From contig NC_134036.1 of assembly GCF_964204645.1 (NCBI RefSeq), forward strand, positions 1,612,001 to 1,676,000: a stretch of 64,000 nucleotides of DNA, written 5' to 3'. A program made the position numbers and the translations under genes. Below, in pieces: positions 1 to 64,000 of the stretch (positions are counted from its first letter, which is position 1; the number at the start of each line of letters is the position of its first letter). The notes under the pieces were generated by a model. The model ran no database searches. It saw only the letters and a program-made list of their open reading frames with translations, and was not told where the DNA came from. This DNA comes from Tubulanus polymorphus (taxonomy: Eukaryota > Nemertea > Palaeonemertea > Tubulaniformes > Tubulanidae).

Positions 1-354
1 TCTTGAGCTTGTAGTTTATACGAAGTTTCGACTATATTCTGATATTCATCTTCAGGAATACCCAATTCCTCAACTTAATTGTGTTACCATACTACAATAA
101 GTCGAGCGGAGGGAGTTCCCCCCCCCCCCCCAAAAAAAACTTTTGTGGCTGTTCTACTCGTTGCTTTCCCAACAAGTGAGGTGGGAGGGAGTTAAGCAAG
201 GTTCTATACTCGCTCCCCTATTGTTGGTAGCTGGTCTAGTCACTAACTCCACTCCCACTGGTCACGCAGCTGGTCACTGAACCGAACATGACACCACCAG
301 AAGAACTGACCTGGACAGCCTGGACACCTGGTCCGAGCTCAATTGCCCACAAGC
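1..354. other. No gene seen
   Basis: There is a C-run followed by an A-run at about 120-138 and otherwise unremarkable sequence. Nothing supports a gene before the tRNA that follows. Confidence 0.5.
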
Positions 355-427
355 GGCGCCGTGGCTTAGCGGTTAAAGCGCCTGTCTAGTAAACAGGAGA
401 TCCCCGGTTCAAATCCGGGCGGTGCCT
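355..427 (+). tRNA. tRNA-Thr (anticodon AGT)
   Basis: The gene folds as a full cloverleaf. The acceptor stem pairs 355-361 with 420-426 (one G-T pair). The anticodon stem is 381-385 with 393-397 around the loop CTAGTAA, giving anticodon AGT at 388-390. The T stem is 403-407 with 415-419 around TTCAAAT. A TTTT pol III terminator follows immediately at 427-430. The sequence is very close to the metazoan tRNA-Thr-AGT consensus and has no intron. Unlike the tRNA-like SINE heads elsewhere in the window, every stem pairs, so it is probably functional. Confidence 0.96.
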
Positions 428-936
428 TTTAACTTTCTAAAAACTTTTTCTTTTCAGACTTATTCTAAGACCAGTGTAAAAATGTATTAAAAATATATTT
501 TCAAGAATCCGTGAAACAATCTTTCTTAAAAATTCTCCCAAAAAAATAAATTTTTTAGATAAATATTTTCAAAAACCCCCATTAAAACACGCATTCTTCC
601 TATAGGTACATAGTATGGTCATAGTAACCGACGAAGGTAAGTAACAGGTCTGGGAGTAATGGACGGATGATAAGCTAGGGTGGGTAAGCTACTAACGGCG
701 GATACTAATTGCGCAGACGTAATGCCGCGTATCGCGCAAACAGATGTCGCCTGACGATGCATAAAATAGGATTATTTTTCATCTAATCGATTTCGTATGG
801 AAAATCAATTTGTATTTTATGCTAAGATGATGGTGTCTGTTTCTGGCTCGCGCGCAAGAGCCACATTTTACGAAGCTCTGTGTGAATAATATAGAATTTA
901 CATCTAAAATTCGATTCGATAATTGTTCTAATGTTG
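428..936. other. AT-rich intergenic sequence
   Basis: I see no exon, repeat array or RNA gene that can be supported here. Confidence 0.4.
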
Positions 937-1224
937 AATAAGATAAAATCCCACTATTTACAGATTAAAAGAATTTAAAAACCAGAATTTATTTATTAAA
1001 TCTAAAATATATAAAAGACACGACGTTTCGATCTCACCCTAGAAATCATCGTCAGGTGTGAGATTTAGATTAAAATTACCCCTGTTTTTAATCTAAATTT
1101 CACACCTGACGATGATCTCTAGGGTGAGATCGAAACGTCGTGTCTTTTATATATTTTAGATTGAATAAATAAATTCTTGTTTTTAAATTCTTTTAATCTG
1201 TAAATAGTGGGATTTTATCTTATT
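937..1224. repeat. Large fold-back inverted repeat
   Basis: Two arms of roughly 137 bp (937-1075 and 1089-1224) are near-perfect reverse complements separated by a short AT-rich spacer. Both carry the block ACGACGTTTCGATCTCACCC or its complement. It has no coding capacity, so it looks like a fold-back MITE or a head-to-head duplicated element. A related fragment (GAGTTCGAAACGCCGTGCTTT) is seen at about 32830-32870. Confidence 0.85.
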
Positions 1225-1931
1225 ATCCGTTCACCACGTTTGAGTGTGGTTATCGTTCTATTCAAATGTCAAATTCTAAATAATTTAGATTAGGCCTATG
1301 TATTTTAAGTCTAAAAAAGATCCCAATCATAACTGAATTTTCAGATAGTGCTGCTGCTGTTGGCGATGAAAAAAAAATAAACAAATCATTTTTCGAACAA
1401 TCGCAAAAGCCAAGGGTTTATCTATGTAACATAATGATTCTATGCACAACCCGGTCACACACTCACTTGCCAGGAACAGATCTCTTCAATTATAATTTCA
1501 AAGAATAGAAAAAATAATTTAATAATCACAAAGATTGGGTGCCTACCACATCGTGTTCCTCATTGTTTTAAAAGACGCCATTTCGGGTCTCGGTGATCCA
1601 AAACGTATCCTCACCACGACGACACCAGAAAGTTCTGATTTTCAAAATTCTCGATGTCCTAAACCCGTTGGTCGACGACAATATCCTATTTTCTACACGC
1701 TTTTACGATATGATACACCAGCACGTTGAATATGTATAAATCGTTCCAATATGCTCCACTCGGCTGCTGTGCTATAATAGCGGAGATGTTTTTAATCTGA
1801 ACGCACGTTATAATCCATTGTCTCTCCTTCTCTCTCAATCGCGTCTCATGGCGTATTCCATTAACGAGAAAATGGTTTATTATCGTCGTTTTTACTATCA
1901 AACAATGTGTTCACATTGATGAAACACTCCT

Positions 1932-2072
1932 GGGGCCGGTTCCATAGTCACGACTTAAGACCAAAAGTGGTCTTAAAACCTTAAGACTGGTCTTAAGTTG
2001 TTAGATTGGCTATAGAACTAAGTTTGTCTTAAACCGGTCTTAAGTCTATGCTCTGTCTATGGAACCGGCCCT
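1932..2072. mobile_element. MITE with GGGCCGGTTCCATAG termini
   Basis: The terminal inverted repeats are GGGGCCGGTTCCATAG on the left and CTATGGAACCGGCCC on the right. The interior is rich in alternating CTTAAGAC/GTCTTAAG motifs that can fold back. There is no coding sequence. Relatives occur at 5790-6110, 31950-32160, 40262-40350, 53160-53270 and about 63945-63970, so this is a dispersed non-autonomous DNA-transposon family. Confidence 0.75.
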
Positions 2073-2950
2073 GGACTCCGCGTTGTAAAGATGATATAAA
2101 ATCCTTCGTTGATTAGAATGAAAAGGCGGTCTGAAATTTCTCCGTGAGCTAGTGTGTAGTTTATAAAGTGTGGGGTGAAGACGATATAAGAAATACCTGC
2201 ACACTAAGCATAAAAAAGAGTTCAAAACGTTTCCTCGGGCCGGTGTTCAACCGTGCCTAAATTAAGCCCATACAAGTGTTGGTCAGGATTTCTATGTAGA
2301 TGTATGGGGTAGGTCTAAGCCTATAGATCCTTTAACATATGGTCCAATAAACTTTATCTATTTATGTTTCGCGTGATCATCTAATATTTTTTGCTCTGAT
2401 TCGCTCTGCGTGAAATGCTACGTGTTCTGTTATCCGCTAGATGGCACCCGCACTCGCTGGGATTCGAAACCGATCCACTAGCATTGGCGACGCAATAGAC
2501 TGGTTGCCGGTCTCTACCTTCAGTTCCTATTCTGACTGCGAATGCAGGTGGGTGCCGAATTGGACAGGCGACCAGTCTAGCGACGCAACAAATCCAGTTA
2601 AAACGACCGACCGATAGATGGCGGCGTAGTGCAACGCTTCGCGTTGTTAATTTGCATAAATTTGTTGTCCGGTGACGCGGAGACGACGAAAACGGACGGC
2701 ATTGTTGAGCGTTTAAAGCTATGTTTATTGAATATTCAAGAAAGAAAGGCTACAAACTAACGTTACATATTTTCGTATAGAATAAATTCATTTAAATTTT
2801 CGAGAAAATGAACAATTTTAGATTGAAAACTACGGAAAGTTTCGTTTTTAATAATACACTGTACACGTAATACAAGGTTGACACCGATTCTGCGGACGAT
2901 GCGAACCATGCAGCAAGATTATTTCTACGGGGTTCACCGAGAATCTGTTG
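2073..2950. other. Intergenic, fragments of dispersed repeats
   Basis: A block starting GGGCCGGTGTTCAACCGTGC at about 2238 resembles the end of a further MITE. The rest contains nothing I can assign. Confidence 0.3.
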
Positions 2951-2959
2951 TATGAGGCG

Positions 2960-3293
2960 CCAGTGGATAGTCGACATAAGTCACAATTAAAACTTCATTG
3001 TTATTATCCGCTGGTTATCTTTAAGAAACTTTTCAGCAACTGGCTCCTGTTCCATCAGTTCGACTATAAAGGGCCAATAGGTGGTACAACAAAATTAGTA
3101 CAATCTTCCGAATGCGCACAAAAATATCTTGACACAAAACAACATGAATGTTATAATTTAGGGGCTGCAGTTGCTGAAATGTTTGTCTGCGTAAACCAGT
3201 GGATAGTTGACGTAGTGGCAATCAAAACATCATTGTTACTACGGTAACTATCCGCCGGTTATCGTAAACCAAACTTCGGGCAACTGAAGCCCC
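2960..3293. mobile_element. Palindromic MITE, GGGGCTGCAGTTGCT family
   Basis: The full copy spans 3161-3293, with ends GGGGCTGCAGTTGCT and a degenerate AACTGAAGCCCC. Its interior reads CCAGTGGATAGTTGAC then TATCCGCCGGTTATC, an internal inverted repeat. A partial copy of the interior lies just before it (2960-3050). Other copies are at 48605-49070 and 56527-56652. It is non-coding. Confidence 0.75.
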
Positions 3294-3533
3294 AGACTTT
3301 TACATGCACTATCTTTGTTCAAACTTTTAACCAATATCTGATCCGGCATTCGTAACCACTACTAACCTATGAGAAACAGAGACTGGTCCACGCTTTATTA
3401 ATTTCTAACTCATATTTAATTGAAAAGGAATGATAGATATTGTTAATGGAATGACAAAATCTGAACCCAAAACACGAAGATAACCGTTAAAAAACCACGG
3501 TGACGATTATATCGATTAATTCAGCATGAATTC

Positions 3534-3750
3534 ATGACGTCATACGTAAATATAGTATCACCCTATGACGTCATCAGTAACGTTCGGTTCATTTGAATAT
3601 TTTCCAATGACGTCATCGGTATTATTGTGCCCATTTCTATATTCACCATATGACGTCAGACAGATGAGTTTTTGTCGACACCTCAAAGTGCGATATCCAC
3701 TCCACATAACTATGTTCAATATCGCTTTAGGAGTGAACTCTATGACGTCA
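3534..3750. promoter_or_regulatory. Cluster of five CRE-like TGACGTCA sites
   Basis: TGACGTCA occurs at about 3535, 3565, 3608, 3652 and 3742, each preceded by A or TA and mostly followed by TCGG or TCAG. The perfect CREB/ATF palindrome is seen directly, but a regulatory function is inference. The sites may descend from the dispersed GATGATGTCATAGG repeat, with CpG in place of TpG. Confidence 0.35.
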
Positions 3751-4149
3751 TCGGTGTGCGAGCGCGATTCCCTAAGACAAAACGTTCTAAAGACCTGATT
3801 TAGAAATGTTTCTCCCGAAACGACGATAGTTTGCTTGTTTCGTTTATTTTGCGCCGATCGCCGCGGCCGAGAGAGATCACGTGGTGTTTCCGCTATTTAC
3901 TCATTTCGTCACTTTCATGATCCTCCGCCCAGCCTAAAACCGACAGTATACGGCTACCCAGCGTAGTTAGTGTCTATAGATGGTTCCACGCTCACGCCGT
4001 TAGCCGCCAGGGGGCGTTATTGATAGGTGTCACGTGAGACGGCCGTATTTCCGGAATTCAAGTTTCTCAGATATCGACTAGCCCGCTCTAACGATTTTAT
4101 CATATAAAATTCTGAAATAGAAAAATAATAAGCTTGAACCCGTTAACTG

Positions 4150-4620
4150 TGAGACAACATTCTTGCAATAGAGGGCGCTATACGGTCAGAGATATAACAT
4201 AATAACAGCCTTTTGAACTTTCGCAAAACCGGGGGCGATTTACGGTCAGATTTATCACGAAGTGGAGGCATGTTTAACTTTCACAACACCAGAGGGCGCT
4301 TTACGGTCAGATTTATCACGAAGTGGAGGCGTGTTCACCTTTCACAACAACAGAGGGCGATTTACGGTCAGATTTATCACGAAGTGGAGGCGTGTTTAAC
4401 TTTCACAACACCAGAGGGCGCTTTACGGTCAGATTTATCACGAAGTGGAGAAGTGTTCACCTTTCACAACACTAGGGGGCGCTTTGCGGACGGTCAAATT
4501 AAGTACAAAGTGGAGGTGTGTACGTGTTTCGCCACACCAGGGGGCGCTTGACGGTCAGAATTATTGCAATGTTGAGGCGTGTTAAACCTTCAAACAGCAG
4601 GGGGCGCTCAGATTCATTAC
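4150..4620. repeat. About 61-bp minisatellite carrying CTCF-like motifs
   Basis: About seven to eight degenerate units contain AGAGGGCGCTTTACGGTCAG, then ATTTATCACGAAGTGGAGG, then TTTCACAACACC. Each unit has a CAC(C/T)AG(A/G)GGGCGC-type core (about 4169, 4229, 4290, 4351, 4411, 4471, 4533 and 4598). The last units are diverged. Open frames through the array are a by-product of the repeat. Confidence 0.85.
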
Positions 4621-4879
4621 ATACTTGGTAATAAGATTATAACCGGGAAATTAATATGGTTGCGTGGATATTATGCCTGACTAATTTATACTCCATGCGT
4701 TGCATTCAATTATGCCTCATGTATAACGCTTATGGTTGGAGTAGGATTAATATCTCCTCTTCGACTTATAGAAATGATACCTTCCAATATGTCCCAGGCA
4801 ATATGTCCCAGACTGTAAATAGTGACAATAGTGTTATTTTTTGATCATTTTTCTATTTTCATAAGATATTTTCAAAATA

Positions 4880-4884
<5 letters not shown>

Positions 4885-4960
<76 letters not shown>
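4885..4960. repeat. (TA)n microsatellite
   Basis: An uninterrupted TA dinucleotide run of about 75 bases. Confidence 0.95.
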
Positions 4961-4961
<1 letters not shown>

Positions 4962-5219
4962 TTTTAAACTCAGCAGAAATGAGAGGTATGAATTGTTTAG
5001 AGCCTTATCTATTCATCTTAAACCACCAACACAACTTGATGGGAGGGGAATAACAGTCATATGAAACGTACCTTTTAGATGGATTAACTTTTGTAGAATT
5101 TCCCTGAAACAAGAAGAGAGAAAAGTTGTCAGTTAATTCTGTTCTGTGGCATGTGGTCTTCTTATATCAATCAATCCCTTCACACATTTTCAATCGTCCA
5201 TCAAAGAAAGTTATTAATT

Positions 5220-5575
5220 GAAAATGAACTATATACACGAAAATGAACTACTGTGCTTCACCTGAGACATTTTTAATTGAAAATGAACTACAAACACCAG
5301 ACATTAGACATTTTATCAGAACACTTTCAAAAACTGATCGTCCACACTTCACATGTGTTCAGTGCTTCATCTGAGACATTTCTAATTGAAAATGAACTAC
5401 AAACACCAGATATTAGACATTTTATCAGCACACTTTCAAAAACTGATCGTCCACACTTCACATGTGTTCAGTGCTTCACCTGAGACATTTCTAATTGAAA
5501 ATGAACTACAAACACCAGACATAAGACATTTTATCAGCACACTTCCAAAAACTGATCGTCAACACTTAATATTCG
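5220..5575. repeat. About 109-bp tandem repeat
   Basis: About three copies of a unit containing ATGAACTACAAACACCAGAC, TTAGACATTTTATCAG and CACATGTGTTCAGTGCTTCA. The same family forms a second array at 15740-16030. Apparent reading frames here are repeat translation. Confidence 0.9.
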
Positions 5576-5580
5576 TGTGT

Positions 5581-5790
5581 ATGACTGTGTGGGGTTCAGT
5601 AGTTCAAGTTGTAATCGTCTGCGCTCTTGTGAGCTGTAATCCGATCTGTAGTTGTAACATGCCATCCCCAAATATTGTGTATTCCTTTATCCCACCCCAG
5701 GGCACTAAACCATCCTTCCGCGGAAGCCACAACTTACACAAAAATCGCGGAGAAGCACCGGTTTCAAGACTTTCCACACAAAGGGTCAGT
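5581..5790 (+). CDS. Candidate exon of a small secreted protein
   Basis: The ATG at 5581 opens a frame whose first about 20 residues look like a signal peptide (MTVWGSVVQVVIVCALVSC), followed by a Cys-containing stretch and a basic region ending LSTQR. A possible donor (AAAGG|GTCAGT) at about 5788 precedes a MITE-derived array. A phase-compatible candidate exon lies at 6233-6355 (TACAG before it, AAA|GTGAGG after it, 41 codons). I do not recognise the product. The start context is weak and the upstream sequence is repeat, so this may be chance. Confidence 0.22.
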
Positions 5791-6110
5791 AACACTAGAT
5801 TAAGGACCAGTCTAAACTCATTTTGGTTCTATAACTAATCTAACAACTCAAGACCGGCCTAAGCTCATTTTAGTTCTATAAACAATCTAACAACTTGAGA
5901 CCAGTCTAAGCTCATTTTAGTTCTATAACCAATCTCACAACTTGAGACCAGTCTAAGCTCATTTTAGTTCTATAACCAATCTCACAACTTAAGACCAGTC
6001 TAAGCTCATTTTTCTATAGCCAATCTAACAACTTAAGACCAGTCTAAACTCATTTCAGTTTTGAAGCCAATGAACCAACTTAAGACCAGTCTAAGCCACT
6101 TGTTTCTTAT
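5790..6110. repeat. About 47-bp tandem array derived from the GGGCCGGTT MITE
   Basis: About seven units of GACCAGTCTAAGCTCATTTT followed by AGTTCTATAACCAATCTAAC. The motifs match the interior of the MITE at 1932-2072, so internal tandem expansion of that element is likely. A shorter piece occurs at 40262-40350. Confidence 0.8.
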
Positions 6111-6494
6111 TGTTGTTAGGTTTCTATGGCCGCCTATATTATTTGGCATAGAATTTTCTTGGTGACGTATAAGGAACCGGAAATGACGAAATACAAAATG
6201 GCTGCTGACTAAGCCGAGTGACTCTCGTACAGATGGTGACTTGTTGCATTGATACAGAGGTCGCCAGGGCTCCAATAGAAAATGCTAATAAGGCAAAAGA
6301 AGTCATTCATAAAATGATAATCGTGAACGCCGAAGACGAGGAAACGTCGATGAAAGTGAGGAATCTCTCGGGTTCGATCGATCATCGAAAACAATACGTT
6401 GATAACTCCAACGCGAACCGACGCCGATGAATGGGAAGAAAGTAAATGATTTTCTCGCGAAATCGATCCTGACATTTTCCGAATCACCTCAAAT

Positions 6495-6875
<381 letters not shown>

Positions 6876-7403
6876 CCCCACTATTTCTCTCTGTGGCTGA
6901 TGACGACCACAAACTCGAGAAAAATCATAATAACGCATTCAAATCATCTGCCGTCCGTCCGTTCATTCATAAAAAAACATACCATCACCTCAACATCATA
7001 TCGACCACAGCCGCCGGTTGAATGAGTGAAACGTGAACCTAAACCGTATTAAAACCTGAACTCCACGGAGAGAGTGGAGACAGAGAGAGAGACAGAGACA
7101 GAGGGATGGAGAGAGGTGCGAATCGAGGATCTGGAAGTAGAAACATGCGCGCGCATACCGGCGAGCCTGTTCGTGAATGAAAGTGAATATGAACGAACAA
7201 CAGACGAATAAGACGCCATGTTTTTTTCTATAAACGGATAAATCGATTCATCCCCTCGGAGAATATCACCGAATATAATCTCAAGTTACAAGACGTGGTC
7301 TCTCCTTCTTACTTTCAACCAGAAATAACTATGCAAACCAACAACACCGAACGCTGTACACTCTTAGAGGAAACGGCGGCGTCGCCAGTTAATCTAGTTT
7401 AAG

Positions 7404-7535
<132 letters not shown>

Positions 7536-7825
7536 ATGGCTGCATCAATTTAGTAATGTAAATAGAGACGGGAAGACGACAAATGTTGGATCTATTTTTG
7601 GTTAGATATCTCGTCGGACACTTCGAGATTTCTGTCAAGATTCGTTGACTTGATTTTCATAAAGGCAGCAGTTGTCATTCCCACAACTCGCTTGCCAGAG
7701 ACTGCCACCCATTCCGAACCGACGACCGACTTAATTGTTTTCCGACGGCGCTGTAATGTAAACATGTGTGGGAGGACAAAATCGTCTGGGCCAGCCGACG
7801 ACGGCGGCCATCTTGAAACCGTTGG

Positions 7826-8200
7826 AAGGTCGTCATTGGTAACTAATCATAATTTTACTGAATCGTTGAAGTTATCGAAAATGAGAAGGTCGTCATTAGT
7901 AACTAATCATAATTTTACTGAATCGTTGAAGTTATCGAGAATGAGAAGGTCGTCATTAGTAACTAATCATAATTTTACTGAATCGTTGAAGTTATCGAAA
8001 ATGAGAAGGTCGTCATTAGTAACTAATCATAATTTTACTGAATAGTTGAAGTTATTGAGAATGAGAAGGTCGTCATTAGTAACTAATCATAATTTTACTG
8101 AATCGTTGAAGTTATCGAGAATGAGAAGGTCGTCATTAGTAACTAATCATAATTTTACTGAATCGTTGAAGTTATCGAGAATGAGAAGGTCGTCATCAGT
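7826..8200. repeat. 60-bp minisatellite, six copies
   Basis: Almost identical units of exactly 60 bases (AAGGTCGTCATTAGTAACTA, then ATCATAATTTTACTGAATCG, then TTGAAGTTATCGAGAATGAG). Because 60 is divisible by three, one plus-strand frame stays open as a 20-residue repeat with Arg-Arg at the junctions. One unit has TAG at 8043. DNA-level identity argues for a minisatellite rather than selected protein repeats. Confidence 0.9.
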
Positions 8201-8372
8201 CACTTGTATATACTTTGTATTCGGCCAAGCGTCAATTTAAATATTTAGCATAATACAATTAAAAGTAACAAGTAGCTTTAAACAGACTGTGTTCTTGTTC
8301 AAATGAAACAAAAAAACAATGAATAATTTTGCATAAATTTGAATATTCAAATGACTTATATATATTACTTAC

Positions 8373-11300
8373 CTACATCGGGAATAGAATATTTTGACTC
8401 TATCGCAATATTTGTTTCTGAAACGAAAGTGTCATTTAGTTAGTGTTTATTTCTGAAGGGGTGGGGAGTGGTAGTCCAAGGAAACATGGCCACCTTATCT
8501 TTTCTGGAAGCCATATTTTCTGGACGTATGACCACGCGAATTTGATGATGTCATTGGGGGATATATGAAGGCAAGCATCTCAAGGGGCCTTTCATACAAT
8601 AGGGTATGGCGGTTATTGTTAACGGTTATCAGATGCTTACCTATACACTGTATATAGTATTATCAGATGCTTACCTATAAACTGTGATCGTTTTTATACA
8701 TTTGTAATTACAACCCACGAATAACGACACGTCATCGGGAGATACGGACGAACATATGACGTCTTCACAAGTTGCGTAGGAAATGTTTGAATTCCAGAAA
8801 TTCGTAGTCGACACAGTGGCTACAAAAACAAAACAGGCATTAGTTGCGTAGTAATGTTGTTAATCATTGAATCAATGTGGAAATAATTAAAACAAAAATC
8901 TCAGTTTAAATTTGTCACGAACACATGGTTGCAAGGCGCCTGAGCTTTGTAAACACTATGTGAATATTAGTCGGTGCAACTCGACCCGAAATTAGTGCGC
9001 ATTCGTACAATAAACAATAAAGAGTTTATTGCAGTTTATTGAGAGTATTTCAGAGTTTATTGAATTTAGCTAATTGGACCGTTGGGTTTTTCAAAATGTC
9101 AACGACTAGCCACATACTGCTACCCCCTGGGTACATTGCGAGTAACACAGCCGTTATTAATTAACTGAATGACCTTTTCATTTAATTAATCCCGACGAAT
9201 CAAGAAGGTTTCATCATCTGCCATTAATGGTCGATTCGGTGTCGGAACACATGGTTACACCCAGCCTCGCTTGCCGGGGTTCGATTGCCTTCCATTGAAA
9301 GCTCACACAAGCCAACACAAACCCTTCAATGGTCTATTAACAGCGCCCGAGATTTCTTGTGCGGACGGGTTGCCGCTTAGCGGCCACCAGTCTATGCATC
9401 TAGCCAATCATCGAATCTGATTGGCTAGATGCATAGACTAGTGGCCGCTTAGCGGCAGGCAACCTGTCCGCACAAGAATCGGGCAAAGTCATAGACCAAA
9501 ATGAAGAGTTTGCGGCCTGGGTTTGTGTTAGCGTTAGCTCTCTCGACACGAGACAACCAAACCCTGGTAAGTGAGGATGGAAAGCGGCTGTAGAAGTGAC
9601 TGTTAATCAATGTTTCCGAGGAAGCTCAACTGTATTTATAAAACAGTTAACGATTCTATTAGAATCCACACTGATAGCTTCTTCCTTCCGTCTCAAATGT
9701 TTATAACGAACGAGTGACTATTTCTACTCCATCATCGGCTCCGACCGCCCCCACCCACCCTCACCTCGGAGATACATTGAGCCGGACATTGTGGCTTCTC
9801 CTCCTCCGCGCATAGCACCCTGTATAGCCTAGCAGCAACCTAGTGAGACAGATACCTTCTCCTCCCCTCACAGCCTAACAATTCCCGTAGTGGGGTTACC
9901 TGCAAGTAACTTCCCCATCCCTTCACAGCTATGGCATCAGCACCCTAATGACAATACCTTGCCCTCCCCTCACAGCTCTGGTATCGGCTCCCTAGTGACG
10001 TTACCTTCAAATAACTTCCCCTTCCCTCACAGCTATGGTATCAGCACCCTAGTGACGTCACCTTCAAATTACTTTCCCTCCCCTCACAGCTATGGTATCG
10101 GCACCCTAGTGACGTTACCTTCAAATAACTCCCCCTTCCCTCACAGCTATGGTATCAGCACCCTAGTGACGTCACCTTCAAATTACTTTCCCTCCCCTCA
10201 CAGCTATGGTATCGGCACCCTAGTGACGTTACCTTCAAACAATTCCCCCCTCACAGCTAAGGTACTATCAGCACCCAGTGGTGTTACCTTCAAATAACTT
10301 CCCCTCCCCTTACAACTTTGGGAGCAGCACCCTAGCGGCGTTACCTTCAAATAACTCCCCCTCCCCTTACAACTTTGGTATCAGCACCCTAGTGACGTCA
10401 CCTTCAAATAACTTCCCCTCCCCTCACAGCTATGGTAGCAGCACCCTAGTGACGTTACCTTCCCTCACCGCTAACCCCCTGTTTCGCTGCCGGCAGGTGT
10501 GGTGGGTCTGTAAAGGACACTCAATCAAAAAATCTAACGAAATTTACAAACCAAATAAACAACAGGGACAATCCCTATTTTAAGATAAAAAAACTTCGGG
10601 TCTGAACGAACGGTAAAAAATAATCAGTTCAGCTTACGACCTCGCTAGAAAATGAAATCTGTGTTGTAAGTAATAATAACGGAATAAAACAAACTGATTG
10701 ATATCTGGAGGAGTGTGAATTGTTTCTGAAGGAGTGCTCGGGCGTGTCGTCTGGGGCCGACACGAGTTGCTACGTGACACTGCCGTCTGTTCACGTATTT
10801 ACCGATTGTTGTTTATGACTAATAGCCAGACTCGATTATAACAGTCGCAGAAATGTTTGCTGTTTATTTTGAAACGGAGAAAGGCCGGATGGGAAAGTAA
10901 CTGGGATGGTCGGGAGCGGCGGGCGGGGGTGTGGTGCTCGGAATATAGCAGTCTCACAAGTCGTCGTGGGGGTCACTTTCACGTCCATAGTTTAGATTTA
11001 AGACAAATCTAAAGATAACCTAATTCTATGGACTAACTTGTCTTAAGACATTTGATCCTATTTTTGGACTGCGGACGGAGAAGGCCAGGGATGTGTAGGC
11101 CTACTTGACAAGGCTGATTTGTGGCAAGCTTCAGTTCTGTTTGAGAGAGGGAATGTTTAGCGAGGAAACCGGATCTAAAGGGTTGGAGGCAACAGCCAAT
11201 TGAACAATGGGAATTGAAGCTACAATTTTTACACAGGCCCTTTCGTAGCAGTTGAATTTGGAGGGGGATGGGGGCGTAGGGGGCGTTGGGGAAAGAGTAA

Positions 11301-13288
11301 ACTCGTAAAAAGTTCCATGGGACAATAAAAAGCAACGATGGTATTTTTCCAAAATTTCTGGGGGGCGGGAACTGCATGCCGCTAGGTACGGGCCTGGATA
11401 TGGTGGCAGGGACTGTTTATTTTTTATTCAATTATTTCAGACATAAATTGCAACAAAGTGAACACAGGATGAAAGATAAAACATTATGCTGTGATATAAA
11501 ACTGGGGTTTCAGAAAAAGCAAGGTTTGTATAAACTGAAACCCTGTTAAGGCCGTAGATAGTAAATAAGAATCATTACGCCCGGATTAGATATGCAGGTA
11601 CGCAGGTTTTACTCGCTGATGACTCAGTTCGCAAAATGAAATCGTGGAAAAAACTTGCGGGAGGTTACTACATAATCCTCTTTAATCGGCTTAGTAAACT
11701 CCCCCGCACAGCGCTAATCTCTCCGATTCACTTCCGGTATACAGTAGTACTTCCTGTTCCGGTCGTTCAGTGCCGAGTCTCGTGACGTAGGTCGATAATT
11801 CAAGGTGAATTAAAGGTGAAATCGAGCAACAAATTTCTAATCTTGAACTTAAGGACGCATTCGTTCCGACTCGATTTCTGAATACGCTGGAACCAGGTTG
11901 ATACTCGAATGTTGTGGGCAAAATTGAAATTGTCGAGTACTAATTAAACGCGTTCCGTATCATCCAAATCTTGATTCATATATAAATATCTATAGATAGC
12001 TGGGACATACTGACAAGGTCGAATATCTGGTAAAATGACGTTACTATTCTGAACATTATCGTGAAATTATCTTACGTAATTGTAACGACTTGCGGGCCAA
12101 AGAGTCGAACGTATCATCCAGATCTTGATTGATATAAATATCTATAAATAGCTGGCACATAACTGGAAATGTAGACTATCCGATGTTGTAATTCATATTG
12201 TAAAATGAGTTTGTGCTCTGTGCAATTGTGGAGTAAATAAGCTAATCGTAATTGTAATTGTAATTCGTAAAATGACAAAACTATTCGGATCATTATCATG
12301 AAATATTATCTGGACTGAAAATCAATCGTTATGAACGGGTTTCATATTTAACTGAATCCGTATAATGAACGAGGTTTCGACTGTTGTTATTCGGCCCATT
12401 GTAAACCCATTAGTGAAACAAAACAGGCAATTACTTTTAAAATGATCACCACATCATAGAGAGAGGACAGTTCTGGATTCTGAATGAGAGCGCTCGGTAG
12501 TAAATAATAACTATAAATATTCCTGATGCAATTAAATGGACGCCACTAGCTCTTGTGACTGTCTTTCAATGGGAACACGGGTAATTGAGGCTTATTTCAG
12601 AGAGGTTTCTACGAAAGTCATCGACGGTGAATTGTAATGTTATGGTTTGATGTTTTGTCAGTAGAATAGTTTAACAATAGGTCACCGATAATTAGAACTG
12701 ATCAAGTTAAAACGGAAATAAAAATAGACTGTTTGCGGTGAAGCAGGGTATGTCGTAAATGTTATCAGAAGCCAGAATTAGAATCTGGGAGTCGTCAACC
12801 TTGGTTTTGAAAGTGAACGGATATCAAACTGGATGGTTGAATTTAGATTGAAACTGCACCCAAGAAAACCTGCACAACTGTGGAACTGGGTTCAGAGTCA
12901 AATTGAACTCACACAAACTGTGGAACTGGATCCAGAGACAAATTAAACCCACACAACTGTGGAACTGGATTCAAAGTCAAATTAAACCCACACAACTGTG
13001 GAACTGGATTCAGAGACAAATTGAACTCATACAACTGCGGAACTGGGTTCAAATGCAGATTAAACCCACACAACAGTGGAACTGTGTCCAGAGACAAATT
13101 AAACCCACACAACTGTGGAACTGGATCCAGAAACAACTGGATCTGTACAGTCAAATTAAACATACACAACTGCGGTTAACATTGTTTAAAATAAAGTTCT
13201 CAATTCACTCACCTGTCAAGCAGCCGCTTATCACTAACAGCAAGAAAACAAGCAGCATCGTAACTTGTCGAGCTCCGAAAAGTTTCAT
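8373..13288 (-). CDS. Candidate secreted-protein gene, first exons
   Basis: The minus-strand exon 13213-13288 starts at ATG 13288-13286 and encodes a hydrophobic signal-peptide-like N terminus (MKLFGARQ, then MLLVFLLLVISGCLT). It ends at a GTGAGT donor in phase 1. A TTTATAA box lies at about 13633-13640, a plausible distance upstream. A second candidate exon, 8373-8417, has TTTCAG before it and GTAAGT after it, is in matching phase, and adds about 15 residues (TNIAIESKYSIPDV). Further exons were not securely found; a Cys-containing open stretch after TTGACAG at about 7632 is a weak option. I do not recognise the product. The signal exon is better supported than the linkage between exons. Confidence 0.3.
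9241..9590. mobile_element. Nested inverted-repeat element
   Basis: The core arms 9345-9411 and 9418-9484 are almost perfect reverse complements, about 67 bp each with a 6-base loop. They include TTGCCGCTTAGCGGC and TCTATGCATCTAGCCAATCA. Outside them a looser inverted repeat pairs the GCTTGCCGGGGTTCG and CACACAAGCCAACACAAACCC region with 9525-9580. This looks like one fold-back element inserted in another. It is non-coding. Confidence 0.75.
9860..10480. repeat. About 57-bp minisatellite, CTCACAGCTATGG family
   Basis: About ten units of CCCTCCCCTCACAGCTATGG, then TATCAGCACCCTAGTGACGT, then TACCTTCAAATAACTTC. The same family recurs at 36890-37030 and 38320-38720. The frames open across it encode only repeats. 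Confidence 0.9.
10476..10592. mobile_element. Short element, CCCCCTGTTTCGCT family
   Basis: It begins CCCCCTGTTTCGCTGCCGGC and ends AACAGGGACAATCCCTATTT. A closely matching copy lies at 14345-14465. An inverted copy spans about 14925-15040, and partial copies are at about 16475-16510 and 39800-39860. No coding sequence is present; class unknown. Confidence 0.65.
10600..12850. other. Intergenic sequence without a supportable gene
   Basis: A minus-strand open stretch at 11033-11377 has no recognisable domain. Near-duplicate short segments occur at 11940-12030 and 12110-12170 (ATCTTGAT, then ATATAAATATCTATA, then ATAGCTGG). Nothing else is assignable. Confidence 0.35.
12860..13180. repeat. 39-bp minisatellite, CACAACTGTGGAACTGG family
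   Basis: About seven to eight units of CCCACACAACTGTGGAACTG, then GATTCAGAGTCAAATTAAA. The 39-base length is in frame, so both strands show spurious open frames. A second array is at 45485-45830, and remnants lie at about 22905-22990 and 43615-43635. Confidence 0.9.
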
Positions 13289-14344
13289 CACCGCCAAAAA
13301 CTACAATATCAATATCACTTCGAAATTCACCTCGATATTTCTCGCTTCGTGCGCGTTGCAAATACCCTAAATACTACGCGTTCATCTCTGCGCAATTTAC
13401 CAACACCTTTTTTTGAAAATTCAATCTTAAAACGAATCACGAATTCGCGGTAAACAGCGAAATTATAGCGTTTGAATTTTTCGATCGAAATGTTCAGAAT
13501 TTCGTCGTTTTCGAGTAATCTTTTCTTTCGGTAACTTTTCGCGTCGTCGGGAAAACTATGATTGGTGACCAAACCGTTACCGAGTCGAATACCGTTACGA
13601 TAAGAGGTTTCTATATCAACTAAGTTGTTCCATCTTATAAATAAAATTGCGGCGCACTAGCTTACAAGTTACAAGTTCTGAATTTGACTGTTAAGATATT
13701 TATAATCGTTAAGAAAAATGGATCTAATTCACAGCAGACGAACTTTTTTCTCGTTAGTTTTCCCAATTGGTTTAAAAGTAGTTGCTATCGACGGCATATT
13801 GTCAGCGCTCTCTCTCTCACTCTCTCGCGCACAGTATGACTGACTGACTGGCTGACTCTACCCGTCACGAGACACCGTTCAGCGACGACGCCGTCCATTC
13901 AACGTTGTCGCAAAAGCGAGATATGACTTCATCAACGTAACATAACGTCGTAACATAACGTAACGTAACGTAGGCGTTGTAGTCACGCGAAGGCTTGATG
14001 ATAAGATGTAATGTTAAAATACACTCGAGGACCCTTACATCCGAGAAAAACTACATTATACTATCCGACTATTTACTCGTAGAAAACGATTTAAAAAATA
14101 TAAAAATGGACAAAATGATCTTATACCGTGTAATATAGTTATTTCCAAAATTTCGATGAATTAAATTATGCAGCCAAAAATTAACCCCAATCAGTCGCTT
14201 GCCCGTTCAGACTGGTTGGAAGATTGTTTGAACCGGAACCGAATTTCCCAATTACGTACTTCGATTTAAACAAAAAATTCTGTAAACTCGACCGCCGATC
14301 AGACAACTAAATAGCTGTACTTCGATTTCCGATTTCAAAATCAA
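13289..14344. other. Upstream region of the minus-strand candidate gene
   Basis: Contains the TTTATAA box (about 13633-13640) and a short tandem stretch with AACGTAACGTAACG at about 13940-13975. No exon was recognised. Confidence 0.3.
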
Positions 14345-14465
14345 ACCCCCCTGTTTCGCTCCCGGCAGGTGTGGCGGGTTTGTACGGGACACTCAATCAA
14401 AAAATCCAAACGAAATTTACCAACCAAATAAATAACAGGGTCAATCCCTATTTTAAGATTTAGAA
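14345..14465. mobile_element. Short element, CCCCCTGTTTCGCT family
   Basis: Second full copy of the element described at 10476. It begins CCCCCTGTTTCGCTCCCGGC and ends AACAGGGTCAATCCCTATTT. Confidence 0.65.
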
Positions 14466-15739
14466 AAATACACTACGTTATGTAGCGTAACGTGAAGTAA
14501 CCTAAGCGTGTATAGGGCTATGACATTCATATCGATATCGATACTATTTTTGTTGCGCTCGCAAAAATGTTATATCTTTTTTGGAGCAATAAACTAAACT
14601 AAACTTGTAACTTGAAAGTAGTGATGTGCGTATCGTTTTAGCCTAACCTGAGTTTCTATAATTCTGTAGTCTATAGTTTTGGACTTTAGTAATGACCCGG
14701 CGACAAAAAAGGAAACATGATAACAAAATTAATCCGAATTCAACTCATTCTTAAGGGAACTCCATAAAATGATGGTTCATATTAGGTTTTCCAATACATA
14801 CATGTTTAGACTAGTAAATACAACGTGACTAAACGGTGTCTCAGACATGTTACTTCGTGGTCAATTAGAAATTGAGAATCACGAAGTGTTTGATGGTTAT
14901 CGTTCGGTTGTGACGTGTTTTCTAACCCTGCCGGTTATTTATTAGATTGGTTTAGATTTCGTTTGATTTTGTCTGGATTCGGGGAACCTTAATAGAAACC
15001 CACCACACCTGACGGGAGCGAAACAGGGGGTTTAGCTGGTTAGCCTAAGGATAAACCACTAACCACACGGTTAGGCTTCCTGCACCCGCCCCAGAAGCGG
15101 GTGGATCCAAGCTGTATTCCACTGTATTTCAGAATCAGAGAAATGTGAATAACATATTTTCTACAAGTAGGCCTACCTTATCTAACAGGTCCAGAATACC
15201 TTTAAATACATAAAAGGAAAAAGTCATTTTTCAAATTTTTCTTGGGGAGGGACCCCAAACCCCCTACGCCGCCGAGCAATAATTATTAGGAACATAGTCA
15301 AATTAACCGGCAGCATCCGCCCCTGAGTGTATGTAAGGTGTGGTGACCGGCGAGTACGGAAACGTCCAGCAGTTTGGAGAAGGCGTTGAGATACAGGAAT
15401 AGAAAGTTAATTCGTGCCGAACCGCTGCGCAATCACATCGCAATATGCACGAGAGACTACGTCACAGGTCTCTCATACGCCTCAATTAGCCGCAATTACC
15501 AGGAAACAAAGACGTTTGTCGGCGATAAAACTGAAATTCGACCAGAATTTATGAGAATTCTATCCGATTAGAAGCGAACTAACCTACTCGCCTAATAACA
15601 GTTCGTCAGTTCTCGCCTGCGTCACTCGAACCGGTTTGTTATGCGTATTGTCAACAACAATCGCTCTTTCCACCCAAAGGTTATTGACCCCCTGCAATTT
15701 TCCTCAAAGTCAAAGGAATTCACAACGTAGCGTCAATCA

Positions 15740-16030
15740 TTGATAATGAACTACAAACACCAGATATTAGACATTTTATCAGAGCACTTTCAAAAACTGA
15801 TCGTCCACACTTCACATGTGTTCAGTGCTTCACCTGAGACATTTTTAATTGAAAATGAACTACAAACACCAGACATTAGACATTTTATCAGCACACTTTC
15901 AAAAATTCATATGTGTTCAGCGATTCACCATTCAGACATTTCTAATTGAAAATGAACTACAAACACCAGACATTAGACATTTTATCAGCGCATTTTCAAA
16001 AACTGATCGTCCACACTTCATATGTATTTC
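15740..16030. repeat. About 109-bp tandem repeat (second array)
   Basis: About 2.6 copies of the ATGAACTACAAACACCAG unit also found at 5220-5575. One copy has an internal deletion around 15905. Confidence 0.9.
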
Positions 16031-16527
16031 ATCATCATCATTAATATCACGGACATATGGAGGCCTGTTGAGGCCTATTGGTGTCCGGCTCGTTTGGTAA
16101 TTAATATCAATTTAGGTGACGGTTTAAAATCTTTCTCATGCAGTTTGATATGCAACTAGCCCGATGGGCGTTTAGTTCACAGTGAGACATTTTTAATTAA
16201 AAATTTACTACATTATCGGTTCATATTTCTTAATTTCGTTTCATATTTCGTAATTTCGTACTTTCGTAGTTTAGAATTACCCGCAAGTTTGTCTGCACCC
16301 TTTCCGACTGATCATCCACAGTTCACAATACGTATATAATTTCTGAAAATCGATACTTTAAATTCGTTCTATCTGTTTGTTCTGTTCATGTTTATGACAT
16401 TCAATCTTAATTTGTTTAGATTATTTGAGCATCCACACCCACGCGGGTCAGGACTTTAAATGTGTATGACGGACACTAGTCACACCTGCGGGAACGAAAC
16501 AATGGGTTTTACTTTATTTTGAGTAGG

Positions 16528-16690
16528 GAAATCGGCGCAGTGGGCGAGTGGGTTAAGCCGCCGGTCACTGGTCTCGTCAATCCAGGGTTTATGGGTTCAA
16601 ACCATGGTGGCGACAGAGTTTCTTGGTCGAAGATTCTTCTCTGGTCTCTCCCCATTGGGAAAAAGAAACATCCAACCCGCTTATAATGCC
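16528..16690 (+). mobile_element. tRNA-derived SINE head
   Basis: A pol III box A-like TGGGCGAGTGGG is followed about 40 bases later by a box B-like GGTTCAAACC at about 16590. The stems do not pair as a tRNA, so a tRNA-related SINE is preferred over a tRNA gene. The 3' end is not defined. Confidence 0.5.
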
Positions 16691-16804
16691 CTTTGTGGCG
16701 CTTAGCGGGGTGAGGGTGTTAAAAAAAGTAGGGAAACCGAAGTACAAATTTTTTTTAAAGTGTGAACCTTCACAAAATGGAGGCTGTTTTACGTCACTGT
16801 GTGT

Positions 16805-17040
16805 TAATCCGCATGCGAATTAATGAATTTGAATATGCAAATTACCTAGAAATATACCATTCTTCCACAATGCGCATGCAAATTAATGAATTTGAATATG
16901 CAAATTACCTAGAAATATACCATTCTTCCACAATGCGCATGCAAATTAATGAATTTGAATATGCAAATTACCTAGAAATATACCATTCTTCCACAATGCG
17001 CATGCAAATTAATGAATTTGAATATGCAAATTACCTAAAC
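16805..17040. repeat. 63-bp minisatellite, four copies
   Basis: Near-identical units of GCATGCAAATTAATGAATTT, then GAATATGCAAATTACCTAGA, then AATATACCATTCTTCCACAAT. ATGCAAAT, an octamer-like motif, occurs in each unit. Confidence 0.92.
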
Positions 17041-17139
17041 CAACTCCTGAATCATGTCGTGTACATTCCGCATTCTGTAAAATTGAGGGCGAAAAGCATT
17101 TCTCGTAAAAATTCGTCCTCAAACCTATCAAATAAGGCT

Positions 17140-17327
17140 GAACAATCGACACATTGTTTCTCTCATTTCTGCTGAGTTTAAAAGTTGACCGTCTATCTAC
17201 CTTGTACATTACTTAAATCATGATCAATCTAAACAATAACAGACTCGGCCGCTATAGAAATGAACTGATGGCAAATTTTATTGCAGTTTATAAAAATAAC
17301 CCGGCCGATTAGGAGACACAAGGTATC
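17140..17327. mobile_element. Degenerate MITE, ACCTTGTTTCTC family
   Basis: Shares its interior (CTGCTGAG, TCTACC-TGTACATTACTT, CGGCCGCTATAGAAATGAAC) and its end ACAAGGTATCATTTT with the better-preserved copy at 42707-42903. Confidence 0.65.
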
Positions 17328-18384
17328 ATTTTATTCATGGGCGTTAACAGGAATTGTCTACGGGGTGGGGGGAGGGGGGCGGTCGAGTGCGTAATATCTA
17401 ACTAAAAGTCACCGAGAAGCGGAGACCGCTCGGGTGCCGTGTAGCCAAAGGGGGGGGGGAGCGCGAGAGGAGGATGTGTCCCCTCACGTCGCACAGAGGA
17501 AATTTCTGCAATATTATGTCTTGGAGACGCAATCTGACTCAATCTCCTACGTCTTTTAACAACGAATACGTTGATTTTGACAGGTGACAACATTATCGAG
17601 GTCAATTCCCTATGCGACGATCGTTTGGGAATTTTCAAAAAGGGGGTCGTTCGCACCCCCCGACCCCCCTCTGGTGCCGCCCATGATTATAGGCTCAAGA
17701 TGACAACGCTGACATGCGAGTACGTACTTGTAATCGGTGACGATAGGTGGCAGAATGGTAGGCGCGGAAAACAGCGTATATTGTGTCTTGTCAAAGATGT
17801 TAAACGACAGCCTCCAGCAATTCTCCAAGAGCCGCACATCGAATTATACGAACGATCGAAAATTAAATAAAGAAAATGAATCTTAATACAAAGTTTGAAT
17901 TTTATTAATCTCATCAATCAATTATTTATTTTCTATTAATTCCCTTTGTTAGATCGTATAAATTTAACTAAATGTAATAATATCCAATGAGTTATAGTTA
18001 TTTGTGATTGCCGCCAGCAGCCAAGAACACAAAAACTAAAAATGGTCAAATTCACTCAACTAATCTACCTCTACTTGACTATTTCACTAATTCTATTAAT
18101 CGTTATTTTATATGCTAGGCGATCAATAATTATAGAACCGGTTTCAAAATACCGAGCAAGCCCAGCATAATGCTGGTAACTTTACAGAAGAAAATGGAAA
18201 AACAAATTTGTGTAAGATTGCTAGGCCTTCAGCTAAAATTCGAGTTAGTTTTTACGAACAGCCCTCCAAATATTGACCCCCTCCCAATACTGAACACACA
18301 ATTAAAACTACAGTTGCAATTCAACTCATGTAATAAAAACATATATCTGCTTGAGAGGAAACCAGTCACATGGTTTCAAACCTT

Positions 18385-18672
18385 AACCCTTTCAGTGCTG
18401 ACTAATTAATACCCTGTAGTGCTGGAGATAATTTGAAAATTTTAAAAAATTCCACCCTAGTGTGTTGAATAACGGGAAACCACTATAGTGCGTCTACACC
18501 GCGGTGCAGTGTATGGCTAGTTACTAGTATTTCACTATGTTTGACACGTGCTGCCATCTTTCAAGAGAGATAATTACTAATTACATCAATACACCGCAGT
18601 GCGGTGTACTAGCAAAATCTATCACTGATTCGTACACCGCACTGCGGTGTAGACGCACTGAAAGGGTTAAGA
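18385..18672. mobile_element. MITE with CCCTTTCAGTGC termini
   Basis: The left end is AACCCTTTCAGTGCTG and the right end is GCACTGAAAGGGTTAA. Internally it has several perfect ACACCGCAGTGCGGTGT-type palindromes. A related element lies at about 21985-22275 inside a hinderin intron. Non-coding. Confidence 0.65.
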
Positions 18673-18686
18673 ATTGAAAGCGAACT

Positions 18687-18692
18687 TTATTT
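18687..18692 (-). terminator. Poly(A) signal AATAAA for the hinderin gene
   Basis: AATAAA on the minus strand, about 75 bases beyond the hinderin stop codon. Another AATAAA overlaps the stop itself. Confidence 0.5.
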
Positions 18693-18767
18693 TACCCTTC
18701 GATCAACTCTATCCATGTGAATATCATCTATAAAAATAGCATCATCATTCGAATGAAAAACCTTTTT

Positions 18768-21700
18768 TTATTTGAACACGAAAAATATATCTTCGATAAG
18801 ACGTTGTTCATCTTCGTCCATTTGATCGGTAATACTGCAGTACTGGGAGTCACTGGGCGGTCGGTCGGAGTCGCTGTGAGTCTCCGGGACTCTGGAAGTC
18901 GCCGGTCGGTCGGAGTCGCTCGGAGTCGTCCCGATGACTCTGGAAGTACCGCAGTGTAGCTGTTGTTGTTTTTGACTGCCGGGTAACGATACGTAACTGG
19001 ACACGTCTAAACTATTGTTACCGTAATCAGGTGCAGCAGCAGCAGCAGCAGCTGCTGTAACTTCATTCAACCTTTAACACAGAAAACAAACCGATGTGAG
19101 ATTTTAAGATTCTAAGTTGCTCTTGAAAATTAAACTCATAACCGTAACCACAGCACTATTCAGCAACTGCTGCCCCCTGGTGTGAAACCATGATTAGAAT
19201 GAGGTAAAACTGAACTTACACTTTATGAGTTCGTTTTCTGTTAATCGGAACTGGAAGATTGCCTTGTCTCGTTGTGGAGAGACGAGGTTCAGGTATTTGA
19301 TCGGGACTTCGACCAATCCTGAAAATACAAAACAGGGCGTAGTAACATGTCTAAGGTGGTTCCACGATGAAGGGGTTAATTCTAGGCCGAGGGGCTGCAG
19401 GTTATAGACTACAGATTGTCTGAAGGGTTGGAGGTCCCAGACTGAAAAGTTGCAGATTTCTGGCTGTAGATTTTCTGAAGGTGGCGCAGGTTCCAGATTG
19501 AAAAGTTGCAGGTTTCTGACTGCAGATTGTCTGAAGTTTGTCTAGTGCAGCAGGTTCCAGGTTCTCACACATGAGACACTGACGGCTGTAAATACCTCAA
19601 CGCTGATAAATTTGAGAAACTGATTTCTCTCTCCGGTTCGCGGGGGTCAAGGTCGCGTCGCTGACGATTAAAACTCCTCGCTAAATTCATCAGTTCATCT
19701 TCTTCATCATCGTCATCATCATCATTCCTCCTTCTCCTTTCCTCATCGACTACGGGGTCCGTTGATGGAGTCGTCCCGCGTAAGGCTGTCATCTCAGTAC
19801 CGATATCTCGATATCTACGCGATATCTCATCCTCTATACCTGTAATTACACAAACACAATGTGATGATGTCATAGGGGGAATAAGAGGAGGCAGACAACT
19901 TTTTAGGAAATGTCTATGATCACTATATCAAATACTGATGATGTCATGGTAACCATCTTTTCCCATTACCGACATTGATGATGTCATAAGGGGATTTATG
20001 AGGACATTTTTTCAGGAAGTGTCTATGATCAAATATTGATGATGTCATAGTGGGATTTTTAGAGGCAGACATTTTCTCTGTGTCCATGCTGATGTCATAA
20101 GAGGAATTACGGGAGCAGCCATTATTTCAGGAAGTATTTTTAAAGAAAGAATTAACAGAACGTTTTCAATAAATTACTCGAATTTAAATCATCTTTTTTC
20201 TGTTGTTGCCGCTGACGACGAACAATCAATTCGGCCTCTTTCTGGCGCATCAGCTGTTCTTGTTTGCTCAACATGTCCTGTAGGCGGCGCTGCTCGGTTA
20301 TCAGATTTTCCTGAATCGCGTCAGAGAAAGAAAAGAAAGTTTTGAAGAAAATGAAGACGCAAATTTTTTCGAAAACTTTTAAAAAATCGAAACCTTTTCT
20401 TCCATCAATAGACGTCTTCTGCGACTGGGCGTCAGTTGTTTATATCGGTCCAGATAGGTGGCGCCACCGTCCGACGGTCTACGTCCCTCACTGTCGTCGT
20501 CAAGGGCGACGGCGTGATCGTGGAATTTCGTCGTTATCGACGTATCGTAATCAAACAATGGCTGATGCTGTTCCTGTTGCCACGGTAACTGCTGCCTATA
20601 TCCGCCGGCGTAACGATACGGACCCGCCGCGTAGTTATCCGATCGACCGATAGATGGCGCCGGTAGCTGGTAAACGGGATACGTCGCTCGCGGATCGTCG
20701 TACGGTAGATGGCGTTGGCCGCTGATCCACGCTGGTTGGTACGCCGCACCGGGTGGTACGGTATCGGCAGCGCTGCGCGGCGTATAATCGCTCTCATCGA
20801 CCGGCGTGTACCAGTTCACTCCGAACTCTGCTACAAAAAAAAAACAGCTCTTCGTGAACTCAAAACGGAAATTATTCAATTAACAAGTTTTTTGCTGAAT
20901 GAGGTTGAATTATGTAAACACTGACCGGAGCGTCGCGGACTTGAGGTTCGAATTGTTGCAACCTGTAAAATATTATAAACTCAAATCAAAAAACAATTCT
21001 ACTAACAATTAACATATTAAGCAACGTAGACTTGCATTTCCTGGAGGAAACTGAGGTTGGGTACTCAGTGGGTGAGGGCTGTGGGACAACAGGGTACTCA
21101 CCAAGTCCTGATTAACAGAGGCAGGGTTAAAATGGAAGGGTACTCACCGGGTCCTGATTAACAGAGGCAGGGTTAAAATGGAAGGGTACTCACCGGGTCC
21201 TGATTAACAGAGGCAGGGTTAAAATGGAAGGGTACTCACCGGGTCCTGATTAACCAAGAGGCAGGGTTAAAATGGAAGGGTACTCACCGGGTCCTGATTA
21301 ACCAAGAGGCAGGGTTAAAATGGAAGGGTTACTCACCGGGTCCTGATTAACAGGGGGAGGGTTAAAATGGAAGGGTTACTCACTAGGGCGTAGATGGAAG
21401 AGGGTTTGAAGGGTTGTCACCAGGGGGAGGGTGAATAGAAGGAGGTCCTGATTAACAGGGGGAGAGTAAACTGGAGGGGTACTGATGAAGGGGTACTCAC
21501 GAGGGAATGAGCAGATGGAAGGGTACTCACCGGGACGTGCTGTGCTGGTTGGTAACCGTTTGCGATTTCATGGTCGATCATATTCGTATAGTTCTGGTAC
21601 GGGTACGGTACTATAGGTGGCGCTACTACAACATTCTCTGTTAGTTGTTGTTGTTGTTGCTGTGGTAACAGGTCTCTAGGGGTTTCATTGTTGTAAGATG

Positions 21701-24429
21701 AATTAAGACTCGGGTTCGATTGTTGCGGTTGTTGTTGTTGGTGACGGTTGGATTTTGAATAATTCTGAAATTCAAATTGTTTTTCTTTTCAATTAGTCAT
21801 TCGACCGTGCAGAGTTTTCCAGGTAAGTGGCGCCACCCTGTGCGAAGGATTTAAACTTACCAGATTCGATTGTTGCGGAGACAAAACAGAAGACGTTCGT
21901 ACTTTATCATCGCGATCATCACCATCACGATTGCTGCCGGTTTCAACGGGAGACGTCTGAAATGATTATGATCAAAAAACATATATCAATACTCCGCATA
22001 GCGGTGCACTGACAAAGTACATCACTGATTAATACTCTGCATAGCGGTGCACTAGCAAAGTCCGCATAGCGGTGCACTAGCAAAGTGCATCACTGATTAA
22101 TACACCGCTATGTGTGACCATCATTTTTACACCGCACTGCGGATTAGATGCACTGAAACCAGTGTAAACATGTTCAATAGAGATCACAACTTATAACTAT
22201 AATAACATTCATACACTACAATGTGTATAACTGATAAATACACCACACTGCCGTGTAGAGGAACTGAAAGGGCTAAGGATAAATCAAATTACGCACCGAT
22301 GAATTTTCCGAGATTGTTTTATTCAGTTTTTCCGTCGTTCCGACAAGTTCTTTGTGGTATTTCAACAATAAATCCTGACATTCGACCAATTGTTTACGCA
22401 TTTCTGAAACCGACACCATTTTTTTTAGGATGAAGCAGATTTCGAAAATTCCAATAAAACTCTCGGCCCGTTATTGGGTTAGAAGGGTTAGTTACCGTCG
22501 CTATGTTGTTCGAGTTGTTTACTCTTTTCTTTCTCTTGTTGCGTCATCATTTCGAGATTCTCGATTTGTTTGCGATGTTCGTCGAGAGCAAGTTCCGCTA
22601 AATTCTTATCTTCATTCGCTCTGCAATTTCACGAAACAACAATCACGATACAGGCATCTACTGGGCCCAGTTTCACAAAAACGATGAAAGCCTGAATCGA
22701 TTTAAAGATAAACTGAATTAATGAAGAAATGAAATCTAGTTAAGCGTTTAACCTTTTGGTGAAACTGGGCCCTGAGGGTCTTCACAAAAACCGGTCAAAC
22801 ACAGGGCCACAACCTGCATTCAGGGCCAAGATGGGTCTCGAGTTAAAGTTAGTTCATTTTCAATTGGGAATCTCAAGAATCAAATCAGGGGATGTGGAAC
22901 TGAATCCACAACCGTGGAACTCTGACGGGAAGTTTTATTTGAGTCGAAATTAGAAGAGATGTGGAACTGGATCCACACAACTGTGGAACTCAGAATTCTA
23001 ATTAAACTTACACCGCTAGTTCGTGAATTAAAGTCGCCACTTTGCGTTTGTCGTCTTTACAAAGATCTTTCAACGAAGCTTTACGCGCGTGACGTCGCTT
23101 CGTTTTATCGTCACTAGGTGGCGTAATGGTCTGTTTCGAGGGTATTTTCGCGGCGCTGTCGCGTACGTTGTGAATTCCGTGGTTTTCTTTTCCGGACGAC
23201 GCCTGGATAGAAAATGAAAACTGGCGGAATGAATTGATGAACCTGCCGAACCCCGAGGGGATGGGGTGGGGATGGTTAATGGGGTGATTCTTGAATATTT
23301 CAATACTGTTAATCAGATCTTCTTTCACCAATTCTTTTTTTAGAGCAGCAGAAATTCTATTAACGGCAATGTTCTCAATATGCCAGAGTTTAAAGTTAAG
23401 ATTACGACGACATCGTGGCTGCTAAAAGTAGCAAAGCTTTCAATCCCCCCCAAAAAAACCGACAATTTGAGCTTAATTATGGGGTAATGTGCTTCCTTCT
23501 TTCACATTAGCTTGATATAGATCTTAAGCAATATCGGCATTGATAGATTATTGACATCCACTCTGGTAGGAGCTGCAGATATTTTTCAAGGAGTGGCTAA
23601 TTTTCTAAGAGGTGGATTTAAAAATGAAAGGGCTGGCTTCTCTTTAACCTGTTGTGGGGAACACTGAACTGTTAGAACTCCGGCCCAAATCCTGCTGCCT
23701 CCATCTGCCCTATTCAGGCATCTACGGTTAAAAACACTGACCATTACTTTCCTCAAAGGAAGTTACCTTTCGATTGCTAGAATTGCGAGAATTTCCTCGC
23801 CCAACAGGTGGCGCCGCTGGAGATGCTGCTCGTTTCATCGAGCGCTCCGCGTCGTCAATCGGACTGCGTAGATTCACAACAATCGGCTGCATTCTCCCCG
23901 GCGATTTCACTTTAACCTCCTCGACGACCTTCATTCGCGGACGCCCGCTAGCGCCACCGCCGACATTGTTGTTGTTGTTGCTAAGGCGACTATTTCCAGC
24001 AGCATCAACGCCTGGATGGATGAAGAGCCGAGTTCAGTACTACTACATTAATAGAGGCCTTTTACATTACAGCTTTAACTTTATCCATTTCCCTCTCTCC
24101 CTCTCCCTACATCATCTCCATTCAGTTCTGTTACTTACCGGGGACGAACGCATCCGAATCCGTCACCTCATCTGGAAAAACAAAAACCCGCCATCGAAAT
24201 ACTGCTCAGAATGAGCTAGAATAAATCGAATTGAATTGAACTTCGATTTTGAGATGTTCGTTGCTGTTAAAAACCCCGATATTGACGCCAATTAGGCCTA
24301 CTCGAAAATTTTGGTCTAAAAATTACTCTAAGTTTCTCAAAGATCTATATATTCGGTGTAGACTAGTTGTCACTTACCGTTTTGGCTCCAAAACACCCGA
24401 ATTTGACGAAAATCCGAGTCGTTTTTCAT
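18768..24429 (-). CDS. KIAA1328: Hinderin (KIAA1328) homologue, 14 coding exons
   Basis: Minus-strand exons, in transcript order: 24429-24378, 24171-24139, 24011-23767, 23202-23012, 22620-22496, 22403-22297, 21956-21861, 21764-21531, 20962-20926, 20830-20394, 20310-20178, 19839-19596, 19318-19220, 19071-18768. All phases match, giving 778 residues and stop TAA. Family hallmarks are an N-terminal FWSQNDEV block (13-20) with FVPG close behind, KASLKDLC followed by DDKRK (151-163) opening a coiled coil that includes VECQDLLLKYHKEL, a second Gln/Glu-rich helix (TEQRRLQDMLSKQEQL), and the C-terminal EDIFF (771-775). Human hinderin, reported to bind SMC3, has the same order but is shorter. Here the middle and tail are expanded: poly-Q runs, a DDDDDDEED acidic tract, Ala8, and a duplicated TSRV...SDSDRP motif in the last exon. 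Least certain are the exon 10 donor (GTTTCG) and the exon 11 ends. Confidence 0.85.
19855..20140. repeat. Degenerate tandem array, GATGATGTCATAGGGGG family
   Basis: Four or so units containing GATGATGTCATAGGGGGA, then TTTATGAGGCAGACAT, then AGGAAGTGTCTATGATC, in a hinderin intron. The family recurs at about 8540, 28430-28640 (reverse orientation) and 49925-50300. Confidence 0.75.
21070..21540. repeat. About 46-bp minisatellite containing copies of a 5' splice site
   Basis: About six to eight units of GGGTACTCACCGGGTCCTGA, then TTAACAGAGGCAGGGTTAAA, then ATGGAA. They abut the 3' edge of hinderin exon 8. On the coding (minus) strand each good unit reads AATCAG, GACCCG, GTGAGTACC, which repeats the exon 8 donor context CCG|GTGAGTACC. 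See the findings. Confidence 0.88.
21985..22275. mobile_element. Degenerate MITE, CACCGC palindrome family
   Basis: Repeated CTCCGCATAGCGGTGCACT and CACCGCACTGCGG motifs, ending AACTGAAAGGGCTAAGG. It is related to the element at 18385-18672 and lies within a hinderin intron. Confidence 0.5.
22663..22775. mobile_element. MITE with GGGCCCAGTTTCAC termini
   Basis: Terminal inverted repeats GGGCCCAGTTTCACAAAA and TTTTGGTGAAACTGGGCCC flank about 75 bp of AT-rich non-coding sequence inside a hinderin intron. Confidence 0.75.
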
Positions 24430-24439
24430 ATTCCGATAG

Positions 24440-27050
24440 TTGACCTAAATTGTTTAAATCTACCGCCAGGTGCGAGTAGGTTCGAATCCCAGTGTGTCGT
24501 TAATAACTTTGTTTTTATTTTATTAGGACAATTTTATGTTTTCTGTTGTTGGGTAATATTGTATATTTTACGGTCTCCCTCCATGTGCCACAGAATTAAT
24601 GGTTGTGAGGAAATAAAATCCTAATCTTTAGTCCCCACGAACATTTTCGAATGGGGTCGAACCCCGCCGTCTTCTCAGACTCCATAAGTGTTTCTACTCG
24701 GACTCGTCACAATCAAAATCCTTCGCTTAAATTGAACATTGGAAAGTTCGGCGAGATCTTAACGCAATTCTGCGAGGGGATGCGCAGGGACAAAAAAAAT
24801 GTCACGCATGCGTCCGCGTCCAATAGACCGTACCGGTAGAATCTGGGGCGCATTACACGTTGTATTAAGGCCCAAAAAATCAAGACCCGCTTTCCTGGTG
24901 CAGTAGCTATGGACCATGCCCTACAATTAGATTTTTTTCTGATTTCCCAGTGGGCCCGGCAAAATCGTCTCGCATCTAGGGTGTAGGGATGCGATCCAAG
25001 CCCTCGTCCGGACACTACAGCACCAACAAGAAAAAACCAATAAATTAAAAAAGCAAACGAAATTTGAGCAAACAATTTTATTCCCAGTAACATCGTTACA
25101 TCTATGTTAATAGTCATATTAATAATTATTATTATTGTCAGTGTCAGATTCAACCGACAGATGGCGCCATAGATAAGCAGGGTTTAAAAATGAAAAAGTA
25201 ACATCGTTTTCAAAAATTATATATGATCTCTTCGTGCCAAAGTTATGAAACCGGGCCAAATTATTCCTTTATTTATTATTATTCTAAATATTTAATCTCT
25301 ATGAATTTTAATTTTCGGACCCTCCACGTGATTTCCCCACAAATATAATGAACATCTTTCAATCAATCGATCCTTGGTTTTTCAAAAAATATACTCTTTA
25401 ACAAATTGACAATATATCGATGGGCTGCCTCGGACAATAATTTACTTTTATGATTAATTTCGATAAAAATAGAAAAGAAATACGCTATTTTTTCTTATTT
25501 TAGGGGTTCGAACTCAGTGCCAAATCATCCATTTTGTGAACTGAGCCACGCGAGGCTTATTTGCATATTAATTCGCTACTTAATTTATTCAGCATTAAGG
25601 TTCGAATCCCACATTTTTCTGAGAATCATCTACGTTCAAAGGGTGACATTTTATATAATTGAAAGCTTTGATATCTGAATAATTAGAACTCACAGCCTTT
25701 CTCCCGCAAATAGCCATCAATAACTGATATTGAAATGCGGTAAAAAAAAACAAACTAATTTTGTTTAGAAAATACTTAGTTTTGTGCTACATCAGTTTTT
25801 TGTCATTTGTTTAGTCATTAATTAAATGAAATCTGAGAAAAAAAATCATGGTCATTTTTCTTTTCCTTTCATGTTGCATAGTTTCGTTTATAAAGAAGAC
25901 TTTGAAATATATCCGGCGGTTTACTAAATACACGGCACATTGATCTACAAGCTATAGTGCTATTGAACACCGCTAGATGGCGAGTGCGAAGCCGTAAGAG
26001 AGAAAGTGGCCAGCTCGCTGCGTGGAGAAATATCTAACAGTTATCATTGTACATAGCGGTTTAGTTAGCAGGAGACTAGTGAAAGCATAGAAATATATAT
26101 CATCATCGAGTCCCTGATAGTTCCATAGTTTTAAGAGGGAATTTGGCACAGACAAAGGGTGTCCATCCAAACTGTTTGGTCCCTGTAAAATGGCATAATT
26201 TAACTGGCCCTGTACCATGGTTCTAAAACTTTGGTTAAAGTTAAGCCGTCAACCTGTATCATGGAACTCATTTTTGAACAGTAGACTAATGTTTACCACG
26301 GTATCAAAACACCGATTAACAATGAACTATTCACCTTTACAATGGCACTAAAACACTGGTTAAGGTTAAGCTATAAACCTGTATCATGGAACAGTTAATT
26401 ATCCATTGTACACCGTGGTATTAAAACACTGATTAACATTGAACTATCCACCTGTACCATGGTACTCGCTTATCAAACCGACCCCCGTGCTGTGACTCCG
26501 AAATTTCGTAATGGCGTTTGCTATGCGTTTGCTAAGGCTGTACCCTCTCCCCCTCTCCTTCCCGCACACTATCCGTGCATTGATTAATAAATAAGATGCT
26601 AATAAGAAGCATAGCGATCATGCATAAGGTCTCAATTGCACTATCAGCCGCTAGGTGGCAACACATGTGTTTTAAGGGCTATGAACACATATTCTCAATG
26701 CTTTGCATAATTGAATCCACACTTTATACGAAATTCACGTCTCCATATCTTTAGCCCCCCTCCGAGTTCACAGCGTTTCCGTAATAACCATACAACAGAG
26801 TTCCCCTAACACACGGCGCAACTGATTCCATATTTATACACCAGATGGCAGCATCGGACGACGTCCCCGTTATCATCATAGTCTCGCTCAGCGCGCATAG
26901 AAAGCAGGTTGTTTTTAAATAATACCACTTTGTATAAGCAACGATACTAAATATACAATTTATATGCATAATTTTTAGTAACCGATCGCGTTTTTTAAAC
27001 AGAATTTCATAATCAGCAGTTTGACAGTAATCCACTAGGTGGCGCGCGCG
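24440..27050. other. Intergenic region between hinderin and the calexcitin-like gene
   Basis: Holds tRNA-like SINE fragments with box B GGTTCGAATCC (about 24478 and 25609, plus strand) and a reversed box A/box B pair at about 25500-25560. There is an imperfect repeat structure at 26208-26465 marked by CCTGTACCATGG. CTCF-like motifs are at about 25970, 26648, 26839 and 27032. No exon is recognised. Confidence 0.4.
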
Positions 27051-27056
27051 CGTGCT

Positions 27057-30000
27057 CTACGTATATAACGGTTTTCCCAGTATATAGTTGCCCGGTTCGG
27101 TTTCGACGGCGCTGGTCAAATATTCGAACCACAACTTCTCAAATCGGTCTTCTGTGATTTTGAGTTTTGAGCTCGGGCTCAAAGGCGTAGTCGGTGTAAC
27201 TGGCTGCAACGATAAACAATAAACACATTCAATTAGAGCCCTAATAAAGAGACCTGGTCCGGGCCCTGTTTTAGAGATTGGTGTTACCTTTAACCCGGGG
27301 TTAACTCCATTGATAATGAGCTGAGTTAACCCCAGGGTTAAAAGTAATACCAGTCTTTAAAACTGAGCTCTGGGATTCCATAGCCAGGCGCGGATCCAGG
27401 GAATAAGGGAACTGACTATTATTGGGGAGGGCACTTTCTATGTCAAATCACGGCAAAAAGGGCACTTAACATCAAACTTGTGCAGGGTTTCGTACCGTGG
27501 CAATCTCAATGCCATCAGGTTCGAATCCCTGCCGAGAGGAAGGGGGCGGGTGATGTTTAAAGTTTGGATGATACACATACCTCGTTGGTAGCGGAGTATT
27601 TACTAGGCGACGGCGGGGTGTCGAACATACCAATCGATCGACTCAATCGTTCGTACGCGTCCTCGATATCGAAATCCGGTATTTCAAACGCCTGCAAACA
27701 CAACTTATATTCCTCTTTGTCGATCACTCCATCTCCTGCAAATAGATGGCGTATTTGTGAATTTAGTAGTGGTTGCATGGCTGTTGTAGGCTCCGTGGAG
27801 CCGTTTAGCTAAAGTAATGTAGACATTTAGATGCACTAAAGTGACATTGCATTTATAGGGACATTCCACGCTCGTGTGCCTAGTGGATCCTGTATTGACG
27901 CATTAGCTTCCCCAGTTATTCTCTGTGACTACGGGTGGAGAACCGACTTCACACTATAGCCACCTAGCGTTAATAACACACTGGCAAGTTACACAGTAAA
28001 TGTTGTGTGAACACTACAGATACATAATTTTCCCTTAGAGAAATATATAGATGTCGCTATTAGAGAGACACATTTTCACTGCAGCGCTCCTAGCGGATCC
28101 TCAATTGCCACAGTAGCAACGTATCTCGACTTACCGTTTACATCCATGCAGTTAAACATGAAATCCTTGAGATCTTTTTGGCACTGGTAATGAACTCTGC
28201 CGTCTTTAGACGTTTCAGGCCACTTGTCACCGGCCAGTTTTGCCGCCTCGACGAAATCTCCCCAATAATGCTGCCACTCATCTCGTCCAATCTGAAATAA
28301 CAAAATAGATTTAATGTCCCAATGAAAATATCCAACATCAACTTCATCGAAAGTCTAAGGCTCGACAATAAAATCCGAAATCTACAGCTGCAGCTTTCTA
28401 CATTTTCTTGTTTCTTGTAGGGAATTACAAACACCCTTCCACGAATGTGGCTGCCTCCATAAATCCCCCTATGACATCATCAAATTGTCTACTAGTGTTT
28501 ACGAACTATCGACACTTCTTGAAAAGATGTCTGCATCCATAAATCGCCATATGACATCATCAAATAAATATGGTGAATGTGGTTGCATTTATGACTATGA
28601 TATCATCGGATTTCTAAGGCTCAATATCAATTTGATGACGTCATATTTATGAAGGCAGATTAGGGGGAACAACGTATCCATTTGTTAAGCCTAAGTTGGA
28701 TTTTGGTACCAAAGTAGCCGGTCGCCTCTTCTTGGTGGGAGGTTTCACTTACGTTCATGACTAAAGCGTTGCTAACCGCTTTGTAAACCAATGTGCCTTT
28801 TATAAGTCCGGCCCATATGCTGGCGATTCGATTCTGGAAATCTTTGAAACCCGGATTCAACGGCGACCATTGTCGAATATTCGTTGCCAATTTCAACAAT
28901 CGGAAGAAGTCGTTATGATTCACCGTATCGCCGTCAGATGGGGCTACAAGAAAAATGGAATCGTAAATGAGGAGAGCGTATGTCGAAATGGTCGACTAAT
29001 GAATAAAGATTATCCTAACTTCGACACCCCTCGACCTTCTCCCAGGACGCACCCATAATAACCGACAACCAAACCCACAGACATGATATTTGTAAGAGTG
29101 CGTTGCCCTCTACCCCTGGGCCCGGTTTCATAGACTGAGTATCAAAGTTATCCCTAGGGGTAATTCCTCAATATGGCTGACAAGCACCATAGTAACGATA
29201 AGAAACCATGGTTATAACTGAACAAATTTCAAAATGTTCCCAGGGATTATTTTTCTTCGACATCTATGAAACCCAGCCCTTCTTCCTACTTATATGGAAG
29301 GCCATTTAAAGAAGACTTTACGTAGCCTTGTTGTAGCCGCTTAATGATATTGACTTAGGTAGTAAGGTCTATTGACGATATCCGTGGCGACTTGTCGTTC
29401 AATTCCGTGACCTTAATCAGTATTATTACGCGTCTCAATCCAAAACATGTCTATCCTTGACTGGGAACCTGTCGACAAGAACTGCATTTCAGTGCAAAAT
29501 CTGCTTAATGGGGATCGGATGATTATCGAATCTTGAATAGAGATATAACGATAAGGGCGACCCACATTGGAATACATTGTACGTGTAAAATTAGTTGCAG
29601 CTTTATACTGTACAAACAATAAGGGCAGATGGCAGTTTTCACTAGGAAAACTGCAGGGTTTGACATTTACTATGAACCCGACATTACAGCCAACAGTATA
29701 TCATTGCATTCCGGTACCTGGCTTATGACATTGAAGTTAGGACGGACTGCACCGAAGAGGATCCTGAGGCTAGTGTGGGTAGAGATGCGTTCAGCGAGGG
29801 CCGTTGCAGATACAAGAAGAATGGAGGATGGAATATGAGTTCTGCTAAAAAAAGCTTCAATGGTTTCAATAGTGGCGAGATTGACAGAAGGCAATACGGA
29901 CCACGAAAGAATCTGGACTTGGGAATACAGTAGATTAGGAAATACCGTCTTCAACTGGCTAGAGATCGTACAAATAACAACAACGAGCCACAACAAGAGA

Positions 30001-33000
30001 TTTACTTGAACGTTCATTGGCAAAACCGAACCGCATCAGCAGCAGCAAAAAGAAGCTGAACATGGAAGTATTATAGGTGACGAGAAACCTCACCTTGAAC
30101 TGGCAGAAAATTATAACAATTGACAAGAGAAGCCTCTTTTACACCTGTACAGAGTGACTTTCCTACTGGCAGCATACTGATCAAGAACAAAAAGTTGTCA
30201 AGTGAAACTGGGAAAGGTTATCAGAGCAGAGGAACTATCAGAGCATAATCATCTTGAAGAGGACTTTCATATTTGAAACACACCTCCTGCAATTGTAAGT
30301 AAGAAACCGATAGGCCTTCTGTGATCTCCTTTAAATGTAACATAGATATTCACTTTTCTTCTCAATAATGATTTAACAGCTAATGGTCGCGTGCGTGTAT
30401 ATCCCACGACGGAGGATGATAATCCTGATCAGTACCATCCTTATTGTCAATGCGATGATTTGGTACGCGTTCTGGTGGCGAGGGTACGAGACTGTCTCGA
30501 TGATAAGTCGTCGCAGCAATGGTAGTTCAGAGGTCGTTAGGAAAATGTCGCTGTCATTTGTCGGAGATATAATGGTTCACGACGCCATTTTGAAATCTGC
30601 TTACGACAAAAACACGTCTAAATACGACTTCAATCCGATCTTTAGGTATTGCATTTTTCCTCTTGACAATTCTCGATCGAAGCTGATCAGGAATGGGCTT
30701 AAGTTGATCGTACGATCGACTTTGGGGAGAGATTGGATTAGGTCAAATAATTGTTTCAACACCCAAGGGTATGGTTAGTTGCTTATCCAATGGGTTTTGG
30801 CGTGGTCAATACCAAGGTTTAAAAACGGTCTTAAATAATATTTGGTATAAAACTTGCCAATAGAACCGCGATGGACAATAGACTACCATTTACTCTCTGA
30901 ACCTTTATTCATTTCCCATATATACTTTCAGACACGTTAAGCGCCACCTGTCGGCCACGGACTTCACTATCGGTAATCTAGAGGTAGTCGTCGGTGTTGA
31001 ACCGTACGGACAAGTTAAATCTAATTATCACGCTCATCCGCTGTTTTCAGCGCCACCTGAACTCGTTGAAGCATTACGTAACGCCGGATTCGACGTCTTA
31101 GTAACTGCCAACAATCACGCTACCGACCTCGGCGACGAAGGCATCGTTAAAACGCTACAAACGTTAGACGCTTACGGTCTACGTCACACGGGCACGTTTG
31201 CCAACGCGCCGGATCCAAACTCGCCGTTGATTATAGAAAAAGGTGGCATGCGCGTCGCCATCTTGTCTTACACGAAACGATCCCCGCTTAGTACAGAACA
31301 TGTATCGCCCCCTATCGTCGTGAACTATCTCGATAAAGAGAGGATACGCGACGACGTGCGTGGCGTGAGGGACTCCGGGGTCGACGCGATCGTGGCCGTC
31401 GTTCACTGGGGCAAGGAATACCAGGAACATCCCGATAAACTACATCAGCAATACTGGTTAGACTATCTAAACGAATTAGGGGTGAAGGTCGTTATCGGGT
31501 CGCATCCTCACGTGTTGCAGCCGATGATCTGGAACAGGGCAGACGACTCTTTAGTCGTTTATTCGCTCGGTAACTTCCTGGCGAAGATGCACCACGGCAT
31601 CGTCATGCTCAAAGGCGCCGCCATTGTTCGCGTCGACCACGAGCTGCGAAAAGGTGGCGCCACTACTGTTGTAAATGTCAATACGACCGATTTAGTTTTC
31701 GAAAGTCGAATTTCGATAACGAATGTCGATTATCGATTGACGTATGTCGATTCGACTAGTGATGGTAAATTTTCGGTGATTCCCGTTCGGGAATTCGCGC
31801 CGCGAAAACTCGAAAACAGCGGCAACAACGAAACCATGACGAATTTACAGACGTTCGTTAAACAAGCAACTGAACTTCTAGACAACGAGAATGTGAATGT
31901 ACCAGAAATTGTGTAGAGAATTTGAACCGTAGTTTGCTCAAAATATGGTTTAAGGGGCCGGTTCCAGTTTCTAATGTCATGGCTTAGACTAATTCTACAT
32001 TCCTGAGGATATGGTTAAAGTAAACCATCTGGGGCCCGGTTCTAATGTCATGGCTTAGACTTAAGAATAGTCTAAGACCATCTTAGTTATAAAGCTATTC
32101 TAACAGCTTATGACAAACCCTGTGATTAAGACTACTTTTTAAGAACCGGGTTTGAGCGGCTGTTGCACATTCAAACCACAACATTCCTGAAGAAGATGGC
32201 TATTAGGTTATAGTCGAAATGACGAATCAATGAATAATTGGCACAAAATGACATTCTATTATCTGTTACACGTTTTAGGTTAATCTGACTTGGAGATCAA
32301 GACCTTTAGGCCGTGTCTATGGTTTAGGCGTATCTACGTAGTTCACAAGCTGGCAAGAAATGTCGCCGGCCAAATACCTTATACAGCCATTACCACCATT
32401 CAATTATGAATGAAGTTGCAATGATTTATTTATTTAGTTACCCTCCTGGTAAGGAGGGCTTCAAAAATAGTCTATAGACTCATTGATTGTTCCTCTCCAC
32501 GGAAATCTTTAGTAAAAGGCGAAAGATTTAAACGCGGTTGAAGAGAAACCAGAGTGATTCAGCTGACAGTCCTCGAGGTATTTATACCCCGGATCCATTG
32601 CCTTTATAAACGGTGTTTTACTTTCGAATAATATGAATATTTTCTACCACCAAATTGTCGTCAAAGTCAGAAGTTTCCACAGAGTTCAGTTGGAATTTTA
32701 CTCAGATTTAAATCCAATTTATTTAGTTTAAAACCCAATTTATTCAAAGTTTAAAATATCTAAAGTTAATTTTATTTCATCAAAATGAAAATCAAAAAGC
32801 GCGACATTTCAGGTGTGACGACTGATGACGATCTGCTGTGAGAGTTCGAAACGCCGTGCTTTGAATAAATAAAATTCGTTTGTTTTTTAATCTTTTAAAC
32901 TTTCTTGGTAGGTTTAAAGTGTTTGATATTATATTCTTCAAGTCTTAGAGTACTGTAACTAATTTAGTAGTCACGCTGAGAAGCCGATCCCATACTGGAA

Positions 33001-36000
33001 GGACAAAACACAAACCCTGGGCCATGACTTAAGTGGTCCAATAGTGGTCTTAAATCCTTAGATTGGTAGTAAAATGTTACATCGTCTATAACACCAAAAT
33101 GGTCTTAGACTGGACTTAAGCGACGCAAAGATCTAAGATTTAAGATGGCTCCAGATCTAGCTATGCCAAGCGGATACTGACTAATTTAGTAGTCACGCTG
33201 AGAAGCCGATCCCATACTGGAAGGACAAAACACAAACCCTGGGCCATGACCATGGACGTATAAACTAGATATCTAGTTTATACGTCCATTGCCATGACTT
33301 AAGTGGTCCAATAGTGATCTTAAATCTTTAGATTGGTAGAAAAATGTTACATCGACTATAACACCGAAATGGTCTTAGACTGGACTTAAGTGACGCCAAG
33401 ATCTAAGATGGCTCCAGATATAGCGATGCCGAGTGGATGCTGGTCCACGATAATCAGGACATGGTGTCCAATGGGACAGAATTTAAGAGCTGGGTATTCA
33501 TATTATCTTGAAGGTTACCCTCCTGGGTAGGAGGGCTTCAAAAATAAGTCTATAGACTCATTGATTGTTCCTCTCCACGGAAATCTTTAGTAAAAGGCGA
33601 AAGATTTAAACGCGGTTGAAGAGAAACCAGAGTGATTCAGCTGACAGTCCTCGAGGTATTTATACCCCGAAACCATTGCCTTTATAAACGGTGTTTTGAT
33701 TTTGCAAAAAATGGTTAAAAAGTTATTTAGACATTTTCTACCTCGAAATCGGTGTCAACAATTTCGTCAGATTTCTATTAGCAAATTTATTTCCATTTAT
33801 GTTCGTTTATCTTGAGCTAATAGACAAACGATGATGATGTCCTAGTAACAGATAATGTCAATTTTCACTCTGCTAAACAGATAATGCCGCGCTTTCCGTG
33901 AGTACTCGGTAAATTCCGTAAATCTCCGACCGACATGCTCGGCTAACAATGACACTTGTCAACCTACATTGCGAATCTTTCGATTGCCTAGTTTAACAAG
34001 AGAATGTTTGTCAAGATTTCGTCCAACCGTTCACGATAATCTTCCCGACTCTTTGATCGCGTTATGAATAAACAGCAATTTTGATCTCGAAACTTCATTC
34101 TTGTTGGTTGGGTTTTTAATCCAGCGAAGAAAGGAGTGGTCTCTAGTGTAGTGAAAGTGATCCATTTGGCATTCCACAAGTACATTATATATACCTTCAA
34201 TATGAAGTGATCGTTTGATCTCCAAAGAGATCACTCGACCTAAATTGCTCACTGTAAAGGTGTCACCTCGCTTGTTGACTGGGTCCCCATCAACTTTTGA
34301 CGTCAAGTTAGTCAGAATTGGGCCAGCCATTCGAAGTAAAATGTCGATATTAAAATGCCACCAGACATAGTGCCAACAACTTCATCCACATGACACACAA
34401 CCTTTCGCCTTCCCTTTCCTCCACAATTATACCTTCAAACAAATTTCCCAGGAATTTGGGATGACGATTCCGATGTTCAGTAATGAATGAAAGATCTGAG
34501 AACATTTGAGAGATTAACTTCCCTTCCCCCAACAGCAACTGATGCTGATGCAACTCGACATCGAAATGAGATGTTAAGCAATGATTGAGGACTAAGTGAT
34601 GATAGAAGAAAAAACCGATGCAGATGCAACTGATGCTGATGCAGCTGATGATGATGCAGCTGATGATGATGCAACTGTAATGTAGGACGTACTTGGCAAA
34701 TAAGCATTTTTAACCGGGTCGGAATATATATAATTAGCTGACATTAACGGATAAAAAGTCGACTAATATCGTCTGCTCCTGATGTAGTTCTAAATGCATT
34801 ATCTATGTGTATATTCTCTATACAATGGATAATAATGCGATAATGCTAATCTGTTCAGGCCAAACAAATGAACATTCGTGTTTTACAGTACGAGAATAAA
34901 ACCGCAGCAATTAATGGCAGATAATTATTCGGCTACAACCTGCTAACGATACTGGACCTAGGGCTTCTAAGCAGTTTGGCAATTCGTGGCATCAACAGGG
35001 TAGGCCGGGTGATTCTGTCCATGTTCAACGAGAGGGCTATGCCATTATTTGATCACGTTGGGTTGGCTCAGCCTGGTATGAAATGCATCGTTTGGTATGG
35101 CAATACACTTGAGGAATGTTGTGAGTTATGATAAGCTCACTGTGAAGATCAGAGGCAACTTGAGCATCATCGGCTTCATGCCACCATCCAGGATGCCAGC
35201 GTCACCCCATGCAGTGGCGAGATGGATGAGTTTGCAGCCTTTGTCGGACACTTTGCCGCCCATAAGCTTGCGATACGTTCATCTAATACGATGGCCTAGC
35301 ATAAAAATGCTGGATATGATGGGGCTTGCTCACTACATGGTGAATTATTAGGACTATGATTGACATGGGAAAGATGATAACCATGTATCAAGGGCTACAT
35401 GTTACTTAGGATGGCCTTGTCTGAGCATTTGGAATGCATGCTGCTAGTTAGAATGGCGTTGGTAGCAAAGGTTTTTCAACACACAAAAAAACGTTCCTGT
35501 ATTTTTTGTTCATGGTCTAAAGGATCCCCAGGCTACTGTTTGTGTATATGTATGTGTGGCCTGTTAGCCGTCAATTCAACCCCGATAATTGCGGCTATAA
35601 ACTACAATTAAAGCACTGATATATCATTAGTAGCCAGATTATCCGGGGTGTTTTTTTAAACACGGCGTTGTTTATGCGAGGCCTTGACGCGAACGAGAAC
35701 CAGGGTTTAAATCAAACAAAACACACCATAATAATTGAGGCGGGTGAAATTAGTGTATCTATGACGACGGCCCTAACGACCCATAAAACAAGAGAAAACG
35801 GCTAATATTGTTGTTACCAATCGAATGTCGCCAAAGTTGGAAACGCACGCGGACCCACCTATCAGAATTCAACTTTCACTACTACTGCATTTAATATATC
35901 AGCTTTCACTCTCAGCATTTCATCAGCTTATGCTCACTGTTCAAACAAACACATTCAAACTGTGTTTATCCATATATGCATTGCAATATGATTTGCATTA

Positions 36001-39000
36001 AACACACGTACCTATATTCAAGCAATGTATCTATATGGAATGTATGTATGCAAATTGATATAGGATGTGCAGTACTACCCTAGACAGTGACAGCCATCTG
36101 TACAACACTACCGCAGACAGTGACAGTCATCTGCACAACTTACACCGTGCTCTATCTATCCCCTGGCAGTCTACTATCTCAAAACTCCGGTGTCCAGTTT
36201 CATTAAGGTTAGATAAGAATCAGTGTTAAAATGAATTCATTTCAAACCTTATATAGTCAAATGTCAACCACAAGACTCCTGTTTTATAGATATCGTGTCT
36301 TCAGAATATACTTAACGATATAGCTGAAACTCTTGCCGTCTACGGTGGTAAGCATTCGGACAGATGACAACATTGACGAATGAACCGATCAGATTTTCAA
36401 GGGAAATATCCCCAATGAAATAATCTCTTCAGACCATTTGGCAAAACATTTTGCTCACAGCATAACTTCACAAATGACTGGTAGACCGGTAGCAATCTCA
36501 GTATTTTAGAATTAATTTCAGGATAAAAGTAAAGAGGTTGAGTCTGTTTCAGTAGTGTTTGGTGTATAATGCAATAGGCTACATATCAAATCATTCGAAT
36601 TAGAATAATTTGCGGATGAAATTGCGAGGTCGCAAAACTGTCAGACATTTATCATAACGCATACAATTGATTCCCTTGGGACGACAGTCATATTGAGTCT
36701 GGGAGTGAATTTGGAACAGTCTGTACCGTCTGGCCATCACCTCTAAAAGCATCGAAGCTTGAGCTCAAGCCCAGTCCACATTGAGGGGAAAAGCTCAAGC
36801 TAAACCTAGTCTTTACTGAGGGAACAAGCTCAATATAAACCCAGTCCACACTAAGGAAAACAAGATGGCAGTTGTAGTTCACATAGAAAATTCTCCCCAT
36901 CCCCTCACAGCTATGGTATCAGCACCTTCAAATAGCTTCCCCTCCCCTCACAGCTGCTAGGGTATCAGCACCCGAGTGGTGCTACCTTCAAATAACTTCC
37001 CCTCCCCTCACAGCTATGGTAGTAGCGCAGATAACTTTCCCAGAACCCCTAAGCTCACCAACCCCCATTACTAAAGGTTAGTCAAAGTTTATTTCTCTGA
37101 GGGTCACGCGTGCGACGTTCATTTCAATAACAAATGAATAATAAAACACTTGAAGTTCAACAGACGATACTTCAAGTTCTAACGGAACCGAATTTTTGAC
37201 TGCAAATTTAGAAATCCATACAGCACACCGTGAATCAAACTATGCGTGTAAATATGAATACATGAATTAGGTGTACCTTTTGTAAATGCATTATCTACAG
37301 CGAGAAGCCTGGTAAAAAGTGCTCGCGACCACAACATTGTGCTGTGCAGCGCCTTTCAAAAAGCAATATAAGAAGAACTGAACTTTTCAATGTTGATTCG
37401 ATCTAATAAAGACAGTATAATCGTCAGCGCAGTGTGTGCATGAGCATGAATCTATTTTCGTTTTTGTTAAAATGCGTCGATGCAAAAAAATGGCAATCGC
37501 GAAAAAGAATCGTGTTTGGACAAAAATCGTTGTCAGAACGGTATGAAAAATTACAGGTCTATTCGATTTTCTATATATATATATATAATATATATAAATG
37601 AGGACAGTCCCAATGGACTCTAAAGCTGCTAAAAAGGGTAATCGTTCGTGGTTCCGTAAATAGGAAAACTATATTTTATATATGTATATTTATAAACCAT
37701 CTACGTGTATATTTGTCGTAGGCCAACGTTAAAGAAAGTCAATGGCAAAGGAGACCGGAATGGTCGGGATGAGTGAACCTTTTCCCATTCATACCGCCAT
37801 ACCTAGATCTGTCTAAATAAAACAGTTCGAACAGTTCTACTTTACCGATACAACTCAATAAAAATCATAAAACTCAATAAATCGCTAGCAAATAAAACTA
37901 TGGAAGTGGTTCTCGGAAAGAGATATGAAAAACTAATATTATTGGATTCAAGTGTGAATGTGAGGGTTCGCGTATCGAGAGCGCGCGTTTAGCAAATAAA
38001 GCGTTCACAAGAAGAAAAAGTCGATCGACATCGCTAAAAGTCATATGACACATATTAATTGATATAGAATATTCTCGCTCTTCTCGGGCAACACAAGTCT
38101 TTACTGAGATATTAATATCGAGGTTATGTTTTCAGAGATTCGAGTAGATCAACAATATTGTTGAAGAGTCGATAGGTCTTCAATAGTGTAATCGGTCGTA
38201 TATATGTGAATGTATAAATTCCCTTTCCCTCACCCTCTCCACTCATCGACTCGTCACCCGTATGCTCACAGTACCATTCTTTATCTTATTTCCCTCTCCT
38301 CGCCCTCACAGCTATGGTTGCATAACCACCAAATAACTGTTCCTCCCCTAACAGCTATATGGTAGCAGCACCCTAGTGACGTTACCTTCAAATAACTTCC
38401 CCTCCCCTCACAGCTATGGTATCAGCACCCTAATGACAATATCTTGCCCTCCCCTCACAGCTATGGTATCGGCACCCTAGTGGTGTTACCTTCAAATAAC
38501 TTCCCCTCCCCTCACAGCTATATGGTATCAGCACCCTAGTGACGCCACCTTCAAATAACTTCCCCTCCCCTCACAGCTATGGTATCAGCACCCTAATGAC
38601 AATATCTTGCCCTCCCCTCACAGCTATGGTATCAGCACCCTAATGACAATAACTTCCCCTCCCCTCACAGCTATGGTATCAGCACCTTAGTCGTGTTACC
38701 TTCAAATAACTTTCCCTCCCCCCACACTGTCCCTATCGTCCCTCCATTTCTTAAAATACATGTACGATCAAGCTACCCATCTCTCCCCTCTCTCCAGAAC
38801 CTTATCTCCAGTCCCCACCATCCCAAACTCTCCCTATCTCTCCTCCATATCGTACTAAGTATAAATTAGCCCCTCTTTCCTGGAAGTTTCCAATCATTTT
38901 CGAGTCTCTGGCGATGAAAACATCGAAACGTAAGAAAAATGAATTTATCTCTAAACCTCATCAATTTTGGGTTTGCTTTTTATATCAACTTCGAAAATCA

Positions 39001-42000
39001 AACTCTACATCATCAGGCGAATGCATCGAATCAGTGACGATTAAAATTTCGAAACGTTAGAAATATACTGTAGATTAATATAAACCTCATCAATTTGTGG
39101 GTTCGCTTATCAACTGAGGAAATCAAACTCTACCAGTGATAACATCTTCCCTCTATCTGTCCCCCTCTCTCCCCAATCTCTCATCTGTTTTATACCTTTT
39201 CCCACTCAATCCCACCCACTCTGATATAGAATCACTGTTCAGTCTACCAGATTTTTTCGCCCATCCATTGCAGCCTACGTGTTGGAACGCATATGTACAA
39301 TCATACAGAGTGAGAGAGAGAGAGAGACCACTTATCACCAGCAAGCGACAATTTCAATTTTTATCGTTCATGAAATCAAGGGGTAATTTGCGCTGCGGTC
39401 CTATTTCAGGCGGTGGCTTATTAACAACAGACCTACTAACCAAAAAATTAGCTTTGCTATACATATATTTATTGAGAGGTCGATGCAACCAAAGTTCCCC
39501 GTTATATATACACACATAAAGACGTGTCTCCTCTGAACTATTGTCCCCTGATCGTAGCGGCTGCTATTATACACCACAGTTAATGATGAGTAGTTTATTG
39601 TGTATCGCGTAAAGTTGAAACCATCTTCCTACAAAAGGTGATCTCAATACGTTAACCAGATTCCGCGTGGCTTTTATAAACCCTCTATACAAATATGGCA
39701 TTTATAAAAAGAAATAGTGACTATTACTCCTGTAAAGAACAGGCCTTCGATATCTTTTTTTTTTTTGTTGTTGAAAATTATGACAATTCTGTAGAAGTAT
39801 AACAACCCAAATCTACCGATCAGATAGATAAACAAGGTTAATCCCTATTGCAAGATGAAAAAAATCTCATCAAATTGATTTGATGATATTGAAACCTATG
39901 ATTTGATGAAATAGAGACCTTACTTGATGATATAAAGACCTAAACAGCTGTTAAATAGGGTACAACAATAGTGCAACAAAATGACCATCATTTAACAGTC
40001 AAATACATAATCGCTCTCATATCTCGTATATTGAATACACAAATGTAAATTGAATCTCAATGGTATCAGTTTCATATATAATTTTACTGTTAGCAAGTGG
40101 AGACTGATAGAGTATTGCACCACGTACAGATCGAGCAAATCCCCAACTATTAATCTCTCCCTCTCCCTCTCCGGCTCTCCGGCTCTCCGGCTCTCCGGCT
40201 CTCCGGCTCTCCGGCTCTCCGGCTCTCCGGCTCTCCGGCTCTCCCTCTCCCTCTCCCTCTCCGTCTAAGCTCATTGTGGCTCTATAACCAATCTAACAAC
40301 TTAAGACCAGTCTAAGCTCATCATGGTTCTATAACCAATTTGGCATGTTTAAGAACGGTCCCATTTTTAGACTTGCACTTAATCCGACTCAGGTAAACAA
40401 ACGTATAAATTACGAAAAAATGATCGAGATAAATCAACACGGAGAGAAAGGCTGCAACAGAGCGTCGTACCGGTTAACGCCGTTACCATGGATACTACGT
40501 GTACGCTACAAGATTTATCACTGAATGACGTTGTTGTCGTCTAGTCTAAAGAGTCGAGGCTCATCTGGTGCAAATTCGTGTCGCCCAATAATGCGTTTAA
40601 TGATGAATTGCTCGCTTGTGAATGTGTACCGGCAGAACGCAATAATCGAAGCAAATAATGTGGAGCATATTGAAGAACCTCAACATCAAAGTCAAAATGC
40701 AAAATCAAATTATTCGTCGATTAGATGCAAGAACCTCGATAGCCTGAAATCAAAATACTCGTGGATTAAATGCAAGAACCTCGATATCCTGAAATCAAAA
40801 TACTCGCGGATTAAATGCAAGAAGAACCTCGATATCCTGAAGTCAAAATACTCTTGGGTCAAATGCAGGAACCTCGAAATCCTTGGGTCCAAAAACAAGT
40901 ATGGATTAAATGCGTGGTTAATAGGTTTTTCTTGAATGTTGTACTGCGATGCAGAGACTCTCATCCAACTCCTCCAATTTACCGCTTATATACAAGACCT
41001 TAAACAAAGTGCTCGACCCAAGCTAGACTTTCCCAACTATATCCTATACTTAGAGCTTCCCATATTCCCCTTGAACCACTCAACATTGCCATTTTGTTCA
41101 TCTTATATATCTTACTCTCAAGAACTCGTTCCTTCCTGCCACCAACCTCCCTGTAATCTCCCATTAAAAACTGTTCCAAGTCAATGCCATGAATGACGTT
41201 AACTCAACCTCCTTATTCTGAACTCACTTTATGAATGCTTGGCACCCTTTTACCAGCGTGTTATATTTGTTGGCCATGCCAGCCAAGCCATGCACGTTAC
41301 GATGCAATCATCATAAACTTTTTCTTTTAATCAATTTTTACAGTAGACTTCTCCCAACTCGGTATAGTACCGATGTCGTCGGCACACCAATTAATTTCAG
41401 CTGGTAAATGAAATTAGATGTAAAAGGCTTTTGTCACACGAGGAATACATTTCAAAATCCTACTCCTTGCTTTCGAGCATTTTGTAGACAAATTCTACTT
41501 GTTATTTCCATGGACTTTCGTTTAACAGTCGATGGTATTTCAAAACACGACAACTTTACCGCAGTAAGAGATGGAGTATTTCAATCTCAATGAAGGTATT
41601 TCGTCTCACCTCCTTCCATCAGTATTTTACAACTTCATTTACCAGTCTCAATTTACTGCAGTAAGAGACAGGGTCTTTCTCAACCCCAAGGAAGGTTTTT
41701 CATTTCGCCTCCCTATACAATTCACAACCTTAGGAGTCTCCAATTTACCGCAGTTAGGGAAAGAGTATTAATTCTAACCCCAAGGAAGTTATTTCTTCAA
41801 ACCTCCCTATACTTCACAACTATATTACCAGTCTCAACTCAACTGCAGTAAGACATGATTTCAGGAGGTCGCTGCACAACCCAAATGGAAGGTCTATGGT
41901 TGCAGCACCTCCCTACTCATCAATATCATTTGTCTACAACTCCAGGGTAGAATTTACTGAGTAAATTTTTACCAAAAACTTTTACCAAGTGAGGCAGAGT

Positions 42001-42147
42001 CTACTATAATCGCTTTCCAAATAAGACAACAGCCTTTACGCCTGGCGACTTTGTCCATTTTGCTGTGCGTTACTGCGAAGCATATTATAGGCCTACATAA
42101 ATAGAATATGATCACATGATTGTCTTAAAGCCTACATTGGAATATAC

Positions 42148-42178
<31 letters not shown>

Positions 42179-44582
42179 TCGAAGCAAACCGACTATTGAC
42201 CCCCAAAATTCATTTTGTTTAACATATGTTTAAAAAAGACACTATACATTACAACAAAAATCCATGCAAAAACCACATGAACACAATATACGTGATTATT
42301 ATACAACACCACCGATATTATTCAGAACAAAAAATTAGCGATTTAAAAAAATTGAACAAACAAACAAACAAACAACAATGACAAACGGTTATGAAAATAA
42401 TATGTCGTCGCACGGCAACAAGCATTTCGATTCGGAAGAACAAACGCGTTCGGCAATTTCCGTGACGTTGTTCGGCCTATAACCGATCGACACGGAATTA
42501 GCCGAACGGTTTCGTAAACAAATCATTTCAAACAGTTATCAAATGAGTATATTATCTATCATTATCATTATAATCATTATTATCATTATTATCATTAATC
42601 ATTGGTAAAGCCCTGATCCGCACCTGCCAGCGGTCGTAACATAGCTCGATATAAGTTGGGGAACTGAATTTTGAAAAACAAATCGCCATAAGGCTAAAAA
42701 AAATTGATACCTTGTTTCTCCGCTCTGCTGAGCTTAAATGTTGACCCGGCCGGCCGCCTATCTACCCTGTACATTACTTTTTTAAAAATCGTGATCAATT
42801 TTACCATAACAGACCCGGCCGCTATAGAAATGAACTGTTTATAAATTTTATCATATTTTACTAATTTTACTATGACCCGGCCGCTGCGGAGAAACAAGGT
42901 ATCATTTTTGTTTAGCCTAAATTGTACCCCTATTTGGTTGATATACCTAGAGCTACCACTGGCACGTGAGGTGGTGGGAAAGTGAATGTAGAAAATGTAG
43001 GCCAATGAATCTGTGTGACGTCATCGTAAATTCGTTGATATTCGAATCGGTGCGCGGGCGGCGGCGGCCGGAAATTGCCGAGACATCCCGATATAGTACC
43101 GACGATAAAACCTGACATATCATCAGAGAATCCCAGCGGCGGATGTCGGTATTTTAGTGCTATGGTTTTGTTCATTTTTTTAAAAATCGCACCTGACTCG
43201 AAGAATTTCGATGCATTGGCCTGCAGCAGCTGCTGCTGATAGTATCGAAATAACGCGCATGACCCCAAAAACCCAGCAAATCATCGATTTTGCGCAGATT
43301 GATTTTTTTAAGGAATTTCTCAGAAATTAAAAAAGAGATAAAAAGTAATTTATTATTTTTTTAGCGCCTGAATTATAAATCAAAAGTCCGCCATAACGCT
43401 GATAACGTTTTTAATGCAAGTGCTCGCTAAATGCCAACATTTTTTTTTTTCAGAAAACAAATTAGGCCCAATCTAATTCAAATTCGATGGTAGAAATATC
43501 ATTCTTTATGACGCCGCCAAATCAGTTTTAACGCCATATTTTGCACTGGTCCCAACAATCGCATTATAAACTACTTTTACTGTCTCAATAGACACATTTT
43601 TCTACCAACTCACAAAACTGTGGAACTGGGGCCAAAACCGACTCGATGATATTGCTGGGTCTGTTTAAGGAAATGCACTAAAGGTCTCATAGGTTACAGA
43701 AGAAAGATTCAAATTTTCAAATGTTGTAAATAATATTGCGAATTTAAATTAACTAAATTGCTTTTTTTTTGTTTTTGTTTTTTGTTGTTGTTGAGTTTCA
43801 AAAGAGAAGAACATACTTTTGGTTAATTATAGATTTTTTGTATTTAAACACATTAAATACATACACATGTGGTGGTAACCTTCAAGTGTGAACCCTATAT
43901 TCAAAAAAATAACATACAAAATCAATTTCATTTAATCAAACAGCGAAGCAGCGGGGGATAATAACAAAACCGTTTCATCAGTTTCACGAAACAGTTAAAA
44001 TCAAATTTCTAGAAATTTTCGAAAGGATAGAGAAACAAATGTATCGTTTTATTTTCGCCTAAGCCGCCATTACTGTCCATCAGTCCCTGGAACCGATGGG
44101 TTTTTTGCCAGAAGCCACTCTTGCCGCTAGGGGGCAGCACAGCTCCACGCGTAATATAATTAATTAAACGCATTTAAAAAGCCGTTTGGTGAAGCGGGAA
44201 AATCTTCGCCGTCAATTTCCAGCAGACAACATTGAATAAAAAGCCGGTGGGGGGGGGGGCGTGTGATCAGTGAGCTAAGCGCGATCAGGGGGGTGGGGGC
44301 AGCAGGTGCGTACTGAAAATACCGCTAGGTGGCGTGCATTATACATATATATTAGAAAAACTTACCGAAAAAGGCATCGAACATGTAGTCCACTTTTTTC
44401 CGTTGGAACTCGGTGAGTTTACTCAGACCCGGCGATTTAGGTCGATCCGTCGGGTAAGGTATATGCAGTAAGTCTAAAGCGACCCCTGCCGCCGAATTCC
44501 GGCGAATTCCCGAGCCGGGTATCACATCTGACTCGTCTTCGTTGGTCGTATGTCCGTTCTTAGTTTCGGTTGCCGCGGCCAT
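27057..44582 (-). CDS. Calexcitin/sarcoplasmic calcium-binding-like EF-hand protein, 5 exons
   Basis: Minus-strand exons: 44582-44366, 28943-28753, 28291-28135, 27735-27581, 27203-27057. Phases match, giving 288 residues. ATG 44582-44580 is preferred (GCC follows; the TTG upstream is not a start). Residues 1-55 are a low-complexity extension not seen in short calexcitins. The core begins LTEFQRKKVDYMFDAFF (EF-hand 1 helix). EF-hand 1 is degenerate (APSDGD instead of Asp at position 1). The second site has no clear loop. EF-hand 3 is canonical (DVNGDGVIDKEE, 186-197), and the tail has LWFEYLTS and GNYILGKPLY, as in the family. These proteins buffer or sense cytosolic calcium in invertebrate muscle and neurons. 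Intron 1 is about 15.4 kb and contains three other genes. It is more like calexcitin than calmodulin or troponin C. Confidence 0.85.
27255..27368. mobile_element. MITE-like inverted repeat
   Basis: GGGCCCTGTTTTAGAGATTG, then GTTACCTTTAACCC, is matched by GGGTTAAAAGTAATACCAGT, then CTTTAAAACTGAGCTC. It lies in the last intron of the calexcitin-like gene. Confidence 0.55.
28430..28640. repeat. GATGATGTCATAGGGGG family array (reverse orientation)
   Basis: Units read TCCATAAATCCCCCTATGAC, then ATCATCAAATTG, the reverse complement of the family at 19855-20140 and 49925-50300. Located in intron 2 of the calexcitin-like gene. Confidence 0.7.
29119..29283. mobile_element. MITE with GGGCCCGGTTTCATAGA termini
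   Basis: GGGCCCGGTTTCATAGA on the left and TCTATGAAACCCAGCCC on the right, about 165 bp. It lies inside intron 1 of the calexcitin-like gene and is non-coding. Confidence 0.75.
29640..30380 (+). other. Probable 5' UTR exon and intron of the CapA-like gene
   Basis: A GTAAGTAAG donor at 30295 and the acceptor TTTAACAG ending at 30380 bracket an 86-base intron just before the CapA-like start codon, implying a non-coding exon upstream. The upstream boundary and transcription start are not visible. Confidence 0.4.
30383..31916 (+). CDS. CapA/PgsA-like protein (poly-gamma-glutamate capsule family), two exons
   Basis: Coding exons 30383-30645 and 30932-31916 join in phase (AG|A, Arg88) to 415 residues, stop TAG. 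A basic N terminus and hydrophobic stretch at about 12-32 predict a signal anchor, as in bacterial CapA/PgsA. The PGA_cap metallophosphatase-like motifs are in order: FVGDIMVHD (59-67), GNLE (102-105), ANNHATDLGDEG (147-158), VHWGKEYQ (245-252), GSHPHVLQP (277-285) and YSLGNFL near 296. Putative metal ligands Asp62, Glu105, Asn149, His246, His279 and His281 are all present. In bacteria this family takes part in poly-gamma-glutamate synthesis or anchoring; cnidarians have a PgsAA thought to come from bacteria. The substrate here is unknown. It has an intron and a 5' UTR intron, so it is a resident gene and not contamination. It lies wholly within intron 1 of the opposite-strand calexcitin-like gene. 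Confidence 0.92.
31950..32160. mobile_element. GGGCCGGTTC MITE fragments
   Basis: GGGGCCGGTTCCAG at about 31955, a second start GGGGCCCGGTTCTAATGTCA at about 32032, and a tail AAGAACCGGGTTTGAG near 32150. Probably two related copies, one nested or truncated, downstream of the CapA-like stop codon. Confidence 0.5.
32439..32558 (-). ncRNA. RNU5: U5 small nuclear RNA, copy 1
   Basis: Read on the minus strand, it matches U5 snRNA of the major spliceosome throughout. The 5' end region is ACTCTGGTTTCTCTTCA. Stem 1 follows, TAAATCTTTCGCCTTTTACT, with the invariant loop 1 GCCTTTTAC (32520-32512) that holds exon ends during splicing, then AAAGATTTCCGTGGAGAGGA. The Sm site is ATTTTTGA (32468-32461), and a 3' hairpin CCCTCCTTACCAGGAGGG ends the gene. 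Length is about 120, normal for U5. It is intact, with no loop or Sm-site damage. It lies in intron 1 of the calexcitin-like gene, on the same strand, and has its own promoter-like elements. Ends are placed by homology to within a few bases. Confidence 0.95.
32579..32619 (-). promoter_or_regulatory. snRNA promoter of U5 copy 1 (PSE-like and TATA-like)
   Basis: Two blocks upstream of the U5 start are conserved in the second copy at identical spacing. One is a TATA-like TATAAATA at 32586-32579 (about -21 to -28). The other is AAAACACCGTTTATAAAGGC at 32619-32600 (about -42 to -61), where a proximal sequence element is expected. Sequence diverges between the two copies just beyond -61. Confidence 0.65.
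32955..33440. repeat. Direct tandem duplication of about 220 bp
   Basis: Copy one spans about 32955-33175 and copy two about 33178-33440. Both begin CTAATTTAGTAGTCACGCTG and continue AGAAGCCGATCCCATACTGG. They differ by scattered substitutions, a small indel (GATTTAAGATGG against GATGG) and a 48-base insertion in copy two at 33243-33298. The interior CTTAAG motifs recall the GGGCCGGTT MITE family. Confidence 0.88.
33243..33298. mobile_element. 40-bp palindromic insertion with 8-bp target duplication
   Basis: GCCATGAC at 33243-33250 is repeated at 33291-33298. Between them, 33252-33289 is a perfect 38-base palindrome (arms of 19, starting ATGGACGTATAAACTAGAT). The sister copy near 33020 has a single GCCATGAC and no insert. 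An 8-bp duplication is typical of hAT-type transposition, so this may be a minimal non-autonomous element or its remnant. Confidence 0.75.
33515..33636 (-). ncRNA. RNU5: U5 small nuclear RNA, copy 2
   Basis: Nearly identical to copy 1 about 1.07 kb away and on the same strand. Loop 1 GCCTTTTAC is at 33598-33590 and the Sm site ATTTTTGA at 33545-33538. There is one extra T before the Sm site, and the 3' hairpin is CCCTCCTACCCAGGAGGG, changed in the loop but still paired in the stem. Differences fall in tolerant positions, so both copies look functional. It is separated from copy 1 by the 220-bp tandem duplication. Confidence 0.95.
33657..33697 (-). promoter_or_regulatory. snRNA promoter of U5 copy 2 (PSE-like and TATA-like)
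   Basis: TATA-like TATAAATA at 33664-33657 and AAAACACCGTTTATAAAGGC at 33697-33678, at the same distances from the U5 start as in copy 1. Confidence 0.65.
33980..36690. other. Intron region with unassigned open stretches
   Basis: Minus-strand frames at 34031-34330 and 34350-34553 and plus-strand frames at 35097-35351 and 35399-35611 are open but match no family I recognise. They are broken relative to each other. The segment 34890-35560 has non-repeat, coding-like composition without a sustained frame, so it may be a decayed retroelement or pseudogene. Short CAGCTGATGATGATG repeats sit at about 34620-34680. Confidence 0.25.
36890..37030. repeat. CTCACAGCTATGG family minisatellite, short array
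   Basis: About two to three units of the same 57-bp family as 9860-10480. Confidence 0.8.
38320..38720. repeat. CTCACAGCTATGG family minisatellite
   Basis: About seven units, with variants reading either CCCTAGTGACGTTACC or CCCTAATGACAATATC. Confidence 0.88.
38890..39135. repeat. Two-copy direct repeat
   Basis: Two copies of about 115 bases share CATCGAAACGT(A/T)AGAAA, then AACCTCATCAATTT, then TGGGTT(C/T)GCTT, then AAATCAAACTCTAC. Confidence 0.65.
40155..40262. repeat. CTCCGG-rich simple repeat
   Basis: Eight or so CTCCGGCT octamers flanked by CTCCCT hexamers. Confidence 0.92.
40684..40890. repeat. About 48-bp minisatellite, four copies
   Basis: Units of TCAAAATACTCGTGGATTAA, then ATGCAAGAACCTCGATATCC, then TGAAA. 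The open frames on both strands here follow from the repeat. Confidence 0.85.
41550..41870. repeat. About 85-bp degenerate tandem repeat
   Basis: Repeated motifs TTTACNGCAGTAAGAGA, then CAACCCCAAGGAAGG, then TCGCCTCCCTATAC. Confidence 0.55.
42707..42903. mobile_element. MITE with ATACCTTGTTTCTCCGC termini
   Basis: The left end ATACCTTGTTTCTCCGC and right end GCGGAGAAACAAGGTAT are perfect inverted repeats about 195 bp apart. The interior carries repeated CCCGGCCG motifs. It lies in intron 1 of the calexcitin-like gene. A degenerate relative is at 17140-17327. Confidence 0.85.
44124..44336. promoter_or_regulatory. Two CTCF-like motifs beside the first calexcitin exon
   Basis: CCGCTAGGGGGCAGC at 44124-44138 and CCGCTAGGTGGCGTG at 44322-44336 fit the bilaterian CTCF core CCASYAGRKGGCRS or come close. 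They sit just inside intron 1 near the promoter. Binding is inference. Confidence 0.4.
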
Positions 44583-44810
44583 GATTGTTGCGTGTATCAA
44601 AATTTAAAAATTCTAATTCTCGAAAATAAAAAACCCAGATAAAACCTGTTGAACTTGTTGCGCGTTCGAATAGAATCCGTATCAACAAAACGAATTATGG
44701 TTAATTCCGAAATCATCCATCATATACAAAAAACGACCACGTCCGAAAAAGATGTTTCGTGCTTTAAACGACGACAGCGCAGGTTCGGCAGAAGAAAAGG
44801 ACGCGAGCGG

Positions 44811-44817
44811 TTATATA
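44811..44817 (-). promoter_or_regulatory. TATA-like box of the calexcitin-like gene
   Basis: TATATAA on the minus strand about 230 bases before the start codon would place transcription initiation near 44785. No other core promoter element was identified. Confidence 0.4.
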
Positions 44818-44839
44818 TTCAGATAAATCCCAGACAGCA

Positions 44840-47450
44840 GTAGCAGTGCCGTGTCGATACCAGACAGACGACGAGTGTTGCACGACTAATGTCTTCAAAA
44901 CAGTCGGTGTGGTTTAAACGTGCGGTCGGTAGCGCCTCGCACACCAGTACCGTAATGTGCGTGGAGTAATAATTCCCGCTGTCCTGATTATGCTATATAT
45001 CGCCTGGCGTATTTGATCCCTATTATGCTAATCAAATATATATTTATATGTCTATGTATGCGTACACGGCATGCAGAGATATATAGGTTGTTCCGACAAA
45101 AAAAAAAACTATGTCGCGATCTATTATTTCGTATTGTATCGAATTGAAAAGGCGTCTCTCGCTCAGAGGTCTAGCGCAGATAAAAAGCAGCGTTCGTTTC
45201 TATACTCTCTGTATCTCTACTAGTCTGCTTGTCTGGTCTGATCCTGTCGCGTGTGATGCGTCCCCGCGCGCTATGTCGCTATCAGTGATGCCCTTTTATG
45301 AAACAGTGCCATCAGGTCCCACGGCGGTACTCGCGACACTTATGAATTTCAAACCCGAGCGTTTCAAAATATTAGTTATTTTTATTCGCACCTGTTGCAT
45401 TGAATGCTCGTCTGCTTAAACCATTGTATAAATTGCTGTGGAACTGTCGAAGTTACGATAATGTGGAACAAATCAGAGTGGAACTGAACCCGCAGGGTCA
45501 AATTGTATCCACACAATTGTGGAACTGGGTCCCGAGTTAAATTAAACCCACACAACTGTGGAACTGGGTCCAGAGTCAAATTAACCCCACACAACTGTGG
45601 AACTTGGTCCAGAGTCAAATTAAACCCACACAACTGTGGAACTGGATTCAGAGTCAAATTAAACCCACACAACTGTGGAACTGGATTCAGAGTCAAATTA
45701 AACCCACACAACTGTGGAACTGGATTCAGAGTCAAATTAAACCCACACAACTGTGGAACTGATCCAGAGTCAAATTAAACCCACACAACTGTGGAACTGG
45801 ATTCGGAATCAAATGGAATTTATGGTGCCAGATAAAAATCTTTAACACGCACAACTGTGGGCGATTCCACAATTTTGGATCTTAAGAGGGTCAAATCGAA
45901 CCCGGTTAAGGTTAAAAAAAGGTCTTGAATTCCACAACAGTTTGGAACCGGATAAAAAAGCCAGAGATCAAACTGTGGAATCAATGACCAGAAAAAGGTC
46001 CAAAACCAGTTAAACCTAGTAGGCCTACACGTGTATCACCGGGCCGCCCCGACTGAATTAGGGTGACTCAGTCCTCCGTGACCCGTGCCTGCTGTTAGTA
46101 AGTACAGAATCGTGATTTTCGCAGAAATAATTTCGGCATATACGTTTTTTTTCTAGAACGGGCGGCGGTTTCGGCTTTGATGATTGTCACGATTCTCGGA
46201 TATCATCAGTCAGTCAGAGTCCCGTGATTACAGCATCATTCAATCTATACAATTATACCTCGTAAACAGAAACGTGATCAGCGGCGTACGTCAGCTTAAC
46301 TTAGACGTATTTTCGTGTTGTCAAAAATATTATCGAAAATAATTATTTCTCAAAACGGCGCGCAGGGTCGCGGGTATCGGGAACACACTGTACTGGATGG
46401 CACTGATTGGGGAGGCAGTTGGTACTTTCCAGTTCACGGGAAAATGACAGCAATCCGCTGGATGATTGCATATAGCCCCCCCCCCCGAAAAACTAGATGC
46501 ACGTACAGTTCAGACATGATTGGGGCTGAATTAGTGATTTTGAGTGTGTAGACCTTTAATCGTTCAAACACTCGATAATCTGAACCCCAAAAAATTATAG
46601 GCCTTCGTTCTAGGGTTCAGAACACGCACACGGCGACGACTCTGATCCGCCGGCGGGGCGGCAGCACATTGCGGTAGTAATTTCATCGAATTATGAAATC
46701 TTAGGTATCTATCCATTTGATGGATTTTACATACCGGGTTCAACGACGGTACCCGCAGTTCACGATGTCGAAACCCGCGGGTTTATTTGGGCGACTCGTT
46801 GAGGGCCCCGCCGGGTCCGCCAGCCGGGCGGGCGCCACTAGGGCCTTGTCTCTTTGGCTTTTCCGCCTTTTAAGTTTATTTTTGTAGTAACCACTTTATT
46901 CTGTGTGCGGCATGGAGAAGGGGTTTACCAGACTGGTGAAGCCTTGGTGAGCTCGATGCTTGAGCATGTTGCCGCCGTGCGTTACGCTCTTGTCGCCCCT
47001 CAGCCTCATGACAGATCACACACCATCATGTGTCTCCACCTTCCCTAACTATCGCTCCTCCTAGTCTCAGGTAATTCCACTCTGTGCACATGGGTACTAG
47101 CTCAACATAAATACCACCAGTAATGATTCGACTGGTCGGAATCCCCAGAATTTTAAATAACCAGTTTATTTTAACATTTATTTTAAACAAATATATCATT
47201 TGAAGGTTAAAATAGAATATGTGAGCCAAAATTCACCCTAACTACAACCTTGATCTACCCTCCGGTAAAGTGGTTCGGTCTGCCGGTGTTTACATCTACG
47301 ACACGTGCGGCCGGGAAACCCCTGTCTCTCCGAAACTAAATAGGTAGGTCGCTATAAAACCCTTTCATACGGCGAATGGACGTGTTACAGGCACCGGTAT
47401 TGAGCCGTTGACGGGACTAGTGAAGCATATCTCCGGTTTGGGCTGGGTTA
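44840..47450. other. Divergent intergenic region, calexcitin-like to CPEB
   Basis: Contains the minisatellite at 45485-45830 and a GC-rich stretch at about 46740-46850. Open frames on both strands are short and unrecognised. The two flanking genes are transcribed away from each other. Confidence 0.4.
45485..45830. repeat. 39-bp minisatellite, CACAACTGTGGAACTGG family
   Basis: About eight to nine highly similar units of the family described at 12860-13180, each with a CAACTG E-box-type hexamer. Confidence 0.92.
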
Positions 47451-47456
47451 ATCGGG

Positions 47457-47463
47457 TATATAA
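47457..47463 (+). promoter_or_regulatory. TATA-like box of the CPEB gene
   Basis: TATATAA in GGGTATATAACACC about 195 bases before the CPEB start codon predicts a start site near 47490. Confidence 0.5.
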
Positions 47464-47653
47464 CACCCGGCGCGCTCACTACCGGCCATGAAACCCGGTT
47501 AACTTCAGCGCAGTGGATCAACAAGACAAGGGAGTGACTGTGGGGAATCTTTTAGCCTGCTGACAGTTCACTCGTTGATATCGAGTCAGCAAAGAGAGAA
47601 ATTATTTTGCAATCTCATAAATCGGTAGTAATAACTTTAGTGCGCTACCTAAA

Positions 47654-50600
47654 ATGTCTTTTCAACCGTTTATGGTGAGTTGTTCGTTGGTTTATTTTCT
47701 CCATAATTTTAGGATTTCATTTTTTTGAATGGATGAAAAAAGGAGATATCGCCAAATTATGAAATTTGATTGAAAATATTTGGAATTCATTCATCTATGG
47801 TTATAAGGTGGGCCATTTTTAGTCCTGCTTAATTAGGTAGTTGCATTTGAACCAAATAGTATTTGGACTTGGAGAGAGGCTAAAATGACCCTAGAGGCCT
47901 ACACAAATAGGCTGACCCATCAATTATTATAACTTAGAAAAGGAAACTGCCTTTTGGATTCTGCCTGTAGGGTTCAGTAAGTGCTCAGAAATTGATTGTA
48001 CGCTAATCCATTAAATCCGCAGTGGATTAAAAGATAGGCGACCATGTGATCATTAATATGTTGGATGACTTAATCCAAATAACAACGTGCACTAATTAAT
48101 TACTAATTGAATAAGACTCACGAATTAAGACTCAAAAATAGAGATGACTTCAGTTATGTGACGATTTATACTGAAGTAAATAGAATTTTGAACTAAAAAA
48201 CGAGTAAACATTATCTCAGTGAGGTAACTAAGGTAACAAGTTTAATTGTAATATTACTGACTGCGATTGTTGTTGTATTTCAGCCACCGTACTCGGACAA
48301 TGTTTGCGGTTACGGTATCAATTTGAATCCGTCGTCTCAAAACCCGTACGTAACCACGGCGACGACAGGTGTGACGGGAAACAACGCCGCGACGACCAAC
48401 AATAACAACAACCAACAGCAGGATCTGTTGAAGAAAATAACCTCGTTACTGGACAACTCGTCGCTGGATCTCGCGTCGTCACGGCAACAACATTTACAAC
48501 AACAGCAGACGATCTCGAGACCGCAGCCTCATTCTGACTTACACAAACTTACCGGTAAGAATCGAGGTCCCAGGACTCGTGTTCCAGACAAGAACCAGTT
48601 ACTGAAAAGTTGTTTGAGTTAATCAGTGGATAATTAACATAGTAACAATTAGAACTGCATTGTAACTATGGTATCTATCAGGGTCTGCGGTTGCTCTAAA
48701 GTTGTTTAGAGCAACCGCAGCCCGATATGTTCTCATCACTGATTTATATCCGAAATCTGGTAAACATAAGACTTGGACCCATGGGCTGCAGTTGCTCAAA
48801 TCTTGGTTAGAGTTAACCAGTGGATAGTTGACATAGTGAGTGACAACTAAAAGTACATGGTTACTATAGTAATTATCCGCCGGTTATCTTTAACCAACGG
48901 TTGAGCAACTGCAGCCCCTGCAGTTTGGGAGTTTTAGACCAAGCAGTATCTCAAAAGTTGTGTACAGTTAGCCAGTGGATAGTTGACATAGTGACAATTA
49001 GTCATTGTTCATTGTTACTATGATATTTATCCGCCGGTTATCTTTAACCGACTGGCCCCAGGATGTTCGCAATTTTAATATTGCGCTCCAGACTCTAGTA
49101 TTCCGGACTTTGACCTGTTTTTCCAGGCTTTAGTGTTCCAAACTTCAATCTTGCGCTCCAGACTCAAATGAACTTTGACCCGGTGCTGCAGACTCTTATT
49201 CCAGATTTTGACCTGGCATTAAAGACTGATGCTCTGGACTTCTGATCCGGCCACAACAAAAATTAACGATTGTAATTTTCCCGTTCCAGATAAACTGCCT
49301 CCTGTGGCGGCCGCGATGATGACAAGTGGAGGAACTCCGCAACTCTGCCCGGACGTACAAAATCTGTTTAACAGCGCAACAATCGTCGGTAACCCTGGTT
49401 ACCACATGATTGGCGGCATGTCGTATATACCGACAATACAGGATTTATCACAAGGTATGATTAACAGCCACTAGGTGTCGCCAGCTTCCCAGATGTACCC
49501 CGCTCACCAGTTGTCGCTACTTTTTAGCCACCAGGTGTCTCCACTGTTCTTTCCCTTCGTTAAAATGAAAAAAGATTGTTGCGAAAATTTTTCATTTTTT
49601 TGTTTTTTCTTAAATTCAGGAATTCGTGCTTTTAACACTTTGTACGCAGCTGGTGGCTCCGGTACGGCCGGTAACCTAGGCAACCTAGGACCGTTACAAC
49701 AGACAAACACGAACCAGTCGCACGCGATGGCGCCGGGCGGCGGCGGAGGAGGCGGTATTAATCTCGCTGCTATGATACAACCGGCTCAGCATCAACAATC
49801 GCTAGGAGCCGATCTGATCAGTGGCGCCATCTCTAGTCAGGCGTTAGAAAACTACGAAACGCCCGTGAAATATCGACCAATCAGAGGAGCCGATCCTAAC
49901 ACATCTCACGGGTAAATATTCATCCAAACTCGATGATGTCATAGGGGGATTTATTGCTATTACACATCACCAAATCAATTTGATGAAGTCATAGTGGGGT
50001 TTATGTAGGCAGACATCTCTTCTGAAAATGTCTGTATCACTAAATAAGTTAAATGATTTTAAGAGGCAGCCATCTTGTCATAAGGGGGATTTTAAGAATC
50101 ATTTGATGATGTCATAGGGGGATATTCGGTAACGGACATCTTTACATATCACCGAATCAATTTGATTATTATGAAGGTATCTCTCCTATTTGATGATGTC
50201 ATAGGTGGATGATATAGAGGGTGTTTTTGATGATGTCATAGGTGGATGGTAAAGAGGGTGTCTGATGATGTCATAGGTAGATGGTATAGAGAGTATATGG
50301 AGTATGCGGGAAATTGCACCATTTTGCACATGGAATTTCAGAATTTTCTGGGCAAATTTTCTAACTGGGCCCCCTCCCCAAAACAGCCCTAGATCCGCCC
50401 CTTATAGGTGGATATTTGCTGATATGATGTATATGTTTTGTAGTGAGTATTCCCCGAATGCGTTGAGCAGTAGTACCCCGAGTGATCGCAGTATGACCAG
50501 CGGTTACAACAGCCCCGGTCCGGGCGGACGATTCATAACATCGCGATCTAATTCACCTTTCGACTCGTCAGACGCTAGTTACCTGTCGACGGATTCGTCG

Positions 50601-53600
50601 GGGCTCAGCGATTCCGGACTCTTAGAACTCATGGTCAGTGTCACATTTTAGAATTTATTTCTTATCGGATGCAAGCAGGGTTCTTACAAATCAGGGATAA
50701 TTCAAGGAATTCTGATCCTTTTCTTGCAAAACCACTGTAATTAGATTTTGGGTATCTCATTTTTCTTGACGCAAAGAACCTCTTGTTAACGAACAGCCCC
50801 CAGTTAGGAAATCTTATAATTCAATCAGGGAATTTGACTGTTTTGGTGTCTTGTTGTTCCTGCTGGTGACGAGTGACACAAGGAACCACTTGGTAAGAAA
50901 CAGCCCCCACTGTGGATATCTTATAATCTAATCAGGGAATTTAAATTGTTGGTGTCTTGTTGTTCTTGCTGGCAACAAGTGACACAATGAATCTCATGAT
51001 TTAGAACAGCCCTCACTGAGGTTATCTTATAATTCAATAAGAGAATTTTTGATCGCTTGATTTGTAAGACAGCTGCAAAAGTCGATCCTATTAAACGTAT
51101 TTCTATTTTACGATTTTATCTTTTTTCTCGTCGACAGAATAATTTGAATATAACGATGCCCGGGCAGACGATGGCCCACAACGCTTTAACTACAACCAGC
51201 GAAGTTTTAAAAACACTTATTCAAGGTCAGTCTTCGAAATCTTGCGAAATTAGAAAATTCTAATTTTACTTTTGTCCATTTACGTAAAGATTCTGCAACA
51301 TTACGTAGAATTCCTGTAAACTGCGTTATTTTACTGATTTCAATCGTAATTTGTTTTCTCGTTTGTCAATAGGTGGCGATTTCAGCCAGTTTCCCGGACA
51401 GATGTCGGAACCGACTCAGAGTATCGCCGATCTGCTATCGACGCGGAATATCACGAATATCAATCAGTTATTCATGACTGATTCCGACCCGAGTTCAATA
51501 GAGAGAGCGGCGAAACTTTACCGGAACGCAGCGTGTAAGTTTGAGAAACTGAGGGGCGTGAGGGAGGGTGTTAGTCCTGCAGCCAGGGACCCTGCATCCC
51601 TTCGGCGTGTAAGTTTTTGAGAAACCGAGGGGCGAGAGGGAGGGTGTTAGTCCTGCAGCCAGGGACCCTGCATCCCTTCGGCGTGTAAGTTAAAATTCCG
51701 AGCGAGGAGAGGGAGGGTGTTAGTCTCTGCAGCCAGAGACCCTGCATCCAGCAGACTGAAGTTGTAATCAGACTGAAGTTAGTCGAGTAATTTCAAACCC
51801 TTCAAGTTTGCGAAACCAAGGGAGAGAGAATTTCGAGGGGGACGGAGGTTGTCTTTAATACGCATTAGGGACCCATGAAAATATATTTTCTAGAGTCAAC
51901 AGATGCAGCCCTTTCCTAGCTTCGATTTCTGTCTTTTTTTTTTGTTGACAGTGTGTACGGACTGAAGTTAGTCGAGTAATTTCATACCCTTCTCTCTCTC
52001 TCTCTATATTTTGCAGCTATCTGCGAAGCTACTTGTACGTGGAGCGGTCAGCTGCCGCGTCGTGTTTACAAAAATCCGGTTTACTCGTGTAAAGTGTTCC
52101 TAGGTGGCGTTCCTTGGGATATAACGGAAGGTAAGTGCTCCACCGCGTGTTTCTCTTTGTTCAGAATTTAGAATCTTCTCTATCTATTTTCGAGACTTAG
52201 CAATGTATGGATTTGGAAGCCTTAAATTTCGTTTCATTTTTCATTAAAAAAACAAACGAATAGATATAAGATTATTACTTTCCTGTCATTTCCATGGTTT
52301 GTGGAGGAAAGTAAGTAAGAGAAAAAATGACAATTATTTACCATTATGTCAATACAAAAATGTGTACGATTTACAATACATTACAAAAGGGATTGATATA
52401 TAATTTATACCATTTTTCACAAATTTTCCTAATTGGAAATTAAGAGTTTTTAGTGTATTTTTCGTAAGTTTATAAATGTGTTTAAATTTGGAAAGTTCAA
52501 AAAGAAAAAATAATTCATCCCCAAAAACATTGCATTGTCGAACACGTATGAGTGTATTGTAGCGCCATCTGGTGTGTGCCGTCGGTATCTCGAACGTTTT
52601 CGTCGTTTTTTACAGCCGGACTTCAAGCGTGTTTTAAACCGTTCGGTAACGTGAAGATCGAGTGGCCCGGTAAAGAGGGGAAACACCCGCGAGGCTACGT
52701 TTACGTTCTGTTCGACTCGGAGAAAGAAGTGAAAATGTTACTACAAGCTTGTACGCACGATTTCAGCAACGGCGGGGAATATTTCTTCAAAATATCCAGC
52801 CGTAAAATGAGATGCAAAGAGGTAAAACAAACACCGATTTATCTTAACTCACTGCCGATAATTGATACCCTAAGTGCTGGAGATGATTCGAAAAATTTTG
52901 AAAAACCAATTATAACTGATCAGGGGTCATTTATTTATTATGTATGCATTAGGGGGTTATTTATCTTTACTCACTGCTGTCTCATTGATAAGTGATAAGG
53001 AGTCATTCGTTTATAACAATGATAATGATAATGATAAGGCCATCCCATAATAATAAGATAGAAACCGATTTGTCTTACTGGTATTCAGTTCCAACTAATT
53101 AATACTGGAAAGGACTGCAGATGATTTGAAAATTTTGAAAAACCAATTATAACTGATCAGGGGCCGGTTGCGTAGTCATGGCTTAGTTACTCGATCTAAC
53201 AACTGAAGACCAGTCTTAAGATTTAGGACTACTTTTGGACTTAAGTCACGACTGTGCAACTGGGCCGAGGGGTCATTCATTTATTACGCACGCATTAGGG
53301 GAGGGAGGAGGGGTGAGTGCAATTGCGTACTGTTATGCTTAATGTATATGAAAAAATGGTTGATTTGCGAACAGAGGGGTTTTTGAAAACGTGGCTCCTA
53401 GAATTGAGTTTAAACGTCACTACTTTCTTAGTTTTTGAAAACGTGGCTCCTAGAATTGAGTCTTAACATCACTACTCTCTTAGTTTTTGAAAATGTCTCA
53501 TAGAATTGAGTCTAAACGTCACTACTCTCTTAGTTTTTGAAATTGGCTCATAGAATTGAGTCTAAACGTCACCACTCTCTTAGTTTTTTAAAACGTGGCT

Positions 53601-55100
53601 CCTAGAGTCTTAACGTCACTACTCTCTTAGTTTATGAAATTGTCTCATAAAATTGAGTCTAAACGTCACTACTCTCTTAGTTTATGAAAATGTCTCATAA
53701 AATTGAGTCTAAACGTCACTACTCTCTTAGTAAATGAAAATGTCTCATGGAATTGAGTCTAAACGTCACTATTCTCTTAGTTTCTTTTTAATGAGATTTA
53801 CTTCATTCTTTCTGTAGGTGCAGGTGATAGCGTGGGTGATCTCCGACAGTAATTACGTGCGTCAGCCCGCTCAGCGTATGGACATGGTTAAAACCGTATT
53901 CGTCGGGGCGTTGCACGGAATGATGAACGCCGAGGCGCTCGCGAACATCATGAACGACCTGTTCGAGAACGTCGTCTACGCGGGCATCGACACCGATAAA
54001 CATAAATATCCGATCGGCTCCGGTCGAGTGACCTTCAGCTCACAGAAGAGCTACACGAAAGCGGTTACCGCGGCGTTCGTCGAAATCAAAACAACCAAAT
54101 TCATCAAGAAGGTAAAAAAAAATTTATTGCCGATTTTTTTCAACCCTTCATTTTTCAGTTCAGCGTACCTGTGCTCTGTACCTGTAGTCGGGTAGGGTGG
54201 CGCCACTGACCTGGAAAACCTGGAAAACTGGCGTAATCAGTGAAAACTTACGAGAATTTAACAGATTTTACCAAAAACCTGCAAAATACAGAGATACAGA
54301 GAATTCGGATGATGCTATTGACCTGTCTTAAGATTTGACTCCAAATCCAATTACCAACTATGTAATCTTATGAAATACCAGAGAAAACTCGGGGAATTGT
54401 TAATGGGTGGAAAATTAGAAATGAGCCGATTTTTAGAGCCAAACTTCAACCAATTACTGCAACTGTTTGATTTCATTAGCGTGAATGTATTTTGTGTATA
54501 TTTCAGGTTCAGATCGACCCGTATTTAGAGGAAGCTATCTGCAGTTCATGTAACCACACGACTGGACCGTATTTCTGTCGAGACCCGCAATGTTTCCGAT
54601 ACTATTGTCGCTCGTGTTGGCAATGGCAACACGCAGTCGATACGATGAAATATCACAAACCGCTGATGAGAAATAGTAAAAATACGCTACCTAGGTACAT
54701 CTCACTAACAACGCCGCCGCCACCTAGTGGTGGAAACATTAACTACATCGGACAGTACATAGACGACATCCTTCTCGCTAACCCCATCTAGTGGTGTCCC
54801 CTCTCACCAACCCAACTATCACTATCACTATCATATCCTCCCTAGTGGTGACCCTTCTCACTAACCCCACCAATTGGTTCTCCTCATAAACTTTGACACC
54901 TCTCTTACCCCCCCCTAGTGGTGTCCCTCCTCACTAACCCCAATTAGTGTATTCCCGGTGAACTAGATAGAGCAGTTCATAGATGGCGTATCAATACAAC
55001 AACTTGACCCCTCAGTTCCGCAGACTTCTCACTAACGCCACCTAGCCAGTACCTCGTGCTAAATTCTCATTTCAGATACACTATGGATTTGACGTCGTAA
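47654..55100 (+). CDS. CPEB1: Cytoplasmic polyadenylation element-binding protein, CPEB1/Orb type
   Basis: Exons: 47654-47674, 48284-48554, 49290-49454, 49620-49911, 50444-50633, 51138-51225, 51373-51534, 52017-52130, 52616-52821, 53818-54111, then either 54507-54694 plus 55076-55100 (671 residues, ending RYTMDLTS) or 54507-54791 (695 residues). All phases agree. The N terminus has Asn/Gln-rich tracts and [12 protein letters not shown], like CPEB1. A Ser-rich [20 protein letters not shown] region matches the CPEB1 regulatory segment, but the Aurora-type LDxRSS core reads ITSRSN. RRM1 (about 422-505) has KVFLGGVP and [11 protein letters not shown]2 (about 529-600) has TVFVGALHG and GSGRVTF. 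The zinc-binding ZZ-like end has C613, C616, C625, C630, C635, C638, H643 and H651. The protein binds UUUUAU elements in mRNA 3' UTRs to control poly(A) tails and translation. RRM sequence excludes CPEB2-4. Confidence 0.94.
48605..49070. mobile_element. Cluster of GGGCTGCAGTTGCT MITE copies
   Basis: Three neighbouring copies in CPEB intron 2. The best, 48783-48918, has ends GGGCTGCAGTTGCTCAA and TTGAGCAACTGCAGCCC. The flanking copies at about 48605-48725 and 48919-49060 are partly degenerate. Confidence 0.8.
49925..50300. repeat. GATGATGTCATAGGGGG family array
   Basis: About seven units in CPEB intron 4, with later units shortened to GATGATGTCATAGGTGGATG. Same family as at 19855-20140 and 28430-28640. 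Confidence 0.78.
50660..51060. repeat. About 115-bp tandem repeat, TGTCTTGTTGTTCTTGCTGG family
   Basis: Three degenerate units in CPEB intron 5 with GGTGTCTTGTTGTTC, GAGTGACACAAGGAACC, AACAGCCCCCACTG and TCAGGGAATTTGA. A second array of the same family is in a SEC11 intron at 63440-63760. Confidence 0.8.
51528..51760. repeat. About 76-bp tandem repeat spanning a CPEB splice donor
   Basis: Three units start at the exon 7/intron 7 junction. Each contains GCGTGTAAGTT, then GAGAAAC, then GAGGGAGGGTGTTAGTCCTG, then CAGCCAGGGACCCTGCATCC. The first carries the real donor GCGT|GTAAGT at 51535; copies recur at about 51609 and 51685. Confidence 0.85.
53160..53270. mobile_element. GGGCCGGTTGCGTAG MITE
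   Basis: Ends GGGGCCGGTTGCGTAGTCAT and GACTGTGCAACTGGGCC with CTTAAG-rich interior, in CPEB intron 9. Confidence 0.7.
53370..53790. repeat. About 53-bp minisatellite, eight copies
   Basis: Units of TAGTTTTTGAAAACGTGGCT, then CCTAGAATTGAGTCTAAACG, then TCACTACTCTCT, immediately before CPEB exon 10. Confidence 0.88.
54705..55050. repeat. Degenerate CACCTAGTGGTG repeat
   Basis: Recurring CTAGTGGTG, then TCTCACTAACCCC motifs. The read-through C terminus of CPEB would be encoded partly by this repeat, which favours the spliced ending. Confidence 0.5.
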
Positions 55101-58100
55101 ACTCTTGTTGCCGGTGATAGAATAATGTATCGATGCTTTAGTCTGTGAAGTATTGACATAGCGTGTGCCGAACGTGTGCGGCGGACGTGTGCGCGTATAT
55201 GTGCCGATTTTTGTTTATTTTGCTATTTTTCGAAGGGTTTTTAATTCCCTTATTTTCGTCGTTTTTCGCGCGCATTCGATAAAACTCGAAAAAAAACGTT
55301 TCGCGATGAAAAAACGCTTCATCGCTCGTCGATCTCTCCGGCGCGTTCATAGGTGGCGCTTGTTCACACGACGAGAAATAGGAGTTCACTTTCGTCGCGT
55401 GGATCGTAAAAACTGCGCGAATATTTAAGGAGTGTGCTAGCCTTAAATTGGGTGAAATTTTCTGTAAGACTTTATTTATCCGTTTAAAGTGAATATGATT
55501 TGATTTGATTTACTTATTTATTTGTGGATGATGAAAGTTATTTTCTCTGTGTTCAGTATTTTGTACATATCATAATGGCGTGCGTGTGATGATGAGGGTT
55601 CGGGGGACGGGGAACAGAGAAAATGCTGCCATTTTTCTTTCATCCTGTTTTTTGTGATTCGAATGAGTGAATGAGATATTTGTAAAAATGTCAACATAGA
55701 GAGTAAAATAGCGACGGTGATTTACTCCCGGAGTAAGTCATCTGATATAACGATGTGATATATACCGGATAGAAACTGCTGATGCTGCTGTTGTTTGCTG
55801 TAGGCTTAAGTTTATCCGAAATGCTCCCTTTGAGTGAGCGCGCGCGCTTGTGTGTCGCGAGTACCCCGATACTTCTTTCAACTTAGAATCAGAGGAGGGT
55901 ACTCATTTCTCTATACTTAGAATGAGTAACTATGAAATGTTGTTAGTGAAATCACTTTAATTAGAAGAAACTATCGATAATGAAAAACTGTGATAATGTT
56001 ACTCGCTTATAGAAAATACTTGCATTTGATTACTATTATTATTATTATTACTATTTTATTGATTCTAATTAGTTAATTAAATCTCTCTAATTGTGCTGCA
56101 TTTGCAAAAATCTGGTCGCATTTATAAATATAAACATGTATCTATGAATTTAATTGTTTAATGGGTGAGGAAGAAATGCGCGTTAAATGTATATTTAAAA
56201 AAAAGTATTTAATTAAATTTTTCGTCTGGATCTGCTCTCTTAGAATAACTTAAACTACGATTATCTTAACAACGAGTTTTGGATTAATCCGCATTTAAAC
56301 TACTAATCATCGGCATTTACTGATTTTCAATGCAAATAATTATCAAGAATTTAAACCTGTTGTTTAGTGATATAACGTTAATTAAAGGTGTCTTAGAATT
56401 AAACCCGGTCTGCGACGAGCTTTTTAAAACGTCTTACTAATACCTTTTTCGAGCGTAGATTATCTCTCTTATCGGCAGGAATATCAATTCTGATCAATTA
56501 TATTGAGAAAATCTCCTAAAAATTCTGGGGTTGCAGTTGCTGAAAGTTTAACCAGCGGATAGTCAATATAGTGACAATTAAAAGTTCATTGTTACTATGG
56601 TACTTATCCGCCGATTATCTTAAACAATCTACTCAGCAACTTCAGTCCCAGGATGAATAACAAGTATTTCTTATTCACTGCTGACCGAAATCAATCAAAG
56701 TATTAATTAGTTATTAATGCTGACTTGAAATAGATTTAAATGACTATCAAATACCAATCTTAACCGGTTCTTAACTAACCTAAACTTAAATTTGTTGCGA
56801 TATTATCAATTAACGTCTTAATTTAGTTTAATCGAGGAAAGCGAGTTGCTTTGAATTACTTTGTGTTGTTTAATTAATTGATATTGATATTAGAATATAA
56901 TCTTAATAATTGATATTCAATCATATCGAATTTTTTCCATTATCATTTTCTAACTGAAAGTGTATTTGCTCTAAGTATCCGACTTCGAAACGGAAAAGCG
57001 ATAAAAAATATCTTTTAAAAAATATCAAAATCGTTGCTTTAAAACAAACAAAAAAAATTATGATATCATTGACCAAAATTGCATTTTTTTTTTGAAGTGG
57101 TAAAGGTTTAGATATTTTTTTTCTGACTGATGTATTTAATTCTTTGATAATGTAAACACTGAGGTGTGCTCTAAAGGTGAAAACGTCTTGAACGCAGGAA
57201 TTGGTATCGAAATTCTTTTCTAAGACGCGATAAGAAGTCCAATCTTTTCTCCGCGATCGGTCGAGAAAGAATTTTATCCGACATATCAACGTTAAATCCT
57301 CGAATATTTTAGCGGGTGATTTCTCTCTCCGGGCTAAATCTGCCCTTAGCGACGTTTTCATTTCCTTCTTATTGTTGTTATTAGTTTCCAAACAGTCGGT
57401 TAGACTTGATTACAATAAATGGTTTAGTAATTTCTCTTTTAAAACTGTGAAAAAATACGATTAATAGAATTCTAAAAGCTTTTTTAATAACGCAGAAAGT
57501 GAGAATGAACCCAAATTTAAACCGCTGTATCGGGTTCAACAGTTCTAGGCTAAGATCGACTCCGTCCTGAAGTCGAATCTTAACCCGAAAACTTTTCGAA
57601 ACCGACATCAGCTTTTTAGGAATAGAACGAAAGCATGTTATATCAAAAACTCTTAATTAATGACTTTTTTACCTCGAAAAATGTACTTAGTAAAAAGAAA
57701 GCTTTTATCCGTTCGTCTTTAGATTTAATTAAATTCCCGATGTTTTCCGTTTTAGAATGCATGAAATCAAAACTTTTACCCCCTAAATCCGGTTTTTAAA
57801 AGTGCGATTCGCTTTCGGAGAAAAGATTGGAAATGTATTATTCGATTATGGCAAAAAATTGTTTTTTTTTCGGTGAAATTTTGGTTACGGTTATATTCTA
57901 TTCCTCGGTGCGTAGCTGATGTAGTTACGGTCACAACATGGCTGTGACTTCAATGAAAACTTCAACCTTTTTCATTCTTCGTTTTTTTTTCTCGAATTTG
58001 GGGTTCCATTTCGGTCCATTTTGTTGACAATGTCCATTTGTTGTTCGTTTTTATATAAGAACATTTAACCCATATATAATGTATACTTTGTTCGCCCATT

Positions 58101-59560
58101 TTATTTACTTTTTTTTCAAAATGGCCACCAGGCAGTCTTTCAGTTTTTTCTGCTCATTGTATATCGGAATGACGAAAGTGCTTAGAATTACATGTACCAT
58201 AGATTATTAGCTCAGTCCACTGCAAAATGAGCGTTATAAAAAAATGTTGTCGATGACATAAGAAAATGTGCTAATTTTAGATTTTCTACTTAACTATTTA
58301 ATTATAACTACTAATATTATTATCATTACTAAAACTAAAAGTTAACTGTGATCAATTTGTACAACGTACCAATGAACAATCGATAGCAACGCCCCCTATA
58401 TTGTGATATCCGACTACGTAGGGGGTCGACGCTACTATGATGTATGATATAAGAGAGTTTGTTTGTTTATTATGTTTTTGGTTTTCTTTATAACGATACA
58501 AGATATAATGGTGTTTATGCATTGTTTGTTTTTGTGGTGGTGCGTGTCTCTCTTGTTTAGAGCAACGGTGAAAAAAAATGAAATATATTAAAATGCTTTT
58601 CTGTTAGTTATTGGATAAAAAAAAATGTGTTTCCTTTATATTTTTTCTCTATTTTGGACTGAATTCTGTTGGATCGACTGGGAACAAAAACGGCGTTGTC
58701 TTGCTCAAATTTCTATTTGAAATGCTCCATCTCTTAGTCATTGTCAGTATCGCTGTAAACCTGGAAAATCTGGGATTCGAACTTGATTTAATTTAAAGAT
58801 GCTGATGAAAAGAAGGATTCGAACCTATGGTCCGTGCCGCCTCAACACGCTCGCTAAACTGCTCAAAGTTTGAATCCCACAATTGCGAGATGTAATCAAC
58901 GGTTCTTTCAATCTTATCGCGTCAAAGGTTTTGTGCAGTTTAAGTAACACGATTGAACCGGAACCAGCCATGCGGCATCGGACCAATTTCGACCAATTCA
59001 TGCGACCTTTTTCGGATTGAAAGAAGGCCCCCAAAAATTCAAACTATATTTTGAAAGTCGAAGAATGTTTTCTTTAAGCGGAATTAATTCATATTTCGTG
59101 ATTAATAAATTGATTCGCTGAATAAAAATTCTCGTAACTTGCTCTACCCCCGAAAATCTCCGAGAGTCCCAACAAAAAGACTTTTTGTGACTTTTTCAAA
59201 CTTTCTAAAAATCATATCTATAAAATGGAACCTATATCCGGGTGTATTAAAGCGGATGGTATGTTTAAAACATCGAAAAAATTTCGTACCGAAGTGTGCA
59301 AATTTACGTAAGTTTGAAATCCCTACCCGGCCCGCCGGATGTAAATTCAATTAAACTTTATTGCACAGAGTGACAAAAATATGGGCAATGACTAAAAAAG
59401 TTTTAGTTCTATGGCGATATAAGGTACGGGTCGTTTAAAGTATTCTTTACATAATTTCATCGAAATTCAGACAGAAAATATGATGAAATAACTCGAGAAC
59501 TAAAACGCGGAATAAAGTCCGCGACCGTTATTTATCTACGTAATCGCATCGTCACCGATT
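55101..59560 (+). other. Probable long CPEB 3' UTR and intergenic spacer
   Basis: AT-rich and unusually poor in minisatellites compared with the rest of the window, apart from one MITE at 56527-56652. UUUUAU-type CPEs (TTTTAT) occur for example at 56054, 58049 and 58099. A reversed tRNA-like SINE fragment (box B GGTTCGAATCC read on the minus strand) lies at about 58805-58880. The polyadenylation site cannot be fixed from sequence alone. Confidence 0.4.
56527..56652. mobile_element. GGGGTTGCAGTTGCT MITE copy
   Basis: Ends GGGGTTGCAGTTGCTGAA and CTCAGCAACTTCAGTCCC, interior CCAGCGGATAG and TATCCGCCGATTATC. Confidence 0.8.
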
Positions 59561-59567
59561 TTGGAAG

Positions 59568-62500
59568 ATGGGGATGTTCGAGTTTGATTTTCTGGACGAC
59601 GTGCGTCGTATGAACAAACGACAGGTAAATAAATCGTTAAAATCCATCGTCACGTTTCATTCGAGACCGAATTTAGTAAAATCGGTGCCGAATTCGTTGA
59701 GTAATCGGCAAACATTTGCCGCAATCTGAGATCGGAAAGTAGTCTGTAAAAATAGCGTTCGTTCTCTAGTCTAATCTCTCGCTATGTTGGTTCCACAATA
59801 TGTTTCCCCACATCTCTCCAGTTCCTCCACATGTGGATGAGCTCAGTTCCACACGGGCGTGTAGACAATAATTGCTGTTGAGATTGAATGGTGAGGGAGA
59901 TGAGTGGATGGTTTAGTCGTAGAACATCCTTGCTTGCCAGGGTTTGTTTGGTTACTGCCAAAGAAGAGGTAGAGTTCAGAGGTTGATCATGGAGAGGCTG
60001 AGATAGAAGGGAAGGGGAGAGAGAGGGGGATGAAGGGAGGGAGAGGGGGATGAAGGGATGAATGGAGAGGCTGAGTTAGAAGGGGAGAGAGAGGGAGAGG
60101 GAGAGGCTGAGATAGAAGGGGGAGAGAGAGAGGGAGAGGGAGAGGCTGAGATAGAAGGGGGAGAGAGGGAGAGGGAGAGGCTGAGATAGAAGGGGGAGAG
60201 AGGGAGAGGGAGAGGCTGAGATAGAAGGGGGAGAGAGAGAGGGAGAGGGAGAGGCTGAGATAGAAGGGGGAGAGAGGGAGAGGGAGAGGCTGAGATAGAA
60301 GGGGAGAGAGGGAGAGGGAGAGGCTGAGATAGAAGGGGGAGAGAGGGAGAGGGAGAGGCTGAGATAGAAGGGGGAGAGAGAGAGGGAGAGGGAGAGGCTG
60401 AGATAGAAGGGGAGAGAGGGAGAGGCTGAGATAGAAGCGGGAGAGAGGGAGAGGGAGAGGCTGAGATAGAAGGGGGAGAGAGAGAGAGGGAGAGGGAGAG
60501 GCTGAGATAGAAGGGGAGAGAGAGAGAGGGAGAGGGAGAGGCTGAGATAGAAGGGGGAGAGAGAGAGGGAGAGGGAGAGGCTGAGATAGAAGGGGGAGAG
60601 AGGGAGAGGGAGAGGCTGAGATAGAAGGGGAGAGAGGGAGAGGGAGAGGCTGAGATAGAAGGGGGAGAGAGGGAGAGGGAGAGGCTGAGATAGAAGGGGG
60701 AGAGAGGGAGAGGGAGAGGCTGAGATAGAAGGGGAGAGAGGGAGAGGGAGAGGCTGAGATAGAAGGGGAGAGAGGGAGAGGGAGAGGCTGAGATAGAAGG
60801 GGAGAGAGGGAGAGGGAGAGGCTGAGATAGAAGGGGGAGAGAGGGAGAGGGAGAGGCTGAGATAGAAGGGGAGAGAGGGAGAGGGAGAGGCTGAGATAGA
60901 AGGGGAGAGAGAGAGGGAGAGAGGGAGAGGCTGAGATAGAAGGGGAGAGAGAGGGAGAGGGAGAGGCTGAGATAGAAGGGGAGAGAGGGAGAGGGAGAGG
61001 GAGAGGCTGAGATAGAAGGGGGAGAGAGGGAGAGGGAGAGGCTGAGATAGAAGGGGGAGAGAGGGAGAGGGAGAGGGAGAGGCTGAGATAGAAGGGGGAG
61101 AGAGAGAGGGAGAGGGAGAGGCTGAGATAGAAGGGGGAGAGAGGGAGAGGGAGAGGCTGAGATAGAAGGGGAGAGAGGGAGAGGGAGAGGGAGAGGCTGA
61201 GATAGAAGGGGGAGAGAGGGAGAGGGAGAGGCTGAGATAGAAGGGGGAGAGAGAGAGAGGGAGAGGGAGAGGCTGAGATAGAAGGGGGAGAGAGAGAGGG
61301 AGAGGGAGAGGCTGAGATAGAAGGGGGAGAGAGGGAGAGGGAGAGGCTGAGATAGAAGGGGAGAGAGAGAGAGGGAGAGGGAGAGGCTGAGATAGAAGGG
61401 GGAGAGAGAGAGGGAGAGGGAGAGGCTGAGATAGAAGGGGAGAGAGGGAGAGGGAGAGGGAGAGGCTGAGATAGAAGGGGGAGAGAGGGAGAGGGAGAGG
61501 CTGAGATAGAAGGGGAGAGAGGGAGAGGGAGAGGGAGAGGCTGAGATAGAAGGGGGAGAGAGAGGGGGAGAGGGAGAGGCTTAGATAGAAGGGGGAGAGA
61601 GAGAGGGAGAGGGAGAGGCTGAGATAGAAGGGGGAGAGAGAGAGGGAGAGGGAGAGGCTGAGATAGAAGGGGGAGAGAGGGAGAGGGAGAGGCTGAGATA
61701 GAAGGGGGAGAGAGGGAGAGGGAGAGGCTGAGATAGAAGGGGGAGAGAGAGAGGGAGAGGGAGAGGCTGAGATAGAAGGGGAGAGAGAGAGGGAGAGGGA
61801 GAGGCTGAGATAGAAGGGGAGAGAGAGAGAGGGAGAGGCTGAGATAGAAGGGGAGAGAGAGAGAGGGAGAGGCTGAGATAGAAGGGGAGAGAGAGAGAGG
61901 GAGGGGGAGAGGGAGAGGCTGAGATAGAAGGGGGAGAGAGAGAGGGAGAGGGAGAGGCTGAGATAGAAGGGGGAGAGAGAGAGGGAGAGGGAGAGGCTGA
62001 GATAGAAGGGGAGAGAGTTTTGAAGATGGAGAAGCCCGATGATGAAAGCATTCACTATATTACCGATTACCCTATTAACTACTATGTTTCAGCCCAAAAG
62101 TTAGGATTTAGTAGTTCGCAAGAACGGTAAAACCTTGGCTAAAATAAAACAGGATATCTGTGGCAAGTCTCGATGCCATCGGGTCCAAATCCCTGCGAAA
62201 TATTTTTGGAAACCTGTCGTTCTATGATGCACTGAATTCTATCCTGAGTCAACAATGCTTTAACTCTGAATATCTATTACACGCTTACGCTGTATAAGTT
62301 TGATGTTATTGATTAATGTTATATGGTTTAATTTTTTTTGTAATTACAGCTGTATTATCAGGTACTCAACTTCGGGATGATCGTCTCCTCGGCGCTGATG
62401 ATATGGAAGGGTTTAATGGTCGTCACCGGTAGCGAGAGTCCCATTGTTGTCGTACTCAGGTAACGTCAGAGTCCGATTTCTACTTTTCGTGATTTTTTGA

Positions 62501-63926
62501 TCGGTCATAAAATGTGCGTTTTTTTTTTTTAAACGATATTCCTGTACAGTGGATCGATGGAACCTGCATTTCACCGTGGCGATCTGTTATTGTTGACGAA
62601 TTACGAAGAAGAACCGATCAGAGTCGGCGATATAGTCGTATTTAAAGTTGAAGGTCGCGATATACCGATTGTACACAGGGTACTGAAAGTACACGAAAAG
62701 TAAGTTTATTTAAAACTTGCGTCTATTTGAACTTTGGTTGAGAGGACGTTGTGCGAACATTGTCAAAAAGGGGTCGAAAGAAATTGACTCGATAATTTGA
62801 ATGTGTAGCGCTATGTTACCATGCCTACATACCTATGAAAAATGGTAGACATATATGGAAAAAACATTGTTAAACTTGATTTATCTAAGAGAATGTCGTC
62901 TCGGTCGTTTCTCTGAAGACCTTTTTGACACTGATTCCATAAAGCGTAGAATGGATCAAAAATCGATGTTTTAGTTGATTATCCATTCAGCTGGTTATCC
63001 ATTCTGGTCCTATTGATAGCTATGTCAGATGTACCACTAAAACTGACTGAGCTAGGCCACCTGATGTCTTTTTAAGCAAAGTTGAAATAGACATTTTAGC
63101 TAAACAGAATGCGCTGTACAATCAGTTCTCTGAACCATGCACCTCCTTCAGATAATCAGATATTAGATTTTCCATGTATGCCGATTAAATTGCTCTGGTG
63201 CTTTCTAAAGTAAAAAATTGTAGTTCATTTTCATAGGTCAAATTTTGATATCCTGTTGTTTTTTTTTTCTAATGAATTTGCAGAGAAAATGGAGAAGTGA
63301 AATTTTTAACAAAAGGTGATAACAATTCAGTGGACGACCGAGGTTTATACGCTCCCGGACAGCTGTGGTTACGGAAAAAAGACGTCGTAGGCAGAGCTCG
63401 AGGGTACGCATTTTAGTCTTATCTCTTGCTTTACGTTTTTGTTGTTCAGATCTTGGGGTTTCCCGGACTTAGTAAGAAAAATCAGGGAATTTGGATTTTT
63501 GGTGTCTTGTTGTTCTTGCTGGTGACCAGTGACAAAGGAACCTCTTGATAATAAACAGCCTCCATTGGTTTAAGTGAGGACAAGAAGAACCTCTTGTCCT
63601 CACTGAGGTTTTCCTGTAATTTAATCAGGGAATTTGAATTTTTGGTGTCTTGTTGTTCTTGCTGGTGACGAGTGACACAAGTAATCTCTTGATAAGAAAC
63701 AGCCCCAAATGAGGATCTCATTCTTAGGTCAATCAGGGAATTTTGGATTCGCTGATCTGTGTGAACCCGGTTGTGAATGAGCACAGATAACTTGACCAAT
63801 TTTACTTGAACTCATGAAACTGGATCCAGATTTTAATTGTTTATTTCTGTGTTTTATTTTCCCTGCAGGTTTTTACCGTACGTTGGAATTATAACGATAT
63901 TGATGAACGATTATCCAAAATTTAAG
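59568..63926 (+). CDS. SEC11A: Signal peptidase complex catalytic subunit SEC11 (3' end outside the window)
   Basis: Exons 59568-59624, 62350-62459, 62550-62699, 63284-63403 and 63869-63926 join in phase; the final exon lies past the window. The start is ATG 59568, giving [19 protein letters not shown] against a slightly shorter vertebrate N terminus. A membrane anchor spans about 26-44 ([18 protein letters not shown]). The type I signal peptidase boxes are present: [12 protein letters not shown] with catalytic Ser58, IVHRV with His98, and DDRG with Asp124. These correspond to Ser56, His96 and Asp122 of human SEC11A. SEC11 cleaves signal peptides in the ER membrane with SPCS1-3. Metazoan SEC11A and SEC11C are too alike to choose between here. 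Intron 1 (about 2.7 kb) is mostly a minisatellite. Confidence 0.96.
60000..62020. repeat. 2-kb purine-rich minisatellite in SEC11 intron 1
   Basis: Around 45 to 50 units of GAGGCTGAGATAGAAGGGGG followed by variable GAGAGAGGGAGAGG, each about 36-48 bases. Nearly every base on the plus strand is A or G apart from CT and T in the conserved core. Long minus-strand frames, including one of 659 codons, are translations of this repeat. Confidence 0.97.
63440..63760. repeat. TGTCTTGTTGTTCTTGCTGG family array in SEC11
   Basis: About two to three units of the same family as CPEB intron 5 (50660-51060), in the intron before the last visible SEC11 exon. Confidence 0.8.
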
Positions 63927-64000
63927 GTACGAATATTTTCGAAATGTCATGACTATGCAACCGGCCCCTGGGTCCTTCCTATTTTGATTCTTTTCACTGA

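Follow-up and report, generated by a model that had tools for sequence, protein, structure and literature searches.

How an animal genome came to carry an intact gene of the bacterial CapA/PgsA capsule family, and what the product of such a gene might do, are the questions raised by a locus in the nemertean Tubulanus polymorphus. We analysed a window of 64,000 nucleotides around it (contig NC_134036.1, positions 1,612,001 to 1,676,000 of the forward strand), and all coordinates given here are positions within that window.

Gene structure and genomic setting

The original prediction placed a CapA/PgsA-like gene at 30383-31916, and translation showed these coordinates to be exact. The gene has two coding exons on the forward strand and a product of 415 residues by translation. 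Its features, and those of the antisense gene that surrounds it, are as follows.

30383..30645, + strand: coding exon 1 of the CapA-like gene, residues 1-87 plus the first two bases of codon 88; carries the membrane anchor and the GDIM..H motif
30646..30931, + strand: coding intron of the CapA-like gene, 286 bp, GT-AG, phase 2
30932..31916, + strand: coding exon 2 of the CapA-like gene, final base of codon 88, residues 89-415 and a TAG stop
30551..31586, + strand: PF09587 PGA_cap domain, residues 57-306, with the intron inside the span
30416..30478, + strand: transmembrane anchor predicted from hydropathy at about residues 12-32, following RRR; putative topology N-in, type II
30295..30379, + strand: candidate 5' UTR intron, donor GTAAGTAAG, acceptor AACAG
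44366..44582, - strand: first coding exon of the calexcitin-like gene
28944..44365, - strand: first coding intron of the calexcitin-like gene, 15,422 bp, with the CapA-like gene inside it on the other strand
28753..28943, - strand: exon 2 of the calexcitin-like gene
28135..28291, - strand: exon 3 of the calexcitin-like gene
27581..27735, - strand: exon 4 of the calexcitin-like gene, forming an EF hand together with the end of exon 3
27057..27203, - strand: last coding exon of the calexcitin-like gene, carrying the stop

The coding intron predicted at Arg88 splits that codon AG|A; it has GT-AG borders, and the frame stays open over both exons. All five motifs that had been named as intact hallmarks of the family were found in the translation (GDIM at residues 61-64, NLE at 103-105, NNHATD at 148-153, HWGKEY at 246-251 and GSHPHVLQP at 277-285), and the predicted membrane anchor agrees with a hydrophobic stretch at residues 12-30 (mean Kyte-Doolittle 2.2) that follows RRR. 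Upstream of the coding region, the splice sites make an intron in the 5' UTR plausible: the candidate donor, GTAAGTAAG, lies at 30295 and the exon would resume at 30380. When the 5' end is read as spliced, an in-frame stop stands a few codons 5' of Met1, so that Met1 would be the first ATG. Downstream of the stop codon, neither AATAAA nor ATTAAA occurs on the forward strand in 31917-32600, an interval that extends beyond the nearer of the two antisense U5 genes. The exons of the CapA-like and calexcitin-like genes are CpG-rich, with observed/expected ratios of 1.71 and 1.49, respectively, and the ratio for the whole window is 1.01.

On the minus strand, five collinear, GT-AG-bounded exons encode a calexcitin-like product of 288 residues. 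Searched against PDB, the spliced protein matched calexcitin at E 9.2e-13, followed by juvenile hormone diol kinases and a sarcoplasmic calcium-binding protein (2sas), and two EF-hand models scored above their cut-offs at the same place. A three-frame Pfam search of the minus strand over 20001-30000 found an EF hand only, below threshold, and a PDB search with one calexcitin-like exon piece returned no match. Because the exons were picked by tblastn with a squid calexcitin as the query (best E 0.005), exon choice and calexcitin identity are not fully independent of each other; the open frame over five GT-AG-bounded exons is independent. Judged by its sequence, the antisense calexcitin-like gene is real. 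Exon mapping also agrees with the prediction that the CapA-like gene sits entirely inside the first intron of an antisense EF-hand gene; this first coding intron measures 15,422 bp. Nested genes are common in animals.

Within the same calexcitin-like intron, the minus strand carries two U5 snRNA genes of nearly the same sequence (32440-32557 and 33517-33635; 96.2 and 92 bits), and their orientation is convergent with that of the CapA-like gene. About 60 bases upstream of the two copies are nearly identical, including a TATAAATAC box, as if both carried a promoter. Elsewhere in the window lie an RRM_7 exon at 52552-52992 on the forward strand (E 3.6e-17), which we read as belonging to a CPEB-type gene, and a tRNA gene at 355-427, also on the forward strand (69.4 bits). 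Open frames of 534-690 codons with SLSPSIS-type repeats, in the minus-strand reading of 59976-62088, look to us like a very long simple-repeat, low-complexity array and not like genes; within it, at 60001-62000, GC is 0.59 and GC skew 0.91. With its calexcitin-like gene, RRM_7 exon and U5 snRNA genes, the window reads to us as animal-type chromosomal sequence.

The capsule family and its bacterial neighbourhoods

PF09587 (PGA_cap) spans residues 57-306 of the CapA-like protein and profile positions 2-254 of 255 at E 4.8e-68, which rules out a chance open reading frame; the score is 229.8 bits, against a curated cut-off of 27 bits. The original prediction had asked what polymer the protein handles, poly-gamma-glutamate (gamma-PGA) being the one suggested. 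That suggestion is not supported, for gamma-PGA or for any other polymer; what the sequence points to is a metal-dependent phosphoesterase-like fold.

We consider it unlikely that the protein serves in a gamma-PGA pathway of the animal, in the PgsA/CapA role proposed for cnidarian nematocysts. The Pfam family is named after capsule synthesis, passages in PMC5566210 and PMC3815933 report gamma-PGA in cnidarian nematocysts, and a passage in PMC4670088 calls the prokaryote-derived pgsAA of jellyfish essential for PGA synthesis. However, a figure legend in PMC3815933 likens PgsA/CapA itself to protein phosphatases, PgsB to the ligase FolC and PgsC to an N-acetyltransferase domain, and a myxozoan study (PMC10454682) ties gamma-PGA to transglutaminase and gamma-glutamyltranspeptidase.

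The surroundings of bacterial relatives also weigh against a gamma-PGA role. We searched plasmids, phages, bacterial and archaeal genomes and viral contigs, and from the bacterial/archaeal scan, in which 580 stretches were confirmed, used the best 80. A PgsB P-loop motif, run without a positive control over ORFs of at least 150 codons (531,678 bases, 80 loci), was found at 0 of these best 80 of 580 loci. At 12 of the 80 we also read the opening 70 residues of every ORF by eye and recognised neither PgsB nor PgsC. Among the same best 80 of 580, other motifs pointed to folD at 18 loci (Bacteroidales-type or other Bacteroidetes), a PiT phosphate permease near the CapA-family gene at 10 (L005, L006, L010, L012, L017, L020, L021, L028, L036 and L050, all Cytophagales-type except L010, which is of Bacteroidetes), a PdeM phosphoesterase at 10, partly the same loci as for PiT, and Ffh at none. 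Tested with NCBIfam, one PdeM protein scored 214.3, above the cut-off of 150, and one PiT-type permease matched PitA at 418.4, below the cut-off of 800. Nothing firm follows from these neighbourhoods as a clue to the substrate.

Active site and proposed enzyme

We aligned the CapA-like protein with 78 bacterial relatives, namely the best 80 of 580 minus L038 and L047, for which ORF extraction gave fewer than 250 residues. All 78 relatives share H66, E105, N149, H150, D153, H246, G248, H279 and H281 with it, and 77 of them share D62. The motifs GD..H, NLE, NNH..D, HWG.EY, GxHPH and LGN are all kept, each position being shared by 74-78 of the 78 relatives. Because the invariant residues have been retained on a long branch, selection for catalysis very probably acts on the gene. 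That retention implies selection also argues against the gene being an untranscribed relic, as do two open exons and intact splice sites, and we regard a relic as very improbable.

Among solved structures the closest relative by sequence is the lasso-peptide epimerase MslH (PDB 8gq9), at E 2.9e-12 when the protein is searched alone and 1.4e-19 when a profile of five sequences is used; YfkN is also touched by this profile (E 0.0047). As described in a passage of PMC10406935, MslH has a calcineurin-like fold and a single Ca(II), whose ligands are Glu44, Asn87, His259 and His261, and it has the His/Asp pairs His88/Asp91 and His295/Asp11. Seven MslH residues from that description align to E105, N149, H150, D153, H246, G248 and H281 of the CapA-like protein; for Asp11 the match, to D62, is by motif only. 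Of the eight catalytic and metal-binding residues so described, seven are kept. The exception is His261, which is replaced by G248, and the CapA-like protein further differs from MslH in having H279, two residues before H281 (GSHPH).

The kinship with MslH and the seven shared residues would fit a CapA-type enzyme that was acquired deep in animal history and became a C-alpha epimerase of secretory-pathway peptides, making D-residues in peptides that are secreted; a lumen-facing enzyme would meet such peptides. The extra GxHxH histidine H279 and the glycine in place of His261 are, however, read as a two-metal phosphoesterase pattern, and the protein falls below the cut-off of the NCBIfam MslH model NF038314 (54.7 bits against 700). 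We hold an epimerase to be highly improbable. Beyond a few cases, little is known of how invertebrates make D-residue peptides enzymatically, and if the epimerase reading were true the CapA-like protein would be a candidate for such an enzyme.

The GxHxH pair H279/H281 may correspond to His175/His177 of YmdB; Asn40 of YmdB has no equivalent in the CapA-like protein, where V106 is found, nor in MslH. D62, E105, N149, H246, H279 and H281, which are all present, would make up a putative two-metal ligand set, assigned from sequence.

Our best guess, made from the sequence, is that the CapA-like protein would be a type II membrane protein, lumen-facing or extracellular, with a calcineurin fold and metal-dependent hydrolase activity. 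The N-terminus would stay cytosolic, residues 12-32 or so would anchor a single-pass type II protein, and the catalytic domain and C-terminal extension would face the lumen of the secretory pathway or the outside. A phosphoester-type substrate would be hydrolysed using two bound metal ions, which the six ligands listed above would hold, and the H150/D153 pair would act as general acid/base. We infer both the type II topology and the phosphoester substrate, and hydrolase chemistry is not assured, given that MslH is an epimerase. N-glycosylation sequons, counted as a sign of a lumenal domain, gave no signal (4, where shuffling predicts 2.85), and their density is as high in 22 of 91 relatives from the bacterial, plasmid, phage and viral-contig rows. 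The conserved metal-ligand map gives exact residues for mutation.

Bacterial relatives, origin and known animal cases

The two best plasmid matches are Bacteroidota CapA proteins (41.7 and 40.5% identity over the domain), the best match in the phage collection is an unverified faecal scaffold (40.9% identity), and, by record title, Bacteroidota account for 71 of the 80 loci among the best 80 of 580 bacterial/archaeal stretches. Viral contigs gave no relative in a first scan and ten loci in a second, with alignment; the best of these, L085 and L086, reach 36-37% identity. Among the matches listed, the nearest bacterial protein is 39-40% identical over 310-350 columns and 41-44% identical over the domain alone. 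In L005 and others the alignment extends to residue 414, past the Pfam domain. By sequence, the best similarity is with Bacteroidota-type CapA, which describes likeness and not proven descent.

We built three trees. A quick one of 87 rows covered 86 of 94 loci, including four of the ten viral-contig loci, and left out three loci of fewer than 250 residues and five that were near-copies or far viral sequences. A careful tree of 49 rows covered 48 of the 94 loci after near-copies, viral, phage and some plasmid rows had been removed by hand. A third, also careful, with a bootstrap that had not settled, had 50 rows, drawn from 41 hand-picked loci of the 94 and eight further, distant plasmid/phage matches; the second and third trees took in no viral-contig loci. 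In all three, the CapA-like protein forms a long branch (end branch 1.76 in the 49-row tree) and is held by no starred set. The 49-row tree sets seven Firmicutes/Ignavibacteria-type rows apart at 100/99, and a 92/98 branch (not starred) has on one side 39 mostly Bacteroidota rows, a side that excludes the window protein, L030 and L035.

Constraining the CapA-like protein with the seven Firmicutes/Ignavibacteria-type rows was not rejected by the AU test (p-AU 0.389), nor was placing it outside all 41 others (p-AU 0.558), for which the likelihood was slightly above that of the free tree. As neither placement is rejected, the three trees and the AU tests single out neither a donor phylum nor a named donor clade. 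A weak pairing with a Delongbacteria protein, L030 (90/73 with 49 rows, 88/60 with 50), is not taken as a result. The idea that L030 and L035 are themselves animal contigs was also dropped, their neighbouring ORFs reading as bacterial.

The trees place the CapA-like protein in no sampled bacterial family, and not, as the original prediction had allowed for, inside one bacterial contaminant clade. Because its long branch lies inside no sampled family, a recent transfer from such a family is unlikely. An old transfer from bacteria is the likeliest origin; we infer both the transfer and its age. An ancestral bacterial gene of the CapA family, Bacteroidota-like, would have been acquired long ago by the animal lineage, would later have gained at least one intron and would now lie nested antisense in the large calexcitin-like intron. 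Together with the enzyme proposed above, this makes up an explanation that, taken whole and with its mechanism, we see as an even bet.

Bacterial contamination or mis-assembly has next to no credibility: all protein matches come from bacterial, archaeal, plasmid, phage and viral-contig records, these being the collections searched, but the intron interrupts a conserved block of the gene, the gene sits between the exons of an animal-type gene in one contiguous window, its GC3 is neighbour-like (0.565 against 0.554 in the single neighbouring gene compared), and even the nearest bacterial protein listed is that distant; we reject it on gene structure and tree. We are almost certain that this is a real, resident PF09587 gene in an animal genome.

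The original prediction stressed an animal copy outside the cnidarian setting; such a copy is not new, given a PF09587 gene of the cyst nematode Globodera rostochiensis, GROS_g07961, which a table in the section of PMC4901422 on horizontally acquired genes gives as 'candidate PolS polyglutamate synthase'. The 'polyglutamate synthase' label in that table may derive from nothing more than what the family is called. According to a passage in PMC4670088 that cites Denker 2008, pgsAA was acquired by a jellyfish ancestor from a prokaryote, and the title of Denker 2008 on jellyfish pgsAA stands in the reference list of PMC5566210. PMC4877951, PMC3189188 and PMC10014300 brought nothing further on animal CapA-type genes, and among the paper titles listed none concerned a similarly nested CapA gene, which does not prove absence. 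For an animal CapA gene and for transfer from bacteria there are precedents, and the case for a polymer is weak. CapA-domain annotations exist in other marine invertebrates, and we take jellyfish pgsAA to belong to PF09587. If transcribed and conserved, the Tubulanus gene would bring an intact enzyme of the CapA family into the set of bacterium-derived genes in animals, and it would allow a clean test of whether animal PF09587 genes have a single origin and of their role.

Compared with known systems, the CapA-like protein is 36-40% identical to Bacteroidota-type CapA (L005 of Cyclobacteriaceae; L001, Bacteroides finegoldii WP_195398935.1), with which it shares a PF09587-type domain, the invariant residues and the C-terminal extension. 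It differs from this type in an extra loop (the GQVKSNYHAH region), in its intron and in its N-terminus, where RRR and an uncleaved-looking anchor stand in place of what, in L005, L010, L013 and L020, reads like an export signal that is cleaved off. Bacillus PgsA presumably belongs to the same Pfam family, by name. The setting of PgsA/CapA in the Bacillus gamma-PGA operon is different, no PgsB or PgsC partner having been recognised near the closest bacterial relatives (PgsB by motif among the best 80 of 580, PgsB and PgsC by eye at 12 of these). Jellyfish pgsAA and Globodera rostochiensis GROS_g07961, as the passages cited above present them, resemble the Tubulanus gene as animal genes credited to transfer.
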